64,000 nucleotides of DNA, taken from the NCBI GenBank assembly GCA_900168235.1, contig FUZG01000016.1:1-64000 (forward strand). The letters are read 5' to 3'. Under the pieces are notes generated by a model, which ran no database searches, was not told where the DNA came from, and was given only the letters and a program-made list of their open reading frames with translations. The position numbers and the translations under genes are program-made. This document shows positions 1-64,000 of this stretch, in pieces (within the stretch, counting starts at the first letter, position 1; every line of letters begins with the position of its first letter). The DNA is from Lachnospiraceae bacterium. Its GTDB lineage: Bacteria > Bacillota > Clostridia > Lachnospirales > Lachnospiraceae.

Positions 1-1
1 A

Positions 2-45
2 TACAACTTATACCGATAAAATAATTATGCCGATATTCACTGAAA
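2..45 (+). repeat. RIT left terminal inverted repeat
   Basis: The reverse complement matches 3378-3421 at 43 of 44 positions. It holds the ATGCCGATAT core, which recurs inverted at about 75-84, so each end of the element carries its own inverted pair. That is a plausible core site for tyrosine recombinases. Confidence 0.9.
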
Positions 46-64
46 ACGTTGAACTTCACTTGGA

Positions 65-85
65 ATTCAGAAAAATATCGGCATA
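65..85 (+). repeat. RIT inner (subterminal) inverted repeat, left copy
   Basis: This 21-bp sequence is an exact reverse complement of 3338-3358. It ends in ATATCGGCAT, the inverted form of the core found in the outer repeat 20-30 bp away. It overlaps the end of the last recombinase gene by no more than the spacing to the stop codon at 89. Confidence 0.85.
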
Positions 86-88
86 GTT

Positions 89-1120
89 TTATAGCCTGTA
101 TAGCTGCTTCATAATGGATTTGTTTTTCCAAATCTTTTCTTCATTACCAGATGGATTGGCCTTTTCTATTGATTCTGCAAGAGTTTTTAAGGTTGCAAAT
201 GCATAGAATCCTGTTGTGGTCGATACGCTCTCATGGCCTAGTAGCTGTTGGATGTATGATAGCGGGCAACCTGCCTGATACAAGTCCATAGCTCTTGTTT
301 TCCTCATCATGTGGAAGTGAACTTTTTCCGGCATCATCACTTTCTTTCTGGAAATATCAGCATATTTTTTTAGAACATTTTGAATCGCATCTTCAGAAAG
401 GGCATGTATTACACCGTGAGTGGTCGTATAAAACAAAGGATTATCCACTCTTTTATCTTCGTGAAATTCCTTGAGATAGTTGTATAAATGTCGGGTAGTC
501 TTATTCATTAAGGGGATGTTTCTATATTTCTGTCCTTTCCCCAAAACTGTCACATATGGCACTTCTGCGTCAAGATGGAGTGATGACACTTTTAAGCTTA
601 TCAGTTCGCTTACACGCAGGGCTGCATCATATCCTATTATTAGGATCATTCGATTTCTTCGTCCAATCCTGGCATCTTCTGATGGAGCCGATATTAATTC
701 TTTTAGCTGAGCTTTTTCAAAGTATTCAATTTCATGCTCCGTCACAGAAAGTCCTTTTATTGCTTTGGAGTTAACATAGATTGCTGTTATATCCACTGAT
801 TCATCTGCAGCATAAGATAGAAGTGCGCGTATTGCAGTGATTCTTAAATTGCAGGTCTTAGGACTAAGCTTCTGAATGTCCTTCATATATACAAGATAAT
901 CTTTAAGATTATTCTTATTAAAGTCCTTATAACAAATGTCTTTGCGTTTTATTAATTTTTCAGCTTCAAGATAGTCTATGTAAGAGTTCAGCGATCTCCT
1001 GTATGTCTCAATTGTATTGTTGCTTTTCTGACGTATTGTAGGTAATTCTTTATTTAAAAAATCCGTTGCGTTATTCCAGAAAAACGCACTATCAGTATCT
1101 GCTGTTCTATTCTTGATCAT
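89..1120 (-). CDS. Tyrosine recombinase, third gene of RIT element (RitC-like)
   Basis: A 343-residue site-specific recombinase of the phage integrase family, which cuts and rejoins DNA through a tyrosine. The N-terminal half resembles a SAM-like core-binding domain (about residues 15-110). The catalytic part shows the first arginine in DAALRVSELI, the HMMRKTRAMD box, the LLGHESV box and a nucleophile tyrosine in TGFYAFAT. The start codon at 1120 has a GGAGGTG ribosome site inside the preceding gene, and the two genes overlap by 14 nt, so they are probably translationally coupled. It is the last of three recombinases that should act together on the element's ends. Family assignment is firm; the RitC label rests on its position. 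Confidence 0.88.
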   Translation of the reverse strand: MIKNRTADTDSAFFWNNATDFLNKELPTIRQKSNNTIETYRRSLNSYIDYLEAEKLIKRKDICYKDFNKNNLKDYLVYMKDIQKLSPKTCNLRITAIRALLSYAADESVDITAIYVNSKAIKGLSVTEHEIEYFEKAQLKELISAPSEDARIGRRNRMILIIGYDAALRVSELISLKVSSLHLDAEVPYVTVLGKGQKYRNIPLMNKTTRHLYNYLKEFHEDKRVDNPLFYTTTHGVIHALSEDAIQNVLKKYADISRKKVMMPEKVHFHMMRKTRAMDLYQAGCPLSYIQQLLGHESVSTTTGFYAFATLKTLAESIEKANPSGNEEKIWKNKSIMKQLYRL

Positions 1121-2069
1121 TATCAGTCACCTCCGGTAATAAGTCTTCAAAAAAGGATGATTTTTCAATGATTTCTCGGTATATCTCAGGAACCAGATGA
1201 AAATAGTAAAGAGTGCTTTCAATGTCCTGATGTCCCATATAACGCATGAGATATGGAAGCATGGCATTTACATCTTTTCCTTTTTTTAGCCATCGGTTCA
1301 TATTTGCGTAGGCGAAATGATGTCGGAAATCATACGCTCTAATACTTACTCCATTTCCCCGTTTCTCTGGGAATGCTGTGTACCATATCTTGAGAAAAGT
1401 TTTTTCTACAGATCCGGAACTATATGGGGAATCTCCTCTTGATGGAAAGAAGTACACTCGGTCTGGGAGCAATCTATTAATCGATTCGTTATAAGAATCA
1501 AGATAATGAGATAATTCATCAGAAATAAAAATGCGCCTGCTTTTAGGACCTTTAGACTGCAGAATGTCGATATAGTTATGATTCAACACCACATTTTCAC
1601 ACTTAAGTGTACGCGCTTCTTTACAGCGGAGGCCGCAACAGTACATAAGTCTGTACATTGCTGGGAAAACTATATTTCTTTTTGGTACATGACAATCATA
1701 TGGCATACTATCACAAGCCATGAAAAATCCAGATATTTCTGCTTCGGTAAACAGATATGGCTGAACAGGTGTCGGTAATGGAACCTTTTTGTAGGGGATG
1801 ATATATGCATCTGTATACCCAATACTGATGAGATACCTTGAAAACTCCCGAAGAAATGCTGCTAGATTATACAAAGTGCCCGGGGTATGTGAATGTTCCT
1901 TCAAGAATGAGTTTATGGATGTCTTGCTTGGGACATTTTCATCAGGAAAGTTGGCAGAAGTATACTCTACATATTTCATAAGATGGTATTCTGCTGATAC
2001 GTAAACATAACCATTATGTCTTTTATAGTTTACAAAATCGTCTATTAGCTCAGTTAATGATTTATTCAT
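1107..2069 (-). CDS. Tyrosine recombinase, second gene of RIT element (RitB-like)
   Basis: A 320-residue tyrosine recombinase. An N-terminal DNA-binding domain (about 1-110) is followed by the catalytic domain with CCGLRCKEAR (catalytic arginine), YDFRHHFAYA (His-x-x-Arg-type box), YMGHQDIEST and the tyrosine in TLYYFHLV. It starts within the end of the upstream recombinase gene (8-nt overlap) behind an AGGAGGTG ribosome site. Length and position match the middle member of RIT trios. It contains no frameshift and keeps all catalytic motifs. Confidence 0.88.
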   Translation of the reverse strand: MNKSLTELIDDFVNYKRHNGYVYVSAEYHLMKYVEYTSANFPDENVPSKTSINSFLKEHSHTPGTLYNLAAFLREFSRYLISIGYTDAYIIPYKKVPLPTPVQPYLFTEAEISGFFMACDSMPYDCHVPKRNIVFPAMYRLMYCCGLRCKEARTLKCENVVLNHNYIDILQSKGPKSRRIFISDELSHYLDSYNESINRLLPDRVYFFPSRGDSPYSSGSVEKTFLKIWYTAFPEKRGNGVSIRAYDFRHHFAYANMNRWLKKGKDVNAMLPYLMRYMGHQDIESTLYYFHLVPEIYREIIEKSSFFEDLLPEVTDNDQE

Positions 2070-3294
2070 GGCTTACACCTCCTGGAAGGGGGAGCGTGCA
2101 GGATGCCATGATCTTGTCATCTGTGGAAAGGTAAACAGAAACTATATTTGGATCATGATGCCCTAAAACTGCTGAGATATTGCCCATAGTTACTTCGGAT
2201 CTTAGCATCATAGAAGCTGCGTTATGTCTGGTTGTCCTACTTCCAGTACTTCTTGCAGCATCAGATATGCCAGCCAGCTTTTCCATCTTCTGGAGCACTA
2301 CTCGGATAGAGGAACCCTCACCCTCAAGACGTGAAAATGGTGCAAGTGCCCTGACAAAAAGATATTTAGATTTGCAATCAGGCCGTTCGCTTAGTACATA
2401 ATCCGCTATAGCATTTCCATACGATTTGCGGAGTGGTAGGCTTATTACATGCCCAGTCTTCTGTTGTTTTATATAGATTATCTCTTTGCTCCAATCGATA
2501 TCTGACAGCTTTATATTGCATGCATCCACTGCTCTTAGCCCTGTTTCTAAAAGAAGCAGACATATAGCCATATCACGCTTCGTCATACAGTTATCATTCA
2601 ATACTTTATTGATAGAATCTTTGTCAGGTTCGCTGTATATTTCAATGATTTTTCGTTCTCTGGGAAGATGTGATGGGAGCTCCATCGTAAGATTTTTTAT
2701 ACCTGGATAAAGCGACAGAAATCTTTTAAGTCCTGATAACCCGCTAGAAATTGTTGTTGGTTTGAAATAACCATGATCATAAAGATGCAGTATAAAGTCG
2801 CATATATCGCCGGAAACTAATTCTTCAACGGTTGAATACGACTTTTCTTCGCAATAAAGCAGAAGATATGCAACAATACGTTTGTATGTGCATATGGTAT
2901 TAGGCTGTATTTCATCATCTACTAATAACCGAATGTATTTGTCTAATTCAGTGCGGAATCTTTCAGATTTTATCCTGTTGGCAACAGCATTCCCAGGTTT
3001 TCTGGAAGTATCTACGTCACCATTTTCAATGAAAGACTTGATCAGGTTTACAACGCGGATTCTTTGCCGCTGTTTTAAAACTGAAAATTCACCAGTATAT
3101 ACATTATTACAGTCTTTCAGATATTCACTGAATAGCTTATCAGTGGGCTCTTGGATATCTAAGCTTTGCGCCAACTTATTAAGTACATTAAATTTTCGCC
3201 TATATCGGCGAATAGTTTCTTCGCTATACTCTTTTTCTCTCAATGACTCCAAAGTTTTTCGGAGTATTTCCTGGATTTTAGTTTCATTATGCAT
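2062..3294 (-). CDS. Tyrosine recombinase, first gene of RIT element (RitA-like)
   Basis: A 410-residue tyrosine recombinase, the longest of the trio. Two N-terminal helical regions precede a catalytic domain with TGLRAVDACN (first arginine), a lysine in the beta-hairpin IKQQKTGHV, the RTTRHNAASM box, LGHHDPN and a nucleophile tyrosine in SVYLSTDD. The AAGGAGGT ribosome site lies 8 bases before the start. The gene begins only about 45 bp inside the inner repeat of the right end, so its promoter must overlap the element's recombination sites. This could couple expression to excision or integration. Confidence 0.9.
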   Translation of the reverse strand: MHNETKIQEILRKTLESLREKEYSEETIRRYRRKFNVLNKLAQSLDIQEPTDKLFSEYLKDCNNVYTGEFSVLKQRQRIRVVNLIKSFIENGDVDTSRKPGNAVANRIKSERFRTELDKYIRLLVDDEIQPNTICTYKRIVAYLLLYCEEKSYSTVEELVSGDICDFILHLYDHGYFKPTTISSGLSGLKRFLSLYPGIKNLTMELPSHLPRERKIIEIYSEPDKDSINKVLNDNCMTKRDMAICLLLLETGLRAVDACNIKLSDIDWSKEIIYIKQQKTGHVISLPLRKSYGNAIADYVLSERPDCKSKYLFVRALAPFSRLEGEGSSIRVVLQKMEKLAGISDAARSTGSRTTRHNAASMMLRSEVTMGNISAVLGHHDPNIVSVYLSTDDKIMASCTLPLPGGVSHE

Positions 3295-3337
3295 AGAAAT
3301 ATACCTCCTTAAGGCAAGTATATATCATGCAAAAATT

Positions 3338-3358
3338 TATGCCGATATTTTTCTGAAT
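3338..3358 (-). repeat. RIT inner (subterminal) inverted repeat, right copy
   Basis: Exact 21-bp inverted partner of 65-85. It lies between the right terminal repeat and the ribosome site of the first recombinase gene, so it may also be part of that gene's promoter region. Confidence 0.85.
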
Positions 3359-3377
3359 GAGTAGTAATCATCAGTAG

Positions 3378-3421
3378 TTTCAGTAAATATCGGCATAATT
3401 ATTTTATCGGTATAAGTTGTA
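3378..3421 (-). repeat. RIT right terminal inverted repeat
   Basis: Inverted partner of 2-45 with a single mismatch. Sequence identity between the two ends stops at 3421, which marks the outer border of the element. IS256-like sequence follows directly. Confidence 0.9.
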
Positions 3422-3439
3422 CTATAACGATATCGTCAT

Positions 3440-3646
3440 AATACAACAAATGCCATAGAAAGCCTGAACTCTACTTATCGCAAGCTTAATCGTCAGCGTA
3501 GCGTATTTCCAAGTGATCAGGCACTGCTAAAAGCGCTGTATCTTTCAACTTTTGAGGCTACAAAAAAATGGACAATGCCCCTTCGTAACTGGGGAAAAGT
3601 ATATGGAGAACTTGCCATTATGTACGATGGGAGGCTTCCAGAGTGA
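3440..3646 (+). pseudogene. Truncated IS256-family transposase, C-terminal fragment
   Basis: Reading through to the TGA at 3644-3646 gives about 68 residues with TTNAIESLNS, LNRQRSVFPS and KKWTMPLRNWG, which are hallmarks of the C-terminal end of IS256/Mutator transposases. There is no start codon or ribosome site in place, and an in-frame TAA lies just upstream, so it is not expressed as a working enzyme. The catalytic DDE residues would be in the missing portion. Confidence 0.85.
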
Positions 3647-3725
3647 TACCAGATTCACTGTTTTTCGGGCAGTGCTTGGACTGCCCGTTATTGACATGCC
3701 TTTCTTGATGACTTATATATAAAAT

Positions 3726-3756
3726 ATCAGGACTACTTTTCAAAAGCAGTCCTGAT
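3726..3756. terminator. Hairpin in IS256 3' region
   Basis: A 9-bp perfect stem (3726-3734 with 3748-3756) around a 13-nt loop sits between the transposase stop and the IS end. There is no clear T-run on either strand, so termination is only possible. It could equally be a structural feature of the IS end. Confidence 0.4.
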
Positions 3757-3814
3757 CACATATCAACCTCATAGGAAGTCCTATTTACAGAAAAATCTTC
3801 ACACGCTCAAGAAA

Positions 3815-3859
3815 TAAAGACAGCTGCTATTGGAGTGAGATACAAAGCAGCTGTCTTTA
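3815..3859. terminator. Terminator-like hairpin downstream of the ADP-ribosylglycohydrolase gene
   Basis: A 14-bp perfect stem (3815-3828 with 3846-3859) separates the minus-strand ADP-ribosylglycohydrolase unit from the IS256 remnant. Read on the minus strand it ends in TCTTTATTTCTT, a moderate T-run. It likely ends the minus-strand transcript from about 4790. Confidence 0.6.
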
Positions 3860-3901
3860 TACAATTGCTTCTTGGATTTCATCGCTGTGGTAATTACTCA
3901 T
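3857..3901 (-). CDS. Tiny open frame with strong ribosome site, probably a cut-off gene
   Basis: Fourteen codons (MSNYHSDEIQEAIV) follow a full AAGGAGGT ribosome site and begin 17 bp after the stop of the ADP-ribosylglycohydrolase gene. Its stop codon lies inside the terminator hairpin. It has no recognisable function. It could be the 5' end of a third cistron whose remainder was lost next to the IS256 remnant, or a short peptide. The ribosome site is the only positive evidence. Confidence 0.25.
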   Translation of the reverse strand: MSNYHSDEIQEAIV

Positions 3902-3918
3902 GATTAAACCTCCTTAAT

Positions 3919-4704
3919 TTAACGTTGTAATATCTCATACAAGTAATCATCCAAAAATTCGTCGATAATAAAGTCTCCATTAATACTTTTGAATCCGCCA
4001 TAGAATTCTTCTGCGACACCTCCTGCAATTGCACCGAATGTGTCACTATCGCATGGCAGACTGAATATATTTCTTATAAATGACTCATAATCAATACTTT
4101 CATAAAAACATCTCATTGCAGCTGGAACAGAACCCTGGCAACTAACATCCCATTTATATCTCGAGCGCATTTCTTCAAGTGAATAACCTATGCTGTACTC
4201 ATATTCACTTACGGGATACTCTTTCAACACATAATCATATATTTCCTGCTTGTCTTTACCATGCTTCGCCATCCATATACAGGTGGAAGTCACAACCGCA
4301 CCTTTTATTCCTTCCGGATGATTATGAGAAACGGCGGCAACTTCTGCAGCTACCTTTTGCATATCATCATAATCATCAATTGCTTCACCTATATATGATG
4401 TTCTCATAGCAGAACCATTACCCCAACTGTTATAAGGTAAATGATCATCGGATAATATCCATCTACGAAATGAACGACCAAATCCGCATCTTGGATACTT
4501 ACGCCCTACCTCAACCATCGTTTCTACAATATCCTTTTTTTCTGTAATTGCCTTTTTAACAGCCAGAGTCATTACAGTATCATCTGTAAATCCAATCGGT
4601 CTGTTAGAAATCAGAGGGCAATTTACCCAATCCAGATTTACAGGTCGTTTGAACTCATATTGTGATCCTAAAATATCTCCTAAAACTGCACCTTTTATTG
4701 CCAT
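3919..4704 (-). CDS. ADP-ribosylglycohydrolase family protein (DraG/ARH type)
   Basis: A 261-residue protein predicted to cleave ADP-ribose from modified proteins, nucleic acids or small molecules using bound Mg or Mn. Visible family motifs are GAVLGDILGSQYE (5-17), FTDDTVMT (39-46), WGNGSAMR (94-101), SHNHPEG (126-132) and, near the C-terminus, DSDTFGAIAGG, which together supply the metal ligands. I chose the ATG at 4704 because GAAAGGA lies just upstream; an in-frame extension to 4827 has no ribosome site and would run back through the promoter. It is transcribed divergently from the XRE-dynamin gene, and both promoters share the same operator-like site. Its leader RNA carries a 17-bp hairpin. 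The substrate is unknown. Removal of an ADP-ribose mark linked to the neighbouring GTPase is an inference. Confidence 0.85.
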   Translation of the reverse strand: MAIKGAVLGDILGSQYEFKRPVNLDWVNCPLISNRPIGFTDDTVMTLAVKKAITEKKDIVETMVEVGRKYPRCGFGRSFRRWILSDDHLPYNSWGNGSAMRTSYIGEAIDDYDDMQKVAAEVAAVSHNHPEGIKGAVVTSTCIWMAKHGKDKQEIYDYVLKEYPVSEYEYSIGYSLEEMRSRYKWDVSCQGSVPAAMRCFYESIDYESFIRNIFSLPCDSDTFGAIAGGVAEEFYGGFKSINGDFIIDEFLDDYLYEILQR

Positions 4705-4734
4705 ATGATGATCCTTTCTTTTTATGACTATCGT

Positions 4735-4785
4735 GTTTATTTGAAATCTACTGCTTTCAAATAAAGTTGTAGATTTCAAATAAAC
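4735..4785 (-). promoter_or_regulatory. 17-bp perfect inverted repeat in the 5' leader of the ADP-ribosylglycohydrolase gene
   Basis: Arms 4735-4751 and 4769-4785 are perfect reverse complements around a 17-nt loop. The loop contains a third copy of the TTTCAAATAAA unit. The structure lies downstream of the predicted transcription start and about 20 bp before the ribosome site, so it would form in the mRNA leader. It could be a protein-binding operator, an RNA hairpin controlling expression, or an attenuator lacking a T-run. Confidence 0.6.
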
Positions 4786-4798
4786 GGGGGACATAAGT

Positions 4799-4827
4799 AA
4801 AATAGTATACTGTATACAAAAATTCAA
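4799..4827 (-). promoter_or_regulatory. Promoter of ADP-ribosylglycohydrolase gene with GTATAC operator in the spacer
   Basis: On the minus strand TTGAAT (4827-4822) and TATTTT (4804-4799) are exactly 17 bp apart. The spacer contains GTATACAGTATAC (4817-4805), two GTATAC hexamers separated by one base. The same arrangement occurs in the facing promoter at 4978-5006. A protein bound here would cover the polymerase site, so repression is the simplest reading. Confidence 0.7.
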
Positions 4828-4977
4828 GCGCTTTATATGATTAATTTGTACTTTATATAATACATTTTGATAAATTAAAATAATTATTGCTATGTAAAAT
4901 ATTTTTTACATAACAATAATATATTTGTGAGTTTTAAGATGTGTTAGATAAAATACAAATAAATAAGACAAGACCTC

Positions 4978-5006
4978 TTGAAATTTGGTATACAGTATAC
5001 TATATT
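4978..5006 (+). promoter_or_regulatory. Promoter of XRE-dynamin gene with GTATAC operator in the spacer
   Basis: TTGAAA (4978-4983) and TATATT (5001-5006) are separated by 17 bp. The spacer ends in GTATACAGTATAC (4988-5000), identical in sequence to the site in the divergent promoter when each is read in its own transcription direction. The encoded protein begins with an HTH domain, so autoregulation through this site is plausible but inferred. Confidence 0.72.
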
Positions 5007-5047
5007 AACAATATCATTTGACATTTTTAGATGAAGGAGATCGTGCT

Positions 5048-7318
5048 ATGAGTAAGAATATAATCAAAAAGGTTATAGAGCTAACTGGTTTGTCTATTGA
5101 CAAACTTGCTTCTATTCTAGGTGTTTCACGCCAAACCATTAGCAACTATGAGAAAAATCCTGATCAGATTTCATTGAAACAGTTGATGAACCTTTCTTCT
5201 GAAACAGGAATTTCAGTTGAAAAATTGCTTGAACCCGAAAAAAGAATAATGGGACCGACAATAAGAACAGTCTATGGAGATTATTCAAATAAAATAAAAC
5301 GCATTATTGACTCTGCAGTTTCATTTCGAAATGAAATGAATGACATTCAGATTGAAAGTGAAATTTGTTCGTGCAAAGAGGCAAAAAAGCAGGCTGCAAG
5401 AGAGTTTGATAATATTGCTAAAATTGCATCAATAAAAGGAAGAAAACCAAAGATATGTGCATTTGGACCTTCTGATACGGGTAAATCTACTCTGATAAAT
5501 TACCTTTTGAGAAATGATGATAAATCTGATGAAGATGTTGTTCCAACTGGATATAGCCCGCTTACATCAGTACCCACTTTTTTAAAACATAAGGATGAAA
5601 AGCCTGCTTTTTTGAATAATCCAAGTGATAATGCGATTGTACTTGGAAGAAAAAAGGGAGAAAAAAATGAACCTATTCGACATGAATCTCTTTCTGAGGA
5701 AGAGTGGAAAGAGCATATTATAAGGATAGGTAATTATAAATCCGTATTAAGAGAGTTTGGTACACGAGACGGGGAATACTATAAAAATTCTTATTGGGAT
5801 ATTGATGAAATAGTGATATATGCAGATCGCGATTTATTAAGAGAAATCACTCTTGTAGATATTCCAGGATTTGGATCGGGTGAAAAAAAAGATGATGTAG
5901 GATTAACAATGGATGCTAGTGCATTCGATATTATCTTTTTCTTAAGTACAGTCAATGCTTATCTTAGAGGCGATGAACTTGCAGCTTTAGGTAACATTTT
6001 AAGAATGAGAGAAGATTTATCCACTTTTTATCTTTTAGGAACACATGCAAATGTTATCGGTGATCCTAATCAATTGAAGAGCAGGATACATTCAGGATGT
6101 GAACTTATTGTAAGTGGTATGAGCGAAAATGAGAAAAAACGTCTCAATATCAGCGAAAATGATTTTGAAGCATTGGAGAAACGTTGTTTCGCTTTTGATA
6201 TTAATTCGAAAAAATATTGCAATGAATTGAATGAAGTCTTAGAATACGAAATTCCTAAAATAGTTAATGAAAGATTAAATAAGGCAGTTTTGGAAGTGAC
6301 CTCTGCTACTAAAGAGTATACCGAAAGATATGAGGAGCTTCTTAAAAATATCGATGGAAGGCGTATTTCCAAAAGTCCGGAAGAAATCAAATCACAGAAA
6401 AAAGAGAGGGAGAAAGCATTACAAGAAGCATTGAAAAGGATTTCTGATTCAAAATGCAAGCTTGAGAAGTCAGTCAAAGATAAAAAGGACTATTGCTCTG
6501 ATAAGATCAAGGATAAATATAGAGACATCATTAATAATCATCATATAGAACATCTGATTGATAAAAAGGGAATAAAAAACAAAAAGTCTGATATAAATAG
6601 GCTTACAAATTATCTAAGCAATGAGCTGAATGACAGTTTTGTAGAAATCATACGCAGGGAAAGCAATCATTTTACAAGTGAATTAAATTATGAACTTCAG
6701 CATAATCAGAAAAATATCGAACAGAATATTAAAAAATTGAACTTCTCTTCATATTTGAATGATTTTGATGTTGAAAAAGCCTTTGTTGCAGGTTTAGCTG
6801 GAGTTTCAACTTATGGTGCCTTAGCATTTTGGGCATCAGTGGTTGCTGGCGGAAGCAATCTTGGAGCATATATACTGGTTGCAAAAGTTGTCTCTGCATT
6901 AAGTGCCATCGGCATTTCTGTTGGTGGTACTGCAGCAGCAGCAGCATGGGTCGCATCGATTGGTGGTCCGGTTACTATAGGCATAGCGCTAGCTGCTATT
7001 GCAGCAATTGCCACATGGGGAATTTTTACCGGTACGTGGAAAAGCAGACTGGCAAAGAGAATAGTTGATGAATATGATGACAAACATGTATGCGGTAAAT
7101 TCCGTAAGGAATCGGATAAATATTGGAATGATACCACTGTGGCGCTCGATGAATGCTTTGACTCGTTGGCAAATGAAGTAAAAACTTTATACTTTTCAGA
7201 AACCCAGATTGATGGAATGGATATTGAAGATTATGTAAAAATGACGACCATTCTGCAAATGATATATTCTAAGTGCTTAACTGGATATAGAAAAATTTAT
7301 ACCGAGTCATGCAGCTAA
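5048..7318 (+). CDS. XRE-type HTH domain fused to a dynamin-like GTPase
   Basis: A 756-residue protein. Residues about 4-62 form a Cro/CI-like helix-turn-helix (LSIDKLASILGVSRQTISNY). A dynamin-type GTPase domain follows, with P-loop GPSDTGKST (140-148), a candidate switch threonine in VVPTGYSPLT, DIPG (271-274) and a THAN motif (332-335) where N/TKxD is usual. Residues about 430-570 are charged and look coiled-coil; about 577-663 are hydrophobic and rich in Gly and Ala, like the membrane-inserting paddle regions of bacterial dynamin-like proteins; a soluble tail follows. The start at 5048 has GAAGGAG 8 bases upstream; an in-frame ATG at 5018 lacks one. Likely roles are membrane remodelling or stress/phage response with DNA-linked control of its own expression. 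The HTH fusion is the unusual part. Domain calls are firm; function is inferred. Confidence 0.85.
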   Translation: MSKNIIKKVIELTGLSIDKLASILGVSRQTISNYEKNPDQISLKQLMNLSSETGISVEKLLEPEKRIMGPTIRTVYGDYSNKIKRIIDSAVSFRNEMNDIQIESEICSCKEAKKQAAREFDNIAKIASIKGRKPKICAFGPSDTGKSTLINYLLRNDDKSDEDVVPTGYSPLTSVPTFLKHKDEKPAFLNNPSDNAIVLGRKKGEKNEPIRHESLSEEEWKEHIIRIGNYKSVLREFGTRDGEYYKNSYWDIDEIVIYADRDLLREITLVDIPGFGSGEKKDDVGLTMDASAFDIIFFLSTVNAYLRGDELAALGNILRMREDLSTFYLLGTHANVIGDPNQLKSRIHSGCELIVSGMSENEKKRLNISENDFEALEKRCFAFDINSKKYCNELNEVLEYEIPKIVNERLNKAVLEVTSATKEYTERYEELLKNIDGRRISKSPEEIKSQKKEREKALQEALKRISDSKCKLEKSVKDKKDYCSDKIKDKYRDIINNHHIEHLIDKKGIKNKKSDINRLTNYLSNELNDSFVEIIRRESNHFTSELNYELQHNQKNIEQNIKKLNFSSYLNDFDVEKAFVAGLAGVSTYGALAFWASVVAGGSNLGAYILVAKVVSALSAIGISVGGTAAAAAWVASIGGPVTIGIALAAIAAIATWGIFTGTWKSRLAKRIVDEYDDKHVCGKFRKESDKYWNDTTVALDECFDSLANEVKTLYFSETQIDGMDIEDYVKMTTILQMIYSKCLTGYRKIYTESCS

Positions 7319-7353
7319 TTTCTTTATCTCCTTTCATAATATTATTTTAAGTT

Positions 7354-7404
7354 TCACATTTTGATTCCCCTGCTTACAATGTAAGTAGGGGAATCAAAAT
7401 GTGA
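7354..7404. repeat. Long hairpin: 24-bp arms, 3-nt loop
   Basis: Arms 7354-7377 and 7381-7404 pair at 23 of 24 positions around AAT. It starts 35 bp after the XRE-dynamin stop codon and would end or stabilise that transcript. It lacks a clear T-run and is far longer than the other terminators in the window. A mobile-element end or a binding site are alternatives. Confidence 0.75.
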
Positions 7405-7420
7405 TATCATTGTTGAAAAT

Positions 7421-7567
7421 GTGTCTTTGTTCGATATAGTCAGAGCTTTTACGATTAACACCCAGAAATCTATGAAAGCATATGCTTTTAATGAGGAAAC
7501 AGAGTATCGTAAACAATTAACGCAATATCTGTCTCGTATTAAAAGTGTTAGGAACGATGATTTTTGA
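7421..7567 (+). pseudogene. Short coding-like remnant, unknown
   Basis: Forty-eight codons from a possible GTG read VSLFDIVRAF through KSVRNDDF, with ordinary amino-acid composition and a stop at 7565. No ribosome site precedes it, and its frame is closed by a stop inside the long hairpin. I do not recognise a family. It is probably the tail of a gene lost by rearrangement, though chance cannot be excluded. Confidence 0.25.
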
Positions 7568-7628
7568 CGTTCTTGATCAGTAGAAATGTTAATAATATCT
7601 TATACAAAAAAGTTTTTTACATGTAATT

Positions 7629-7680
7629 TAATAGTTAAATAATAGTAAATAACATGTAATTTACTATTATTTAACTATTA
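7629..7680. repeat. AT-only hairpin: 22-bp perfect arms, 8-nt loop
   Basis: Arms 7629-7650 and 7659-7680 are exact reverse complements, made almost only of A and T. A direct repeat ACATGTAATTTA also occurs at 7619-7630 and 7652-7663, overlapping the arms. It lies in a gene-free stretch. It may be a small non-autonomous element end or a protein-binding palindrome. Confidence 0.75.
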
Positions 7681-7720
7681 AGAATATATAAATTAAAGCA
7701 ACACCACGTCTGTTCTTGTC

Positions 7721-7813
7721 TGATGCGTATTGAGAAAAGCCAGATACAGATGGCAATAGACAGTAAAATTCATCCTGTGTCTGTCGCATCATCTTCAGTA
7801 TTGAGAAAAGCCA
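7721..7813. repeat. Paired 16-bp direct repeats with an imperfect stem between them
   Basis: GTATTGAGAAAAGCCA occurs exactly at 7728-7743 and 7798-7813 (70 bp apart). TGATGCG (7721-7727) is inverted at 7785-7791, and CAGATACAGATG (7741-7752) is nearly inverted at 7771-7783. The region could fold into a structured RNA or be the relic of a duplication. No open frame spans it. Confidence 0.5.
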
Positions 7814-7931
7814 AATAAAGATAAGTCTTCATAAACTTGTATGGTAGAGCCACTTGGATGGTTAGAAGATTATTTGTTCATGTGAAGGAATCTTGCGGTT
7901 TGAATGGGATTGACCATCGGTTAAAATAGAG

Positions 7932-8120
7932 ATGATTGATGCGAAGAATGATCTGTTTGCTGAGAATTCCTGGTGTTTTAGAAATTTTTTGGTTAGGGCA
8001 AAATACAATAATATTGATAAAGTCATATATTCGACAACGGAGTACTTGGAAAAGTTTTTGAGATATTTGCTCATTGAAGAGAAGCTTGAGCTTAATAACA
8101 ATCGAGAGATACACATCTAA
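7932..8120 (+). CDS. Short hypothetical open frame
   Basis: Sixty-two codons starting MIDAKNDLFAENSW and ending directly before a strong terminator hairpin. The only upstream support is a weak AATAGAG. The composition is not obviously wrong for a protein, but no family is recognised. It may be a remnant inside a decayed stretch. The terminator immediately after it slightly favours a transcript reaching this point. Confidence 0.3.
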   Translation: MIDAKNDLFAENSWCFRNFLVRAKYNNIDKVIYSTTEYLEKFLRYLLIEEKLELNNNREIHI

Positions 8121-8121
8121 A

Positions 8122-8157
8122 AAACAGCCACACCGGAATGATACCGATGTGGCTGTT
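8122..8157. terminator. Bidirectional rho-independent terminator
   Basis: Arms 8122-8136 and 8143-8157 pair at 14 of 15 positions, with A-run on the left and TTT on the right. It lies 18 bp beyond the stop of the minus-strand gene at 8176-8484 and also closes anything reading from the left. Confidence 0.8.
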
Positions 8158-8175
8158 TCCTATGTATTGGATAAT

Positions 8176-8484
8176 TTAGGCGATCTCCGGTTCGTCACGA
8201 AGGTAGAGCGCATACTCTTTAATGGTACGCTCGATAGTAGCCATCTGCTTCTTATGAGAAGCCTTAAAATCACGGTTCGCTTTCAGGTCACGAAGAAGCT
8301 GGACTATCTGTCGCGGATCATCAATGGTATAAATCTCGCCGGAAAGAATATTTGATTCTTGGAAGAACATGTTTGTCTCTGCAAGTGCGATAAACATCTC
8401 TTCAACTTCTCGGAAATTGTACTTCTGTACGAGGCTCTGAGTGAATCTGTTCTTTCTGTCCTGTGCGATCTCTGTAATGCTCAT
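8176..8484 (-). CDS. Hypothetical protein, 102 residues
   Basis: A small, charged, probably all-helical cytoplasmic protein beginning MSITEIAQDRKNRF, with no signal peptide, membrane segment or recognised motif. The start is supported by GAAAGGA 5 bases before the ATG, and a strong terminator follows the stop. It stands alone between the accessory region and ilvE. I do not recognise the family. Confidence 0.6.
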   Translation of the reverse strand: MSITEIAQDRKNRFTQSLVQKYNFREVEEMFIALAETNMFFQESNILSGEIYTIDDPRQIVQLLRDLKANRDFKASHKKQMATIERTIKEYALYLRDEPEIA

Positions 8485-8513
8485 GTTGTCCTTTCTGCCG
8501 GAGAAAAACCGAC

Positions 8514-8539
8514 GTTTCCGCGTCCCTTACCACGGAAAC
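8514..8539 (-). promoter_or_regulatory. Leader hairpin before the 102-residue gene
   Basis: On the minus strand a 7-bp stem (GTTTCCG with CGGAAAC) with a 12-nt loop is followed within 5 nt by GGTTTTTC and then, about 20 nt on, by the ribosome site. This resembles a weak intrinsic terminator or attenuator in the leader. It is suggestive only. The surrounding gap 8485-8913 otherwise holds just the ilvE promoter. Confidence 0.3.
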
Positions 8540-8773
8540 TAGTGTATTCTTCTGAAGGACCCCTTGTATGTGTTTTTAATACTCCAAATGCGGTCTGTTT
8601 TATAATGCACGAGAGCCGCAAAAAACTCCCTAAGTTTACTATTTTTTCAGGATGATGTCAAAGTATCGGAGAGGTTAAAACATTTGAAACAAGTGCATTA
8701 TGAGTTGATCTATTTTAATCACATCACCTGGTTAAAAAAGAGCAGAAAATTTGAAATATGTTAATCAACTGCC

Positions 8774-8802
8774 TTGTTTTTTAAATTTTAACGCATTACA
8801 AT
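8774..8802 (+). promoter_or_regulatory. Probable ilvE promoter
   Basis: TTGTTT (8774-8779) and TACAAT (8797-8802) lie 17 bp apart, about 110 bp before the ilvE start. I see no T-box antiterminator or other known leucine/valine-responsive leader in the leader sequence. Confidence 0.5.
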
Positions 8803-8913
8803 ATTAAAGAATCACGTTTTAAGTGTACAAAAATACGTGTATTCAATGACAAGAGCGCTGCTGTACAGACTATTTTTGAGGGCAGCAAAAAAGAAAGAAA
8901 GGAAGTATTCACT

Positions 8914-9945
8914 ATGGCAACTAAGAATATCGACTGGGCGAACATTGGGTTCGGGTATATGAAAACTGAGTACCGTTACGTCTCAAACTTCAAAGACGGA
9001 AAGTGGGATGACGGTGTCATTACCACCGACGACAAGGTCGTCCTCAGTGAGTGTGCCGGTGTACTTCAGTACGCGCAGACCTGTTTTGAAGGTCTGAAGG
9101 CTTATAGAACAGAGGATGGAAAGGTTGTTTGTTTCCGTCCGGACCTCAACGCACAGCGTATGATCGATTCAGCAGAGAGACTTGAGATGCCGGTATTCCC
9201 GGAGGATCGTTTCATCAAGGCTGTTGAGGAAGTTGTAAAGGCAAATCTCGACTGGGTTCCGCCTTATGGAACAGGTGCAACACTTTATATCCGTCCGTAT
9301 ATGTTTGGTTCAAACCCTGTTATCGGAGTTAAGCCGGCTGACGAGTATCAGTTCCGCATATTTGTTACTCCTGTTGGACCGTACTTCAAGGGCGGCGCAA
9401 AGCCTATCGTATTAAAGATCTCTGACTTTGACCGTGCAGCACCGAGAGGAACAGGCCATGTTAAGGCTGGTCTTAACTATGCAATGAGCCTTCACGCTAT
9501 CGTACAGGCTCACGAGGAAGGCTTTGCTGAGAATATATATCTTGATCCTGCTACACGCACAAAGATCGAGGAGACAGGCGGAGCAAATCTTATCTTCGTT
9601 GATAAGGAAGGAAATCTCGTTATTCCGAAGTCTGATTCCATCCTTCCGTCCATCACAAGACGTTCTCTGCACATCGTTGCTGAGAAGTATCTTGGTGCTA
9701 AGGTTACAGAGAGAGAGGTTCTTCTCTCTGAGGTAGAGTCAGGTGAGTTCGTTGAGTGTGGTCTCTGCGGAACAGCAGCAGTTATCAGCCCTGTAGGAAA
9801 GATCAACGACCATGGCAAGGAAATCTGCTTCGCAAGCGGCATGGACGAGATGGGGCCTGTTACCAAGAAGCTCTACGACACTCTTACAGGAATCCAGATG
9901 GGACGCATCGAAGGTCCTGAAGGCTGGGTACATGTAATCGAGTAA
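8914..9945 (+). CDS. ilvE: Branched-chain amino acid aminotransferase
   Basis: A 343-residue fold-type IV PLP enzyme that transfers amino groups between glutamate and the keto acids of leucine, isoleucine and valine. The PLP-binding lysine is in GTGHVKAGLNYA (K184). The substrate- and cofactor-binding motifs EETGGANLIFV and CGLCGTAAVISPVG match the long (type II) branch of the family rather than the short E. coli type. AAAGGAAG precedes the ATG. The gene is monocistronic, closed by a terminator at 9998-10026. Confidence 0.93.
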   Translation: MATKNIDWANIGFGYMKTEYRYVSNFKDGKWDDGVITTDDKVVLSECAGVLQYAQTCFEGLKAYRTEDGKVVCFRPDLNAQRMIDSAERLEMPVFPEDRFIKAVEEVVKANLDWVPPYGTGATLYIRPYMFGSNPVIGVKPADEYQFRIFVTPVGPYFKGGAKPIVLKISDFDRAAPRGTGHVKAGLNYAMSLHAIVQAHEEGFAENIYLDPATRTKIEETGGANLIFVDKEGNLVIPKSDSILPSITRRSLHIVAEKYLGAKVTEREVLLSEVESGEFVECGLCGTAAVISPVGKINDHGKEICFASGMDEMGPVTKKLYDTLTGIQMGRIEGPEGWVHVIE

Positions 9946-9997
9946 AGATAAAACGCGATACACAACTAAATCACGATTATCTTCCTGAAATAAAAGA

Positions 9998-10026
9998 GGG
10001 ACATCACATTTCGGTGTGATGTTCCC
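9998..10026 (+). terminator. ilvE terminator
   Basis: A stem of about 11 bp (GGGACATCACA with TGTGATGTTCCC) around a short loop is followed by CTTGTGTTTT. It lies about 50 bp after the ilvE stop. Confidence 0.75.
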
Positions 10027-10203
10027 CTTGTGTTTTCGGAATAGTGGTATTCTTTTTAATGATTTGAGTATAAAACAGAATTTTGTACATACGATTTCTG
10101 TGGATTAAAATGTGTAGAAAACCATTTCCACAGCTCTGACAGCGAGATTGAATTGTGGATACAGAAAACAGTATACAGGTAAAATATCTAAACAATTACA
10201 AAA

Positions 10204-10235
10204 GCCGTCATTCTGAAGTGCATCAGAATGACGGC
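10204..10235 (-). terminator. pyrBI terminator
   Basis: A 13-bp perfect stem (10204-10216 with 10223-10235) and 6-nt loop lies 17 bp after the pyrI stop. On the minus strand it runs into CTTTTG. It ends the pyrBI transcript. Confidence 0.8.
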
Positions 10236-10252
10236 AAAATTATTATAATTGT

Positions 10253-10723
10253 TTATTTATTAGAATCCTGATTTACCCATTCAGTCTCGCAATACTTGCA
10301 TCTGTAAGTACCGCGATATGCATCAGTCAGATAGAAAACATGATCCAGTTCCTGCTCGATAGAAGTGATGCAGCGGGGATTGTGGCACTTGATCACATTA
10401 GTGATGGTCTTCGGGAGTTCCAGATGAGGGCGCTCAATGATCTCGCCATCCTTGATGATATCAACAGTAGCTGTGTGATCAAGAAAAGCAATGGTATCAA
10501 GATCATACTCGCGAAGAGGCATCTCAACCTTGATCATATCTTTTTTACCCATCTTCATGCTGGACGCATTAGTAATGATCGCAACACTGCAGTTCAGCTT
10601 ATCGAGTCCCAGGTCATTGTACAGCTTCATAGCCTTGCCCGGATGAATATGGTCGATAACAAAACCTTCTTCGATCTTACCAACATTCAATTTATACTGT
10701 TTACGCTTTTCAGCTTCAGACAT
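10253..10723 (-). CDS. pyrI: Aspartate carbamoyltransferase regulatory chain
   Basis: A 156-residue regulatory subunit of aspartate carbamoyltransferase, which binds nucleotides and modulates PyrB. The four zinc-binding cysteines are visible at C113, C118, C142 and C145 (CHNPRC and CKYC), in the domain that contacts the catalytic chain. The ATG at 10723 follows GGAGG; a 5' extension to 10747 has no ribosome site. It lies 31 bp after pyrB in the same operon. Having PyrI means the enzyme is of the regulated type, unlike the Bacillus enzyme. Confidence 0.92.
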   Translation of the reverse strand: MSEAEKRKQYKLNVGKIEEGFVIDHIHPGKAMKLYNDLGLDKLNCSVAIITNASSMKMGKKDMIKVEMPLREYDLDTIAFLDHTATVDIIKDGEIIERPHLELPKTITNVIKCHNPRCITSIEQELDHVFYLTDAYRGTYRCKYCETEWVNQDSNK

Positions 10724-10754
10724 AATATCCTCCGTTAAGAAAGTCAAAATCGGG

Positions 10755-11678
10755 TTAATCCACTTTGATATTAAGCAGTGTAAGGATCAGCGCCATGCGG
10801 ACGTACATGCCGTACTTAACCTGCTTAAAATAAACCGCTCTCGGGTCATCATCGATCTCTGTTGCGATCTCGTTTACACGAGGCAGAGGGTGGAGAACGA
10901 GCATTTCAGAACTTGCAAGCTCCATCTTCTTTTTATCAAGGATATAGAAATCCTTCAAACGTACATAATCTTCCTCGTTAAAGAAGCGTTCCTTCTGTAC
11001 ACGAGTCATGTAAAGGATGTCAAGAGACGGCAGAACATCTTCAAGCTTCGTAACCTCACGAAAAGCAATGTTGTTCTGGATCAGGAGATCATCACGGATG
11101 TAACTTGGAAGTTTAAGTTCTTTCGGGGAGATAAAAACAAATTTAACATTGGCATAACGTACCAATGCACGAATAAGAGAATGAACAGTGCGTCCAAATT
11201 TAAGATCGCCGCACATACCGATCGTAAGATTGTCGAGATGACCCTTAAGAGAACGGATCGTAAGAAGATCAGTGAAAGTCTGGGTAGGATGCTGATGACC
11301 ACCGTCACCGGCGTTAATAACAGGAATAGTAGATTTGGAAGCTGCTACGAGAGGAGCACCTTCTTTCGGATGACGCATCGCTGCGATATCTGCAAAGCAG
11401 GAAGCCACGCGGATCGTATCTGCAACGGTCTCGCCCTTCATGGCTGACGAAGAATCTGCGGAATGAAAACCAAGACATTGACCGCCAAGTCTCAGCATTG
11501 CGGCCTCAAAAGAAAGTCGTGTTCGTGTGCTCGGTTCATAAAATAAAGTTGCCAGGATCTTTCCATCGCATGCATGCGCATACTTTGCCGGATCGCGGAT
11601 GATATCATCGGCGAGATCCATGAGAGAATCCAGCTCTTCAACAGAGAAGTCCAGGGGACTCAGGATACTTCTGACCAT
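10755..11678 (-). CDS. pyrB: Aspartate carbamoyltransferase catalytic chain
   Basis: A 307-residue enzyme that joins carbamoyl phosphate and aspartate in the first committed step of pyrimidine synthesis. STRTRLSFE (50-58) is the carbamoyl-phosphate site and HPTQTFTDL lies in the active site; HPLPRVNEI is near the C-terminus. AGGAGG precedes the chosen ATG at 11678; an extension to 11750 would run into the promoter. It is followed by pyrI, so the holoenzyme is made from one operon. No PyrR attenuator was seen in the 70-bp leader. Confidence 0.95.
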
Positions 11679-11721
11679 GTTTCCTCCTATTTTTGAGAAA
11701 ATGTTTATATTGCCGCCGAAT

Positions 11722-11750
11722 ATTATAGTGCGGAGCGCTTCAAAATACAA
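11722..11750 (-). promoter_or_regulatory. pyrBI promoter
   Basis: On the minus strand TTGTAT (11750-11745) and TATAAT (11727-11722) are 17 bp apart. Initiation would give a leader of roughly 40 nt, too short for a classical attenuator. Confidence 0.7.
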
Positions 11751-11852
11751 GGAAAAACTTAGACGAAGTGATTAGACAGCGTGTCGAATAATCTATGAAA
11801 ACGGACAATATGCTTATATTTTGTTTTATATAAAAAAACATATTATTAATTA

Positions 11853-11881
11853 TTGACAGTGCGATTGTATACAAGTGTTAT
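11853..11881 (+). promoter_or_regulatory. Upstream promoter of small operon, with GTATAC in spacer
   Basis: TTGACA (11853-11858) and TGTTAT (11876-11881) are 17 bp apart. The spacer contains TTGTATACAA (11867-11876 region), related to the site in the ADP-ribosylglycohydrolase and XRE-dynamin promoters. Confidence 0.6.
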
Positions 11882-11910
11882 TGACACATGTATACAATAT
11901 ACAATATTAA
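11881..11910 (+). promoter_or_regulatory. Second, tandem promoter of small operon, with GTATAC in spacer
   Basis: TTGACA (11881-11886) is followed after 18 bp by TATTAA (11905-11910). The spacer contains TGTATACAATATACAA. Together with the preceding promoter this gives two tandem TTGACA boxes, each with a GTATAC-type site downstream, 28 bp apart. Confidence 0.55.
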
Positions 11911-11945
11911 TTAAACCTTCGCTCTATCTACAAGGAGGTAGGAAA

Positions 11946-12059
11946 ATGAGGAAAAAGGATGTTGTGAGAAAAATAATCGGAGTCATTGTAGCATTAAGGA
12001 TAAATGATCTTACACTTGATGGACAGAAAGGGATGAGATCGATCGGTTATGATGGATGA
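11946..12059 (+). CDS. Small hypothetical protein, 37 residues
   Basis: Starts MRKKDVVRKIIGVIVAL behind an AAGGAGGT ribosome site 8 bases upstream. It is basic at the N-terminus with a short hydrophobic stretch (about 10-18), too short to call a membrane segment. The stop overlaps the next gene by 11 nt, so the two are likely translationally coupled. Tandem promoters with GTATAC sites drive the pair. No family recognised; a regulator-plus-partner or toxin-antitoxin-like arrangement is possible but unproven. Confidence 0.55.
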   Translation: MRKKDVVRKIIGVIVALRINDLTLDGQKGMRSIGYDG

Positions 12060-12309
12060 TACCAATATGATCGTCAATGATAAAATTTGTGAGCTGACAA
12101 GCAGTGATGAATATATTAATGCTCCGATAGATGAAAGGATCAGACTTGTAAACGCTTTGTTTGATGCTCTTCAAAAAGAGGCTCATATTATTGAGTACAG
12201 CTATAATGCAGGAGAAATGCTATATTCGTTTACTTACAAAAGCGGGCTTTCAGGTGGCGTTTTTATCAAAGATTTTTCAACCCCGTCCGGTAGGATTCCG
12301 ATGAATTAA
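12049..12309 (+). CDS. Small hypothetical protein, 86 residues
   Basis: An acidic protein starting MMDDTNMIVNDKICEL, with no signal peptide or membrane segment. It starts inside the preceding 37-codon gene and ends directly at a strong terminator. Family unknown. Its first helix-rich half (about 15-50) and beta-prone second half suggest a small folded domain. Confidence 0.6.
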   Translation: MMDDTNMIVNDKICELTSSDEYINAPIDERIRLVNALFDALQKEAHIIEYSYNAGEMLYSFTYKSGLSGGVFIKDFSTPSGRIPMN

Positions 12310-12355
12310 AAAAGGAGTGTCTGTGGTGATATGTATCACTGCAGACACTCCTTTT
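12309..12355. terminator. Bidirectional rho-independent terminator
   Basis: AAAAGGAGTGTCTG and CAGACACTCCTTTT pair perfectly over 14 bp, with A and T tracts on each side. It serves the small operon on the plus strand and the convergent DUF5050 gene. Confidence 0.88.
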
Positions 12356-12403
12356 AACATGGCTTTTTGATATGATCTGAAGTTGATTTTTGAAAAAATG
12401 AGG

Positions 12404-13423
12404 TTACTTCTTAGTAGGACGTATCGCAAAGATCTGCGGATTAACAGGCCCGTTCACAAGCTGGTGGTATACAAGAGAAGAGCTTTCATAAGGTCTGAAA
12501 TAAACATAAACGGAAGAAGAATTAATCTCCGTGAAGTTACCCGGCATGATGATCTCATTGCTGCTGCCGTCTGTTCTCATGCGCTTCATTGCAGGCTCGG
12601 TGTTGGAATTTTTCTGGTAATAGATCCAGGTGTCATTAACAACATTGAAACAGTCAACACGGTCGGTGGTCAGAACTTCCTCAGTTCCTCCGCTTAAAGG
12701 TCTCCTGCACAGTGAGAAGCTGTTTACGTTATCAAGATAATAAACATAACTTCCCGAAACTACAGGGAAAGAAATATTTCCTTCAAAAACAACGCTTTTT
12801 GCACCGTTCAGCACATTATAAGAATGAAGACTGTGATCATTTTTTTGTCCTGCGTAGTAGATCACGTTGTTCACCGCGCAAACAGGATAAACAGGTTCGT
12901 CCGTGAGCTGGACTTCCTTAGTGTTGTCGATGTGCTTTTTATAAAGAGTGAGTGCGTAAACATCATCAAAGTACTGGTAATACACGTCACTGTTTATGAG
13001 CACGACAGATGTAACAGGTGCCTTCTGGAGGCAGACTGTCTTTTTTCCGGCGAGAGTGGAACGATATATCCCGAGATTTCGGGCGAGGAATGCAAGTGCA
13101 GCATCCTTGTTTTTATCATAATTCTGGTAATAGTAGATGTATTTTCCGGCAATGTTAATATAGGCAACGCTTTCATCGATGATCTTCTTAGGCTCAGATT
13201 CATCGGGCTTCATACGATAAAGCGCACCGCCGTCACTGTAATTATGGAAGTAGACATATCCGTCATGTTCGCAGACCATACCCATATTATTGAGGTTTCC
13301 TGCGGTGTTGCCCACAGTGCCTGTCGGATTTTCCGGAATGATACCGCTTAGATACCGCGTTACCCCAAGCGCGATAATAAGCGCAAAAAGAACAACAAGA
13401 AACAGGATGTTACGTTTATTCAT
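12404..13423 (-). CDS. Membrane-anchored DUF5050 protein (beta-propeller-like repeats)
   Basis: A 339-residue protein with one N-terminal membrane segment (about 5-24) and an extracytoplasmic remainder. The rest is built of repeats of the form YxxxYxDxxLY(R/K)MxxDG, with frequent YYY/YYQ strands, the pattern of DUF5050 domains that are thought to form propeller blades. The ATG at 13423 follows GAGGGGGA; the upstream frame to 13453 lacks support. It is transcribed alone and convergent with the small operon. A sensing or binding role outside the cell is inferred. Confidence 0.75.
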   Translation of the reverse strand: MNKRNILFLVVLFALIIALGVTRYLSGIIPENPTGTVGNTAGNLNNMGMVCEHDGYVYFHNYSDGGALYRMKPDESEPKKIIDESVAYINIAGKYIYYYQNYDKNKDAALAFLARNLGIYRSTLAGKKTVCLQKAPVTSVVLINSDVYYQYFDDVYALTLYKKHIDNTKEVQLTDEPVYPVCAVNNVIYYAGQKNDHSLHSYNVLNGAKSVVFEGNISFPVVSGSYVYYLDNVNSFSLCRRPLSGGTEEVLTTDRVDCFNVVNDTWIYYQKNSNTEPAMKRMRTDGSSNEIIMPGNFTEINSSSVYVYFRPYESSSLVYHQLVNGPVNPQIFAIRPTKK

Positions 13424-13576
13424 TTTTTTGTCCCCCTCAGACTTAAAATGCACAATAAAAAACGCGAAATTATCCCTTCTTTATATCAACGATTATAACC
13501 TGTGAACGTTGTGTTTTCAATTATTAAGCTGTATGATTAAAGGTACAACTTAAAGCTATATGGAGGAACCGGAGTA

Positions 13577-14704
13577 ATGGAATTAGACGACTACAGACAG
13601 GAAATAGACCGGATCGATGCGGAGATCGTAAAACTTTACGAAGAACGCATGGAAGTAAGCGAGAAAGTCGCTGATTTCAAGATCCGGAACGGAAAAAATG
13701 TACTTGACCGTGCAAGAGAAGAGCAGAAGCTTGCAAAGATCAGGAGCCTGACCCACAGCAAATTCAATGCACTGGGAGTTACAGAGCTTTTTGAGCAGAT
13801 CATGTCCATGAGCCGTAAAAAGCAGTACGCACTTATGCAGGAGCGCGGGATCTACGGAAATACTCCATTTATTCCGGTTGACGAATTGTATAAAGACAAT
13901 GTAAGAGTTGTATTTCAGGGTGTGAACGGCGCGTACTCAGAAGCTGCCATGGTGAAGTTTTTTGGAGAAGATATAGAGGCACATTCCGTGAAGTCATTCC
14001 GTGAAGCAATGTGCGCTATCGCAGAAGGATCGGCAGAGTATGCGGTCCTGCCTATTGAAAACAGCTCAGCAGGCATCGTTTCTGAGAACTATGACCTTCT
14101 TACAGAATATGAAAATTACATCGTTGCTGAGCAGACGATAAAGATCGATAACTGCCTCATGGGTCTTCCCGGGGCAAAGATAGAAAATATAAAGGATGTT
14201 TACTCTCATCCCATGGCTCTCATGCAGTCAGCAAGGTTCCTTGAAGATCACTCAAACTGGAGAGTCATGAGCTACGACAACACAGCTATGGCGGCGAAGA
14301 AGATCCGCGATGATAAAAACCCCGCACAGGCTGCCATCGCAGGAGAAAGAGCCGCAAAAGTATACGGTCTTGAGATACTTGCGAGAAACATTAATTTCAG
14401 CGACGGAAATTCAACCAGATTCATTATCGTAAAAAATCAGAAGATATTCAGGAGAGATGCAAAGAAGATAAGTGTATGCTTTGAGCTTCCGCATATGAGC
14501 GGTTCACTGTATTCCTGTCTCTCACACATAATTTACAATGATCTGAACATGACAAAGATCGAGAGCCGTCCGATCCCGGATCGCCCGTGGGAATACCGTT
14601 TCTTCCTTGATTTTGAAGGAAATCTCCTTGATCCCTCAGTAAAAAATGCGCTCAGAGGATTAAGAGAAGAAACACGAAACATGAAGATTCTTGGAAACTA
14701 TTAA
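13577..14704 (+). CDS. pheA: Bifunctional chorismate mutase / prephenate dehydratase
   Basis: A 375-residue enzyme that makes phenylpyruvate from chorismate in two steps. An AroQ-type chorismate mutase domain (about 1-90) starts with YRQEIDRIDAEIVKLYEER. The dehydratase domain (about 110-290) has FQGVNGAYSEAA, LPIENSSAGIV and the catalytic TRF in GNSTRFIIV (280-282). An ACT domain for phenylalanine feedback occupies about 295-375. GGAGGAA precedes the ATG. The DUF815 gene follows after 12 bp in the same direction. Confidence 0.93.
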   Translation: MELDDYRQEIDRIDAEIVKLYEERMEVSEKVADFKIRNGKNVLDRAREEQKLAKIRSLTHSKFNALGVTELFEQIMSMSRKKQYALMQERGIYGNTPFIPVDELYKDNVRVVFQGVNGAYSEAAMVKFFGEDIEAHSVKSFREAMCAIAEGSAEYAVLPIENSSAGIVSENYDLLTEYENYIVAEQTIKIDNCLMGLPGAKIENIKDVYSHPMALMQSARFLEDHSNWRVMSYDNTAMAAKKIRDDKNPAQAAIAGERAAKVYGLEILARNINFSDGNSTRFIIVKNQKIFRRDAKKISVCFELPHMSGSLYSCLSHIIYNDLNMTKIESRPIPDRPWEYRFFLDFEGNLLDPSVKNALRGLREETRNMKILGNY

Positions 14705-14716
14705 GGACGGATACAA

Positions 14717-16009
14717 ATGAAATTTGAAGAACTTCTGCTCTACAGAGATCTGGAGCACATGGATATAGTACGGGATATTTCACTGTTCTGTGAGGAAGGT
14801 GAAAAAAGCCCGGCGCTTGCATCATCGGTTGTGAGCAGGATGATAAATGTCGCCGCAGAATACGGCTTTTCGGGAAATGTATGGCATTGCTTTCTGTCAC
14901 TATTGCTCGTAGACAATAAAAACAGCTTTTCCCTTGCGGCAGAAAAAAGAGGGGAAGTGCAGGGAACCGTGTACCAGGCGGCACTTCACGATGCAAGGAT
15001 ACTTCGGGAGATGTTCAGCTGGAATTTTACAGCTCTCGGAAAAAAGATCGCAAGAGACTGTTTCAAGATGCTTGAAAACTATGTTCCCGCTCTTGATGAC
15101 GGTGTGATCTTTAACCGGCGTATCAGAGACAGGATAGTGGACCTCTCGGAAAAACTTTCCGAAGCATCCGATGAAATCGCTTTCCTTAAGTGTATGACGG
15201 ACTTCTACCGTGATTTCGGTGTCGGTACTTTCGGTCTTCACAAGGCGTTCAGAGTTCATCACACAATAGATGACAAGGTAGAGATCGAGCCTATTGCAAG
15301 AGTTAAGCATGTAAAACTCTCCGATATCGTAGGAATGGAGTCACAGAAGCAGAAGCTTATCGAAAACACAGAGGCATTTCTCGCGGGACGTCCTGCAAAT
15401 AACGTGCTTCTTTTCGGAGATGCGGGTACAGGAAAATCATCCTGCATAAAGGGTATCCTGAATCAGTATTTCGATGACGGACTTCGCGTGATCGAGGTTT
15501 ATAAGCACCAGTTCAAGGACCTCAATGAAGTCATAAGTCAGGTTAAGAGCAGAAATTACAAGTTCATCATTTACATGGATGATCTTTCATTTGAGGATAC
15601 AGAAACTGAGTACAAGTATTTAAAAGCTGTCATCGAGGGCGGTCTCGAAAAGAAACCGGATAACATCCTGATATATGCTACATCAAACCGCAGGCATCTG
15701 GTTCATGAGAACTTCTCTGATAAGCTCGACCGCAGGGAAAATGATGATATACATGAGAGCGATACGGTTCAGGAAAAACTGTCGCTCTCGGCAAGATTCG
15801 GCGTGACCATTTACTTTGGGCGTCCGATGAAAAAGGAATTTGATACTATCGTAAAGGCTCTTGCGGAACGAAACGGAATAAAAATGCCGGAGGATCAGCT
15901 CTTGCTGGAAGCAAACAGATGGGAGCTTTCTCACGGCGGTATGAGCGGAAGGACCGCAGAGCAGTTTATTGATTATCTGCTCGGAACAAGACTTACCGAT
16001 CAGGCTTAA
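14717..16009 (+). CDS. DUF815 family AAA-type ATPase
   Basis: A 430-residue protein. The N-terminal half (1-195) is helical and unique to the family. The ATPase part starts at VGMESQKQKLIENTEAFLAG, with Walker A GDAGTGKSS (about 233-241) and Walker B IIYMDDLSFE. The C-terminal RFGVTIYFGRP segment is typical of DUF815. The family's cellular role is not established. It sits 12 bp after pheA and shortly before ppx, likely in one transcript. Confidence 0.85.
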   Translation: MKFEELLLYRDLEHMDIVRDISLFCEEGEKSPALASSVVSRMINVAAEYGFSGNVWHCFLSLLLVDNKNSFSLAAEKRGEVQGTVYQAALHDARILREMFSWNFTALGKKIARDCFKMLENYVPALDDGVIFNRRIRDRIVDLSEKLSEASDEIAFLKCMTDFYRDFGVGTFGLHKAFRVHHTIDDKVEIEPIARVKHVKLSDIVGMESQKQKLIENTEAFLAGRPANNVLLFGDAGTGKSSCIKGILNQYFDDGLRVIEVYKHQFKDLNEVISQVKSRNYKFIIYMDDLSFEDTETEYKYLKAVIEGGLEKKPDNILIYATSNRRHLVHENFSDKLDRRENDDIHESDTVQEKLSLSARFGVTIYFGRPMKKEFDTIVKALAERNGIKMPEDQLLLEANRWELSHGGMSGRTAEQFIDYLLGTRLTDQA

Positions 16010-16052
16010 GGGGACGCCTGAGAAGGGACGATCGGATAAAAGGGGTATAAGT

Positions 16053-17594
16053 ATGAAACTTTTTGCGGCTATCGATGTCGGCTCATATGAGATCGGCATG
16101 AAGATTTTTGAACTGTCACAAAAAAGAGGCGTGAAAGAGATCGACTATGTCCGTCACAGGGTCGAGATCGGCACAGATACCTACAATACGGGAAAGATAA
16201 GCTATGACAGGATGGATGAGCTCTGCGAGATCCTGAAAGGCTATCACGAGATAATGAACACCTATAAGGTGGATGCATACCGCGCGTATGGCACGTCTGC
16301 TATCCGGGAGACAGAGAATACTGCTGTGATCTTGGATCAGATACGCCTCCGCACGGGTATCAATGTGTTCCCGCTCAGTAATTCAGAGCAGAGATTTCTG
16401 GATTACAAATCCGTGGCGCTTAAAAGTGACCAGTTCGATCACATAATTGACAGGGGAACTGCGTTTGTCGATATAGGCGGAGGCAGTACGCAGGTTTCTC
16501 TGTTTTCAAATTCACATCTGAATACTACGGTGAATCTGCGCCTTGGCATATTAAAGCTCAGGACCACTCTAAATTCACTGGAACCTACTACCGGCAGTTA
16601 TGACAGATTATTATCAGAACTTATTTCAAACGAGCTTCATTCATTTAAGAAGCTCTATTTGCGTAACCTTGATATCCAGAATATCGTAGTTATCGATGAT
16701 TATCTGCCTTATATAATCCAAAAGATAGGCGGAGACCACGGTATCGCAAATCAGGTTACGGGCGACCAGTATGTGCGCTTTGTGGATGTGCTTAGATCCA
16801 TGTCGCCTGCACAGGTTTCGAGAGAACTTGGCATACCCAGAGAAAATGCCTCTCTTCTCATGCCCTCTGCGGCTTTGATCAAATATATGATCCGTATTAC
16901 AGGCGCAGAGAGACTCTGGATTCCCGGAGTTACCCTTTCTGACGGTATCGCATACGATTATGCGGAAAAAAATAAGTTCGTGAGATCAGACCACAATTTT
17001 GAAGAAGATATCATTTCCTGCGCGGAGAACATATCTGTGCGTTATCAGGGAAGTCAGGCGCTTGGGGATCAGATGGTCCAGTGTGCCCTTGCTGTTTTTG
17101 ACAGCATGAAGAAACTGCATGGAATGGATAAGCGGGGAAGGCTGCTGCTGCAGCTGGCGGCGAGGCTTCGGGATGTGGGCAGATTTGTGTCCATGTCAGA
17201 TCCCGCGGAAACATCCTATAGCATCATAATGGGTACGGAGATTATAGGATTATCCCATTTAGAGCGCGAGATCGTGGCAACGGTAGTGCTTAATTCCTAT
17301 CCAAAGGAAATATACTATGAAGCCCTTCAGGAGCTGGATTTTGACGAGAAGAGCATTTTAACCGTGACAAAGCTCACTGCGATCCTAAGGGTTGCTGCTG
17401 GTATGGCAAGGTCACCCAGGAAAAAGTATAACGATGTGAAGGCTGTCATAAAGGACAAATCGCTGATCGTTACAATAGATACAAGAGAAGATCTCTCTCT
17501 GGAAAAGGGTCTATTTGATGAAGAAATACCTATGTTTGAAGAAGTATTCGGAATCAGACCGGTCATGCGCACGAAGGGAGGGATGTTTGAATGA
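16053..17594 (+). CDS. ppx: Exopolyphosphatase / guanosine pentaphosphatase family protein
   Basis: A 513-residue Ppx/GppA protein that trims polyphosphate or pppGpp. The actin-like ATPase fold is shown by AAIDVGSYEIG near the N-terminus and FVDIGGGSTQVS (about 140-151). The C-terminal half has an HD-like domain (RGRLLLQLAARLRDVGRFV). AAAGGGG precedes the ATG at 16053; an in-frame extension overlaps the DUF815 gene without a ribosome site. Its stop overlaps the ppk1 start by 4 nt, so synthesis and breakdown enzymes of polyphosphate are translationally coupled. Confidence 0.88.
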   Translation: MKLFAAIDVGSYEIGMKIFELSQKRGVKEIDYVRHRVEIGTDTYNTGKISYDRMDELCEILKGYHEIMNTYKVDAYRAYGTSAIRETENTAVILDQIRLRTGINVFPLSNSEQRFLDYKSVALKSDQFDHIIDRGTAFVDIGGGSTQVSLFSNSHLNTTVNLRLGILKLRTTLNSLEPTTGSYDRLLSELISNELHSFKKLYLRNLDIQNIVVIDDYLPYIIQKIGGDHGIANQVTGDQYVRFVDVLRSMSPAQVSRELGIPRENASLLMPSAALIKYMIRITGAERLWIPGVTLSDGIAYDYAEKNKFVRSDHNFEEDIISCAENISVRYQGSQALGDQMVQCALAVFDSMKKLHGMDKRGRLLLQLAARLRDVGRFVSMSDPAETSYSIIMGTEIIGLSHLEREIVATVVLNSYPKEIYYEALQELDFDEKSILTVTKLTAILRVAAGMARSPRKKYNDVKAVIKDKSLIVTIDTREDLSLEKGLFDEEIPMFEEVFGIRPVMRTKGGMFE

Positions 17595-19849
17595 CAGAAA
17601 CAAGAAATGTTAGAAAGAACGACAGGAAATCAGGCAAAAAAGTGCCTCAGAAGATAGATTTCCGTGCTCCTGAATATTATACAAACCGCGAGCTTTCATG
17701 GATAAAGTTTAATGAGAGAGTACTTTCTGAAGCAAGAGACAAGTCACTTCCTCTTTTTGAAAGAGTAAAGATGCTCGGCATCACAGCGTCGAACCTTGAT
17801 GAGTTTTTCATGGTCAGAGTCGCGTCCTTAAAAGACATGGTAAATGTGGAATACACCAAGAAGGACATTGCAGGAATGACAGCGACTCAGCAGCTCGAAG
17901 CCCTGAATATTGCGACGCATGACTTTGTGAATCTTCAGTATTCTACCTATAACCGTTCGATACTGCCGCTCTTAAAGCAGAATGGGATCACTATGGTCAC
18001 TCATCATGAGGACTTGGTGCAGGAGCAGGCGGAGTACGTTGACCGTTATTTTGAAGAGCATGTTTATCCTGTACTGACTCCCATGGCGGTTGATTCATCC
18101 CGTCCGTTCCCGCTTGTCAGGAACAAGTCGCTGAATATCGGAGCGCTTGTTTATCCAAAGGATGCTGCACATTCCCTTCGGAGCCGCTCAGGAAACAAGA
18201 CAAAGGAAGATAATGAAAAAGAGAGCGATAATCCGGAGTTTGCGCTTGTTCAGGTGCCGGATGTGCTCCCGCGCCTTGTAAGGATTCCTTCAACAGATGA
18301 AAATCAGGCAATGATCCTTCTGGAAGAAGTGATCGAGCGAAATATAAACAGGCTTTTCCTGAACTATAACATCGTCTGTGCTCATCCCTTCCGTATCATG
18401 AGAAATGCAGATCTTTCTATCGATGAGGACGAGGCAGAGGATCTCTTAAAAGAAATCGAGAGACAGCTTAAGCGCAGGCAGTGGGGAGAGGTTATCCGTC
18501 TTGATGTAGAGGAGAGTGTTGACAGGAATCTGTTAAAGCTCCTTCGTGAAGAGCTTGAGGTTGATGACGCAGAAACCTACTTTATCAACGGACCTCTGGA
18601 TCTCACATTTTTATCAAAGATAGCAGGACTTCCGGGATTTGATCACCTAAAGATCAAGGGATGGACACCCCAGCCTCCGAAGTATATGAATCCTGATGAC
18701 AATATTTTTGAGCAGATAAGGCGCGGGGATATACTGCTGCAGCACCCTTACGAATCCTTTGAACCTGTGGTGAATCTGATAAGGACTGCCGCAAGGGACA
18801 AGGATGTTCTTGCGATAAAGATGACGCTTTATCGTGTCAGTGGAAACTCGCCGATCATTGCGGCACTTGCGACTGCTGCGGAAAATGGAAAGCAGGTTTC
18901 TGTTCTTGTTGAATTAAAAGCCCGTTTTGATGAAGAGCATAATATCAACTGGGCAAAGACTCTTGAAAAAGCAGGATGTCATGTAATATACGGTCTTGTT
19001 GGACTTAAGACTCATTCAAAGATCGCGCTCGTAGTACGGCGTGAGGAAGAGGGAATCCGCAGATACGTGCATCTCGGAACCGGAAATTACAATGATACAA
19101 CAGCTAAATTTTATACGGATATGGGTATCCTCACCTGCTCTGAGCCCATCGGAGAGGATGCAACAGCTGTATTTAATATGCTTTCCGGATATTCTGAGCC
19201 CGTCACATGGAACAGGCTGTCACTTGCACCGCTGTGGCTCAAGGACAAGTTTATTTATCTAATCGGACGTGAAGCGGAGAATGCACGGCACGGTCGTGAA
19301 GCGCATATCGTAGCAAAAATGAACTCGGTCTGCGATCCGGATATTATCGAGGCTCTTTACAAAGCATCGGCAGCGGGTGTAAAAATAGAGCTGATAGTCC
19401 GCGGTATCTGCTGCCTTAAGGTCGGTATCCCCGGTGTTTCCGAGAATATCACCGTGCGCTCGATAGTGGGCTTCTTTTTGGAACACAGCCGGATCTTCTG
19501 GTTTTATAACGAGGGAAATGATGAGTTTTACATGGGTTCAGCGGACTGGATGCCCAGAAACCTTGACCGCCGTGTAGAGATCATGTTCCCTGTTGAAAGA
19601 GAAGAGCTCAAGGAAGACCTTCGTAATTTCCTGCGCGCTGAGCTTGAGGATAATATGAAAGCTCATTTGCTCCAGCCTAACGGGGATTACTTAAAGATCG
19701 ACCGCCGGGGAAAGAAGCCTCTTAATTCGCAGCAGTTCTTCTGCAAGAATGCACGGACTAATGCTAATAAAAAGAAAGATGTAATCTCTGAAAGAGTGTT
19801 CATTCCGGAGAAAGCACCGAAGGAGGAAGATGAAAGCAGCACTCTTTGA
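17591..19849 (+). CDS. ppk1: Polyphosphate kinase 1
   Basis: A 752-residue enzyme that builds polyphosphate reversibly from ATP. The N-terminal domain has YYTNRELSWIKFNERVL, and the middle contains PYESFEPVV. Two phospholipase-D-like catalytic segments hold the phosphorylated histidine in GLKTHSKIAL and the partner histidine region near FLEHSRIFWF. The start overlaps ppx (ATGA) and the last 20 nt overlap the next HAD gene. The C-terminal tail from about 700 is basic and low in conservation. Confidence 0.95.
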   Translation: MTETRNVRKNDRKSGKKVPQKIDFRAPEYYTNRELSWIKFNERVLSEARDKSLPLFERVKMLGITASNLDEFFMVRVASLKDMVNVEYTKKDIAGMTATQQLEALNIATHDFVNLQYSTYNRSILPLLKQNGITMVTHHEDLVQEQAEYVDRYFEEHVYPVLTPMAVDSSRPFPLVRNKSLNIGALVYPKDAAHSLRSRSGNKTKEDNEKESDNPEFALVQVPDVLPRLVRIPSTDENQAMILLEEVIERNINRLFLNYNIVCAHPFRIMRNADLSIDEDEAEDLLKEIERQLKRRQWGEVIRLDVEESVDRNLLKLLREELEVDDAETYFINGPLDLTFLSKIAGLPGFDHLKIKGWTPQPPKYMNPDDNIFEQIRRGDILLQHPYESFEPVVNLIRTAARDKDVLAIKMTLYRVSGNSPIIAALATAAENGKQVSVLVELKARFDEEHNINWAKTLEKAGCHVIYGLVGLKTHSKIALVVRREEEGIRRYVHLGTGNYNDTTAKFYTDMGILTCSEPIGEDATAVFNMLSGYSEPVTWNRLSLAPLWLKDKFIYLIGREAENARHGREAHIVAKMNSVCDPDIIEALYKASAAGVKIELIVRGICCLKVGIPGVSENITVRSIVGFFLEHSRIFWFYNEGNDEFYMGSADWMPRNLDRRVEIMFPVEREELKEDLRNFLRAELEDNMKAHLLQPNGDYLKIDRRGKKPLNSQQFFCKNARTNANKKKDVISERVFIPEKAPKEEDESSTL

Positions 19850-20483
19850 TATGGATGGAACGATCACGGATTCTCTTGAGTCCATTGCCCACAGCTGTAA
19901 TACAGTCCTGAAGGAATTTGGATATCCTGAGATCGAGCTTGAGCGGTATAAAACGCTGGTGGGTGATGGAGCAGAGACACTGATACGACGCGCCTTAAAG
20001 AGCTTTGACGTTTCGGATGAAGATCAGATTCGAAAGGTTTACAAGCGTTATCTGGAAGTGTTTGAGGACGGCTGTCTCTACCATGTGACACCCTGCAGGG
20101 GCGTTCCTGAACTTATCGAAAAGATGAAAGCAAAGGGAATGAAGATAGCTGTCTGCTCAAATAAACCTCACGCAAAAACAGTGAAGGTTGCGGACGCAGT
20201 TTATCCAAAGGGCACTTTTGACATGGTCATCGGACAAAAGGATGATATTCCTAAAAAACCTGCGCCGGATATGGCACTTATGGCGGCAAAGGAATTTGGG
20301 GTCGAACCTTCCGAGTGTATGTACCTCGGTGACACAAACACAGATATGAAAACCGGCATCGCAGCCGGCATGTTCACCATTGGCGTCCTCTGGGGTTTCC
20401 GCGACAGAGCAGAACTGGAGGAATTTCACCCTAACGCCATTGTTTCGACGGCTGAGGAAGTTGAGAAATTTTTGGACATGTAA
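19830..20483 (+). CDS. HAD-family hydrolase, phosphoglycolate phosphatase-like
   Basis: A 217-residue phosphatase of the HAD superfamily, subfamily IA. Motif I is FDMDGTITDS with the nucleophile and acid/base aspartates, motif II is AVCSNKPH, and motif IV is YLGDTNTDMKTG, with the lysine in KKPAPD. The ribosome site AAGGAGG lies inside the end of ppk1, with which it overlaps by 20 nt. The substrate cannot be told from sequence. Confidence 0.85.
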   Translation: MKAALFDMDGTITDSLESIAHSCNTVLKEFGYPEIELERYKTLVGDGAETLIRRALKSFDVSDEDQIRKVYKRYLEVFEDGCLYHVTPCRGVPELIEKMKAKGMKIAVCSNKPHAKTVKVADAVYPKGTFDMVIGQKDDIPKKPAPDMALMAAKEFGVEPSECMYLGDTNTDMKTGIAAGMFTIGVLWGFRDRAELEEFHPNAIVSTAEEVEKFLDM

Positions 20484-20558
20484 ATTAGTGTGATTAAATA
20501 GTGACGGAAGCGGAGTGCGTTGTTTCCAACACATCCCAGCGTCACTTTCATCCTAAAT

Positions 20559-21389
20559 TTAATCTAGAATATACTTATAAATGATCTCAGCGATTCCGCC
20601 GTGGTTGTTGTCGTGTTCTGTGACAGCATCTGCGGCGGTTTTAACATTGTCCCTTGCGTTTGCCATGGCAACGCCGAGTCCTGCGGCTTCGAGGAGAGGA
20701 AGATCATTTTCCTCATCGCCTGCTCCGATGGAGTCAGCGACAGGGATATTGCAGATCTCGCAAAGACGGCGGAGACCTGTGCCCTTTGAAGAATCCGCGG
20801 CGCTGATCTCAAGGATGCGGTCACTGGAAAAGAAAGTATTAAGATGAGGAGGAAGGAGAGGCGTGATATGATCACGGAAACGCTGGAGCTTCGGACGGTC
20901 GTCGATCTCCATGCATACAACCTTCATGGTAGGACCGGTGAGGCTGGTGATCACGTCATCGATCGTATCTACCATGAGAGGCTCCATAACCTTTCCCTTA
21001 AGGTAAATGTCAACGATGTCCTTTCCCTCAGTTGCGATCACATAATTTCTGTTATAAGTCTGGCAGTGAACACCCTGCTCTTTGGCAAGGTCAAAAATAA
21101 GCCGTACATCATCCTTTGAAACGGGAGATGCATAGAGAAGATCTCCTGTCACAGGATTATTGATCTGCGCACCGTTGTAGCTTGCGATGTAAAAACCATC
21201 CCGCACGATGCGGTAGCGTTCTGCGACGGAAATAGCATCAGGATAAGGACGGCCTGTAACAAATGCAAAACAGTGTCCCTTATCGAGCATTTCATTAATA
21301 GCTTCCAGATCCCTGCCGTCAATTCGCTTATCGCTTGTGAGCAGTGTTTCATCCAGGTCAACAAAGAGAAATTTACGTGTATTGGTCAT
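20559..21389 (-). CDS. Cof-type HAD-IIB phosphatase
   Basis: A 276-residue HAD hydrolase with motif I FVDLDETLLTSDK, motif II FVTGRPY, the large IIB cap domain, and SKGTGLRRLCE plus IGAGDEENDLPLLEAAGLG near the C-terminus. Such enzymes dephosphorylate sugar phosphates, pyridoxal phosphate or flavin phosphates. It is convergent with the polyphosphate operon and lies just downstream of the PHP gene on the minus strand. Confidence 0.87.
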   Translation of the reverse strand: MTNTRKFLFVDLDETLLTSDKRIDGRDLEAINEMLDKGHCFAFVTGRPYPDAISVAERYRIVRDGFYIASYNGAQINNPVTGDLLYASPVSKDDVRLIFDLAKEQGVHCQTYNRNYVIATEGKDIVDIYLKGKVMEPLMVDTIDDVITSLTGPTMKVVCMEIDDRPKLQRFRDHITPLLPPHLNTFFSSDRILEISAADSSKGTGLRRLCEICNIPVADSIGAGDEENDLPLLEAAGLGVAMANARDNVKTAADAVTEHDNNHGGIAEIIYKYILD

Positions 21390-21413
21390 AATTCTGATTC
21401 TCCGGGGTAAAGC

Positions 21414-22307
21414 TTAACAATATTTCTTGTGATAATCTCTTAATTTCTCAAGGAAAGACAGCGGTATAAAAAGATTTCCGCGTCCTGTTCCGAGGTCGGT
21501 ATTGACCTTATTGGTTCCGTGGAAATCCGAACCGCCTGACTGGAGCAGCCCGTGAGCTTCTGCCATTTCTTTCATTTCATTAGTCTCGCCCTGTGAAAAC
21601 GTAGTGTAGATCGTCTCCATAGCGACGAGTCCCTCTGCTTTCAGGTCTTCGATAAGTGAATCGAGCCGTGCGTGTGAAAGACCGTAAAGTAAAGGATGCG
21701 CAAGAACAGGTATGCCGTGCGCCTTTTGGATCAGATGGATACCGTCCATGGGAGTCACCTTTTCTCTTGGGACAAAGTATGGGCATCCGTCACCGATCCA
21801 GCGGTCAAAAGCTTCCTGAGTGCTCTTTATATAACCCTTCTGCACCATGTACTTAGCGTAATGGGCACGGGTTATGACTGCATTCGGAAAGGTCTCTTTT
21901 AACTGTGAAAAGGAGATATCCATATGAAGTCCGTCGCGGAGCCCTGCGCACATTTTTTCGTTCCGGACTTCTCTGGAATTTCGGAAATCCTCTAATTGAT
22001 GGAGAAAAGCAGGCTCTGTTTCATCTATGAAGAGACCGACTATATGAATATCCTTGCCGTTAAGATCGGTAGAAAGCTCGATACCGTTGATGATCTCAGG
22101 CGAATTTTCTCTTGTCCCGGCGTAGTCACGGATCTCTTTCAGACCATCAACTGTGTCATGGTCAGTAAGAGCCATCGCCGCAAGTCCCTTTTTTATGGCA
22201 TATTCCACGAGCTCTGAAGGCGTGTATGTTCCGTCAGATGCAGTAGAGTGAACATGCAGATCCACCGGAGGCTCTGTGACACCATCTCTCATATTTCCGT
22301 AGAGCAT
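21414..22307 (-). CDS. PHP-domain phosphoesterase (RNase AM / TrpH-like)
   Basis: A 297-residue metal-dependent phosphoesterase. The PHP motifs are DLHVHSTASDG, LTDHDTVDG, a central HAHY-type region (ITRAHYAKYM), AHPLLYG and GGSDFHG near the C-terminus. Members of this branch act on the 5' end of RNA or on 3',5'-bisphosphonucleotides. AAAGGAG precedes the ATG. Cof phosphatase follows 24 bp later. Confidence 0.85.
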   Translation of the reverse strand: MLYGNMRDGVTEPPVDLHVHSTASDGTYTPSELVEYAIKKGLAAMALTDHDTVDGLKEIRDYAGTRENSPEIINGIELSTDLNGKDIHIVGLFIDETEPAFLHQLEDFRNSREVRNEKMCAGLRDGLHMDISFSQLKETFPNAVITRAHYAKYMVQKGYIKSTQEAFDRWIGDGCPYFVPREKVTPMDGIHLIQKAHGIPVLAHPLLYGLSHARLDSLIEDLKAEGLVAMETIYTTFSQGETNEMKEMAEAHGLLQSGGSDFHGTNKVNTDLGTGRGNLFIPLSFLEKLRDYHKKYC

Positions 22308-22324
22308 AGATCTCCTTTCTGTTC

Positions 22325-22365
22325 TAAAAAAGGAACGTGACCTGATAATAGATCACGCTCCTTTG
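22325..22365 (-). terminator. Terminator of the ABC-F gene
   Basis: On the minus strand a stem of about 13 bp (AAGGAGCGTGATC with GGTCACGTTCCTT) runs into TTTTTTAG. It lies between the ABC-F stop and the PHP gene start, so the PHP-Cof pair needs its own promoter or read-through. Confidence 0.82.
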
Positions 22366-22381
22366 TGAGTTTTTAGGGATA

Positions 22382-24019
22382 TTAGTTATTATCGTCCTCA
22401 AGATCTGCTGTGTAAACAGTAGCCTTACGAGCAGCTGCGTTGTTTGCGAGGTACTCGTCGTAGGTTGTGATCTTGTCGATAAGTCCGCCTTCAGGAGTGA
22501 TCTCCATGATACGGTTAGCTGTTGTCTGTACAAACTGATGGTCATGACAGGTGAAGAGCTCAACACCCTGGAACTTGATAAGACCATTGTTAAGTGCAGT
22601 GATGGACTCCATGTCGAGATGGTTTGTAGGCTCATCAAGAACGAGGCAGTTAGCGCCGGAGATCATCATCTTGGAAAGAAGGCATCGAACCTTCTCACCA
22701 CCGGAAAGGACGCGGACCTTTTTAACACCGTCTTCACCCGGGAAGAGCATACGTCCGAGGAATCCTCTTACATATGTTACATCCTTTACAGGTGAGTAGC
22801 CTGTAAGCCACTCTGTGATGTTGTAGTCGTTGTCAAATTCCTTTGTATTATCCTTCGGGAAGTAAGCCTGGCTTGTGGTAACGCCCCACTTGTAATTTCC
22901 TTCATCAGGCTCCATCTCGCCCATAAGGATCTGGAAGAGAACAGTGATAGCCTGCTCATTTGCACCAACAAATGCAACTTTATCTGTTCTGTTGAGAACA
23001 AAGCTGATGTTATCGAGAACCTTTACGCCTTCGATAGTCTTGCTGAGGTTTTCAACAGTAAGTACTTCGTTACCGATCTCTCTGTCAGGACGGAAGTCAA
23101 CGTAAGGATACTTACGGGATGAAGGCTTGATATCGTCAAGCTGGATCTTTTCAAGAGCTCTCTTACGGCTTGTAGCCTGCTTACTCTTAGAAGCGTTAGC
23201 AGAGAATCTGGAGATAAATTCCTGCAGCTCTTTGATCTTTTCTTCCTTCTTCTTATTTGCTTCCTGCTGCTGCTTTTTCATGAGCTGACTGGACTCGTAC
23301 CAGAAGTCGTAGTTTCCGGCGTAGAGCTGGATCTTTCCATAGTCGATATCAGCGGTATGTGTGCAGACCTTATTAAGGAAATATCTGTCATGGGATACTA
23401 CGATGACAGTATTTTCGAAATCAATGAGGAAGTCCTCAAGCCACTCGATAGCATCGAGATCAAGGTGGTTTGTAGGCTCGTCGAGGAGAAGTACGTCAGG
23501 ATTACCGAAAAGTGCACGTGCAAGGAGCACCTTCACCTTATCGGAACCTGTAAGATTCTTCATTGTCTCGCGGTGGAGCTCAGAGGAGATTCCAAGACCG
23601 TTAAGGAGTGATTCTGCGTCGGACTCTGCTTCCCATCCGTTCATTTCTGCAAATTCACCCTCAAGTTCTGCTGCTCTTACGCCGTCTTCATCGGAAAAAT
23701 CTTCTTTTGCGTAAATCGCATCTTTTTCCTTCATGATGTCAAAGAGACGCTGGTTACCTGCGATTACAGTGTCGAGAACTACATTCTCATCATATTTGAA
23801 GTGATCCTGCTCAAGGAAAGAGAGACGCTCACCGTTTCCGATGTGGATCTCACCGTTTGTTGTCTCCAGCTGACCGGAGAGGATCTTCAGGAATGTGGAT
23901 TTACCGGCACCGTTTGCACCGATGATTCCGTAACAGTTACCTTCTGTAAACTTGATATTAACGTCTTCGAAAAGTGCCTTTTTGCCGACACGATATGTAA
24001 CGCCGACTGCTTCTATCAT
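22382..24019 (-). CDS. ABC-F family ATPase (translation factor type)
   Basis: A 545-residue soluble protein with two ABC ATPase domains and no membrane part. It has Walker A GANGAGKST, a degenerate first signature LTGSDKVKVLLARALF, DEPTNHLDLD, a charged linker (about 235-290), and a second domain with a weak P-loop (FVGANEQAIT) and LSGGEKVRCLLSK. ABC-F proteins bind the ribosome E site and adjust translation or give antibiotic resistance. The Ybit-like branch is the closest fit. The second P-loop lacks the usual GKS, as in some members. Confidence 0.85.
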   Translation of the reverse strand: MIEAVGVTYRVGKKALFEDVNIKFTEGNCYGIIGANGAGKSTFLKILSGQLETTNGEIHIGNGERLSFLEQDHFKYDENVVLDTVIAGNQRLFDIMKEKDAIYAKEDFSDEDGVRAAELEGEFAEMNGWEAESDAESLLNGLGISSELHRETMKNLTGSDKVKVLLARALFGNPDVLLLDEPTNHLDLDAIEWLEDFLIDFENTVIVVSHDRYFLNKVCTHTADIDYGKIQLYAGNYDFWYESSQLMKKQQQEANKKKEEKIKELQEFISRFSANASKSKQATSRKRALEKIQLDDIKPSSRKYPYVDFRPDREIGNEVLTVENLSKTIEGVKVLDNISFVLNRTDKVAFVGANEQAITVLFQILMGEMEPDEGNYKWGVTTSQAYFPKDNTKEFDNDYNITEWLTGYSPVKDVTYVRGFLGRMLFPGEDGVKKVRVLSGGEKVRCLLSKMMISGANCLVLDEPTNHLDMESITALNNGLIKFQGVELFTCHDHQFVQTTANRIMEITPEGGLIDKITTYDEYLANNAAARKATVYTADLEDDNN

Positions 24020-24485
24020 AGAAACTCCTTAAAAATAATGCTTTTGCCTTGCTTTACTGAGAAACGACCGATGTGGTCAGACGCGAACACCTGTAAGTTC
24101 GCACAACTTCTATTGATTATACATAAAAAATTACTTATTTCAAGGAAAAGTGGGTTCAGGATTGAATACAATCTGCTTTTTGATTCAAACGGACGGCACG
24201 ATCAGCGGCGGAGCGCTGACAACGGAGCGACGGTGAGCGGACATGATGCTGTCCTGTGCTGCGTCACTTGTACCATACAATTTCCACCATGTATCTGCGC
24301 TTATGAAAGATAAAATAAACAAACTCCGAAAAATGGTATTGTCTACATATCACAATAACTATAGTACATAATTATTGAAACTATAGGAAAAGCACACATT
24401 AAAATATTGTATGCATAAAAACATGTACAATCCTGCTTCGAATTTGTTGTGTTAGTGGGGCGCGGTTGGTAGAATTTGTACAACT

Positions 24486-24519
24486 CCGAAAAGTTTCGGC
24501 GGCCGCGAAAAGTTTCGGA
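24486..24519 (+). promoter_or_regulatory. Tandem LacI-like operators before the GH43 gene
   Basis: CGAAAAGTTTCGG occurs at 24487-24499 and again at 24506-24518, so the copies are 19 bp apart, nearly two helical turns. Each is close to the CGAAANNTTTCG palindrome bound by many LacI-family sugar regulators. They lie about 75-105 bp before the GH43 start. No LacI-family gene is in the window. The rest of the 570-bp gap (24020-24591) shows nothing else I can assign. Confidence 0.6.
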
Positions 24520-24591
24520 AAAATAAAAAATCTGACACAAAAATATGGTGGGAGACGTATTAGTAATGGTATGTGTCGACAGGAGGATTTA

Positions 24592-26439
24592 ATGAAAAGG
24601 AAGCTTTTGGTTCTGATGCTTTCGTCTGCAATGGCGGTAACAGCGCTGGCGGGCGCAGTACCGTCTTATGCTGCCGGCGGTTCAGGTGATGTTGTAACTG
24701 AAAAAGTACTGAATAAGAGCAATACAGGAAATCCGGTACTTGGTTTTGACGGAGAGGGAAACACACTTTATGGCGGTGATCCGGCGGCGCTTGTTGACGG
24801 GGACACTGTATATCTGTATGTGGGACATGACAATTCAAGCGGTGACAGTTATGTAATGCCTGACTGGCAGTGCTATTCCACAAAAGATATGAAGAATTTT
24901 AAATATGAAGGAGAAATACTTAAATGTAAGGATGTACCCTGGGCAGACAGCACCTCTGCCTGGGCGAGTCAGGTAGTTAAGTATAAAGATAAATATTACC
25001 TGTATTTCTGCGCAGAAGAGAAGACCTCAAAGTACGGAAAATGCGTTGGTGTTGCAGTATCAGACAGCCCGACAGGGCCTTTTAAGGCAGAGAATAAACC
25101 TATTGTATATGACTCTGATACGCCCTTTATAAATCCCGGACGGGGCGGAGCAGGATGGGAAGATATCGATCCTACCGCATGGGTTGAGACAGTTGACGGC
25201 GTGGAACACCGCTATCTTGCATGGGGAAATACCAATCATTATATCGCTGAGCTCAATGAAGACATGGTTTCCATTAAGGACAGGAACGGTGATGGAGTAG
25301 TGTCTTTCAAGTCAGGAGATATTGAGAGACAGACCATAAAGGGTATGCCGAACGGCTGGTATTTTGCAGAAGCACCGTGGCTCTACAGGAGACAGGACGC
25401 CAACGGTAATTACTATGGAAAATATTATCTATTTTATGCAATGTACTGGCGTGAGCAGATGGCATATGCAACATCAGATGATATTTGGGCTGATGAGTGG
25501 GATTACGGCGGACTTATCATGGAACCCACTGCTACGAGCAATACAAACCACATGGCAGTGATAGATTTCAAAGGAAAGACATATTTTGTATATCATAACG
25601 GCTCACTTCCCTGGGGAAGCGGATTCAGAAGAGTTGTCTGCATACAGGAGCTTCACTTTGATAAGGACGGCAAGATCGAATACCTGCAGGAAAATTCAAT
25701 CGGACTCACAGGAACAGCAAGCACTATCGCTGATTCAAAGGGGGCGCTTGTAAAGCATAGGACTTATCACAACAGCACTTCGGATTCTGCATATCCTTAT
25801 ACAAAAGTGGCTGTAAGTACTGCAGAAGGTGCTGTAACGGATGATTCCATGTGGGAGATCGAAAAGGGCAAGGCTGATGAGGATAACGATGCGTATGTTT
25901 CAATCGAGTCCTATAACAAGCCCGGAATATGGCTTCAGGTTGATGATGATAAGACTGTTTCAATGGGACAGGATTATCAGAAGGCATCAAGTGATGGATA
26001 TACGGTTGATTCCAAGAGAATGACCTTCCGTACCCTTAACGGTTTTGATAAATCTGTGAAAAACGGTACGACCTTTGAAAGCGTGGCTTATCCCGGATAT
26101 TACCTCACATCAAAAGGCGGAAAGCTCACTGTTGAGAAAGAGCCGGATGCGGCAGACTGCACATTTACCATATCTGCAGAGACTGCAAATGATCTCTCTT
26201 CAATGATCGTGAGAAAGTCTGACAGAACCTATGAGGTTGGTGACAAGCTCGCGACAGATGATCTCCGCCTCACAGTTGTTGATGAGTACGACAATACAGA
26301 AATAGTTTATTCAGGAGCTGATGGTCTTACGGTTGACGCTTCCGCAGTAAATATGAAAAAAGCGGGAACATATGAATTAAAGGTTGAGTACAAAGGTCAG
26401 AGCGGAACAGTTCAGATCCGCGTGCTTGACAGGAACTGA
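24592..26439 (+). CDS. Secreted glycoside hydrolase family 43 protein
   Basis: A 615-residue exported enzyme of the arabinofuranosidase/xylosidase family. The signal peptide is about residues 1-25 (MKRKLLVLMLSSAMAVTALA, cut after SYA). A five-bladed propeller spans about 35-385, with the base Asp63 in GGDPAALVDG, Asp193 in DIDPTAW and the acid Glu260 in AEAPW. A beta-rich region at about 390-530, perhaps carbohydrate-binding, precedes an Ig-like domain (about 540-613). AGGAGG lies 6 bases before the ATG at 24592. The next gene, 21 bp on, encodes another exported polysaccharide-binding-type protein. Confidence 0.88.
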   Translation: MKRKLLVLMLSSAMAVTALAGAVPSYAAGGSGDVVTEKVLNKSNTGNPVLGFDGEGNTLYGGDPAALVDGDTVYLYVGHDNSSGDSYVMPDWQCYSTKDMKNFKYEGEILKCKDVPWADSTSAWASQVVKYKDKYYLYFCAEEKTSKYGKCVGVAVSDSPTGPFKAENKPIVYDSDTPFINPGRGGAGWEDIDPTAWVETVDGVEHRYLAWGNTNHYIAELNEDMVSIKDRNGDGVVSFKSGDIERQTIKGMPNGWYFAEAPWLYRRQDANGNYYGKYYLFYAMYWREQMAYATSDDIWADEWDYGGLIMEPTATSNTNHMAVIDFKGKTYFVYHNGSLPWGSGFRRVVCIQELHFDKDGKIEYLQENSIGLTGTASTIADSKGALVKHRTYHNSTSDSAYPYTKVAVSTAEGAVTDDSMWEIEKGKADEDNDAYVSIESYNKPGIWLQVDDDKTVSMGQDYQKASSDGYTVDSKRMTFRTLNGFDKSVKNGTTFESVAYPGYYLTSKGGKLTVEKEPDAADCTFTISAETANDLSSMIVRKSDRTYEVGDKLATDDLRLTVVDEYDNTEIVYSGADGLTVDASAVNMKKAGTYELKVEYKGQSGTVQIRVLDRN

Positions 26440-26460
26440 GGACTGAAAAGGAGAGTAGAA

Positions 26461-28446
26461 ATGACGAAATTTCATTATAAAAAGGTTCTCGGAGCAGTAA
26501 TTGCGTCAATCATGGTTTTGACCGGAGTTCCGGGGGTAAATACAGAAGCTAAAGCAGATACGGATGCAAATGTTGAAACAGCCGTAGAGCTTGATTTCTC
26601 ACATATCAGCGGGAATTACATATCTGACAGATCAGGAAACGGAAATGATGCTGAGATCGGCGGAACCCTTTCTGTCGAGGGCGGAGCCCTTATATTTGAC
26701 GGTAACGGATATCTGAATCTGCCGGTGTCTATCATGGATGATCTGCAGGATGAGGAAGAGTTCACTATTGAAACGACTTTTTCAAGAAGTTCAAGCTGCG
26801 GAAATAACGCATGGCTCTTCAACTTCGGTTCAAATCCGAAGGGAACAGGCACAAATTATCTCTTCCTGTCACCGGCATTTGGAGGAAGCACTCTTCGCGG
26901 CGGCATCAAGGATGACAGTAACGAAAAGCTCCTCGACACAGGTATGTCCACTGTTGCAGACAAGGAATACACCGCGGTAATGGTATTTGATAAGGGAAAA
27001 GTATCACTTTATCTGAATGGTGCGCAGATCGGAAAGACCATTGATTCCGGCTACAGCATCAGAAAGGATGTAATTAATAACGGCTGCAAAAATAATATCC
27101 TGGGCTACCTTGCAAAGTCCTGCTGGAGTGCAGACCAGCTTTTTCAGGGAAAAGTAAAGAGCTTCAAGATCATGGACGGCGCTGAGAGTGCTGAGAGTAT
27201 CCAGAAGCGTTTCTCAGAGCAGTTCAGCAAAGATTTTGAGAGCAGTCTTACCATTGAAGATATCCTTGGCAGAAACGCATCCGCAGACAGGATCCAGTTT
27301 GATCTGACACTTTTATCAGAAGTTAATGAAAACGCTGTCACATGGAAATCTTCTGATACTTCTGTGATCACAGATGATGGAAAAGTTTTAAATGATGCAT
27401 CCGAGGACAAGGATGTGACCCTTACGGCAGTCTGCACCAGCGGCGGTCTTAAGGCTGAGCAAAATTTTGCACTTAAGGTTCTGAAGCTTGACCGCACCGA
27501 GCTCGATAAGCTCATTGCAAGAACGAAGGCTGTTGATGGATATGAAGCAAATGAGGCTCTTAAAAATGCTGTAAGTGAAGCTGAAAAAGCTTCAACTCAG
27601 ACCGAGGTCAGAAATGCGGTAAAGGCTCTTAATACAGTCCTTAAAACAGAACAGGATACTTTATATAAAGATCCGTTCTCTCTCATCGATGATGCAATGT
27701 TCCCGGCAGAGAAGGAAGTTGTGGTCGGAACAGAAGAGGTTCTTGCAGAGCTTTCGTCAAAGATTCTTGACTCTGTGAAAGTAGCCGTAAGCAGTGAAAA
27801 TTCTGATACTGTCGAGATTTCAGAGGAATATGGCGTGATCAGAGTCAAGGCAGTAAAGGCAGGAACAAGCGATGTGACGGTTTCCGTGACAGCAGATTAC
27901 GATAACTTTACTATCGATTATGAGACACGTGTAAAAGCAGTTGCAAAGAATGAAAAGATCGATGAAAAGTCGAAGACACCTTCTGCACCGGTAAACAACA
28001 TCGTCACAGAAAGCGATGCAAACGTCGTTCTTACAGGCGGTAATACTTACAAGATCAACATGAGCTATCCTGTAAAGAGCTACAAGCTTGATAAGAGTGA
28101 AAAGAAGATCATCCGCGTATCAAAGAGCGGAATCGTAAAGGTGAAGAAGACCGGAACCGTAACTCTTGAAGTTGTTGGAAAAAATGGAGAGAACCATGAA
28201 TTTACGATCTATGCAGAGGTTCCAAAGGCTGTGAAGAAGACGGTTACTTCCGCAGGAAGCTTTAATGCATCGGAGCTTGTGAAGGATGCAGAGTATTCAA
28301 AGCCCACAGGATACAAGTCTTCTAATGAAAAAGTTGCAAAGGTTTCAGAGAATGGAATTATCACAGTCCTTTCTAAAGGCAGTGCCAGGATCACGCTTTT
28401 CTATGGAAAGCGTAAGGTAAATGCAAAAATAAAGGTAAAGCTTTGA
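26461..28446 (+). CDS. Secreted LamG-like and bacterial Ig-domain protein
   Basis: A 661-residue exported protein. The signal peptide spans about 1-32. A laminin-G/concanavalin-like domain follows (about 37-250, with ISDRSGNGNDAEIGG and FTIETTF), then an atrophied Ig domain (266-343), a FIVAR-like helical segment (343-396) and two or three BIG2-like modules to the C-terminus (SNEKVAKVSENGIITVLSKG). There is no sortase signal or transmembrane anchor. It is co-transcribed with the GH43 gene and probably binds the same polysaccharide. No catalytic motif was found. Confidence 0.8.
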   Translation: MTKFHYKKVLGAVIASIMVLTGVPGVNTEAKADTDANVETAVELDFSHISGNYISDRSGNGNDAEIGGTLSVEGGALIFDGNGYLNLPVSIMDDLQDEEEFTIETTFSRSSSCGNNAWLFNFGSNPKGTGTNYLFLSPAFGGSTLRGGIKDDSNEKLLDTGMSTVADKEYTAVMVFDKGKVSLYLNGAQIGKTIDSGYSIRKDVINNGCKNNILGYLAKSCWSADQLFQGKVKSFKIMDGAESAESIQKRFSEQFSKDFESSLTIEDILGRNASADRIQFDLTLLSEVNENAVTWKSSDTSVITDDGKVLNDASEDKDVTLTAVCTSGGLKAEQNFALKVLKLDRTELDKLIARTKAVDGYEANEALKNAVSEAEKASTQTEVRNAVKALNTVLKTEQDTLYKDPFSLIDDAMFPAEKEVVVGTEEVLAELSSKILDSVKVAVSSENSDTVEISEEYGVIRVKAVKAGTSDVTVSVTADYDNFTIDYETRVKAVAKNEKIDEKSKTPSAPVNNIVTESDANVVLTGGNTYKINMSYPVKSYKLDKSEKKIIRVSKSGIVKVKKTGTVTLEVVGKNGENHEFTIYAEVPKAVKKTVTSAGSFNASELVKDAEYSKPTGYKSSNEKVAKVSENGIITVLSKGSARITLFYGKRKVNAKIKVKL

Positions 28447-28500
28447 ATGTACAAAAAAATGAAAATTGATCTAATTTAAACTGCAAGGATCAAAAATCTG

Positions 28501-28541
28501 AAGGGCTCCTGAGACAAAAAAAGTCTTTGGAGCTCTTTCTA
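28501..28541 (+). terminator. Terminator of the GH43-LamG operon
   Basis: AAGGGCTCC pairs with GGAGCTCTTT, with GAGAC/GTCTT inside, around a poly-A loop, followed by TTTCT. It lies 55 bp after the stop codon. Confidence 0.75.
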
Positions 28542-28553
28542 TGTGAAGTTTTG

Positions 28554-28562
28554 TGTTATAAT
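28554..28562 (+). promoter_or_regulatory. Extended -10 promoter of thyA
   Basis: TGTTATAAT is an extended -10 element (TG-N-TATAAT) about 33 bp before the thyA start. No good -35 at the usual distance. Confidence 0.5.
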
Positions 28563-28594
28563 ATTGCGATTGCTTTTTAGAAAGAGGGTAAAGA

Positions 28595-29500
28595 ATGAGC
28601 TACGCAGATAAGCTTTTTATTAAAAATGTAAAAGATATTTTGGATCACGGTGTTTCAGATGAAGGGCTTGAAGTCCGTCCGAAATGGGAAGATGGGACTC
28701 CTGCGCATACCATCGCCCTTTTCGGTGTATGTGACCGCTATGACCTTCAGAAAGAATTTCCAATCATGACTGTCAGAAGATCTTTTTGGAAATCTGCATG
28801 GGATGAGGTTTCATGGATCTGGCAGAAAAAGAGCAACAATGTAAAGGATCTGAGCTCTCATGTATGGGATGCCTGGGCTGATGAAAACGGAACCATCGGA
28901 AAGGCATACGGATACCAAATGGGATGTCTTTCCAAGTATAAGGATGTTACAGAGGAAGGTCTTAAAAAGGCATTCGGAGATACTCTGGATCAGCGAACTA
29001 TCCGCTGGGAAGAGGGCGCATGCCTTATGGATCAGGTTGACCGCGTGATCTATCAGCTTGTGAACGATCCTGCATCCCGCCGTATCATGACAAATATGTA
29101 CAATCATCATGATCTTTCCGAGATGGCACTTTCACCCTGCGCATATTCAATGACTTTCTGTGTAATGGGTAATAAGCTCAGTGCTATCCTGAACCAGAGA
29201 TCACAGGACATGATCACTGCAAATAACTGGAACACGGTTCAGGCAGCTCTTCTTGTGTACGCATTTGCTTCCGCATACGGATATGAGCCCGGAGAACTGA
29301 TCCACATGATCGGTAACTGCCATATTTACGACAGACATATCGAGCTCGCTCACAAGCTCATCGAGGCAGAGCAGTTCGAGGCTCCGAAGTTTACTATAGA
29401 TACATCTGTGCATGATTTCTATGCATTTACAAAGGATTCCTTCCATCTGGAGGATTACCGCTACAGCGAATTTAAGGATGCGATCCCTGTAGCTATCTAA
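28595..29500 (+). CDS. thyA: Thymidylate synthase
   Basis: A 301-residue folate-dependent enzyme that methylates dUMP to dTMP. The nucleophile Cys182 is in LSPCAYSMTF, preceded by the phosphate-binding RRIMTNMYNHHD. NQRSQDMITANNWN and GNCHIYDRHIELAHK carry the dUMP contacts. The GC-poor spacer and extended -10 promoter indicate a separate transcript. The protein is slightly divergent from E. coli ThyA around the Cys (SPCAYS instead of APCHAF), but all key residues are there. Confidence 0.93.
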   Translation: MSYADKLFIKNVKDILDHGVSDEGLEVRPKWEDGTPAHTIALFGVCDRYDLQKEFPIMTVRRSFWKSAWDEVSWIWQKKSNNVKDLSSHVWDAWADENGTIGKAYGYQMGCLSKYKDVTEEGLKKAFGDTLDQRTIRWEEGACLMDQVDRVIYQLVNDPASRRIMTNMYNHHDLSEMALSPCAYSMTFCVMGNKLSAILNQRSQDMITANNWNTVQAALLVYAFASAYGYEPGELIHMIGNCHIYDRHIELAHKLIEAEQFEAPKFTIDTSVHDFYAFTKDSFHLEDYRYSEFKDAIPVAI

Positions 29501-29511
29501 ACGCGCCATTA

Positions 29512-29540
29512 TTGCATTTTAGATATGATATAGATATAAT
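29512..29540 (+). promoter_or_regulatory. Promoter of the RelA/SpoT gene
   Basis: TTGCAT (29512-29517) and TATAAT (29535-29540) are 17 bp apart, about 75 bp before the chosen start codon. Confidence 0.65.
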
Positions 29541-29614
29541 CTTTATTAAACAAAAAATGGATGACCCTGCGAAAAACAGCGTGCAATTTTTAAATGGAGA
29601 GTGAGGTGATTCTT

Positions 29615-31885
29615 ATGGCAGATCGCTGCGAAAATGTTTTTGATAATAGCAGGCTTTATTCGGTGCAGGACTATACTACGCCGGAAATGCTATACAAAGA
29701 CCTGATCGAAAGAGTCCGCAAGTATCACCCTTCTGATGATATCTCGCTGATCGAAAAGGCTTATCACACTGCAGAGGAAGCCCATAAGGATCAGGTTAGA
29801 AAGAGCGGAGAGCCGTATATCATTCATCCGCTCTGTACTGCTATCGTACTGGCAGATCTTGAGCTTGATAAAGAGACCATTGTTGCGGGACTTTTGCATG
29901 ATGTTGTAGAAGATACGGTAATGACAGTCGATGACCTGGTGCATGAGTTCGGAGAGGACGTTGCGCATCTTGTTGACGGCGTCACAAAGTTGAGCAAGCT
30001 CAAATATCAGGGAAATAAAGCAGAGTTTCAGGCAGATAATCTTAGAAAGATGTTCCTTGCGATGGCAAAGGATATCCGGGTTATCATCATAAAGCTTGCG
30101 GATCGTCTTCATAATATGAGGACTCTTCAGTACCAGCCTGAGGAAAAGCAGAAAGAGATCGCTAAGGAAACACTGGACATTTATTCGCCCATCGCCCAGC
30201 GTCTCGGTATCAGTAAGATAAAGATAGAGCTCGATGATCTTTCTCTGAAATACATGAAGCCTGAGTTTTATCAGGATCTTAAAAACCAGATAGCCCAGAG
30301 AAAGAGCGAGAGAGAAGCGTTTGTTGCCCAGATCGTTGAGGAAGTAAGTAAAAACTTAAAAGAGACCGGGATAGATGCAAATGTCAACGGTCGTGTAAAG
30401 CATTTCTTCTCGATATATAAAAAGATGGTGAACCAGCATAAAACGCTGGATCAGATATATGATCTCTTTGCGGTCAGGATAATCGTCCATTCCGTAAAGG
30501 ATTGCTATGCGGCGCTCGGTGTCATTCATGAGATGTATAAGCCGATACCCGGACGCTTCAAGGATTATATCGCTATGCCGAAGGCGAATATGTATCAGTC
30601 GCTTCATACGACTCTGATCGGCAGAAACGGAACACCGTTTGAGATCCAGATCAGAACCTTCGACATGCACAGAACTGCTGAATTTGGTATCGCAGCTCAC
30701 TGGAAGTACAAGGAAGTAAGCGACGGAAGACATCCCGATGAGCATGAAGAGGAAAAGCTCTCATGGCTCAGACAGATCCTTGAGTGGCAGAAAAATCTTT
30801 CAGATAACAAAGAATTTATGGACCTCTTAAAGAGTGACCTGAATCTTTTTTCTGATTATGTATATGCATTTACTCCGACCGGCGATGTAAAGAATCTGCC
30901 GGCAGGTTCTACGCCCATTGACTTTGCTTACAGCATTCATTCTGCTGTCGGAAACAAGATGGTGGGAGCCCGTGTAAACGGAAAGCTTGTAAATATCGAC
31001 TATACCATCCAGAACGGTGACAGAGTCGAGATCATAACAAGCCAAAATTCTAAGGGACCCAGCCGTGACTGGCTGAAGATCGTGCGTTCCACTCAGGCTC
31101 GTTCAAAGATCAATCAGTGGTTCAAGAATGAGTTAAAGGAAGACAACATACTTCGCGGAAAAGAAGCTTTTGCATTATACTGCAAGAGCCATGGCATCCA
31201 TCAGGAAAATCTGATGAAGCCCGAGTACGAAGAAGTTGTAATGCATAAGTACGGTTTCCGTGATTTTGACTCTATTTATGCGGCTATCGGACATGGCGGA
31301 CTCAAGGAAGGCCAGGTCGTAAACCGTATGCGCGAAGCATACGAAGCTGATCACAGGAGAAAGATCACTGATTCCGAAGCTCTTGCTGAGATGGATGAAA
31401 ATGCTAAAAAGGTGAATGCTGTCCGTAACCGCGGCGGTATCATCGTTAAGGGCATTACAGATGTGTCTGTTCATTTCAGTAAATGCTGCAGCCCGCTTCC
31501 CGGTGATGAGATCGTAGGATATGTTACCAGAGGAAGAGGAGTTTCTATCCATCGTACAGACTGTATCAATATCATGAACATGTCTGAGGAGGACAGAAAG
31601 CGTCTCATTGAGGCTGAGTGGCAGAAGAGCGGACGCGCAGGAGAGGAATATCTGGCAGAGCTCTGTATTTACGCAGCAAACAGAAACGGTCTGCTGGTTG
31701 ATGTTTCCAGACTGTTTACAGAGGCTAATATAGGTATCGTCGGTGTAAATTCACGTGTGAATAAGCAGCACATAGCAACTATCTCTGTTTCGTTCAACGT
31801 TCACAATACGGAAGAGCTGAACAGTGTTATAGGAAAACTTCGTGCGATAAACGGTGTTATTGATATCGAACGTACTACAGGCTGA
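29615..31885 (+). CDS. relA: Bifunctional (p)ppGpp synthetase/hydrolase (RSH)
   Basis: A 756-residue stringent-response enzyme. The HD hydrolase domain has HPLCTAIVLADL and LLHDVVEDT. The synthetase domain has FAVRIIV and GRFKDYIAMPKANMYQSLHT. A TGS domain (YVYAFTPTGDVKNLP), a zinc-finger-like segment with CCSPLPGDEIVGYVTRGRG and a C-terminal ACT domain follow. I chose the ATG at 29615, with GAGGTG upstream; an ATG seven codons earlier has no ribosome site. The MBL-fold gene follows 18 bp later. Confidence 0.92.
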   Translation: MADRCENVFDNSRLYSVQDYTTPEMLYKDLIERVRKYHPSDDISLIEKAYHTAEEAHKDQVRKSGEPYIIHPLCTAIVLADLELDKETIVAGLLHDVVEDTVMTVDDLVHEFGEDVAHLVDGVTKLSKLKYQGNKAEFQADNLRKMFLAMAKDIRVIIIKLADRLHNMRTLQYQPEEKQKEIAKETLDIYSPIAQRLGISKIKIELDDLSLKYMKPEFYQDLKNQIAQRKSEREAFVAQIVEEVSKNLKETGIDANVNGRVKHFFSIYKKMVNQHKTLDQIYDLFAVRIIVHSVKDCYAALGVIHEMYKPIPGRFKDYIAMPKANMYQSLHTTLIGRNGTPFEIQIRTFDMHRTAEFGIAAHWKYKEVSDGRHPDEHEEEKLSWLRQILEWQKNLSDNKEFMDLLKSDLNLFSDYVYAFTPTGDVKNLPAGSTPIDFAYSIHSAVGNKMVGARVNGKLVNIDYTIQNGDRVEIITSQNSKGPSRDWLKIVRSTQARSKINQWFKNELKEDNILRGKEAFALYCKSHGIHQENLMKPEYEEVVMHKYGFRDFDSIYAAIGHGGLKEGQVVNRMREAYEADHRRKITDSEALAEMDENAKKVNAVRNRGGIIVKGITDVSVHFSKCCSPLPGDEIVGYVTRGRGVSIHRTDCINIMNMSEEDRKRLIEAEWQKSGRAGEEYLAELCIYAANRNGLLVDVSRLFTEANIGIVGVNSRVNKQHIATISVSFNVHNTEELNSVIGKLRAINGVIDIERTTG

Positions 31886-31903
31886 TGGCAGAAAGGATGG
31901 ATT

Positions 31904-32578
31904 ATGCGTCTTCAAAGACTGATCGTCGGACCGGTCCAGACGAATTGTTATATTCTTGAAAATGAAGAGGAGCATACAGCGGTCGTGTTCGATCCCGGTG
32001 ACAGGGGTGACAGGATATTTGAGAATGTCGTCGAACACGGCCTTCATCTTGTGGTTGTGATACTCACTCATGGTCACTTTGATCATATAACAGGAGTTGC
32101 AGAGGTACTCAGGGCATCGGATGATGCTTACGGTATACCTGAGGGGGCGGCACATGCTGTTCCTGTATATGCAGGTACTTATGAAAAAGAGCTCCTTTCG
32201 GATTCGGTATTAAACTGCTCAGGAACCGGAATGGGATATGGAGATGGACCTGTTACGGTAAAGCCGGATCACTGGCTTGGAAATCACGAAAAAGTGAACC
32301 TTGCCGGATTTGAGATAGAATGTATCCACACTCCGGGACATACGGAGGGAAGCTGCTGCTTCTATATCGAAAAGGAAAAAGTCCTTTTTTCCGGAGATAC
32401 AGTATTTGAGGGATCCGTCGGAAGAACGGATTTTCCCACAGGATCATCAGCAAAGCTCATGGAATCAATTAAAAAGGAGATCGTAACTCTCCCTGATGAC
32501 GTGCTGATCCTCCCGGGACACGGCGGAGAAACTACCGTCGGTGACGAAAAAAAGTGGAATATGTGGTTTAACAGATAA
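31904..32578 (+). CDS. Metallo-beta-lactamase-fold hydrolase, glyoxalase II-like
   Basis: A 224-residue hydrolase with the metal-binding THGHFDHI (THxHxDH), the later histidine in HTPGHTEGSCCF, the bridging aspartate in FSGDTVFEGSVGRTD, and the last histidine in LPGHGGETTVG. This fits the YcbL-type branch. It acts on thioesters or related substrates. It is located between relA and hisS, an order common in clostridia. Confidence 0.88.
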   Translation: MRLQRLIVGPVQTNCYILENEEEHTAVVFDPGDRGDRIFENVVEHGLHLVVVILTHGHFDHITGVAEVLRASDDAYGIPEGAAHAVPVYAGTYEKELLSDSVLNCSGTGMGYGDGPVTVKPDHWLGNHEKVNLAGFEIECIHTPGHTEGSCCFYIEKEKVLFSGDTVFEGSVGRTDFPTGSSAKLMESIKKEIVTLPDDVLILPGHGGETTVGDEKKWNMWFNR

Positions 32579-32602
32579 AGAAAAGTTTTAAGGAGAACAG
32601 AA

Positions 32603-33847
32603 ATGGCACTACTGAAGAAGCCGGTAACGGGTATGAAGGACATCCTTCCCCGCGAGATGGAAATCCGGAATTATGTTATGGATCAGGTTCGCGAGACCTA
32701 TGGAAGATTTGGATTTACTCAGATCGAGACTCCCTGCGTTGAGCATATCGAAAATCTCTGCTCAAATCAGGGTGGTGAGAATGAGAAGCTTATCTTCAGG
32801 ATCTTAAAAAGAGGAGAGAAGCTTAAGCTCGAAGAAGCAAAGGATTCTTCAGATCTTACAGACTCAGGTCTCAGATATGATCTGACACTTCCGCTTTCAA
32901 GATATTATGCGAATCACATGAACGATCTTCCGTCTCCCTTCAAGGCTCTTCAGATGGGTAACGTATTCAGAGCCGATCGTCCGCAGAAGGGACGTTTCAG
33001 ACAGTTCATGCAGTGCGATATCGATATCCTCGGTGATGCAACAAATCTTGCTGAGATCGAGCTCGTACTCGCAACAACAACACTTCTTTCAAAGCTTGAT
33101 TTCAAGGGCTTTACAGTAAGGATCTCCGACAGAAGATTCCTGAAGGCAATGGCTGCACACTGCGGTTTCCCGGAAGAAGATTTTGATACAGTATTCATTA
33201 TTCTTGACAAGATGGACAAAATCGGCGAGGATGGTGTGCGCGAAGAACTTCTGAAAGAGGGTTACGCAGCAGAAAATGTTGACCGTTACCTTGCTCTTTT
33301 CAGAATGGGTAATGACAGCAATGCTATCGCAGAGCTGAAGGAAGCACTGGGTGAGGCTCTTCCTGAGGGAACAGCAGAGTCACTCATGGCTATCATCGAT
33401 ACAGTAAATGCTTCCAAGGCAGGCGACTTTGATATTCGTTTTGATCCTACTCTTGTTCGCGGAATGTCCTACTATACAGGAACTATCTTTGAGATCGAGA
33501 TCGCTGAATTTGGTTCATCCATCGCAGGCGGCGGACGTTATGACGGAATGGTAGGAAAGTTCACAGGAAATAATGTTCCTGCATGCGGTTTCTCCATCGG
33601 ATTTGAGAGAATCATCACTATCCTTCTCGATCGTGATTTCCAGATCCCGAGAGCAGGAGAGCGCGTAGCATTCCTTATCGACAAAAAAATGCCCGCAGAT
33701 CGTGTTCCGGCTATCATGAAGGAAGCTTCAGAGCTTCGTGCGGAAGGCAAGACTGTTCTTGTTTCCCAGATGATGAAGAACAAGAAGTTCCAGAAGGATA
33801 ATCTTGAGAAGTCAGGATACTCAGATATCAGAGACTTTTACGCTTAA
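32603..33847 (+). CDS. hisS: Histidyl-tRNA synthetase
   Basis: A 414-residue class II synthetase. Motif 1 lies in the KKPVTGMKDILPREMEIRN region. Motif 2 includes FRADRPQKGRFRQFMQCDIDI. The histidine-specific loops are visible in RGMSYYTGTIFEI and AGGGRYDGMVGKF, and motif 3 is GFSIGFERI. A C-terminal anticodon-binding domain of about 85 residues closes it. AAGGAG precedes the ATG. aspS follows. Confidence 0.94.
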   Translation: MALLKKPVTGMKDILPREMEIRNYVMDQVRETYGRFGFTQIETPCVEHIENLCSNQGGENEKLIFRILKRGEKLKLEEAKDSSDLTDSGLRYDLTLPLSRYYANHMNDLPSPFKALQMGNVFRADRPQKGRFRQFMQCDIDILGDATNLAEIELVLATTTLLSKLDFKGFTVRISDRRFLKAMAAHCGFPEEDFDTVFIILDKMDKIGEDGVREELLKEGYAAENVDRYLALFRMGNDSNAIAELKEALGEALPEGTAESLMAIIDTVNASKAGDFDIRFDPTLVRGMSYYTGTIFEIEIAEFGSSIAGGGRYDGMVGKFTGNNVPACGFSIGFERIITILLDRDFQIPRAGERVAFLIDKKMPADRVPAIMKEASELRAEGKTVLVSQMMKNKKFQKDNLEKSGYSDIRDFYA

Positions 33848-33916
33848 TCGGCTGATGAGACAGTTGTACTGCCGGCAGGCTTGATCATAAATTTTTACAT
33901 ATGAAAGAGGAATAAA

Positions 33917-35689
33917 ATGTTTCAGTCAAGAACTCATAATTGTAATGAGCTCCGTCTTTCCGATGCAGGAAAGAACGTAACTCTGTGCGGATGGTTTGAG
34001 AATATCCGTAAGGTCAGCAAAAATCTTGGTTTCCTGGTTCTCCGTGATTTCTACGGAAAGACACAGGTAGTGATCGAGACAGAAGAGATGATGGAAAAGA
34101 TCAACGGTGTAAACTGCGAGTCTACTCTTCAGATCACAGGTGTAGTCAGAGAGCGTTCCAGCAAGAATACAGACATGGCTACAGGTGAGATCGAGGTTGT
34201 TCCGTCTGAGATCACTGTACTTGGAAAGTGCATCTACAATGAGCTCCCCTTCGAGATCAACCGTTCAAAGGAAGCTGATGAAAATACAAGACTGAAGTAC
34301 CGTTATCTCGATCTTCGTAATCCTGCTGTAAAGAACAATATCCTGCTCCGTGCAAATATCGTTGCAGATCTTCGCCGTGCAATGACAGAAGAAGGATTCC
34401 TTGAGATCACAACTCCGATCCTTACATGTTCAAGTCCTGAGGGTGCACGTGATTACCTTGTTCCTTCCAGACTTCATCCGGGTCAGTTCTATGCTCTGCC
34501 TCAGGCTCCGCAGCAGTTCAAGCAGATCCTTATGGCATCAGGAATCGACCGTTACTTCCAGATCGCACCCTGCTTCCGTGATGAGGATGCAAGAGCAGAC
34601 CGTTCTCCGGGAGAGTTCTACCAGCTTGATATGGAGATGTCCTTTGCATCTCAGGAGGATGTATTTGCAGTTCTCGAGAGAGTGCTTCCGCCTGTATTTG
34701 CGCGTTACGGTGTTTACAAGACAGCTTCAAGCGCACCGTTTACAAGGATCAAGTATCTCGATGCTCTTGAGAAGTACGGTTCAGATAAGCCTGACCTTCG
34801 TATCGACCTTACAGCAGAGGATGTTACGGATGTTCTTTCTGACTGCGGATTCGGACCGTTTGCAGCAGGTAATGTGATCAAGGCTGTAAGAGTATCTGAC
34901 TGCAAACTTGCACGTAAGGCTATTGATAAGATCCTTGTTGATGTCGAAGTAGTAAGCGGAAGCAAGGCATGCTGGTTCAAGGTTGGCGATGACGGATCAT
35001 TCTCCGGCGGTATCAGCAAGTTCCTTACAGAGCGTCATGATGCACTCACAGAGAAGCTTGGCCTTAAGAGCGGTGACTGCGTATTTATGGCTGCCGGCAA
35101 GAAGTCCCAGGCTCAGAAGACAGCAGGTGTCATCATCAAGACAGTAGGACCTCAGGCAGAAGGCCATATGAAGAAGGACTGCTACGAGTTCTGCTGGATC
35201 GTTGACTTCCCGATGTACGAGATCGGTGAGGAGTCCGGTGAGCTTGAGTTCTGCCACAATCCTTTCTCCATGCCTCAGGGCGGCGTAGATGCACTTAAGA
35301 ATGAAGATCCGCTCAGCATCATGGCTTACCAGTACGATCTGGTATGTAACGGTGTAGAACTTTCCAGCGGTGCTGTACGTAACCACGATCCTGAGATCAT
35401 GGTAGAGGCATTCCGTATCGTTGGTCTTGGCGAAGAGGATGTTAAGAAGAAATTCCCTGCTATGTACAATGCATTCTGCTACGGTGCACCGCCGCACGCA
35501 GGTATCGCTCCGGGCGTAGACCGTATGGTAATGCTCATCGCAGGAGAGGAATCTATCCGTGAGATCATTCCGTTCCCGATGAACAAGAATGCACAGGATC
35601 TCATGATGGGATCTCCTTCAGGAGTAGAGCAGAAGCAGCTTGATGATGTTCATATCGCTATTGTTCCGGTAGAGAAGAAGGAAGACTAA
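33917..35689 (+). CDS. aspS: Aspartyl-tRNA synthetase
   Basis: A 590-residue bacterial-type AspRS. It has the N-terminal OB-fold anticodon domain (VTLCGWFENIRK), motif 2 FRDEDARADRSPGEFYQLDMEM, a GAD insertion domain (about 285-410), the aspartate-binding FCHNPFSMPQ, and motif 3 APGVDRMVML. AAAGAGG precedes the ATG. It lies 69 bp after hisS. There is no T-box leader in that gap. Whether it also charges tRNA-Asn depends on a GatCAB elsewhere. Confidence 0.95.
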   Translation: MFQSRTHNCNELRLSDAGKNVTLCGWFENIRKVSKNLGFLVLRDFYGKTQVVIETEEMMEKINGVNCESTLQITGVVRERSSKNTDMATGEIEVVPSEITVLGKCIYNELPFEINRSKEADENTRLKYRYLDLRNPAVKNNILLRANIVADLRRAMTEEGFLEITTPILTCSSPEGARDYLVPSRLHPGQFYALPQAPQQFKQILMASGIDRYFQIAPCFRDEDARADRSPGEFYQLDMEMSFASQEDVFAVLERVLPPVFARYGVYKTASSAPFTRIKYLDALEKYGSDKPDLRIDLTAEDVTDVLSDCGFGPFAAGNVIKAVRVSDCKLARKAIDKILVDVEVVSGSKACWFKVGDDGSFSGGISKFLTERHDALTEKLGLKSGDCVFMAAGKKSQAQKTAGVIIKTVGPQAEGHMKKDCYEFCWIVDFPMYEIGEESGELEFCHNPFSMPQGGVDALKNEDPLSIMAYQYDLVCNGVELSSGAVRNHDPEIMVEAFRIVGLGEEDVKKKFPAMYNAFCYGAPPHAGIAPGVDRMVMLIAGEESIREIIPFPMNKNAQDLMMGSPSGVEQKQLDDVHIAIVPVEKKED

Positions 35690-35691
35690 GT

Positions 35692-36060
35692 ATGAACAGC
35701 GACCCGGTTTCCACAGTTGAAAAAGAAGTGATCCATGCCTCCGACCTTTATGGGTATACTCATTACCTTTATGGAGAAGCGTTTCTTGGTTCATACGGAG
35801 GTATGAGATACCGGGTGGCGAGAGAACCTCTTAAAAAGGTGTTTTATTCTCCGCAGGAGGAATGGGCAAAGGATGCGACGTTTCTGGTCAGTGTATGGCC
35901 GGAACCGTATTCCTATGAGAAAACACCAGATGAGAAAAAACAGAGTTTTTCCTTCCCGTTTACGGATGAAGGAAGACTTGAGGCAGTGAAGTGCCTTAAC
36001 CGCCAGTATTTTGTACGGAAGCCCGAATGGGATGCGGCGAAGGAAGCACACTGGATCTGA
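35692..36060 (+). CDS. Hypothetical protein, 122 residues
   Basis: A soluble protein starting MNSDPVSTVEKEVIHASDLYGYTHYLYGE. It is rich in aromatic residues (Tyr, Trp, Phe) and has no signal peptide. The start comes 2 bp after the aspS stop, with GAAGGA as the likely ribosome site, so it is part of the same transcript. No family recognised. Its high Tyr/Trp content and beta-prone pattern suggest a small folded domain. Confidence 0.7.
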   Translation: MNSDPVSTVEKEVIHASDLYGYTHYLYGEAFLGSYGGMRYRVAREPLKKVFYSPQEEWAKDATFLVSVWPEPYSYEKTPDEKKQSFSFPFTDEGRLEAVKCLNRQYFVRKPEWDAAKEAHWI

Positions 36061-36087
36061 AGTAACGAATTGAAGGAGTAATCAGTT

Positions 36088-37686
36088 TTGTCCGATTTAT
36101 CAAAAGAGATCAATAAACGTCGTACGTTTGCCATAATTTCACATCCTGATGCAGGTAAGACGACTCTTACAGAGAAATTCCTGCTTTACGGAGGCCAGAT
36201 CAATCTTGCCGGTTCCGTAAAGGGTAAGGCAACTGCGCGCCATGCGGTTTCCGACTGGATGGATATCGAGAAGGAGAGAGGTATTTCAGTTACAAGTTCT
36301 GTTCTGCAGTTTGAGTTTGACAACTGCTGTATAAATATCCTGGATACACCGGGACATCAGGACTTCTCTGAGGATACATACCGTACACTTATGGCGGCAG
36401 ATTCTGCAGTAATGGTCATCGATGGCGCGAAGGGTGTCGAGCCTCAGACAAGAAAGCTTTTCCGTGTCTGCGGCAGACGTGGTATCCCTGTATTTACATT
36501 TATCAATAAGATGGACCGCGATGCGAGAGATACCTTTGATCTTCTGGACGAGATCGAGAAGGAGCTGGGCATTGCCACATGTCCTGTAAACTGGCCTATC
36601 GGTTCAGGTAAGAACTTCAAGGGTGTTTACGACAGAAAGAGCGGAAATATCGTTGAGTTCGCAGATACCCAGAAGGGTACAAAGGAAGGTACAGAGACAT
36701 TCATCGCACTTGATGATGAAGAGGCTTCTGTAGCGGCTATCGGAGAAGATGCGAGAGAACAGCTTTTAAGCGAGATCGAGCTTCTTGACGGAGCCAGCGA
36801 GGAATTTGATCAGGAAAAAGTTAATCAGGGAAAACTTTCACCTGTATTCTTTGGTTCTGCGCTTACAAACTTCGGTGTCGAGATCTTCCTGCATAATTTC
36901 TTACAGATGACATCATCTCCGCTTCCGAGAGTAGCTGATATAGGTGTCATCGATCCTGTAGACAATGGATTTTCTGCATTTGTCTTCAAGATTCAGGCAA
37001 ATATGAACAAGGCACACCGTGACCGTGTTGCGTTCATGAGAATATGCTCCGGTAAGTTCACAGCCGGAATGGATGTGTTCCACGTTCAGGGCGGCAAAAA
37101 TGTGCGTCTCATGCAGCCTCAGCAGATGATGGCTGAAGAGCGTCATGTGGTAAGTGAGGCTTACGCCGGTGATATCATCGGTGTATTTGATCCCGGTATC
37201 TATTCTATCGGTGATACTCTCTGCACACCCGGCGACAAATTTAAGTTTGCGGGAATACCTACTTTCGCTCCTGAGCATTTCGCACGTGTGCGTCAGATGG
37301 ATACCATGAAGCGTAAGCAGTTTGTAAAGGGTATCGAGCAGATCGCGCAGGAAGGTGCGATCCAGATCTTCCAGGAAGAAAACTACGGAATGGAAGAGAT
37401 CATCGTAGGCGTAGTCGGTGTCCTGCAGTTTGAAGTTCTGCAGTATCGTCTGAAGAATGAGTATAATGTTGAGATCAAGCTGGATCAGCTTCCGTATGAA
37501 TATATCCGTTGGATCGCTGACAGAGATATCGATCTCGATACGATCACAGGAACTTCTGACATGAAGAAGGTTCGTGATCTGAAGGGCAGACCGCTTCTGC
37601 TCTTCGTAAATAGCTGGTCTATTGGAATGACTCTCGATAGAAATGAGGGTCTGGTACTGGAAGAGTACAGCGAAAACGAAGCATGA
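36088..37686 (+). CDS. prfC: Peptide chain release factor 3
   Basis: A 532-residue GTPase that recycles RF1/RF2 after termination. G1 is SHPDAGKTTLTEK, switch RGISVTSSVLQF, G3 DTPGHQDFSEDTYR, G4 FINKMDRD. The domain II and III regions match EF-G-like RF3. The start codon is TTG at 36088, with AAGGAG 9 bases upstream and the conserved N-terminus LSKEINKRRTFAIISHPD directly after. Its stop overlaps the frame of the next gene. Confidence 0.93.
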   Translation: MSDLSKEINKRRTFAIISHPDAGKTTLTEKFLLYGGQINLAGSVKGKATARHAVSDWMDIEKERGISVTSSVLQFEFDNCCINILDTPGHQDFSEDTYRTLMAADSAVMVIDGAKGVEPQTRKLFRVCGRRGIPVFTFINKMDRDARDTFDLLDEIEKELGIATCPVNWPIGSGKNFKGVYDRKSGNIVEFADTQKGTKEGTETFIALDDEEASVAAIGEDAREQLLSEIELLDGASEEFDQEKVNQGKLSPVFFGSALTNFGVEIFLHNFLQMTSSPLPRVADIGVIDPVDNGFSAFVFKIQANMNKAHRDRVAFMRICSGKFTAGMDVFHVQGGKNVRLMQPQQMMAEERHVVSEAYAGDIIGVFDPGIYSIGDTLCTPGDKFKFAGIPTFAPEHFARVRQMDTMKRKQFVKGIEQIAQEGAIQIFQEENYGMEEIIVGVVGVLQFEVLQYRLKNEYNVEIKLDQLPYEYIRWIADRDIDLDTITGTSDMKKVRDLKGRPLLLFVNSWSIGMTLDRNEGLVLEEYSENEA

Positions 37687-37703
37687 CCCGGAGGTGGCAC
37701 GAG

Positions 37704-39023
37704 GTGAACTCTGTTCGTAAGAAAAAAAGAGTGCGCCGTCTGCAGAAAATTCTGCACGTGCCGCTTCTTTTATGCCTTTTAGTAAGTTTACTTACAGGAT
37801 GCGCAGTTCAGGACGAGATCAGGCAGAAATGGGATAAGTTCTGTGATGATGCTGTCCGCTATATCTTTTTCGGAGATACAGGTAAAAATGGAGCAGGCGG
37901 AGTTTCAGGAAATTCCGGTAATCCATTTTACAAAGAGGAAAAGGAAGTTACGGAAGAAGGCGCAGACGGGGCAGACGAAGACAGCGGTGAAGCAGAATTT
38001 CCGGAAGGTTCATTTGAAAAACTGGAAGAAGACGAGCGTTCATATTGTTTTTCCAAACTGAATACTGAGCAGAAAAAAATATATTTAGAGATATATAACT
38101 GTTTTCTGAACATGGATGATGATACACGTCTTTCGACCCTTGATTCAGAGGCGGTGGACATGATATTTAATCTTGTCATGATGGATCACCCTGAGCTCTT
38201 TTTTGTGGATGGATACAGGACAACAGAAACTACACGTGACGGTGTTCCGATAAAGCTGGAAATAACCGGAAAGTACAACGTTTCAAAAGAAGTCCGCAAG
38301 ATGAAAGAGAAGGAAATAGAAAGTGCTGCAAAGGCAGCTCTGAAAGATTGTCCCACAGACGGGTCCGAATACGATCAGGTCAGATATGTTTTCCAGTGGA
38401 TAATCGATCACACGGATTACAGTCTGGATGCGCCGGACAATCAGAATATTTCATCGGTATTCCTGAATGGACGGAGTGTGTGTCAGGGTTATTCCATGGC
38501 TACGAAGTATCTTTTGGACAGACTGGGAATTTTTTGTACAGTGGTCTACGGTACAGCTGACGGAGAGAGTCATTCGTGGAACCTCGTGCGGATGGATGGA
38601 ACCGAGTGCTATGTAGATACCACTTGGGGAGATTCGTCTTACCGGACAGAGGATAATGAGCTCGCGCCGCAGGTTAATTACAACTATTTTGGCTGTAATG
38701 AAGAAATCCTCCGCAGGACTCATGCGATAAATAATCCCGTGAGCCTTCCTGAGTGCACAGCCCTTGATGAATACTATTACGTAAAAGAAGGGCTTTACTT
38801 CACCTCTGCCGATCTGAAACGACTCAATGCAATATTTGAGTACAGGCAGTCTCAGGAAGAAGGGAACTTTACTATACGATGTGCAGACAGCGGCGTTTAT
38901 CAGGAACTCAGCACAGAGCTTTTTGACGACAGAAAGATCTTTGAGATACTGCCTGATTCTGACCGGGTGAAATACATCCGTGATGACCGTGAGAATACAA
39001 TGACATTCTCTGCGGAAGACTGA
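37704..39023 (+). CDS. Transglutaminase-domain lipoprotein
   Basis: A 439-residue exported lipoprotein. A basic N-terminus (KKKRVRRL) and hydrophobic stretch end in the lipobox LLTGC (lipidated Cys33). An acidic linker (about 80-110, EEGADGADEDSGEAE) and a transglutaminase-like cysteine protease domain follow, with Cys260 in SVCQGYS, His290 in SHSWNLV and Asp305 in CYVDTTWGD. I chose the GTG at 37704 because GGAGGT lies 8 bases before; an ATG at 37683 overlaps prfC. The substrate is unknown; wall-linked peptide processing is a common role. Confidence 0.8.
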   Translation: MNSVRKKKRVRRLQKILHVPLLLCLLVSLLTGCAVQDEIRQKWDKFCDDAVRYIFFGDTGKNGAGGVSGNSGNPFYKEEKEVTEEGADGADEDSGEAEFPEGSFEKLEEDERSYCFSKLNTEQKKIYLEIYNCFLNMDDDTRLSTLDSEAVDMIFNLVMMDHPELFFVDGYRTTETTRDGVPIKLEITGKYNVSKEVRKMKEKEIESAAKAALKDCPTDGSEYDQVRYVFQWIIDHTDYSLDAPDNQNISSVFLNGRSVCQGYSMATKYLLDRLGIFCTVVYGTADGESHSWNLVRMDGTECYVDTTWGDSSYRTEDNELAPQVNYNYFGCNEEILRRTHAINNPVSLPECTALDEYYYVKEGLYFTSADLKRLNAIFEYRQSQEEGNFTIRCADSGVYQELSTELFDDRKIFEILPDSDRVKYIRDDRENTMTFSAED

Positions 39024-39058
39024 TTTTTACTGTACTTTCCTTTTATAGGGGAGTCTGA

Positions 39059-39064
39059 TATAAT
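39059..39064 (+). promoter_or_regulatory. Extended -10 promoter of the Asp23-nusB unit
   Basis: TGATATAAT at 39056-39064 is an extended -10 about 60 bp before the Asp23-family gene. It marks the probable start of the long nusB-dxs-recN transcription unit. Confidence 0.5.
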
Positions 39065-39124
39065 GTTGGTTTGAAATATAGATTGTCTGTAAAAACGTCT
39101 GTATAAATGAGAGGAAATGAACAG

Positions 39125-39514
39125 ATGGCAAACGATAGAAAAGAAGCTGCAACTCTCCTGAATACAGGTATTCAGGGCGAGGTAAAGATTGCTGATGATG
39201 TTGTTGCGGTTATCGCTGCACTTGCTGCACAGGAAGTTGAAGGTGTAGGCACTATGCATGGCGGTGTCGGCAAAAATATCATGGCGTATGTAGGTGTAAA
39301 GAAAGCCGATAAGGGCGTACGTGTAGATGTAGTGAATGGTGTAGTCCGTGCTGAGGTAGCAGTACATATCCGTTACGGTTACAGTATTCCGGAAGTTAGC
39401 AGGAAGGTTCAGGAAAAGGTCAGAAATTCTATTGAGACTATGACTGGTCTTACTGTTGCAGACGTAAACATCCGCGTTGCAGGAATTGAAATGGAAGCAG
39501 GTCCCACAGCATGA
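39125..39514 (+). CDS. Asp23/Gls24 family envelope stress protein
   Basis: A 129-residue protein starting MANDRKEAATLLN, with the typical beta-rich core (GEVKIADDVVAVIAALAAQEVEGVGTM split by a Gly-rich turn) and the late ETMTGLTVADVNIRVAGI. Members associate with the membrane under cell-wall stress. GAGAGGA precedes the ATG at 39125; an ATG six codons earlier lacks one. Its stop overlaps the nusB start by 4 nt. Confidence 0.88.
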   Translation: MANDRKEAATLLNTGIQGEVKIADDVVAVIAALAAQEVEGVGTMHGGVGKNIMAYVGVKKADKGVRVDVVNGVVRAEVAVHIRYGYSIPEVSRKVQEKVRNSIETMTGLTVADVNIRVAGIEMEAGPTA

Positions 39515-39912
39515 AGAGAAGTCTTTTAAGAGAACATATTTTTATTCTGGTATTTATGTCAGAGTTTAATTCCGTAGATGAGATGCCGGAGAAGATGCGT
39601 CTCTATTTTGAATCTCTCGAGGAGCCGGCAGACGATGCCTCAGAGGAATATATCGAAGTAAAGTTCAAGAATATCCTCGAAAAGCTCCCGGAACTCGATG
39701 AAAAGATCAATGAAAAAGCAGAAGGATGGACAACTTCCCGTATGGGAAAGGTTGAGCTCGCACTTATCCGACTCGCTGCATATGAGATCTTTGATGACGA
39801 GGATGTACCCACAAGTGTCGCTATAAATGAGGCGGTTGAGCTTGCCAAGAAGTACGGTCAGGACAGTGCGCCTTCTTTCGTAAACGGTGTTCTTGCCAAA
39901 TTGGTAGGTTAA
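39511..39912 (+). CDS. nusB: Transcription antitermination factor NusB
   Basis: A 133-residue helical protein that binds boxA RNA with S10 during rRNA synthesis. The N-terminus MKRSLLREHIFILVFMSEF is the family signature, and the end has VAINEAVELAKKYG and SFVNGVLAKLV. ATG overlaps the previous stop. The usual clostridial order Asp23-nusB-xseA is kept. Confidence 0.92.
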   Translation: MKRSLLREHIFILVFMSEFNSVDEMPEKMRLYFESLEEPADDASEEYIEVKFKNILEKLPELDEKINEKAEGWTTSRMGKVELALIRLAAYEIFDDEDVPTSVAINEAVELAKKYGQDSAPSFVNGVLAKLVG

Positions 39913-41192
39913 TGCAGAAAGTCTATTCAGTTAGTCAGGTCAATGCATATATCCGCGGTCTTTTTGATGATGATATCTTACTTGCCAGAGTTCAGCTCAA
40001 GGGCGAACTTTCCAACGTAAAATATCATCATTCCGGACATATTTACTTTACGGTCAAGGATAGTCAGGCGGCTATCGCGGGTGTAATGTTTGCCTCTGAT
40101 GCCGTTTCTCTGGATTTTCGTCTGGAGGAAGGGCAGTCGGTGGTCGTCACAGGCAGAATCGGTGTTTACGAGCGTGATGGCCGTTATCAGATCTATGCCA
40201 AAAGTATTTCCCGTGAAGGCCAGGGCCTTCTGTATGAAAAATATGAAAAGCTCCGTCAGGAACTTGCGGATATGGGTATGTTTGATGAAATGTATAAACA
40301 GCCCATTCCGAAGTTCATACGTACTCTCGGAGTAGTGACTGCACCTACCGGAGCTGCCGTTCGTGATATTATAAATGTTTCGCTTCGTAGAAACCCTTAC
40401 CTTCAGATAATCCTTTATCCTGCTAAGGTCCAGGGTGAAGGTGCGGCTGAATCGATAGTTGCGGGAATCGAAGCCCTGCAGCAAAAAAATGTCGATGTGA
40501 TCATCGTCGGACGAGGCGGAGGTTCCATCGAAGACCTGTGGGCATTTAACGAGGAAATCGTTGCAAGAGCCATATTTGACTGTATGGTTCCTGTGATATC
40601 CGGAACAGGTCATGAAACGGATACGACTATTGCTGACTGGGTGGCAGATCTTCGTGCGCCGACGCCAAGTGCCGCGGCAGAGCTTGCGGTATATGATCAT
40701 GAAGCGTTCATGGATTCGCTTAAGGGCTATCAGGATAAGCTTAATTCTGTGATGAGCAACAGGCTCAGCCGTAACAGAGAACGCTTAAATGCGCTTTCAG
40801 CGGGATTTATGAGATTTTCTCCGGAAGGCAGCCTTAAGGAAAAAAAGGCAAGGCTCCATAATTACCGTCAGGAATTTATACGGAGAATGGACCGCATCCT
40901 TCAGGATAACAGGACGGAAGAAGTCCGTATAGAAGATTCGCTCACAGGGCTTATGCAGGAAAAACTCCGGACTGCGAAAGAGAAGACCGCTATTTATGCA
41001 GAGCGCTTAAACGGTCTTTCTCCGCTTAATACCCTGAGCCGTGGATATACCTTTACAGAGCGTGACGGAGGAAAGCCCCTTCGTGATGTAAATGAGGTAA
41101 AGCCCGGAGATGAGATCATGATTTACGTACAGAACGGAAAGGTATTTGCCGATGTCACCAAGACAGAAGAAAGAAAAAGAACTGACTATTGA
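39912..41192 (+). CDS. xseA: Exodeoxyribonuclease VII large subunit
   Basis: A 426-residue single-strand nuclease subunit. The N-terminal OB-fold (about 1-100) has LKGELSNVKYHHSGHIYFTVKD. The catalytic part includes VVTAPTGAAVRDI, VDVIIVGRGGGSIEDLW split over a Gly-rich loop, and SGTGHETDTTIADW. A long coiled-coil follows (about 270-380). The start overlaps the nusB stop by one base. It pairs with XseB, whose gene overlaps its end by 41 bp. Confidence 0.94.
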   Translation: MQKVYSVSQVNAYIRGLFDDDILLARVQLKGELSNVKYHHSGHIYFTVKDSQAAIAGVMFASDAVSLDFRLEEGQSVVVTGRIGVYERDGRYQIYAKSISREGQGLLYEKYEKLRQELADMGMFDEMYKQPIPKFIRTLGVVTAPTGAAVRDIINVSLRRNPYLQIILYPAKVQGEGAAESIVAGIEALQQKNVDVIIVGRGGGSIEDLWAFNEEIVARAIFDCMVPVISGTGHETDTTIADWVADLRAPTPSAAAELAVYDHEAFMDSLKGYQDKLNSVMSNRLSRNRERLNALSAGFMRFSPEGSLKEKKARLHNYRQEFIRRMDRILQDNRTEEVRIEDSLTGLMQEKLRTAKEKTAIYAERLNGLSPLNTLSRGYTFTERDGGKPLRDVNEVKPGDEIMIYVQNGKVFADVTKTEERKRTDY

Positions 41193-41379
41193 AGAAGGAT
41201 TTTCTTTTCTGGAAGAGTCTTTGAAAAAGCTTTCAGATGAAGATATCTCCCTTGAAGAGTCTTTTGCGGTCTTTGAAAAAGGCATGCAGGTCTTAAAAGA
41301 TGTCAGCGGGAAGATAGACGAAGTCGAGAAAAAAGTTAAGGTAATTAACGAAGAAGGTGGAATGGATGATTTTCAGTGA
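41152..41379 (+). CDS. xseB: Exodeoxyribonuclease VII small subunit
   Basis: A 75-residue helical-hairpin subunit with TIEEGFSFLEESLKKLSD and LEESFAVFEKGMQVL, the family signature. I chose the ATG at 41152, with GAAAGG upstream; a TTG at 41146 is less likely. It overlaps both xseA and ispA, so the three genes are translationally linked. Confidence 0.9.
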   Translation: MSPRQKKEKELTIEEGFSFLEESLKKLSDEDISLEESFAVFEKGMQVLKDVSGKIDEVEKKVKVINEEGGMDDFQ

Positions 41380-42322
41380 AGAACTTAAAAAGCGGGCTGA
41401 GTTTGCAGAGGACGTTCTAAAGTCATATCTTCCTGAGGAAACAGGTTATGCTGTAAGAGTAGCAGAAGCCATGAACTACTCTGCATTATCCGGCGGAAAG
41501 CATCTGCGCCCTGTTATCATGCAGGCATCATATCAGATGTTCGGAGGCAGGGGACATGTGGTGGAGCCCTTTATGGCTGCGCTGGAAATGATCCACAATT
41601 ATTCACTTGTACATGATGATCTTCCTGCTATGGATAATGACCTCTACCGCAGAGGAAGAAAGACCACACATGCGGTATATGGTCCCGGAATGGCAACCCT
41701 TGCAGGCGACGGTCTTCTGAACCTCGCATATGAAACTGCATTAAAAGCATTTGCGGTAGGTCTGGAAGATATTAAAGCAGGTCTTTCCTCTCCGGCAGAA
41801 TTGACGGAAGAAGGAACACTGCAGACTCTTATGGAAAGTATCACTAAGGCGCTTTCCATCTTAGCTGATAAAGCAGGTATCAACGGTATGCTCGGCGGAC
41901 AGTCTGCTGATGTTGATGCAGAGGAGCGGAACAGATCCGTTGACCTCGAGGAACTGCTTTATATCCATGAGAAAAAGACAGCGTGTTTACTTGAGAGCGC
42001 GCTTATGATAGGCGGAGTACTCTGCAGCGTAGGCGATGATGACCTTAAAAGACTCGAAAAAATAGGTCATTATGTCGGCGTTGCATTTCAGATAGAAGAT
42101 GACATACTGGATGTGACCGGGGATGAAAAGATCCTTGGAAAGCATGTTGGTTCCGATGAAGAAAACGGAAAAGTTACATACGTGACCCTTAAAGGTCTTG
42201 ATCAGGCGGCAAAGGATGCGGCGGAGATGACAGACCGCGCGCTCGCCATACTGGATGAGCTGCCGGCATCAGACGGATTTTTAAGGGAACTTATCATAAG
42301 TCTTGTTACGAGACAGAAATGA
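41366..42322 (+). CDS. ispA: Polyprenyl (farnesyl/geranyl) diphosphate synthase
   Basis: A 318-residue all-helical prenyltransferase that condenses C5 units to geranyl or farnesyl diphosphate. The first aspartate-rich motif is DDLPAMDNDLYRRGRKT and the second is QIEDDILDVTGD. GGKHLRP is the IPP-binding arginine segment. The ATG at 41366 has AAGGTGG 6 bases before; a GTG three codons earlier is an alternative. It comes directly before dxs, giving two isoprenoid genes together. Confidence 0.92.
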   Translation: MIFSEELKKRAEFAEDVLKSYLPEETGYAVRVAEAMNYSALSGGKHLRPVIMQASYQMFGGRGHVVEPFMAALEMIHNYSLVHDDLPAMDNDLYRRGRKTTHAVYGPGMATLAGDGLLNLAYETALKAFAVGLEDIKAGLSSPAELTEEGTLQTLMESITKALSILADKAGINGMLGGQSADVDAEERNRSVDLEELLYIHEKKTACLLESALMIGGVLCSVGDDDLKRLEKIGHYVGVAFQIEDDILDVTGDEKILGKHVGSDEENGKVTYVTLKGLDQAAKDAAEMTDRALAILDELPASDGFLRELIISLVTRQK

Positions 42323-42338
42323 TCGGACGGAATATAGA

Positions 42339-44222
42339 ATGATACTGGATAGGATCAATCAGGCTAATGATATAAAAAAAGTTAGTCCGGATGAATTTGC
42401 ACTTCTTGCACAGGAGATCCGGACCTTTCTCATAAAGAAGATCAGCAGGAGCGGCGGACACCTGGGATCAAATCTTGGCGCGGTGGAGCTTACCATGGCG
42501 CTTCATCTTGCGTTGACACTTCCTCAGGACAAGATCGTATTTGACGTAGGTCATCAGTCATATACGCACAAGATCCTCACAGGACGAAGAGCGGATTTTG
42601 ACGGACTGAGGCAGTTTGGCGGTATCTCAGGCTTCCCGAAGCGCGCTGAAAGCGCCTGCGATGCGTTTGACACAGGACACAGTTCCACATCTATCTCTGC
42701 GGGACTCGGTCTTGTAAAGGCAAGGGATCTCCGTCACGAAAAGCATACAGTGGTTTCTGTTATCGGTGACGGCGCGCTTACAGGCGGAATGGCTTATGAA
42801 GCTCTGAACAATGCTTCAAAGCTGGATACGAATTTTATAATCATTCTTAACGACAATAATATGTCCATATCTGAAAATGTCGGCGGAATCTCAAAGTATC
42901 TGCAGGGAATCCGTACAGCAGAAGGATATCAGGACTTTAAGATGGCGCTCCAGAAACAGCTCTTAAGGATACCCAGAGGTCAGGCTGTAGTAGACCACCT
43001 GAAGAGATATAAGAGCTCACTGAAACAGCTCTTCGTTCCGGGAATGTTTTTTGAAGATATGGGTATCACCTATCTTGGTCCGGCTGACGGTCATAATATC
43101 CGTGAGATGGTGCGCCTTATCGAAGAAGCAAAAAAGATAAATCACGCTGTCCTTATCCATGTATGTACAAAAAAAGGTATGGGATACGCTCCGGCAGAGA
43201 GACATCCTGCAAGGTTCCACGGAACAGAACCCTTTGATATTGAGACAGGTCTTCCGCTTAAAAATAAGGCAAAGGCAGGATGGACAGATATCTTTTCAAC
43301 CGTAATGATAAAGCTCGCGGCACGCAATGATAAGGTTGTGGCGATAACAGCGGCGATGCCTGACGGAACAGGACTTAAGAGATTTAGAAATCTTTATCCT
43401 GACAGATTTTTTGACACAGGTATCGCAGAAGAGCATGCGGTGACCTTTGCGGCAGGTCTTGCGGCAGGCGGTATGATCCCTGTTTTTGCGGTCTATTCCT
43501 CATTCCTTCAGAGAGGCTATGACCAGATGCTGCATGATGTCTGCATACAGAATCTTCACGTGATTTTCTGTATTGACCGCGCAGGTCTTGTAGGCGCAGA
43601 CGGTGAGACCCATCAGGGTATCTTTGATCTGTCATATCTGTCATCTATTCCGAATATGCATATCATGGCTCCGAAGAACAAGTGGGAGCTCTCAGATATG
43701 CTGAAGTTTGCGGTTGATTTTGACGGACCTATTGCTATCCGTTATCCAAGAGGACAGGCTTATGACGGACTTCATGAGCATCGTGCACCCATAGAGTACG
43801 GAAAGTCTGAGCGGATCTTTGACGAAGGCGGAGTTCAGCTCCTTGCGGTAGGCTCAATGGTCGAGACTGCGGTTCAGGTGCGTGAAACATTAAAGGCAAA
43901 TGGAATACCATGTGCCATCGTCAATGCACGTTTTGTGAAGCCTGTTGACGAAGATATGGTACGAACTGCAATGGAAAAAGGCAGCATGATCGTTACCATG
44001 GAAGAAAATGTAAAGTCAGGCGGATTCGGAGAAAAGGTTGGTGAGATCATCGACCGTGAGAAGCCCGGATTCCCGTTTATCACTATAAATATTCCGGACG
44101 CTTACATCGAGCACGGAAATGTAAATATCCTGAAGCAGGTTGTAGGTATCGATGCAGATACTGTCGTAGAAAAGATAAATAAAAAGCTTAAGGAACAGAA
44201 ATCAGGAGATAACCGTTTATGA
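42339..44222 (+). CDS. dxs: 1-deoxy-D-xylulose-5-phosphate synthase
   Basis: A 627-residue thiamine-diphosphate enzyme, the entry step of the MEP isoprenoid pathway. It has the N-terminal HLGSNLGAVELTMALH with a catalytic His, VFDVGHQSYTHKILTGR, the ThDP site GDGALTGGMAYEALNN with NDNNMSISENVGG, and the transketolase-like half with FDTGIAEEHAVTFAAGLA and DRAGLVGADGETHQG. The ATG at 42339 starts MILDRINQANDIKK, the common N-terminus of the family. Its end overlaps tlyA by 4 nt. Confidence 0.95.
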   Translation: MILDRINQANDIKKVSPDEFALLAQEIRTFLIKKISRSGGHLGSNLGAVELTMALHLALTLPQDKIVFDVGHQSYTHKILTGRRADFDGLRQFGGISGFPKRAESACDAFDTGHSSTSISAGLGLVKARDLRHEKHTVVSVIGDGALTGGMAYEALNNASKLDTNFIIILNDNNMSISENVGGISKYLQGIRTAEGYQDFKMALQKQLLRIPRGQAVVDHLKRYKSSLKQLFVPGMFFEDMGITYLGPADGHNIREMVRLIEEAKKINHAVLIHVCTKKGMGYAPAERHPARFHGTEPFDIETGLPLKNKAKAGWTDIFSTVMIKLAARNDKVVAITAAMPDGTGLKRFRNLYPDRFFDTGIAEEHAVTFAAGLAAGGMIPVFAVYSSFLQRGYDQMLHDVCIQNLHVIFCIDRAGLVGADGETHQGIFDLSYLSSIPNMHIMAPKNKWELSDMLKFAVDFDGPIAIRYPRGQAYDGLHEHRAPIEYGKSERIFDEGGVQLLAVGSMVETAVQVRETLKANGIPCAIVNARFVKPVDEDMVRTAMEKGSMIVTMEENVKSGGFGEKVGEIIDREKPGFPFITINIPDAYIEHGNVNILKQVVGIDADTVVEKINKKLKEQKSGDNRL

Positions 44223-45055
44223 GTCAGAAAAAGAGACTGGATGTCATGCTTTTTGAAAGAGGTCTCGCTCCTTCAAGAGAACAGGCAAAAGCATATATTA
44301 TGAGCGGAGAAGTCTATGTAGACGGACAGAAAGAGGATAAACCCGGCTCATCATTTCCTGAAACTGTTCAGATAGAGCACAGAGGTCAGAAGCTTAAATA
44401 TGTGAGCCGCGGCGGATTGAAGCTTGAGAAGGCAATGGCAGCATTTCCTGTAAAGCTTGAGGGAAAAATCTGTATGGATATCGGAGCGTCCACAGGCGGA
44501 TTTACAGATTGTATGCTCCAGAACGGTGCAGTTAAGGTTTATTCCATAGATGTGGGATATGGACAGCTTGCCTGGTCATTGAGAAACGATGAGCGTGTTG
44601 TCTGCATGGAAAAAACAAATTTCCGTTATCTCACACCGGAAGATCTGGACGACAGACCGGATTTTGCATCCTGTGATGTGTCCTTTATCTCTCTTTCAAG
44701 GATCCTTCCTGCGGCGTTTCCTATCATCAGTGACGACGGTGAAATGGTCTGCCTGATAAAGCCCCAGTTTGAAGCAGGCAAGGAAAAAGTCGGAAAGAAG
44801 GGTGTTGTCCGTGATCCCGCAGTTCATGAGGAAGTAATTACAACAACACTTTCCATGGCTCGTGAAAACGGTTTTGAGATAGTTGGTCTTGATTATTCTC
44901 CTATACGCGGTCCGGAAGGAAATATCGAGTATCTCATGTATCTTGCAAAAAATGGTACAGATGCAAAGTATGATGATATCCGGATAGCTCCTGAAAAGGA
45001 CGCGGAGTTCATTAAAGAAATTGTAGCTGCTGCGCACGGTTCATTAGATCACTGA
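44219..45055 (+). CDS. tlyA: TlyA-type rRNA methyltransferase (hemolysin A family)
   Basis: A 278-residue protein with an N-terminal S4 RNA-binding domain (KKRLDVMLFERGLAPSREQAK, about 1-65) and an FtsJ/RrmJ-like methyltransferase domain (about 65-265) containing the SAM site CMDIGASTGGFTDCMLQNG. The likely reaction is 2'-O-methylation of rRNA. ATGA overlap with dxs. This dxs-tlyA-nadK order is a standard clostridial one. Confidence 0.9.
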   Translation: MSQKKRLDVMLFERGLAPSREQAKAYIMSGEVYVDGQKEDKPGSSFPETVQIEHRGQKLKYVSRGGLKLEKAMAAFPVKLEGKICMDIGASTGGFTDCMLQNGAVKVYSIDVGYGQLAWSLRNDERVVCMEKTNFRYLTPEDLDDRPDFASCDVSFISLSRILPAAFPIISDDGEMVCLIKPQFEAGKEKVGKKGVVRDPAVHEEVITTTLSMARENGFEIVGLDYSPIRGPEGNIEYLMYLAKNGTDAKYDDIRIAPEKDAEFIKEIVAAAHGSLDH

Positions 45056-45076
45056 TAACTATTACGGGAGAGTGCG

Positions 45077-45913
45077 ATGAAGAAATTCTATGTGATCACA
45101 AATCGCAATCGGGACAGAAATCTGTCGGTCACAAACAGGATACGGAAATATCTGATACAGCACGGCTGTGAGGTCGAAGTATCTGCGGAAGGTCCGATGG
45201 AGGACGGTCATTATACTGATTCGTCCAATATCGGTCCGAAAACAGAAGGGATAATCGTTATCGGCGGAGACGGAACTCTTATCGCTGCGGCTCGGGATGT
45301 GGTAGATACCCGTATTCCCATGCTCGGCGTGAATCAGGGAACCCTTGGTTATCTTACAGATGTCGAGGTTGATGGATTGGAACATGCCCTTGACTGTCTG
45401 ATCGATGATCGTTTTGAGACAGAGGACAGGATGATGCTCTGCGGGCGGGTATGTGATTCTGACGGTAATCTTCTCGCAGAGTCAAGAGCGCTTAATGACG
45501 TCGTTCTTCACGCGGCAGGTGCACTTCACCTGGTTGATTATGAAGTGAGCGTAAACGGCAGATTCCTGAGTACGTTCAGGGCAGATGGAATAGTGGTCTG
45601 CACTCCCACAGGTTCAACCGCATATTCAATGTCAGCGGGCGGACCTATCATAGAGCCAAAGGCAAGAATGATGGTGATCACTCCCATATGTCCTCATACG
45701 CTGAATACCCGAAGTATCGTGCTTTCGGCAGAGGATACTGTAAGCGTATCCGTAAAGGACGGCGACTCGGTAGTGTGCTTTGACGGGCACAGTCCTGTTA
45801 CACTTCAGGAGGGAGATATCGTAGATATCCGCCGTTCTGCGAAAGTGACCCGCATTATACGCATCAATCCCGGAAGCTTTCTTTCGGTACTCAGTAAAAA
45901 ATTCCGCTCCTGA
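45077..45913 (+). CDS. nadK: NAD kinase
   Basis: A 278-residue kinase that phosphorylates NAD to NADP. The GGDGTLIAAARD motif (about 60-71) and the TPTGSTAYSMSAGGP loop are diagnostic, and LNDVVLHAAG lies between them. GGGAGAG precedes the ATG. It lies 21 bp after tlyA. Confidence 0.93.
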   Translation: MKKFYVITNRNRDRNLSVTNRIRKYLIQHGCEVEVSAEGPMEDGHYTDSSNIGPKTEGIIVIGGDGTLIAAARDVVDTRIPMLGVNQGTLGYLTDVEVDGLEHALDCLIDDRFETEDRMMLCGRVCDSDGNLLAESRALNDVVLHAAGALHLVDYEVSVNGRFLSTFRADGIVVCTPTGSTAYSMSAGGPIIEPKARMMVITPICPHTLNTRSIVLSAEDTVSVSVKDGDSVVCFDGHSPVTLQEGDIVDIRRSAKVTRIIRINPGSFLSVLSKKFRS

Positions 45914-45966
45914 TGCCGATAAAGTAGGTGGATGTTGGATCTTATGGATAAACGGAAGGTGTAAAA

Positions 45967-46413
45967 TTGAAACAAAAACGACAGGAAAAGATCATAGAAC
46001 TGATCGAGAAATATAATATCGAAACACAGGAAGAACTTGCCGACCGTCTCCGTGAATCCGGATATGACGTGACACAGGCAACGGTATCAAGAGATATCCG
46101 AGAGCTGCATCTGGCAAAGGTTCCGGGGCAGGAAGGCCACCAGAAATATGTCAGGGGAAGAAACGCGGATCAGGATCTTGGAAAAAAATATGTACGTGTG
46201 ATGAAAGAAGGAATCATCTCTGCGGAAACAGCACAGAACCTTCTAGTCATCAAGACAGTGAGCGGTATGGCTATGGCTGTTGCTGCGGCTCTTGATGCAA
46301 TGAAGCTTCCGGAGATAATTGGAAGTATCGCAGGTGATGACACTATCATGTGTGCCGTAAAGACTTCCGCAGAAGCAGATCATGTACGAGCAGTACTCTT
46401 GGACATGTTCTGA
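45967..46413 (+). CDS. argR: Arginine repressor ArgR/AhrC
   Basis: A 148-residue regulator with a winged-helix DNA-binding domain (about 1-70, QEELADRLRESGYDVTQATVSRDIRELHLAKV) and a C-terminal arginine-binding, hexamer-forming domain (GSIAGDDTIMCAVKT). The start codon is TTG at 45967, with GGAAGG 7 bases before. In this gene order it commonly sits before recN. Confidence 0.92.
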   Translation: MKQKRQEKIIELIEKYNIETQEELADRLRESGYDVTQATVSRDIRELHLAKVPGQEGHQKYVRGRNADQDLGKKYVRVMKEGIISAETAQNLLVIKTVSGMAMAVAAALDAMKLPEIIGSIAGDDTIMCAVKTSAEADHVRAVLLDMF

Positions 46414-46537
46414 TTTTCAGAGCACTTAGCGAGGTAGTTTCGAGCTTATGGCTGAAATAGCAAATCTTTGATTTGCGTGATTGAAGCTATGCTGTGCAGT
46501 GCGTGTTATGCAAGTTCAGAATAAATAAGATCAAATG

Positions 46538-46583
46538 AAAAAGGGAGATTTTGCATTTAAATATTGCAGGATCTCCCTTTTAA
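46538..46583 (+). terminator. argR terminator
   Basis: AAAAGGGAGA pairs with TCTCCCTTTT, with an inner TTGCA/TGCA pair, around an AT-rich loop, running into TTTTAAT. It separates argR from recN. Confidence 0.8.
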
Positions 46584-46597
46584 TGTTATCATCGTTT

Positions 46598-46626
46598 CGA
46601 ACAACTGTTTTCGAACAGCTGTATTG
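46598..46626 (+). promoter_or_regulatory. Two SOS-box-like sites before recN
   Basis: CGAACAACTGTTTTCG (46598-46613) and CGAACAGCTGTATTG (46612-46626) each resemble the Gram-positive LexA box CGAACNNNNGTTCG, with a mismatch in the right arm. They lie 40-70 bp before recN, a gene under LexA control in many bacteria. The binding is inferred. Confidence 0.55.
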
Positions 46627-46665
46627 TCAGCTTCAGCTTCGGGGGAAGTTAAGGAGATTACTGAG

Positions 46666-48354
46666 ATGTTGATCAGTTTAAGTGTAAATAATCTTGCTCT
46701 TATAGAAAAAGAAGAAGTGAATTTCAGCGAGGGTCTTAATGTCTTTTCAGGAGAGACCGGAGCAGGAAAATCACTGGTTATCGGAAGTGTGAGTCTGGCT
46801 CTCGGAGGAAAAGCGAAGGCTGATATAGCCCGGGATCCGGAAAAACCTGCGGAAGTTGAGCTTGTATTCGCGCTTGACCGGGAAGAGGACAGAGAGCGGA
46901 TCCGTGACCTTGATGTGCCTGTCGAGGATGACGGACTTATCATTATCAGACGGAAGTTTACCGGAGGAAGAGGTACTGCAAAGATAAACGGAGTTACTGT
47001 GACAGGTGCGCTTCTCCGCGAGATTTCAGGAATTCTCATTGATATTCACGGACAGCATGAGCACCAGTCCCTTTTATATAAAAAGAACCATCTGCTGATA
47101 CTTGACCGCTATGCGGGAAAAAAGACGGAAAAACTTTTGTCTTTGTATCGTGACAGATTTCATGAAGTAAAAGACATCAGAAACGAACTGGAAGCTGTTT
47201 CTACAGACGAAACTGAGCGTCTTAGAGAAGCAGATTTATTGCGTTATGAGGTCAATGAGATAGAAAGTGCAGAGCTTCAGGAAGGGGAAGATGAAAAGCT
47301 TGAGGAACGCTTCCGCTTTATGAATAATGCGAGAAAGATCACAGAGGCTGCGGGGGAGACCGCACAGCTCATCGGCGGCGATGAAGCTGCGGGAGAAATG
47401 ATAGGAAGAGCAGTACGCACATTTTCCGCAGCATCAGAGCTTGATCCCGGTGCGTCTGATCTCATGCAGGAAATTGAAGAGCTGGATTCGCTTTTATCAG
47501 ATGTGAGACGTGACCTTGAAGCCTATATGTCAGGGCTTGAGTTCTCAGAGGAAGAATATGAACAGGTAACTGAGAGACTGAACCGTATAAATGAGCTCAA
47601 AATGAAGTACGGCAACAGCATATCTGAGATACTGGAAGCTCTTGAGGAGAAAAGAACTCGTCTGGAACAGCTTGAAAATGCCGATGTTTACAGAGCAGAG
47701 CTTGAAGGGAAGCTTACTGAGGCAGAAAAGAAGCTGAAGGACGCGGCATCAGACCTTACGGTAGAGCGCAGGAAAAATGCGGCAGAGCTTGGCGGACGCA
47801 TGAAAAAAGCGCTTATCGGGCTCAATTTTGAGACAGTTCAGTTTGAGATCGCAGTAAGACCCCTTGAAAGCGGTTATTCCGAAAACGGTATAGATGATAT
47901 TGAGTTTATGATCTCTACAAATCCGGGTGAATCACTGAAAGCATTGAAAGATGTTGCCAGCGGAGGTGAACTTTCTCGTGTAATGCTTGCGCTTAAGACC
48001 GTACTTGCCGATACAGACCATATAGATACACTTATTTTTGATGAGATCGATACGGGAATAAGCGGAAGGACCGCACAAAAAGTTTCAGAAAGCCTTGCGA
48101 GCCTGTCAAAACGTCATCAGGTTATATTGATCACGCATCTTCCGCAGATCGCAGCTATGGCGGATCACCACTTCCTCATTAAAAAAAGGGTCGAGGATGG
48201 GCGGACGCAGACCGGTATCCGTGAACTTGAGAGAAACGAGATCATTGATGAGCTCGGACGCATGCTTTCAGGTGTGGAAATGACTGATGCGGTGCGTCAG
48301 AATGCGGAAGAGATGAAACAATTAGCTGATAAAACGAAAAAACAAACCTCATAA
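46666..48354 (+). CDS. recN: DNA repair protein RecN
   Basis: A 562-residue SMC-like ATPase acting in double-strand-break repair. Walker A is GETGAGKS (29-36) at the N-terminus and the C-terminal half carries DVASGGELSRVMLALK and FDEIDTGISGRTAQKV. Between lies a long coiled-coil (about 150-370). The ATG at 46666 follows AAGGAG; the upstream in-frame extension crosses the terminator and the SOS-like sites. It is placed directly after argR, as in many clostridia. Confidence 0.94.
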   Translation: MLISLSVNNLALIEKEEVNFSEGLNVFSGETGAGKSLVIGSVSLALGGKAKADIARDPEKPAEVELVFALDREEDRERIRDLDVPVEDDGLIIIRRKFTGGRGTAKINGVTVTGALLREISGILIDIHGQHEHQSLLYKKNHLLILDRYAGKKTEKLLSLYRDRFHEVKDIRNELEAVSTDETERLREADLLRYEVNEIESAELQEGEDEKLEERFRFMNNARKITEAAGETAQLIGGDEAAGEMIGRAVRTFSAASELDPGASDLMQEIEELDSLLSDVRRDLEAYMSGLEFSEEEYEQVTERLNRINELKMKYGNSISEILEALEEKRTRLEQLENADVYRAELEGKLTEAEKKLKDAASDLTVERRKNAAELGGRMKKALIGLNFETVQFEIAVRPLESGYSENGIDDIEFMISTNPGESLKALKDVASGGELSRVMLALKTVLADTDHIDTLIFDEIDTGISGRTAQKVSESLASLSKRHQVILITHLPQIAAMADHHFLIKKRVEDGRTQTGIRELERNEIIDELGRMLSGVEMTDAVRQNAEEMKQLADKTKKQTS

Positions 48355-48514
48355 CCGGTAATGGTGTATAATGGTAAAAGAGGTTACGTGCGTTCAGGCA
48401 GTACAACTTTTAGCACAGGCCGATAGATCGCCAGACGCATTGCACTCGTATCGTACGTACTTCAAAAGAAAAGGGAGATCCGGGGGACGGATTTCTATTT
48501 CCGGGGGTAATGAG

Positions 48515-49960
48515 ATGAAAAATGTACTTTTTGTTGCATCAGAGGCTGTTCCGTTTATCAAGACCGGAGGACTGGCTGACGTTGTGGGTTCGCTGCCGGT
48601 TAATTTTGATAAGCGATATTTTGATGTCCGCGTCATGATGCCGAAGTATAACTGCATGTACCAGAAGTATAAGGACATGCTGGAGTACGTAACGAACTTT
48701 TACATGCCTTACAACGGTCAGAATGTCTATGTAGGAATATTCAGGACTCAGTGGAATGGAGTTACATATTATTTCATTGATAATGAGTATTACTTCTCAG
48801 GGGAGACGGCATATACTTCAGATACGAAGTGGGATCTTGAACGTTTCATCTTTTTCTCAAGAGCTGCGCTTTCTGCTATGCCGCTTATCGATTTCAGACC
48901 TGATATCATCCACTGCCACGACTGGCAGACAGCGATGATTCCGGTTTATATCCACGATAGTTTCCAGGCAGGAGATTTCTTCCGCGGCATAAAAACAGTT
49001 CTTACGATCCACAATCTGAAGTTCCAGGGAACCTGGGACGTGGAAACGATCCAGCAGTTTTCGGGTCTTTCCGATTACTATTTCGCACCGGACAAGATGG
49101 AAGCATACAAGGATGCAAATGTATTGAAGGGCGGTCTTGTATATGCCGATGCGATAACTACAGTCAGCAGCACCTATGCTGAGGAGATCAAGACACAGTT
49201 CTACGGCGAGAAGCTTGATGGACTGCTTCGTGCAAGAGAGCATGATCTCCGCGGAATCGTAAACGGTATCGATTATGATTCCTACAATCCGGAAACGGAT
49301 ACATTCCTTGAGCATAATTACACTGCAAGGAACTTCCGAAAGGAAAAAATCAAAAATAAGAGAGCACTGCAGAAACAGCTCGGACTCTATCGCAGTGACA
49401 ACGCATTTATGATCGGTATCGTATCAAGGCTTACCGGACAGAAGGGACTCGACCTTGTGTCCTATGTAATGGATGAGCTTTGCAATGACGATATACAGCT
49501 TGTAGTACTTGGTACAGGCGAAGAGCAGTATGAGAACATGTTCCGTCACTATGACTGGAAGTATAATGACAAGGTTCGTGCGAATATCTATTATTCAGAA
49601 GAACTTTCTCATAAGATCTACGGATCATGTGATGCGTTCCTGATGCCGAGTTTATTTGAGCCCTGCGGCTTGAGCCAGCTTATGGCACTTAGATACGGAA
49701 CAGTGCCGATCGTTCGTGAAACAGGCGGACTTAAGGATACCGTAGAGCCGTACAACGAGTTTGAAGGAAAGGGAACAGGCTTCTCCTTCATGAACTATAA
49801 TGCGCACGAGATGCTTGGAGCTATCCACTATGCTCATAACGTATATGTAAATCATAGACGTGAATGGAACAAGATTATCGACCGGGGCATGGCAGCGGAT
49901 TTCTCCTGGGCAGTATCTGCACGGCAATACCAGGATATGTATGACTGGCTGAGACCATGA
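48515..49960 (+). CDS. glgA: Glycogen synthase (GT5)
   Basis: A 481-residue ADP-glucose glucosyltransferase that extends glycogen. The nucleotide-binding KTGGLADVVGSLP (16-28), HCHDWQTAMIPVY, IVSRLTGQKGLDL and the acceptor-side EPCGLSQLMALRYGT motif are all present. I chose the ATG at 48515 on the conserved N-terminus MKNVLFVASE. An in-frame extension to 48371 looks like leader, with GGGGGTAATGAG just before the ATG. No other glg gene is in the window. Confidence 0.93.
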   Translation: MKNVLFVASEAVPFIKTGGLADVVGSLPVNFDKRYFDVRVMMPKYNCMYQKYKDMLEYVTNFYMPYNGQNVYVGIFRTQWNGVTYYFIDNEYYFSGETAYTSDTKWDLERFIFFSRAALSAMPLIDFRPDIIHCHDWQTAMIPVYIHDSFQAGDFFRGIKTVLTIHNLKFQGTWDVETIQQFSGLSDYYFAPDKMEAYKDANVLKGGLVYADAITTVSSTYAEEIKTQFYGEKLDGLLRAREHDLRGIVNGIDYDSYNPETDTFLEHNYTARNFRKEKIKNKRALQKQLGLYRSDNAFMIGIVSRLTGQKGLDLVSYVMDELCNDDIQLVVLGTGEEQYENMFRHYDWKYNDKVRANIYYSEELSHKIYGSCDAFLMPSLFEPCGLSQLMALRYGTVPIVRETGGLKDTVEPYNEFEGKGTGFSFMNYNAHEMLGAIHYAHNVYVNHRREWNKIIDRGMAADFSWAVSARQYQDMYDWLRP

Positions 49961-50475
49961 GAAAAATCTATTCTGTATTTATATTGACTCTGCTTGCTGC
50001 ACTGTTTTTCAGTGTATCAGCACACGCCGAGATCTCAGAAAAGCAGACTGTTCTAAATGCACATTCTATCCGTCCGAATAATCTCCTTACGGGAGTGCAC
50101 ATCGGAGAGGATATAACGAAGATCGCAAACAACACGTTTGTGAATCAGATACAGCTGCGATATATTGAGGTCGCGGATGGAAATCCATATTTCTCGTCAT
50201 TCAGCTATTGCCTCTATGACAAGGATCAGACCACACTGCTATGTTTTCCGCAGGCAATGATGAAGGCTGAGATACCCGGAACGGCAGTGGCTATGGACAG
50301 CCGTGCACTTCACGGTGTAAATGAGAAATTAGCCGCAAAGGTAAAGGAAGTCCTTAGGGCGAATGCTGAAAAAAAGGGCGTGGAATTTCAGATAATAATA
50401 GGAAATACAGAAGAGGAGAATCAGATAGAGTATTGGCCTTATACATGCGTATATCCATTGACTGACAATGATTGA
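49957..50475 (+). CDS. Small secreted protein with BspA-like leucine-rich fragment
   Basis: A 172-residue exported protein. The signal peptide is about 1-24 (cut after AHA). Residues about 45-105 show one LRR_5/BspA-type unit (ITKIANNTFV...LRYIEVADGNPYFSS, CLYDKDQTTLLCFPQ). The remainder is unique. Its start overlaps the glgA stop by 4 nt, so the two are co-translated, although one product is cytoplasmic and the other exported. Function unknown. Confidence 0.7.
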   Translation: MRKIYSVFILTLLAALFFSVSAHAEISEKQTVLNAHSIRPNNLLTGVHIGEDITKIANNTFVNQIQLRYIEVADGNPYFSSFSYCLYDKDQTTLLCFPQAMMKAEIPGTAVAMDSRALHGVNEKLAAKVKEVLRANAEKKGVEFQIIIGNTEEENQIEYWPYTCVYPLTDND

Positions 50476-50481
50476 TAAACA

Positions 50482-50534
50482 AAAATCCCCCTGCATGAGG
50501 AGTACAAAATAATGTACCTGATGCAGGGGGATTT
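50482..50534. terminator. Bidirectional terminator between glgA unit and rqcH
   Basis: AAAATCCCCCTGCAT pairs with ATGCAGGGGGATTTT, followed by a T-run on the right and preceded by an A-run on the left. It ends the convergent glgA and rqcH transcripts. Confidence 0.88.
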
Positions 50535-50536
50535 TT

Positions 50537-52297
50537 TTACTCTTTTACAAGACGGAGAGCAGAAATGTCAGAGTCGATAGCCATGGAGTAATTGGTGTAA
50601 TACACTACAAATCCGGGCTTTGAACCTGCGGGTTTCTTAACTTCCTTCTTTTTTACGTAATCGATCTCGACCTTGGACTGACCGCGTCCTTTACTGTAGT
50701 AGGCAGCCAGAGCACCGGCTTCGTTAAATACACGGTCCGGCAGATTATCGGGATCGCCCTGTCCCACGCGGAGGATCACGTGTGAGCCCGGGAATTTCTT
50801 TGAGTGGAACCACCAGTCATTTCCTGAAGCAAACTTAAATGTGAGCTGGTCATTCTGGTAGTTGTTTTTACCAACATAGAGGTCATAACCATCGCTTGAA
50901 ATATAGTGCAGAGGCTTACTGCTCTCAGGTCTTCCGGCACCCTTTCGTGTCATATGCTTTTTAATGTAACCGAAATCCGAAAGTTCGCGTCGTATTTCTT
51001 TAAGGTCAGCCTCATTTTCTGCAATATCGAGAGAGTTTTGGATAGATTCGAGATGATCAATATCAGCCTTTGTATCCTTGAGCTGTTCTGTAACGGCTTC
51101 CTCTGTCCTCTTGAGCTTCTGGTAGCGTTCAAAATACTTTTGTGCGTTTTCCAGAGCAGTCTTCTGGGGATCGAGCGGGATAGTGATCTCTGTATTATCG
51201 TAATAGTTCGTGCATGTGAGCTTAGAAGCTCCGGGTTCTGCAGAATATCCGTAGGTATTCAGCATCTCTCCGTAGATACGGAATTTATCCTTTTTCTCAG
51301 TATCCTTTAGCTGTTTCAGCTGAATGTCGTATTTTTTGACACTTCGTTCAAGGGTTGTAGCAACGATCTTTCGAAGATCCGTGGATCTCTGGCGGATACG
51401 GGTGACAGCATCACGCTCTGCATAGTACCTCATCAAAACTTCTGACATGGTGTCGAGGTGCTCTGTGGTGAGATCACTGTACTCAGAAAGCGGGAGTGCC
51501 GCAAATTCACGGGGAACACCCTTGTCATATATGAGAACCGGATCAAATTTCTCGTCACGGATCTCAGTCATAAGTTCATTAAAACAGTTATAAAGCCGTT
51601 TAGTATCATCTTCTGACAGTGAAGCCACAGAATCATTTCCGTCAAGACCCGCTCTGTAGCAGAGTTCGCTTGCTGCAACAGGGGAAAATCCCGTAAAAGT
51701 ATTGTAGATAGCCTTGATAATATTCTGTGCCTTATGGAGCACTGCCCCGGAAAACTCCTCAAATGTGATGGGAGCGGTGGGGTCCAGTTTGTCCTGAGTC
51801 ATGGGGATAAAGTACTCATTACCCGGAAGGACCGTACGGACAGAGCTTACTGCTGCGGATACGCGCTTGATACTGTCGATTATCGTATTGTCCTCTTCGG
51901 TAAAAATGATATTGCTGTATTTTCCCATGAGCTCGATAACGATGACCTTTCTCTTAAGGTCACCCATTTCGTCGAGGTGCTCTGCGCCGATCCGGATTAT
52001 ACGCTCAAGTCCCGGCTGGGAAACATCAGTGATGCGTCCGTTCTGCAGATGCTTTCTGAGAAGCATGCAGAAATTCGGCGCCACCATGGGGCTCGGCTTA
52101 TTTTCATCGGTGTAATATATAAAAGGGAGAGACGCACTGGCAGATATCATCAGTCTGTCAGTCTTTCCGTCTGTTGTTTTTATCGTGAGCAGGATCGCAT
52201 CCGGATCCGGCTGCGCGATCTTATATAAACGTCCGCCGACAGCGCGTCTTCGTATCTCGCTGACCATTGCGGCGGTCGTGATTCCATCAAATGCCAT
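50537..52297 (-). CDS. rqcH: Rqc2/NEMF-family ribosome quality-control protein RqcH (NFACT)
   Basis: A 586-residue NFACT protein. In bacteria such proteins bind stalled 50S subunits and add C-terminal alanine tails. The NFACT-N start is AFDGITTAAMVSEIRRRAVGGRLYKI; a coiled-coil spans about 280-430; the NFACT-R (DUF814) domain has YVGKNNYQNDQLTFK, WWFHSKKFPGSHVILR and an AAYYSKGRGQSKVEIDYV end. Earlier annotations call it fibronectin-binding protein A. The ATG at 52297 has AGGAGGAA upstream. Confidence 0.9.
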   Translation of the reverse strand: MAFDGITTAAMVSEIRRRAVGGRLYKIAQPDPDAILLTIKTTDGKTDRLMISASASLPFIYYTDENKPSPMVAPNFCMLLRKHLQNGRITDVSQPGLERIIRIGAEHLDEMGDLKRKVIVIELMGKYSNIIFTEEDNTIIDSIKRVSAAVSSVRTVLPGNEYFIPMTQDKLDPTAPITFEEFSGAVLHKAQNIIKAIYNTFTGFSPVAASELCYRAGLDGNDSVASLSEDDTKRLYNCFNELMTEIRDEKFDPVLIYDKGVPREFAALPLSEYSDLTTEHLDTMSEVLMRYYAERDAVTRIRQRSTDLRKIVATTLERSVKKYDIQLKQLKDTEKKDKFRIYGEMLNTYGYSAEPGASKLTCTNYYDNTEITIPLDPQKTALENAQKYFERYQKLKRTEEAVTEQLKDTKADIDHLESIQNSLDIAENEADLKEIRRELSDFGYIKKHMTRKGAGRPESSKPLHYISSDGYDLYVGKNNYQNDQLTFKFASGNDWWFHSKKFPGSHVILRVGQGDPDNLPDRVFNEAGALAAYYSKGRGQSKVEIDYVKKKEVKKPAGSKPGFVVYYTNYSMAIDSDISALRLVKE

Positions 52298-52379
52298 GTT
52301 ATTCCTCCTGTTCGGAACCTATGAATCTAATGTCGTATTATACACATTTATGGGATTATTATCAAAACAGGAGGGAGAG

Positions 52380-52520
52380 ATGAGAATAGGAGATGAGCCG
52401 GCAGGGGTGACCGCCGGCTCTACTTATGAGGGGGAGATAGTTAATGGTTATCAACTATCCAAAACAAATACTAAAGAAATTCTGTGTTCAAATTGTGATG
52501 TAATTCAGAAGAAAGTATGA
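52380..52520 (+). CDS. Possible 46-residue protein
   Basis: Forty-six codons beginning MRIGDEPAGVTAGSTYEGEI, with AGGAGGG 5 bases before the ATG, the only such site in the intergenic region between the divergent rqcH and thlA. It has two cysteines near the end (CSNC) that could bind metal. No family recognised. A GAGCCGGC/GCCGGCTC inverted repeat (52395-52420) lies within it. The strong ribosome site is the main support. Confidence 0.4.
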   Translation: MRIGDEPAGVTAGSTYEGEIVNGYQLSKTNTKEILCSNCDVIQKKV

Positions 52521-52552
52521 AATGAATATTGGATACAAAAAATTGTATATAT

Positions 52553-52585
52553 ATAACCGCGAAATACTGATATTTCAAGGGTTAT
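52553..52585 (+). promoter_or_regulatory. Hairpin/palindrome just upstream of the thlA promoter
   Basis: ATAACC pairs with GGTTAT and, inside, GAAATA with TATTTC around CTGA. It ends one base before the -35 box, so it is more likely an operator than an RNA structure. Confidence 0.45.
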
Positions 52586-52586
52586 A

Positions 52587-52615
52587 TTGATTTTAAACAG
52601 CGTCTGTGATATTAT
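52587..52615 (+). promoter_or_regulatory. thlA promoter
   Basis: TTGATT (52587-52592) and TATTAT (52610-52615) are 17 bp apart, with the thlA start about 48 bp downstream. Confidence 0.65.
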
Positions 52616-52662
52616 CGTTAATGATTTAACGATTTCAAAAAGATCATATGGAGGTATATCTA

Positions 52663-53850
52663 ATGGCAAGAAAAGTTGTACTCGCCGGTGCATGCAGAAC
52701 TGCGATTGGAGTAATGGGTGGTGCTCTTTCAACGACACCGGCTCCGGATCTGGGAACTATCGTAGTAAAAGAAGCTCTCAAGAGAGCAGGAGTAAAGCCT
52801 GAGCAGGTTGACGAAGTTTACATGGGATGCGTTATCCAGGCAGGTCTTGGACAGAATCCTGCGAGACAGGCAGCATTTAATGCAGGTATTCCGGAAGAAG
52901 TTCCGGCAACAACAATAAATGTACTCTGCGGATCAGGTCTTCACTGTGTAAATCTCGCGGCAAAGCTTATCGGATCAGGCGATGCGGACATCATCGTGGC
53001 AGGCGGTATGGAGAATATGTCAATGGCTCCTTATCTTCTTCCTAACGGACGTTACGGTTACAGAATGGGCGCAGGAAACGGTGCTCTTCAGGATTCCATG
53101 ATAAGAGATGCTCTTACAGACGCATTTTATAATTATCACATGGGAATGACCGCAGAAAATATCTGTGAACAGTGGAAGCTCACACGTGAAGAGCTTGATC
53201 AGTTTGCAGCAGCTTCTCAGCAGAAAGCAGCTAAGGCTATTGAGGACGGCAAGTTCAAGGACGAGATCGTTCCTGTTGAGATCAAAAAGAAGAAGGAAAC
53301 CATTATCTTTGATACAGACGAGGGACCTCGCGCAGGCGTTACACCTGAAAGTCTTTCAAAGCTTCGTCCCGCTTTCAAGAAGGACGGCGGTCTGGTAACA
53401 GCAGGAAATGCTTCCGGTATTAATGACGCAGCCGCAGCAATTATCGTAATGAGCGAAGAAAAGGCAAAGGAACTCGGCGTAACTCCTATGGCAACATGGA
53501 TCGCCGGAGAGCTTGCAGGCTGTGATCCCCGTATCATGGGAATCGGACCTGTTCCCGCAACAAAGAAGACCATGGCAAAAGCCGGATACAAGATCGATGA
53601 CTTTGACCTTATCGAGGCAAATGAGGCGTTCGCAGCTCAGTCTGTAGCTGTACAGAAGGAACTCGGCTTCTCAAGCGATGTTCTCAATGTAAACGGCGGA
53701 GCTATCGCACTCGGACATCCTGTAGGATGCTCAGGAACAAGAATACTCGTAACACTTCTTTATGAGATGCAGAGAAGAAATGCTCATAAGGGTCTCGCAA
53801 CTCTTTGTGTAGGCGGCGGAATGGGCGCAGCAGCTATCGTTGAGAGATAA
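52663..53850 (+). CDS. thlA: Acetyl-CoA acetyltransferase (thiolase)
   Basis: A 395-residue biosynthetic thiolase joining two acetyl-CoA to acetoacetyl-CoA, the first step toward butyrate. The acyl-binding Cys89 is in NVLCGSGLH; His352 is in GHPVGCSG and Cys382 in [15 protein letters not shown] precedes the ATG at 52663. It is transcribed alone, with its own promoter and terminator; other butyrate genes are not in the window. Confidence 0.93.
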
Positions 53851-53869
53851 ATAATTTAAAAAATTATGA

Positions 53870-53905
53870 AGTCCTGCGGTTGGGATACTGACCGCAGGGC
53901 TTTTG
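53870..53905 (+). terminator. thlA terminator
   Basis: AGTCCTGCGGT pairs with ACCGCAGGGCT around a 10-nt loop, followed by TTTTG. It lies 20 bp after the thlA stop. Confidence 0.82.
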
Positions 53906-53914
53906 TGCTATAAT
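53906..53914 (+). promoter_or_regulatory. Extended -10 promoter of murE
   Basis: TGCTATAAT (TG-N-TATAAT) directly follows the thlA terminator, about 70 bp before the murE start. No clear -35. Confidence 0.5.
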
Positions 53915-53984
53915 GAGTTGTTTTGAATAGGAACAGATTTCGGATGCCGGAGGAAACTCCGACCGGATGATAGGAGGACGTAAA

Positions 53985-55463
53985 ATGAAGGCCCTGAAAG
54001 AGCTTCTTGGTGGACTTGAATATGAAGTAGTTCGCGGAAATGCAGACGAGACAGAGATTTCAAGCGTAGTTTATGATTCTAATAAGGTTGAGGCAGGATG
54101 TCTCTTTATCTGTATTACCGGAGCACGCTTCGATGGTCATGATTTTGCGGCGGATGCTGTAAAGGGCGGCGCAAAGGTACTTCTTACAGAAAAAGAAGTG
54201 CAGGTTCCGGAGGATTCCGATGCAGTGATCATCCGCGTTGAGAATACACGATATGCCATGGCATTTGTATCAGCAGCATGGTTTGGTCATCCGGCAGATC
54301 ACCTTACAGTGATCGGTGTTACAGGAACAAAGGGAAAGACTACTACAACATATCTTACAAAGGCTGTTCTGGAAGAAGCAGGATATCACGTAGGTCTCGT
54401 AGGAACTATCGAGACTGTTATCGGTGACAAGCATATCCCTGCAAAAAATACAACACCTGAGTCATATGTTCTTCAGGAAACCTTTGCAGAAATGGTACGT
54501 GAAGGCATAAATGTTGTTGTTATGGAAGTATCCAGTCAGGCGCTTATGCTTCACCGTACACAGGGATTCGTGTTTGATTACGGCGTATTCACAAATATCG
54601 AGCCGGATCATATCGGTCCTGCAGAGCACAAGGATTTTGACGATTACCTTAATTGCAAGGCTCTTCTTTTCAAGCAGTGCCGTGTAGGTATCGTAAACAG
54701 CGATGACAGCCATACAGAAAAGCTCCTTGAGGGTCATACCTGTGAGCTTCAGACCTTCGGACTTAAGGAAAATGCAGAGCTTCGCGCAGAAGATACAGAG
54801 CTCATTAAGATCCCTGGAGAGCTTGGCGTACGTTTCCATGTAAAGGGAACCGAGGATATCGCTGATGTAGAAGTAGGCACACCGGGAAGCTTCAGTGTTT
54901 ACAACGCTCTTTGTGCTGTAGCTATCTGCAGAAATTTCAATGTTTCTGATGATCAGCTTAAGAAAGCTCTTAAAACTGCTCATGTAAGAGGTAGGATCGA
55001 ATCCGTTCCGGTTTCTGATAAGTTCAGCCTGATAATCGACTATGCACATAATGCAATGGCGCTTGAAAGCCTTCTAACATCCCTTCGTGAGTATGATCCG
55101 GGCAGACTTGTGTGCGTATTTGGATGCGGCGGAAACCGTGCAAAGAGCAGAAGATTTGAGATGGGAGAAGTGTCCGGAAAGCTTGCGGACTACACCATCA
55201 TCACTTCAGACAATCCGAGATTTGAGGAGCCGGAAGATATCATGAATGATATCGAGACAGGCATAAAAAAGACTGACGGCGAATATATAAAGATTCAGGA
55301 TCGAAAAGAAGCTATCGCTTATGCGATTCATAACGGAAAGCCGGGTGACCTTATCATCCTTGCAGGAAAAGGACATGAGGATTATCAGGAGATCCGCGGA
55401 GAGAAGCATTTCATGGATGAACGTGTGCTCATTCAGGAGATCCTTGAGGAAGATCGTCGCTAA
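53985..55463 (+). CDS. murE: UDP-MurNAc-tripeptide synthetase, meso-DAP type
   Basis: A 492-residue Mur ligase that adds the third residue of the peptidoglycan stem peptide. The N-terminal domain (about 1-90) is followed by the ATP site GVTGTKGKTT (111-120), KNTTPESYVLQ, IDYAHNAMALESL and FGCGGNRAKSRR. The DNPR motif (409-412) marks selection of meso-diaminopimelate rather than lysine. AGGAGG precedes the ATG at 53985. priA follows after about 34 bp. Confidence 0.94.
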   Translation: MKALKELLGGLEYEVVRGNADETEISSVVYDSNKVEAGCLFICITGARFDGHDFAADAVKGGAKVLLTEKEVQVPEDSDAVIIRVENTRYAMAFVSAAWFGHPADHLTVIGVTGTKGKTTTTYLTKAVLEEAGYHVGLVGTIETVIGDKHIPAKNTTPESYVLQETFAEMVREGINVVVMEVSSQALMLHRTQGFVFDYGVFTNIEPDHIGPAEHKDFDDYLNCKALLFKQCRVGIVNSDDSHTEKLLEGHTCELQTFGLKENAELRAEDTELIKIPGELGVRFHVKGTEDIADVEVGTPGSFSVYNALCAVAICRNFNVSDDQLKKALKTAHVRGRIESVPVSDKFSLIIDYAHNAMALESLLTSLREYDPGRLVCVFGCGGNRAKSRRFEMGEVSGKLADYTIITSDNPRFEEPEDIMNDIETGIKKTDGEYIKIQDRKEAIAYAIHNGKPGDLIILAGKGHEDYQEIRGEKHFMDERVLIQEILEEDRR

Positions 55464-55497
55464 GAAAACGTTTTTCTATCGATAAAAAGGGGATTTG

Positions 55498-57720
55498 ATG
55501 CTGGGACTATATGCAGATGTCATCATTGAAATTTCACATGAGAAGCTGGATCGTCCGTTTCAGTACAAGATCCCCGAAAACCTTAGGGACACGATCTACC
55601 CCGGTGCGAGAGTTGAGATTCCCTTCGGAAATGCAAACCGTGTGATACGGGGATATGTTATCAGCATTTCAGACAGACCGGAATTTCCGCCGGAAAGGAT
55701 GAAGGAGATAATAGGTATCCCTGAGGGACTTGGAGAGTCCGGTCCCGAAGATCAGCTGATAAGGCTTGCCATATGGATGAAGAGGCACTACGGCGGAACG
55801 CTCATACAGGCATTGAGAGTAGTTTTCCCTGTAAAAAAGGCTGTTCGCCCCAAGGAAAAAAAGACAGTCATCCTCTGTGTATCACAGGAAAGAGCAGAGG
55901 AAGCCGCGGCAGAATGTGAGAAAAAGCACCGCGTAGCACAGGCAAGGCTTTTACAGGCTCTTGCGTCATGCAGTGAAATGGATCTGTCCCTTCTTAAGGA
56001 CAGGTTTAATATAGGTCTTCCTGTTATCCGCAGGATGGAAGAGCATGGATTCATAAAGCTTTCTGTAGAGAAAGACTACAGGAATCCTGCGATAGCAGAG
56101 AACAGCCGGAAAAAAGTCTGCGAACTCACAGAGGCGCAGAGAAGCATCGTTTCTGATTTTGCAAAAAATTATCATATGGGACTAAAGGGAACGTCGTTAC
56201 TTTTCGGCGTTACCGGATCAGGAAAAACTGAAGTCTATATGGAAATGATCGCAGAGGTCATTGCGGACGGTAAACAGGCAATAGTCCTGATCCCGGAGAT
56301 CGCACTTACATTTCAGACTGTCATGCGGTTCAGCGCCAGATTCGGTTCCAGAGTCTCATATCTTCATTCAAAGCTTTCCCAAGGTGAGCGCTATGACCAG
56401 TTCTGCAGAGCCCGGGATGGCGAGATAGATATAATGATAGGTCCGAGATCGGCACTGTTCACGCCGTTTTCAAATCTTGGGATCATAATAATAGATGAAG
56501 AGCACGAAGGCAGCTACAAGGCAGAGACCATGCCGAAGTATCACGCCCGTGAAACAGCCATAGAGCGTGGACGCCTTGCGGGAGCTGCGGTTGTTCTCGG
56601 AAGTGCGACACCTTCGGTTGATTCTTTTTATCATGCAAAGCGCGGAGAGTACCGCCTGTATCAGCTTTCTGACAGGATATCAGATACGGGACTTCCGATC
56701 GTAACAGTTGCGGATCTCCGGCAGGAGCTTACAAGGGGCAATAGAAGCATATTTTCAGATGTCCTTCGTGAAAAAATGAAGGACAGGCTCAAAAAGAAAG
56801 AGCAGATCATGCTTTTCCTCAACAGGCGTGGATTTGCAGGATTTGTAAGCTGCCGTAAATGCGGAGTTGTAATGAAGTGCCCGCACTGCGATGTTTCGCT
56901 GTCACTCCATGGACGCAGTAAACTCGTGTGTCACTACTGCGGTTACGAAACTCCCATGATAAAGACGTGCCCGGAGTGCGGATCAAAGTATGTGGGAGGC
57001 ATGAGAGCCGGAACAGAGCAGGTTGAGGAAGCAGTGAAGCAGATGTTTCCCGAAGCCCGCGTTCTCAGGATGGATGCTGATACTACAAAGGAAAAGGGGG
57101 GATATGACAGGATATTGTCAGCCTTTGCAAATGAAGAGGCGGATATTCTGGTCGGAACACAGATGATCGTAAAAGGTCATGATTTCTCAAAGGTCACGCT
57201 GGTCGGTATACTTGCTGCGGATATGTCTCTTTATGCGAATGATCACAGAGCGGGTGAGAGGACTTTCCAGCTCCTCACTCAGGCAGCGGGACGCGCAGGC
57301 AGAGCCGACAGACCGGGAGAAGTAGTGATACAGACCTATTCCCCTGAGCATTACAGTGTTGCGGCAGCGTCACATCAGGATTATAATGTGTTTTACGCTG
57401 AAGAGATCGGATACCGTAAATTAATGGGATATCCTCCGGTCTCGCATATGCTGAAGGTTCTCATAGAGGACAGAGATCCGGACAGGAGTGCAGAGATGGC
57501 GTCGCTTATGGCAGAGGCGGTACGCGCTTCCGGAAAAGCTGCGGTCATCGGTCCTGCACAGGATTCTATCTGGAAGCTTCGGGATGTCTATCGGAACGTA
57601 TTTTATATAAGGCATGCCGATATGGAAGTCCTTGCAGATGTAAAAGATCTGCTGGAGAACTGGAGACGTGACAACCCTACAGGATCAACTCAGGTGCAGT
57701 TTGATTTTGACCCTATGTGA
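55498..57720 (+). CDS. priA: Primosomal protein N' (PriA helicase)
   Basis: A 740-residue superfamily-2 helicase that restarts stalled replication forks. The N-terminal DNA-binding domain (about 1-105) is followed by Walker A GVTGSGKTEVYM, IIDEEHEG (DEEH box) and LGSATPSV. A zinc-binding insert has eight cysteines (CRKCGVVMKCPHC ... CHYCGYE ... CPECG), then motif VI LLTQAAGRAGRA. The ATG at 55498 follows AAAGGGG. def follows after 96 bp. Confidence 0.95.
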   Translation: MLGLYADVIIEISHEKLDRPFQYKIPENLRDTIYPGARVEIPFGNANRVIRGYVISISDRPEFPPERMKEIIGIPEGLGESGPEDQLIRLAIWMKRHYGGTLIQALRVVFPVKKAVRPKEKKTVILCVSQERAEEAAAECEKKHRVAQARLLQALASCSEMDLSLLKDRFNIGLPVIRRMEEHGFIKLSVEKDYRNPAIAENSRKKVCELTEAQRSIVSDFAKNYHMGLKGTSLLFGVTGSGKTEVYMEMIAEVIADGKQAIVLIPEIALTFQTVMRFSARFGSRVSYLHSKLSQGERYDQFCRARDGEIDIMIGPRSALFTPFSNLGIIIIDEEHEGSYKAETMPKYHARETAIERGRLAGAAVVLGSATPSVDSFYHAKRGEYRLYQLSDRISDTGLPIVTVADLRQELTRGNRSIFSDVLREKMKDRLKKKEQIMLFLNRRGFAGFVSCRKCGVVMKCPHCDVSLSLHGRSKLVCHYCGYETPMIKTCPECGSKYVGGMRAGTEQVEEAVKQMFPEARVLRMDADTTKEKGGYDRILSAFANEEADILVGTQMIVKGHDFSKVTLVGILAADMSLYANDHRAGERTFQLLTQAAGRAGRADRPGEVVIQTYSPEHYSVAAASHQDYNVFYAEEIGYRKLMGYPPVSHMLKVLIEDRDPDRSAEMASLMAEAVRASGKAAVIGPAQDSIWKLRDVYRNVFYIRHADMEVLADVKDLLENWRRDNPTGSTQVQFDFDPM

Positions 57721-57816
57721 TAGGATCGCGTGAGCTGTATATAAGCGGAGCGGTTCGTGACATAATAAATTGTTTTTGTGGTTATATAGTTTTATTAATA
57801 ACAGGAGTAAATAAGA

Positions 57817-58284
57817 ATGGCTTTAAGACAGATAAGAACTATCGGGGATGACATCCTCAATAAGAAATGCAAAGAGATCAAGGAGATGACTCCCAGGATC
57901 AAAGAGCTCATTGATGATATGTTTGAGACTCTTTATGATGCAAACGGTGTAGGACTCGCAGCTCCTCAGGTTGGCGTTCTCAAGAGACTCGTCATCATTG
58001 ACTGCGGTGATGATCCGCACGTACTGATCAATCCCCGTATCGTTGAGACAAGCGGAGAGCAGACAGGAAACGAAGGATGCCTTTCAGTACCGGGTAAGTT
58101 TGGCACAGTTACCAGACCGAATTACGTAAAGGTAGTATTCCTTGACGAAAACATGCAGCCTGCAGAGCTTGAAGGAACAGAACTTCTTGCCCGTGCTATC
58201 TGCCACGAGCTGGACCATCTTGACGGAAATCTCTACGTAGACAAGGTAGAAGGCGATCTTTACGAAAACGAAGAGGAAGAGTGA
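57817..58284 (+). CDS. def: Peptide deformylase
   Basis: A 155-residue metalloenzyme that removes the N-formyl group from new proteins. Its three motifs are GVGLAAPQVG, EGCLSVPG and HELDHLDG (HExxH metal site). AGGAG precedes the ATG. The stop codon is 5 bp from the fmt start, linking the removing and adding enzymes of the formyl group. Confidence 0.95.
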   Translation: MALRQIRTIGDDILNKKCKEIKEMTPRIKELIDDMFETLYDANGVGLAAPQVGVLKRLVIIDCGDDPHVLINPRIVETSGEQTGNEGCLSVPGKFGTVTRPNYVKVVFLDENMQPAELEGTELLARAICHELDHLDGNLYVDKVEGDLYENEEEE

Positions 58285-58289
58285 AAAGC

Positions 58290-59243
58290 ATGAAGATTAT
58301 CTTTATGGGAACACCGGACTTTGCGGTAGGCACCCTTGATGCCCTTGTAGAAGCCGGACACAACGTAACACTTGCAGTAACCCAGCCTGACAGGGTAAAG
58401 GGACGCGGAAAAGCTGTTTCGATGCCTCCTGTAAAGGAATGTGCCATAAAGCACGGCATCTCTGTTTTTCAGCCGGAAAAGGTAAAGGAAGCAGAGGCTG
58501 TTGAAAGACTCAGGGCAGAGGACGCTGATATCATCGTCGTAGCTGCATTCGGTCAGATCCTTTCAAAGGAAATCCTTGAAATGCCGAAGTACGGATGCAT
58601 CAACGTTCATGCATCCCTTCTCCCTAAGTACAGAGGAGCAGCACCTATCCAGTGGTCTATAATCGACGGCGAGGAAAAGACCGGAGTTACGATAATGCAG
58701 ATGAACGAAGGCCTCGATACAGGTGATATCCTGACTCAGAGAGAGGTTCCGATCCTTTCAACTGAGACAGGAGGCTCGCTTTTCGATAAGCTTGCAGAAA
58801 CAGGTGCAAAGCTCTGTGTTGAAACTATCACAGAGATCGAAAAGGGAAATATTACACCTGTACAGCAGGATGACAGCCGTTCTTCTTACGCAAAAATGCT
58901 CAAAAAAGAGCTTGGACAGATAGATTTTGAAAAGAGCGCAGAGGAAACAGAACGCCTGATACGTGCATTAAATCCATGGCCCAGTGCTTACACAACAATG
59001 GATGGAAACATGGTAAAGATATGGGAAACACAGGTGTTACCGGAGGGTGAGGGCACATCAGAAACCCAGGAAACATCGAAGCCCGGAACGATAACAAGTG
59101 TTTCAAAGGATTTCTTTACAGTTGCGTGCGGAAAGGGTCAGCTGAAGGTTCTTTCTCTTCAGAAAAACGGCAAGAAAAGAATGTCAGCTCACGACTTTAT
59201 GCTCGGACATACCGTTACGGTCGGAACCGTGCTCGGTGAATAA
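58290..59243 (+). CDS. fmt: Methionyl-tRNA formyltransferase
   Basis: A 317-residue enzyme that formylates initiator Met-tRNA. It shows MGTPDFAVGTL at the N-terminus, the catalytic NVHASLLPKYRGAAPIQW, and a C-terminal OB-like domain (about 205-317). The ATG at 58290 has GGAAGAG nearby; a GTG at 58281 is an in-frame alternative overlapping def. The Zn protease follows after 40 bp. Confidence 0.94.
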   Translation: MKIIFMGTPDFAVGTLDALVEAGHNVTLAVTQPDRVKGRGKAVSMPPVKECAIKHGISVFQPEKVKEAEAVERLRAEDADIIVVAAFGQILSKEILEMPKYGCINVHASLLPKYRGAAPIQWSIIDGEEKTGVTIMQMNEGLDTGDILTQREVPILSTETGGSLFDKLAETGAKLCVETITEIEKGNITPVQQDDSRSSYAKMLKKELGQIDFEKSAEETERLIRALNPWPSAYTTMDGNMVKIWETQVLPEGEGTSETQETSKPGTITSVSKDFFTVACGKGQLKVLSLQKNGKKRMSAHDFMLGHTVTVGTVLGE

Positions 59244-59283
59244 CAGGTGATAACACGTCAATCCCCAAAGGAGGAATTTAGAA

Positions 59284-60006
59284 ATGTATTTTAGTCCGTA
59301 TATGTTTCATGATCCAACTTATATACTTGTTCTCATCGGACTTATTTTATCGATGGCTGCATCGGCAAAGGTCAAGTCTACTTTTGCAAAGTATTCAAGG
59401 GTCCGTTCCTCAACCGGAATGACAGGAGCTGAAGTGGCGTCACAGATTTTAAGGAGAAATAATGTCCTTGATGTGCAGGTAAGACATATAGGCGGAAGTC
59501 TTACGGATAATTTCAATCCCATGAATAAGACTGTAAACCTTTCTGATTCTACTTATGGATCGTCTTCCGTAGCTTCTATAGGCGTAGCTGCTCATGAATG
59601 CGGACATGTGCTGCAGCATGCAGAAGGCTATCTGCCTCTCACTCTCAGAGCGACCATACTTCCTGTTGCAAATATAGGTTCAAGAGTAAGTATTCCCATG
59701 ATCTTTCTCGGGATCCTGCTCGGAGCAGCAAGGGGCGGATTCGGCCAGTCGCTTATCACTATCGGAATATGGCTCTTCTCCTTCGCGGTAGCCTTTCAGA
59801 TCGTAACTCTCCCTGTTGAGTTCAATGCCAGCAGAAGAGCTCTTGCGATACTTGAAAGAGATCAGGTGCTTTACCCTGAAGAGCTTAAAATGGCAAAGGA
59901 AGTTTTGACAGCTGCGGCGCTCACATATGTTGCGGCAGCGGCATCATCAGCACTGCAGTTACTGCGTCTGGTTATTCTCTTTGGAGGAAATAGAAGGGAT
60001 GACTGA
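59284..60006 (+). CDS. Membrane zinc metallopeptidase, YugP type
   Basis: A 240-residue membrane protease. The HECGH motif (104-108) is the zinc site, with the third ligand likely in FNASRRAL-type segment downstream. Membrane segments are likely at about 10-28, 130-150, 155-180 and 205-225. AAGGAGG precedes the ATG. It overlaps rsmB by 8 nt. The substrate is unknown. Confidence 0.87.
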   Translation: MYFSPYMFHDPTYILVLIGLILSMAASAKVKSTFAKYSRVRSSTGMTGAEVASQILRRNNVLDVQVRHIGGSLTDNFNPMNKTVNLSDSTYGSSSVASIGVAAHECGHVLQHAEGYLPLTLRATILPVANIGSRVSIPMIFLGILLGAARGGFGQSLITIGIWLFSFAVAFQIVTLPVEFNASRRALAILERDQVLYPEELKMAKEVLTAAALTYVAAAASSALQLLRLVILFGGNRRDD

Positions 60007-61330
60007 AAAGATAAACTTGAGAGCTGTTGCCTTGGACATTCTCATCGAAACAGAGAGTGATGAGACCAAGGCAGGAGAGCTCATAAGGTCCGTTCTGGAC
60101 CGGTACGGTTATCTTGATACAAGGGATCGTGCATTCATAAAAAAACTGACTGAAGGTACGCTGGAGCGGCGGATCACATTGGATTATGTGATCGACCGCT
60201 TTTCCCGTGTTAAGACGGCAAAAATGAAGCCTGTCATCAGGGAAGTGCTCCGCATGAGTGTTTTTCAGCTGTTATATATGTCTCATGTTCCTCAGAGCGC
60301 TGTCTGCAATGAGGCGGTAAAGCTAGTGAGAAAGCGCCGCATGAACGGTCTGTCAGGTTTCGTGAACGGTGTTCTTAGAAATATCATCCGTGAGCCCGTG
60401 AATATCGAAGAGCTTACAGACCTTTCAGTCAAGTATTCGATGCCGGCGTGGATAACTGAGCGTTTCACAGAGGAATTTGGACGGGACACAGCAGAGGATA
60501 TCTTCAGGGCTTCTCTTGAGAGCAGACCTGTTTTTATCCGCACAAATAAGTCAGCTGTAACTCCTGATGAATTATATAAAAAGCTGACAGACGGCGGTAT
60601 TCAGGTAAAGAAGATAGAGGAACACGACGGAGCTTTCGAGGTTTCAGGATATGAGGCGATCGACCGCATACCTGAGTTTATCGACGGACTGTTTTCTGTA
60701 CAGGACTTAAGCTCCATGACAGTCGGCGAATTTGCCGCTGGAGATTTCAGAAACGCATCTCAGGTTTATGAGACAGAGGGAGCCGCGGAGCTTTCGGATA
60801 ATATTCACGTGATAGATGTCTGTGCTGCACCCGGCGGAAAATCCTGTCACACAGCGGAGCTCATAAAGGGACGCGGAACAGTAGAAGCAAGAGACATCTC
60901 TGACAGAAAGATAGAGCGTATCCTTGAAAACAGAGACCGCTTAAAGCTCGATAATCTCGACGCAGTCGTAATGGATGCGTCAGTTCACAGCGAAGAGTCG
61001 GACAACACCGCAGATATACTGATATGTGATCTGCCATGTTCGGGACTCGGAGTAATGGGCAGAAAAAATGAACTGAAATACAGAGTCAAGCCGGAAGATA
61101 TCGGTGCACTGGCAGAGCTTCAGAGAGAGATTCTCAAAGCATCCGTGCCGTATCTCAAGACCGGAGGACGTCTTGTATTTTCGACATGCACCATTACCCA
61201 CGAAGAAAGTACCGATCAGAAGAAATGGATCGAAACAGAGCTTGGGCTCAAGCTTGAAGCTGAGAGAATGTATCTTCCTTCATCTGGAGGCGCGGATGGA
61301 TTTTATGCAGTGTCATTCAGGAAGATATGA
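59999..61330 (+). CDS. rsmB: 16S rRNA (cytosine-967-C5)-methyltransferase
   Basis: A 443-residue enzyme with an N-terminal NusB-like RNA-binding domain (about 1-140) and a SAM methyltransferase domain with DVCAAPGGKSCHTAEL, the PCSG catalytic segment (CDLPCSGLGVMGRKN) and FSTCTI with the second cysteine. The ATG at 59999 has GGAGGAA upstream and overlaps the protease gene. rlmN follows after 24 bp. Confidence 0.93.
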   Translation: MTEKINLRAVALDILIETESDETKAGELIRSVLDRYGYLDTRDRAFIKKLTEGTLERRITLDYVIDRFSRVKTAKMKPVIREVLRMSVFQLLYMSHVPQSAVCNEAVKLVRKRRMNGLSGFVNGVLRNIIREPVNIEELTDLSVKYSMPAWITERFTEEFGRDTAEDIFRASLESRPVFIRTNKSAVTPDELYKKLTDGGIQVKKIEEHDGAFEVSGYEAIDRIPEFIDGLFSVQDLSSMTVGEFAAGDFRNASQVYETEGAAELSDNIHVIDVCAAPGGKSCHTAELIKGRGTVEARDISDRKIERILENRDRLKLDNLDAVVMDASVHSEESDNTADILICDLPCSGLGVMGRKNELKYRVKPEDIGALAELQREILKASVPYLKTGGRLVFSTCTITHEESTDQKKWIETELGLKLEAERMYLPSSGGADGFYAVSFRKI

Positions 61331-61354
61331 TGCATATAAAAGCAAAGGAATAAT

Positions 61355-62401
61355 ATGTCAAAGCAGGATCTTAAATCACTGACAATAGAAGAACTCACAG
61401 AAGTGGTTTTATCACTGGGAGAAAAGAAGTTTCGTGCAAAACAGCTTTATGACTGGATGCACGTAAAGCTTGCCCGTTCCCTCGATGATATGACAAATCT
61501 TCCGAAGAGCTTAAGGACTAAGCTTGCGGAAGAATACACCATGACATCTCTGGAAATAGTTGATGTTCAGGTATCAGCGATTGACGGTACCAGAAAATTT
61601 CTCTTTGGACTTTCTGACGGAAACGTCATCGAAAGTGTCTGGATGAAATATAAGGACTGGGCATCAGTATGCATCTCATCACAGGTGGGATGCAAAATGG
61701 GATGCAGATTCTGCGCATCAACTCTTGACGGATGCGTACGCTCCCTGACACCCGGAGAGATGCTCGATGAGATATACAAGATCCAGAGTGAGATGGGCGT
61801 AAGAGTCAGCAATATCGTTGTCATGGGAAGCGGTGAGCCTCTTGATAATTACGATAATCTGGTGAAGTTTATCCGCATGATAACGGATGAAAACGGACTC
61901 AATATCAGCGGAAGACATATCACGGTCAGCACCTGCGGTCTTGTGCCCCAGATGTACCGTCTTGCTGAGGAAAAGTTTGAGATAACCCTTGCTCTTTCTC
62001 TTCATGCACCTAACGATGAGAAGCGTAAGAGACTCATGCCTATCGCAAATAAATATTCATTAAGTGAAGTGATCCCGGCGTGCAGGAACTACTTTGAAAA
62101 GACCGGACGCAGGATCACCTTTGAGTATGCCCTGACAGCAGGAGAAAATGATTCTGATGCGGATGCAGAGGAGTTATCCAGACTGATCGCGGGCTTAAAT
62201 GCACATGTAAATCTTATACCGGTAAATCCCATTAAGGAGCGTTCCTTTGTAAGGTCAGATTTAGAGCGGATCCAGCGCTTCAAATCGAAACTTGAAAAAA
62301 ACAGAATTAATGTTACTATTAGAAGGGAAATGGGGAAAGATATCGATGGCGCCTGCGGGCAGCTCCGGAGGAAACACATGGAGGAACACGTTTCATGCTG
62401 A
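61355..62401 (+). CDS. rlmN: Dual-specificity rRNA/tRNA methyltransferase RlmN
   Basis: A 348-residue radical SAM enzyme that methylates A2503 of 23S rRNA. The iron-sulfur cluster cysteines are C113, C117 and C120 (CKMGCRFC), and the late catalytic Cys334 is in DGACGQL. VMGSGEPLDNYDN and LSLHAPNDEKR are typical. The last 7 nt overlap prpC. This rsmB-rlmN-prpC-prkC order is common in Firmicutes. Confidence 0.95.
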   Translation: MSKQDLKSLTIEELTEVVLSLGEKKFRAKQLYDWMHVKLARSLDDMTNLPKSLRTKLAEEYTMTSLEIVDVQVSAIDGTRKFLFGLSDGNVIESVWMKYKDWASVCISSQVGCKMGCRFCASTLDGCVRSLTPGEMLDEIYKIQSEMGVRVSNIVVMGSGEPLDNYDNLVKFIRMITDENGLNISGRHITVSTCGLVPQMYRLAEEKFEITLALSLHAPNDEKRKRLMPIANKYSLSEVIPACRNYFEKTGRRITFEYALTAGENDSDADAEELSRLIAGLNAHVNLIPVNPIKERSFVRSDLERIQRFKSKLEKNRINVTIRREMGKDIDGACGQLRRKHMEEHVSC

Positions 62402-63129
62402 AAACATTTTCTGCAACGGACGTGGGTAGAAAAAGGCAGGTCAATCAGGACTATGTCTATACGTCTGAGACATCGGTCGGTAAACTCCCGAATCTGTTTA
62501 TAGTGGCCGACGGCATGGGTGGTCATAATGCCGGCGATTACGCTTCTTCTTTTACGACACAGTATGTCGTTCGTGAAATTACCAGTTCGGATCAAGATAA
62601 TCCAATTAAAATCATCAGAAGTGCGATTGAAAAAGCAAATCATGCCCTGATCCGTGAAGCTCGGAAGAATCCAGACTATGAAGGGATGGGAACGACCATA
62701 GTTGTTGCGACGATTGTGGATGGATATCTCTATGTCGCAAATGTCGGTGACAGCCGACTTTATCTGGTGAACGATGATATCGTTCAGATCACCAGAGATC
62801 ATTCTCTGGTAGAAGAAATGGTACTTGCCGGAAAAATAGACAGATACGAGGCAAGAGTTCATCCGGACAAAAATATAATTACAAGGGCAATAGGCGCGGT
62901 AGAAGACCTGAAGGTGGATTTTTTTGATATGAAGCTTCAGGAAGGTGATACCGTTCTTATGTGTACTGACGGACTATCAAATATGGTCGAGGATCAGGAT
63001 ATCCGAATGATCATGGATCGTGAATGTGATGTAGTCAGTAAAACAGAAGCACTGATTGAGGCTGCCAATGAAAACGGCGGACGGGATAATATCGGTGTTG
63101 TAGTCATAGAGCCTTTTGTTTTTGAATAA
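62395..63129 (+). CDS. prpC: PP2C-type serine/threonine phosphatase (Stp/PrpC)
   Basis: A 244-residue Mn-dependent phosphatase. The PP2C metal-binding motifs are TDVGRKRQVNQD, VADGMGGHNAGD, VGDSRLYL, CTDGLSNMV and GRDNIGVVV. It reverses phosphorylation by the neighbouring kinase. GGAGGA lies 9 bases before the ATG, inside rlmN. Confidence 0.94.
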   Translation: MLKTFSATDVGRKRQVNQDYVYTSETSVGKLPNLFIVADGMGGHNAGDYASSFTTQYVVREITSSDQDNPIKIIRSAIEKANHALIREARKNPDYEGMGTTIVVATIVDGYLYVANVGDSRLYLVNDDIVQITRDHSLVEEMVLAGKIDRYEARVHPDKNIITRAIGAVEDLKVDFFDMKLQEGDTVLMCTDGLSNMVEDQDIRMIMDRECDVVSKTEALIEAANENGGRDNIGVVVIEPFVFE

Positions 63130-63177
63130 AAAATCCACAAGTCGTGAGAAGACTTGAATTTTAGGAGCTTGAGATAA

Positions 63178-64000
63178 ATGGTAAGAGAAGGAATGATGCT
63201 CGCAGAGCGATATGAGATTATCAGCAAAGTCGGTGCCGGCGGAATGTCGGATGTCTATAAGGCAATGGACCACAAGCTGAATCGGTTCGTAGCTGTGAAG
63301 ATCCTTAAACATGAGTTCTCTGAGAATAAGAACTTTGTTGCGAAATTTCGTACAGAAGCACAGTCAGCCGCAGGACTTGCACATCCTAATATCGTAAATG
63401 TCTATGATGTAGGCGAAGAATACGGTCTTTACTACATCGTAATGGAGTTTGTAGAGGGAATCACCTTAAAGCATTACATCGATAAGAAACTGCGTCTTTC
63501 TGTAAAAGAGGCAATAAGCATCGCGATTCAGGTTTCAATGGGACTTGAGACAGCCCATCAGAACCACGTGATCCATAGAGACGTAAAGCCTCAGAATATC
63601 ATTATTTCAAAAGAGGGAAAGGTAAAGGTCACAGACTTCGGTATCGCCCGCGCGGCAACCAGTGACACCATCACATCAAACGTAATGGGATCCGTTCACT
63701 ATACTTCGCCCGAACAGGCAAGAGGCGGATATTCAGACGAAAAGAGCGATATCTATTCACTCGGTATAGTTCTTTTTGAGATGGTGACAGGTCGTGTGCC
63801 TTTTGACGGAGATACAACAGTTGCCATTGCCATAAAGCAGATTCAGGAACCGATTCCTGATCCAAAGGTTTATGTGGACAATATCCCCGTAAGCGTAGAG
63901 CAGATCATCTATAAGTGTACTGAGAAAAATCCGGACAGAAGATATATGTCCATGACAGATCTGATCACAGATCTTAAGAAATCCCTGGTTTCACCTGATG
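63178..64000 (+). CDS. prkC: Serine/threonine protein kinase PrkC/PknB, 3' end cut by window
   Basis: The first 274 residues of a Hanks-type kinase. The glycine loop is VGAGGMSDVYK, the ATP-binding lysine is K41 (AVKIL), the catalytic loop is HRDVKPQN (133-140) and DFGIARA starts at 153. The activation loop is threonine-rich (TSDTITSNVM). The start follows TAGGAG. The frame is open to the window end, so the juxtamembrane part, membrane segment and any PASTA domains lie outside. It should regulate cell-wall growth and dormancy together with PrpC. Confidence 0.93.
   Translation, partial: MVREGMMLAERYEIISKVGAGGMSDVYKAMDHKLNRFVAVKILKHEFSENKNFVAKFRTEAQSAAGLAHPNIVNVYDVGEEYGLYYIVMEFVEGITLKHYIDKKLRLSVKEAISIAIQVSMGLETAHQNHVIHRDVKPQNIIISKEGKVKVTDFGIARAATSDTITSNVMGSVHYTSPEQARGGYSDEKSDIYSLGIVLFEMVTGRVPFDGDTTVAIAIKQIQEPIPDPKVYVDNIPVSVEQIIYKCTEKNPDRRYMSMTDLITDLKKSLVSPD

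Follow-up and report, generated by a model that had tools for sequence, protein, structure and literature searches.

A GTPase of the XRE-dynamin family as a candidate regulator of its own gene and of a divergent ADP-ribosylglycohydrolase gene

Described systems and composition of the locus

Bacterial dynamins such as LeoABC of ETEC, DynA of B. subtilis and BDLP resemble the GTPase considered here in having a Dynamin_N core, a long helical trunk and a hydrophobic paddle-like stretch. An anti-phage role is reported for DynA (PMC8844932). In the trunk of our protein, residues 404-691 and 445-679 align with the PADLOC profiles LeoBC and LeoA, respectively. However, LeoABC comprises three genes, with LeoA alongside a split dynamin, whereas here a single unbroken gene is present, and the scan of five proteins of the segment gave no second dynamin. 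The protein also differs from the bacterial dynamins by an N-terminal XRE DNA-binding domain fused to the GTPase and by a palindrome that lies in the promoter of its gene. LeoA does have an N-terminal 'helix-turn-helix', which the excerpt of PMC4159319 assigns to the neck domain with no mention of 'DNA binding'. An HTH combined with a palindromic operator in the own promoter is known from HipB, restriction-modification controller proteins and RptR, the last of which represses its own promoter in a defence island according to an excerpt of the RptR paper that contains neither of the words XRE and dynamin. In those cases the HTH is a small separate protein, whereas here it is built into a GTPase.

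For the neighbouring enzyme, the comparison is with the ARG-centred conflict systems, which likewise have an ADP-ribosylglycohydrolase without a recognised transferase nearby and predicted negative HTH regulation (PMC9503650, section 3.8). The regulators named there are Nudix or WYL, often with phosphatases and chaperones, whereas our candidate regulator is the XRE-dynamin; none of these neighbours was recognised at the locus, which is surrounded by recombinases, gene scraps and genes that by eye resemble housekeeping genes. DraT-DraG has a DraG-type hydrolase in common with the locus, which lacks a recognised adjacent transferase. Our hydrolase scores 38 bits against the TIGR02662 equivalog cut-off of 337, and a genome-wide DRAT search gave no match, as it also did in control genomes.

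The two genes diverge within the window, by which we mean the whole analysed stretch of 64,000 nucleotides. The features of the genes and their surroundings are as follows.

89..3294, minus strand: three overlapping tyrosine recombinases, context of the gene pair (ORF list and domain profiles)
3919..4704, minus strand: draG-like ADP-ribosylglycohydrolase, 261 aa, ATG at 4704 (PF03747, E 4.1e-28)
5048..7318, plus strand: XRE-dynamin GTPase, 756 aa, ATG at 5048 (HTH_3 and Dynamin_N profiles)
5063..5227, plus strand: XRE HTH domain, residues 6-60, recognition helix SRQTISNYE (HTH_3 profile)
5453..5983, plus strand: dynamin-type GTPase core, residues 136-312, P-loop GPSDTGKS, switch DIPG (Dynamin_N profile)
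6788..7027, plus strand: candidate membrane paddle, residues 581-660, about 80 hydrophobic Gly/Ala-rich residues (hydropathy)
7354..7404, no strand assigned: 25-nt palindrome 3' of the GTPase gene, without T-run, candidate transcript end

The sequence-only reading had placed an enzyme that removes ADP-ribose and a GTPase with its own DNA-binding domain in an AT-rich region between an RIT element and gene scraps, and this description agrees with our results. HTH_3 (E 3e-9) and Dynamin_N (PF00350, E 1.6e-11, 44.9 bits against a cut-off of 27) are found in one ORF. By Dynamin_N, P-loop and DxxG the protein classifies, from its sequence, as a bacterial dynamin-like protein, and key residues of the P-loop and switch motifs are kept across the family. 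The helical trunk and hydrophobic paddle of bacterial dynamins can likewise be recognised in it; mean hydropathy over residues 581-660 is 1.2 to 2.0 in 20-residue windows and many positions are conserved. The predicted structure has a mean pLDDT of 51, too poor for use. A family profile search of solved structures matched the BDLP structure 2j68 and also HipB and restriction-modification controller proteins. When aligned to ARH3 structures, the hydrolase has all of GD..G..(Y/F)E, FTDDT and CDSDT, the metal-ligand motifs known from ARH3/DraG. Its start is likely the ATG at 4704 and not the longest-ORF TTG at 4827, since with the latter the promoter would fall within the gene.

GC content is 34.1% at 3330-8150 compared to 45.7% at 16000-64000, which is most of the window. 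Gene scraps, numerous inverted repeats and the recombinase trio, which we take to be an RIT-type element following the name given in the earlier reading, surround the pair. The right flank carries housekeeping-like genes as judged by eye, and the left flank is bounded by the contig end. In a same-genus genome compared with the insertion site, an aminotransferase gene was the sole thing in common within the stretch compared.

The duplicated operator and upstream palindromes of the family

The two promoters are built alike, as had been claimed from the sequence. Each carries GTATACWGTATAC within a 17-bp spacer: on the plus strand, GTATACTGTATAC lies at 4805-4817, which is GTATACAGTATAC when read on the minus strand, and GTATACAGTATAC lies at 4988-5000.

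4735..4785, minus strand: hairpin of the draG mRNA leader, downstream of the promoter and upstream of the ribosome-binding site (inverted repeat of 23 nt, 91%)
4799..4827, minus strand: draG promoter TTGAAT-17-TATTTT (8/12 to consensus by eye; under the promoter-scan cut-off)
4805..4817, minus strand: first operator copy, GTATACAGTATAC, within the draG promoter spacer of 17 bp (motif search)
4978..5006, plus strand: XRE-dynamin promoter TTGAAA-17-TATATT (promoter scan, 10/12)
4988..5000, plus strand: second operator copy, GTATACAGTATAC, within the XRE-dynamin promoter spacer of 17 bp (motif search)

The likeness extends beyond the 13-mer, the arms 4798-4828 and 4977-5007 forming a 31-nt inverted repeat that is 90% complementary. 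The draG promoter, whose own score is under the scan cut-off, was called because of this likeness. With up to 2 mismatches allowed, the window contains 8 matches to the 13-mer where 0.78 would be expected, and none of 100 shuffles gave more than 4; the 13-mer being near-palindromic, both strands are counted in this tally. A palindrome of operator length in this promoter is by itself not significant (247 of 500 shuffles were as good), and in eight of the ten loci the longest-palindrome test on single promoters does not reach the 5% level; such single-promoter statistics are uninformative. The duplication of the operator is the stronger point.

Relatives of the GTPase give a clearer footprint. 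Of nine loci counted, eight have the strict palindrome TATGC-N6/7-GCATA at a distance of 76-133 nt upstream of the start of the XRE-dynamin gene (9 copies in total), and the 124,501 bases of these loci contain no other copy. On the tree it occurs in 7 of 8 loci of one clade (support 100/98) and in L010 outside the clade. Two copies 30 bp apart are present in L008 and L014, one of the L008 pair only in the looser form. The clade's lone miss, L103, has the helix PLEKISR compared to RQD[YNS][IV]SR in the other seven, and a WYL regulator just upstream. Elsewhere in the family, a Vibrio phage relative has two AGACA-N4-TGTCT palindromes flanking promoter-like sequence. Helix and palindrome are not one-to-one, since L013 has a VSR helix yet another palindrome; a rule of one palindrome for each helix type does not hold for L010 and L013. 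Genome-wide, WATATGC-N6-GCATAW is found at 3 places each in G625 and G728, one of them in each genome at the XRE-dynamin, and at none in G681 or G710, the G710 site beginning with TTTATGC and so lying outside this form.

The palindrome footprint suggests that these GTPases may regulate themselves. As for the window, its gene combines an XRE domain with a palindrome in its own promoter, as autoregulated XRE repressors do. GTATACWGTATAC has no footprint of its own among relatives, and GTATAC-N0-2-GTATAC is absent from L009, L011, L012 and L013. The exact 7-residue recognition-helix motif of the protein occurs once in the genome. The proposal that the HTH protein represses both genes jointly has indirect support from this helix count and from the conserved or repeated palindromes upstream of the gene in many relatives, and the footprint makes the XRE-dynamin of the window the best candidate for binding GTATACWGTATAC. 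With moderate confidence, we read it as an accessory protein that regulates itself and would repress draG as well, with a probable role in phage defence or in the stability of a genetic element.

Alternative explanations of the shared operator

The likeliest of the alternatives, though doubtful, is that the genes became neighbours by chance in separate events, with the operator likeness being a local inverted duplication of a promoter. The scraps, inverted repeats and recombinases around the pair would fit this, and so would a truncated second draG start elsewhere in the genome (73% identity over 90 residues), which suggests that draG copies move. However, each side of the 31-nt likeness retains the -35, the operator and the -10, as would be expected if control had been selected for.

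Somewhat less probable is that a chromosomal regulator binds GTATACWGTATAC, that both genes joined a host regulon and that the XRE domain has another site or role. The exact 13-mer has six sites in the genome, the window pair and four more, against 0 for the reversed control, and the four extra sites weaken the idea of an operator private to the gene pair. A post hoc Poisson estimate for them, with genome size taken into account, is about 1e-4. Three of the four precede probable secreted-protein genes (signal sequences by eye; one with a transglutaminase domain), and the 13-mer has 34 places in 199 other family genomes, about 0.17 per genome. These 34 places nevertheless barely exceed the 25 of the reversed control there. 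Counts alone can mislead, as seen in G157, where a regulon was rejected because each of the seven sites falls within a reading frame of 70 aa or longer. Only the window copies lie, by eye, between both hexamers of a TTGAA-17-TAT promoter, the same-genus genome sampled, which is without XRE-dynamin, has no 13-mer site, and relatives bear palindromes upstream of their own XRE-dynamin gene.

We consider it unlikely that the genes form a true functional pair, in which a dynamin switch would serve a counter-defence based on ADP-ribosylation and which would have escaped notice through its youth or rarity. The common operator layout, the divergent arrangement, the shared low-GC segment and the negative HTH regulators predicted for ARG-centred systems (PMC9503650, section 3.8) would agree with it. 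However, a hydrolase was nearby in 0 of 13 other XRE-dynamin loci within the sequence stretches examined, the hydrolase occurs at 26 places in 23 further genomes that lack the GTPase, and the hydrolase of G079 (57% identity) instead has a Macro-domain gene and a vWA-like gene in its vicinity. The draG copies of L065-L098, the own pair excepted, have no operator at up to 1 mismatch. A conserved two-gene system is rejected, since each gene is nearly always alone in our sample (XRE-dynamin is missing from 23 of 24 sampled family genomes with the hydrolase), the outcome that the earlier reading had named as refuting its proposal.

Proposed mechanism and spread of the family

If the XRE-dynamin is the self-regulating protein that we favour, its XRE domain would dimerise on GTATACWGTATAC in the promoter spacers and block polymerase, such that at rest its own gene and the divergent draG would be off or low. 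Engagement of the dynamin part, through GTP-driven assembly or membrane binding, or else loss of the protein would lift repression and allow both genes to be expressed. The dynamin part may then work at the membrane like other bacterial dynamins, and DraG may strip ADP-ribose from proteins, e.g. marks made by phage. The coupling to draG seems peculiar to this genome, where a copy of draG would have come under the operator of the GTPase. What we observe is the gene content, the layout of the promoters with their duplicated operator, the operator footprint among relatives, and the mobile and the three defence-linked contexts of relatives; that the protein binds and represses, what triggers release, how it acts at the membrane, what DraG acts on, whether the two proteins work together and whether the XRE-dynamin serves defence are matters of inference. 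A bacterial dynamin is reported to shift from the cytosol to the membrane upon phage infection and to protect the population (PMC8844932). A bolder and improbable extension is that XRE-dynamins are membrane-titrated repressors, the soluble form repressing and assembly on phage-disturbed membrane pulling the protein off DNA. If true, one protein would be sensor, switch and effector, turning membrane damage directly into transcription, and its output would be whichever partner gene lies under the operator, draG in the window and a Tox-GHH operon in other loci. Work on bacterial dynamins treats them as membrane machines, and the XRE branch, with its own DNA-binding domain and a promoter palindrome in many members, suggests that some may also report their own state as transcription. 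With TATGC-N6-GCATA and GTATACWGTATAC the family provides operators open to direct testing, along with partner genes, and it ties a GTPase switch to defence loci. The gain at the level of the window is smaller, the ADP-ribose enzyme seeming a local passenger under XRE-dynamin control.

The XRE-dynamins are a sparse, scattered family. The window protein is on a long branch of the tree, with at most about 33% identity to any aligned relative. The literature search, in one open-licence collection, gave no paper on XRE-dynamins, in agreement with the earlier statement that no system of this composition has been described. Viral contigs scanned with A2, the window protein and A5 gave no relative; relatives were found on 10 plasmid records and in a P2-like phage. 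The link to defence suggested earlier holds for three relatives, L014 and L018 adjoining CBASS cyclases and L016 adjoining Thoeris ThsA/ThsB; in the rest of the window no defence genes were recognised by eye. Five loci run on into a Tox-GHH nuclease gene. In what we call the XRE-dynamin/Tox-GHH operon (L015), a 278-aa gene, the Tox-GHH gene and a 126-aa gene are downstream, and these three have no tblastn match in the window at E 1e-3.

An Rfam search of the segment gave four matches to plant and animal miRNA families, far under the gathering score, which were taken as chance. The fold of the draG leader (4705-4798) has an energy of -24.3 kcal/mol and a z of -5.9, with 0 of 200 shuffles equally stable.

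Shared promoter layout of draG and the XRE-dynamin gene

The sequence-only reading had proposed that the divergent genes for an ADP-ribosylglycohydrolase (draG) and an XRE-dynamin, a GTPase with an N-terminal helix-turn-helix (HTH) domain, are jointly repressed by the latter. The two operator sites, the divergent genes and their common promoter layout are all present in the sequence as claimed, the operator being the 13-mer GTATACWGTATAC (GTATAC site) inside the 17-bp spacer of each promoter.

Features of the pair
3919-4704, minus strand: draG
4735-4785: draG leader hairpin, an inverted repeat with a strong fold (z -5.9)
4805-4817 and 4988-5000: exact copies of the operator
5048-7318, plus strand: XRE-dynamin gene
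residues 6-60 of XRE-dynamin: XRE domain (Pfam)
residues 136-312 of XRE-dynamin: dynamin-type GTPase (Pfam)
7354-7404: long inverted repeat near the two genes
7628-7681: long inverted repeat near the two genes

The likeness of the promoters extends beyond the 13-mer: -35, operator and -10 all lie within an inverted repeat of 31 nt with 90% complementarity. The XRE-dynamin promoter reached 10/12 in the promoter scan, which returned 8 promoter-like sites in the region versus 3.6 in shuffles; the draG promoter, absent from the scan's list, was judged by eye at 8/12. The longest draG reading frame begins at TTG 4827, within draG's own promoter, and the likely start is the ATG at 4704, preceded by AAAGGA. 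The three long inverted repeats around the pair have arms of 23-27 nt (91-96%). Shared control of the two genes is likely, and the HTH-GTPase is the best candidate for the regulator.

The draG product matches PF03747 and, in an alignment with ARH3 structures, retains the metal-site motifs, which we take to act as ligands. The trunk of the XRE-dynamin resembles LeoBC/LeoA and includes a hydrophobic stretch of about 80 residues; its structure model was of low confidence (mean pLDDT 51). GC content is 37.5% in 1-3330, 34.1% in 3330-8150, 42.8% in 8150-16000 and 45.7% in 16000-64000. Three overlapping tyrosine recombinases (RIT-type) lie to the left of the pair, where the window start is also the contig start, and housekeeping-like genes (judged by eye) lie to the right. 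Adjoining the recombinases, the translation of about 3440-3646 resembles the C-terminal end of an IS256-type transposase.

Four further exact operator sites were found in the same genome (C10:9311, C11:118270, C15:412283 and C16:23842), all between likely genes and some overlapped by short, spurious-looking frames. Three of these sites precede genes whose products are probably secreted, to judge by eye from their signal sequences; one product has a transglutaminase domain. In a further 199 genomes of the family the exact site occurred at 34 places in 27 genomes, compared to 25 places in 24 genomes for the reversed control, and seven of the 34, all within reading frames, belong to one genome (G157). 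At about 0.17 sites per genome, the Poisson chance of four extra sites is about 1e-4, as a post hoc value scaled to genome size. A search that tolerated one mismatch and left the middle base free gave 28 places versus 15 for the reversed control. The extra sites represent either a small XRE-dynamin regulon or a host regulator acting on the same site. At one of them (L004) the site continues into a further ATATAC repeat.

Occurrence of the two genes in other genomes

A conserved two-gene pair was unsupported in our samples. Of 299 family genomes, a single-protein search (E 1e-10) found the XRE-dynamin in one, the window's own. With the family profile A4 (E 1e-20) the counts were 2 among 391 genomes of the class, 4 among 398 of the phylum and 1 among 73 of one order, samples that overlap and that each take in the own genome or one found earlier; one of the four phylum matches (G728) is apparently the Carboxydocella already in hand from another search. 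There were 10 plasmid records, five of which (L008-L012) were examined further, and four Vibrio phage records of equal score, one of which (L013) was examined. A search of genome contigs gave five loci, one being the same Carboxydocella plasmid. Thirteen loci (L008-L016, L018, L096, L102 and L103) were thus compared besides the window, with L009/L012 and L016/L018 as close pairs in the tree. No hydrolase was found near the XRE-dynamin in any of the 13 (tblastn, E up to 1; stretch lengths vary and some end at record ends).

In the opposite direction, a search for the hydrolase (E <= 1e-20) found 28 places in 24 of 120 family genomes. Two of these places are in the own genome, and the remaining 26, in 23 genomes, had no XRE-dynamin beside them (flanks of about 1.5 kb or less per side); judging by their handles, those 23 fall within the 299 genomes searched for the XRE-dynamin. 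A hydrolase of the same genus (G079), 57% identical, is near a Macro-domain gene and, by eye, a vWA-like gene. The own genome has a second, truncated draG start of 90 residues, 73% identical (C24:172388-172657; L095:7389-7658), at which the GTATAC site is absent. An RNase P RNA gene (L095:6641-6992, RF00010) lies about 400 nt upstream of it, and the stretch downstream of that gene may be a place where mobile genes insert. The search of phage and plasmid records gave MT835469.1:33842-34615 as the nearest relative of the hydrolase (53.5% identity); it belongs to a 176-kb human faecal phage record.

Palindromes upstream of XRE-dynamin relatives

A palindrome, AATATGC-N6-GCATAA, stands out against otherwise poorly alignable promoter DNA in L014, L015, L016 and L018, and is less exact in L008. 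It was then sought in L096, L102 and L010, an Acinetobacter plasmid with an N7 form. The strict pattern TATGC-N5-7-GCATA has nine copies in eight of nine loci, each positioned 76-133 nt before the start of the XRE-dynamin gene, with none elsewhere in the 124,501 bases of those loci. The looser [AT]ATGC-GCAT[AT] matches 13 times; 10 of the matches are upstream of the gene and three lie in other positions. L008 and L014 each have two palindrome copies exactly 30 bp apart. The palindrome is absent from the other four loci (L009, L011, L012 and L013), and the 64-kb window has one copy (N5) at 31327, distant from the pair.

In the tree, L008, L014, L015, L016, L018, L096, L102 and L103 form one clade (support 100/98). 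Seven of these loci have the palindrome, all with the recognition helix RQD[YNS][IV]SR. The sole miss, L103, has the helix PLEKISR, and a WYL regulator gene (L103:7306-8316) is directly upstream of its XRE-dynamin, which looks like the replacement of one regulator by another. Helix and palindrome agree less closely outside the clade: the palindrome is present in L010 (SQSQISR), and L013 (DQRSVSR), which groups with L010 on long branches of unsure placement, has instead two AGACA-N4-TGTCT copies 60 nt apart. The window and Lactococcus proteins both have ISN in the helix. A palindrome of 17 bp with GTATA half-sites is present in the Lactococcus promoter.

The longest palindrome per promoter did not exceed chance at the 5% level in 8 of 10 loci (shuffles as good, of 500: 480 for L008, 247 for the window; exceptions L009 with 0 and L016 with 16), and the weight of the footprint therefore rests on conservation and repetition. 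Since there are close pairs among the relatives, the seven clade loci count as closer to five independent cases than to seven.

Possible mechanism and neighbours of the family

A repressor in the promoter spacer would exclude polymerase, and both genes should therefore be low at rest. The dynamin part would be the switch: the XRE-dynamin may leave its operator by moving to the membrane, like Bacillus subtilis DynA, which the abstract of PMC8844932 describes as moving there from the cytosol upon phage infection, with lysis delayed. The best precedent for DraG is the ARG-centred systems, predicted to reverse viral ADP-ribosylation, more than 42% of which have Nudix or WYL negative regulators (PMC9503650, section 3.8); compared to these, an XRE-dynamin would be a new type of regulator. 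We found no description of XRE-dynamins with defence, ADP-ribosylglycohydrolase or Tox-GHH in the open-licence literature, as judged from titles and abstracts, and one may exist elsewhere. What deserves further study here is the XRE-dynamin family and its own operators.

Pfam HTH_3 and Dynamin_N were found in the window protein and in five of six plasmid or phage relatives scanned; the Vibrio phage protein has the Pfam GTPase with no HTH at E 0.001, its HTH being read from the alignment. In L014, L015, L018, L102 and L103 two genes come after the XRE-dynamin gene, one of about 278 aa and one for a Tox-GHH nuclease (PF15636 in L014 and L015; blastp with 50-60% identity in the other three). All of these loci but L014, where it was not found, have another gene downstream, of about 126 aa. 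The second and fourth genes of this array also occur in L016, where no nuclease gene was found at E 1e-3. The array is a candidate defence operon. Among the neighbours tested, PADLOC identified a CBASS cyclase and phospholipase effector near L014, a cyclase near L018, and Thoeris ThsA and two ThsB near L016. The Vibrio phage carries its copy in the interval from a P2-like replication gene to the portal gene, which also contains small genes. The copy in L096 (G625, about 5888-8106) looks damaged near its end, with two matches in different frames and stop codons reported within the longer one.
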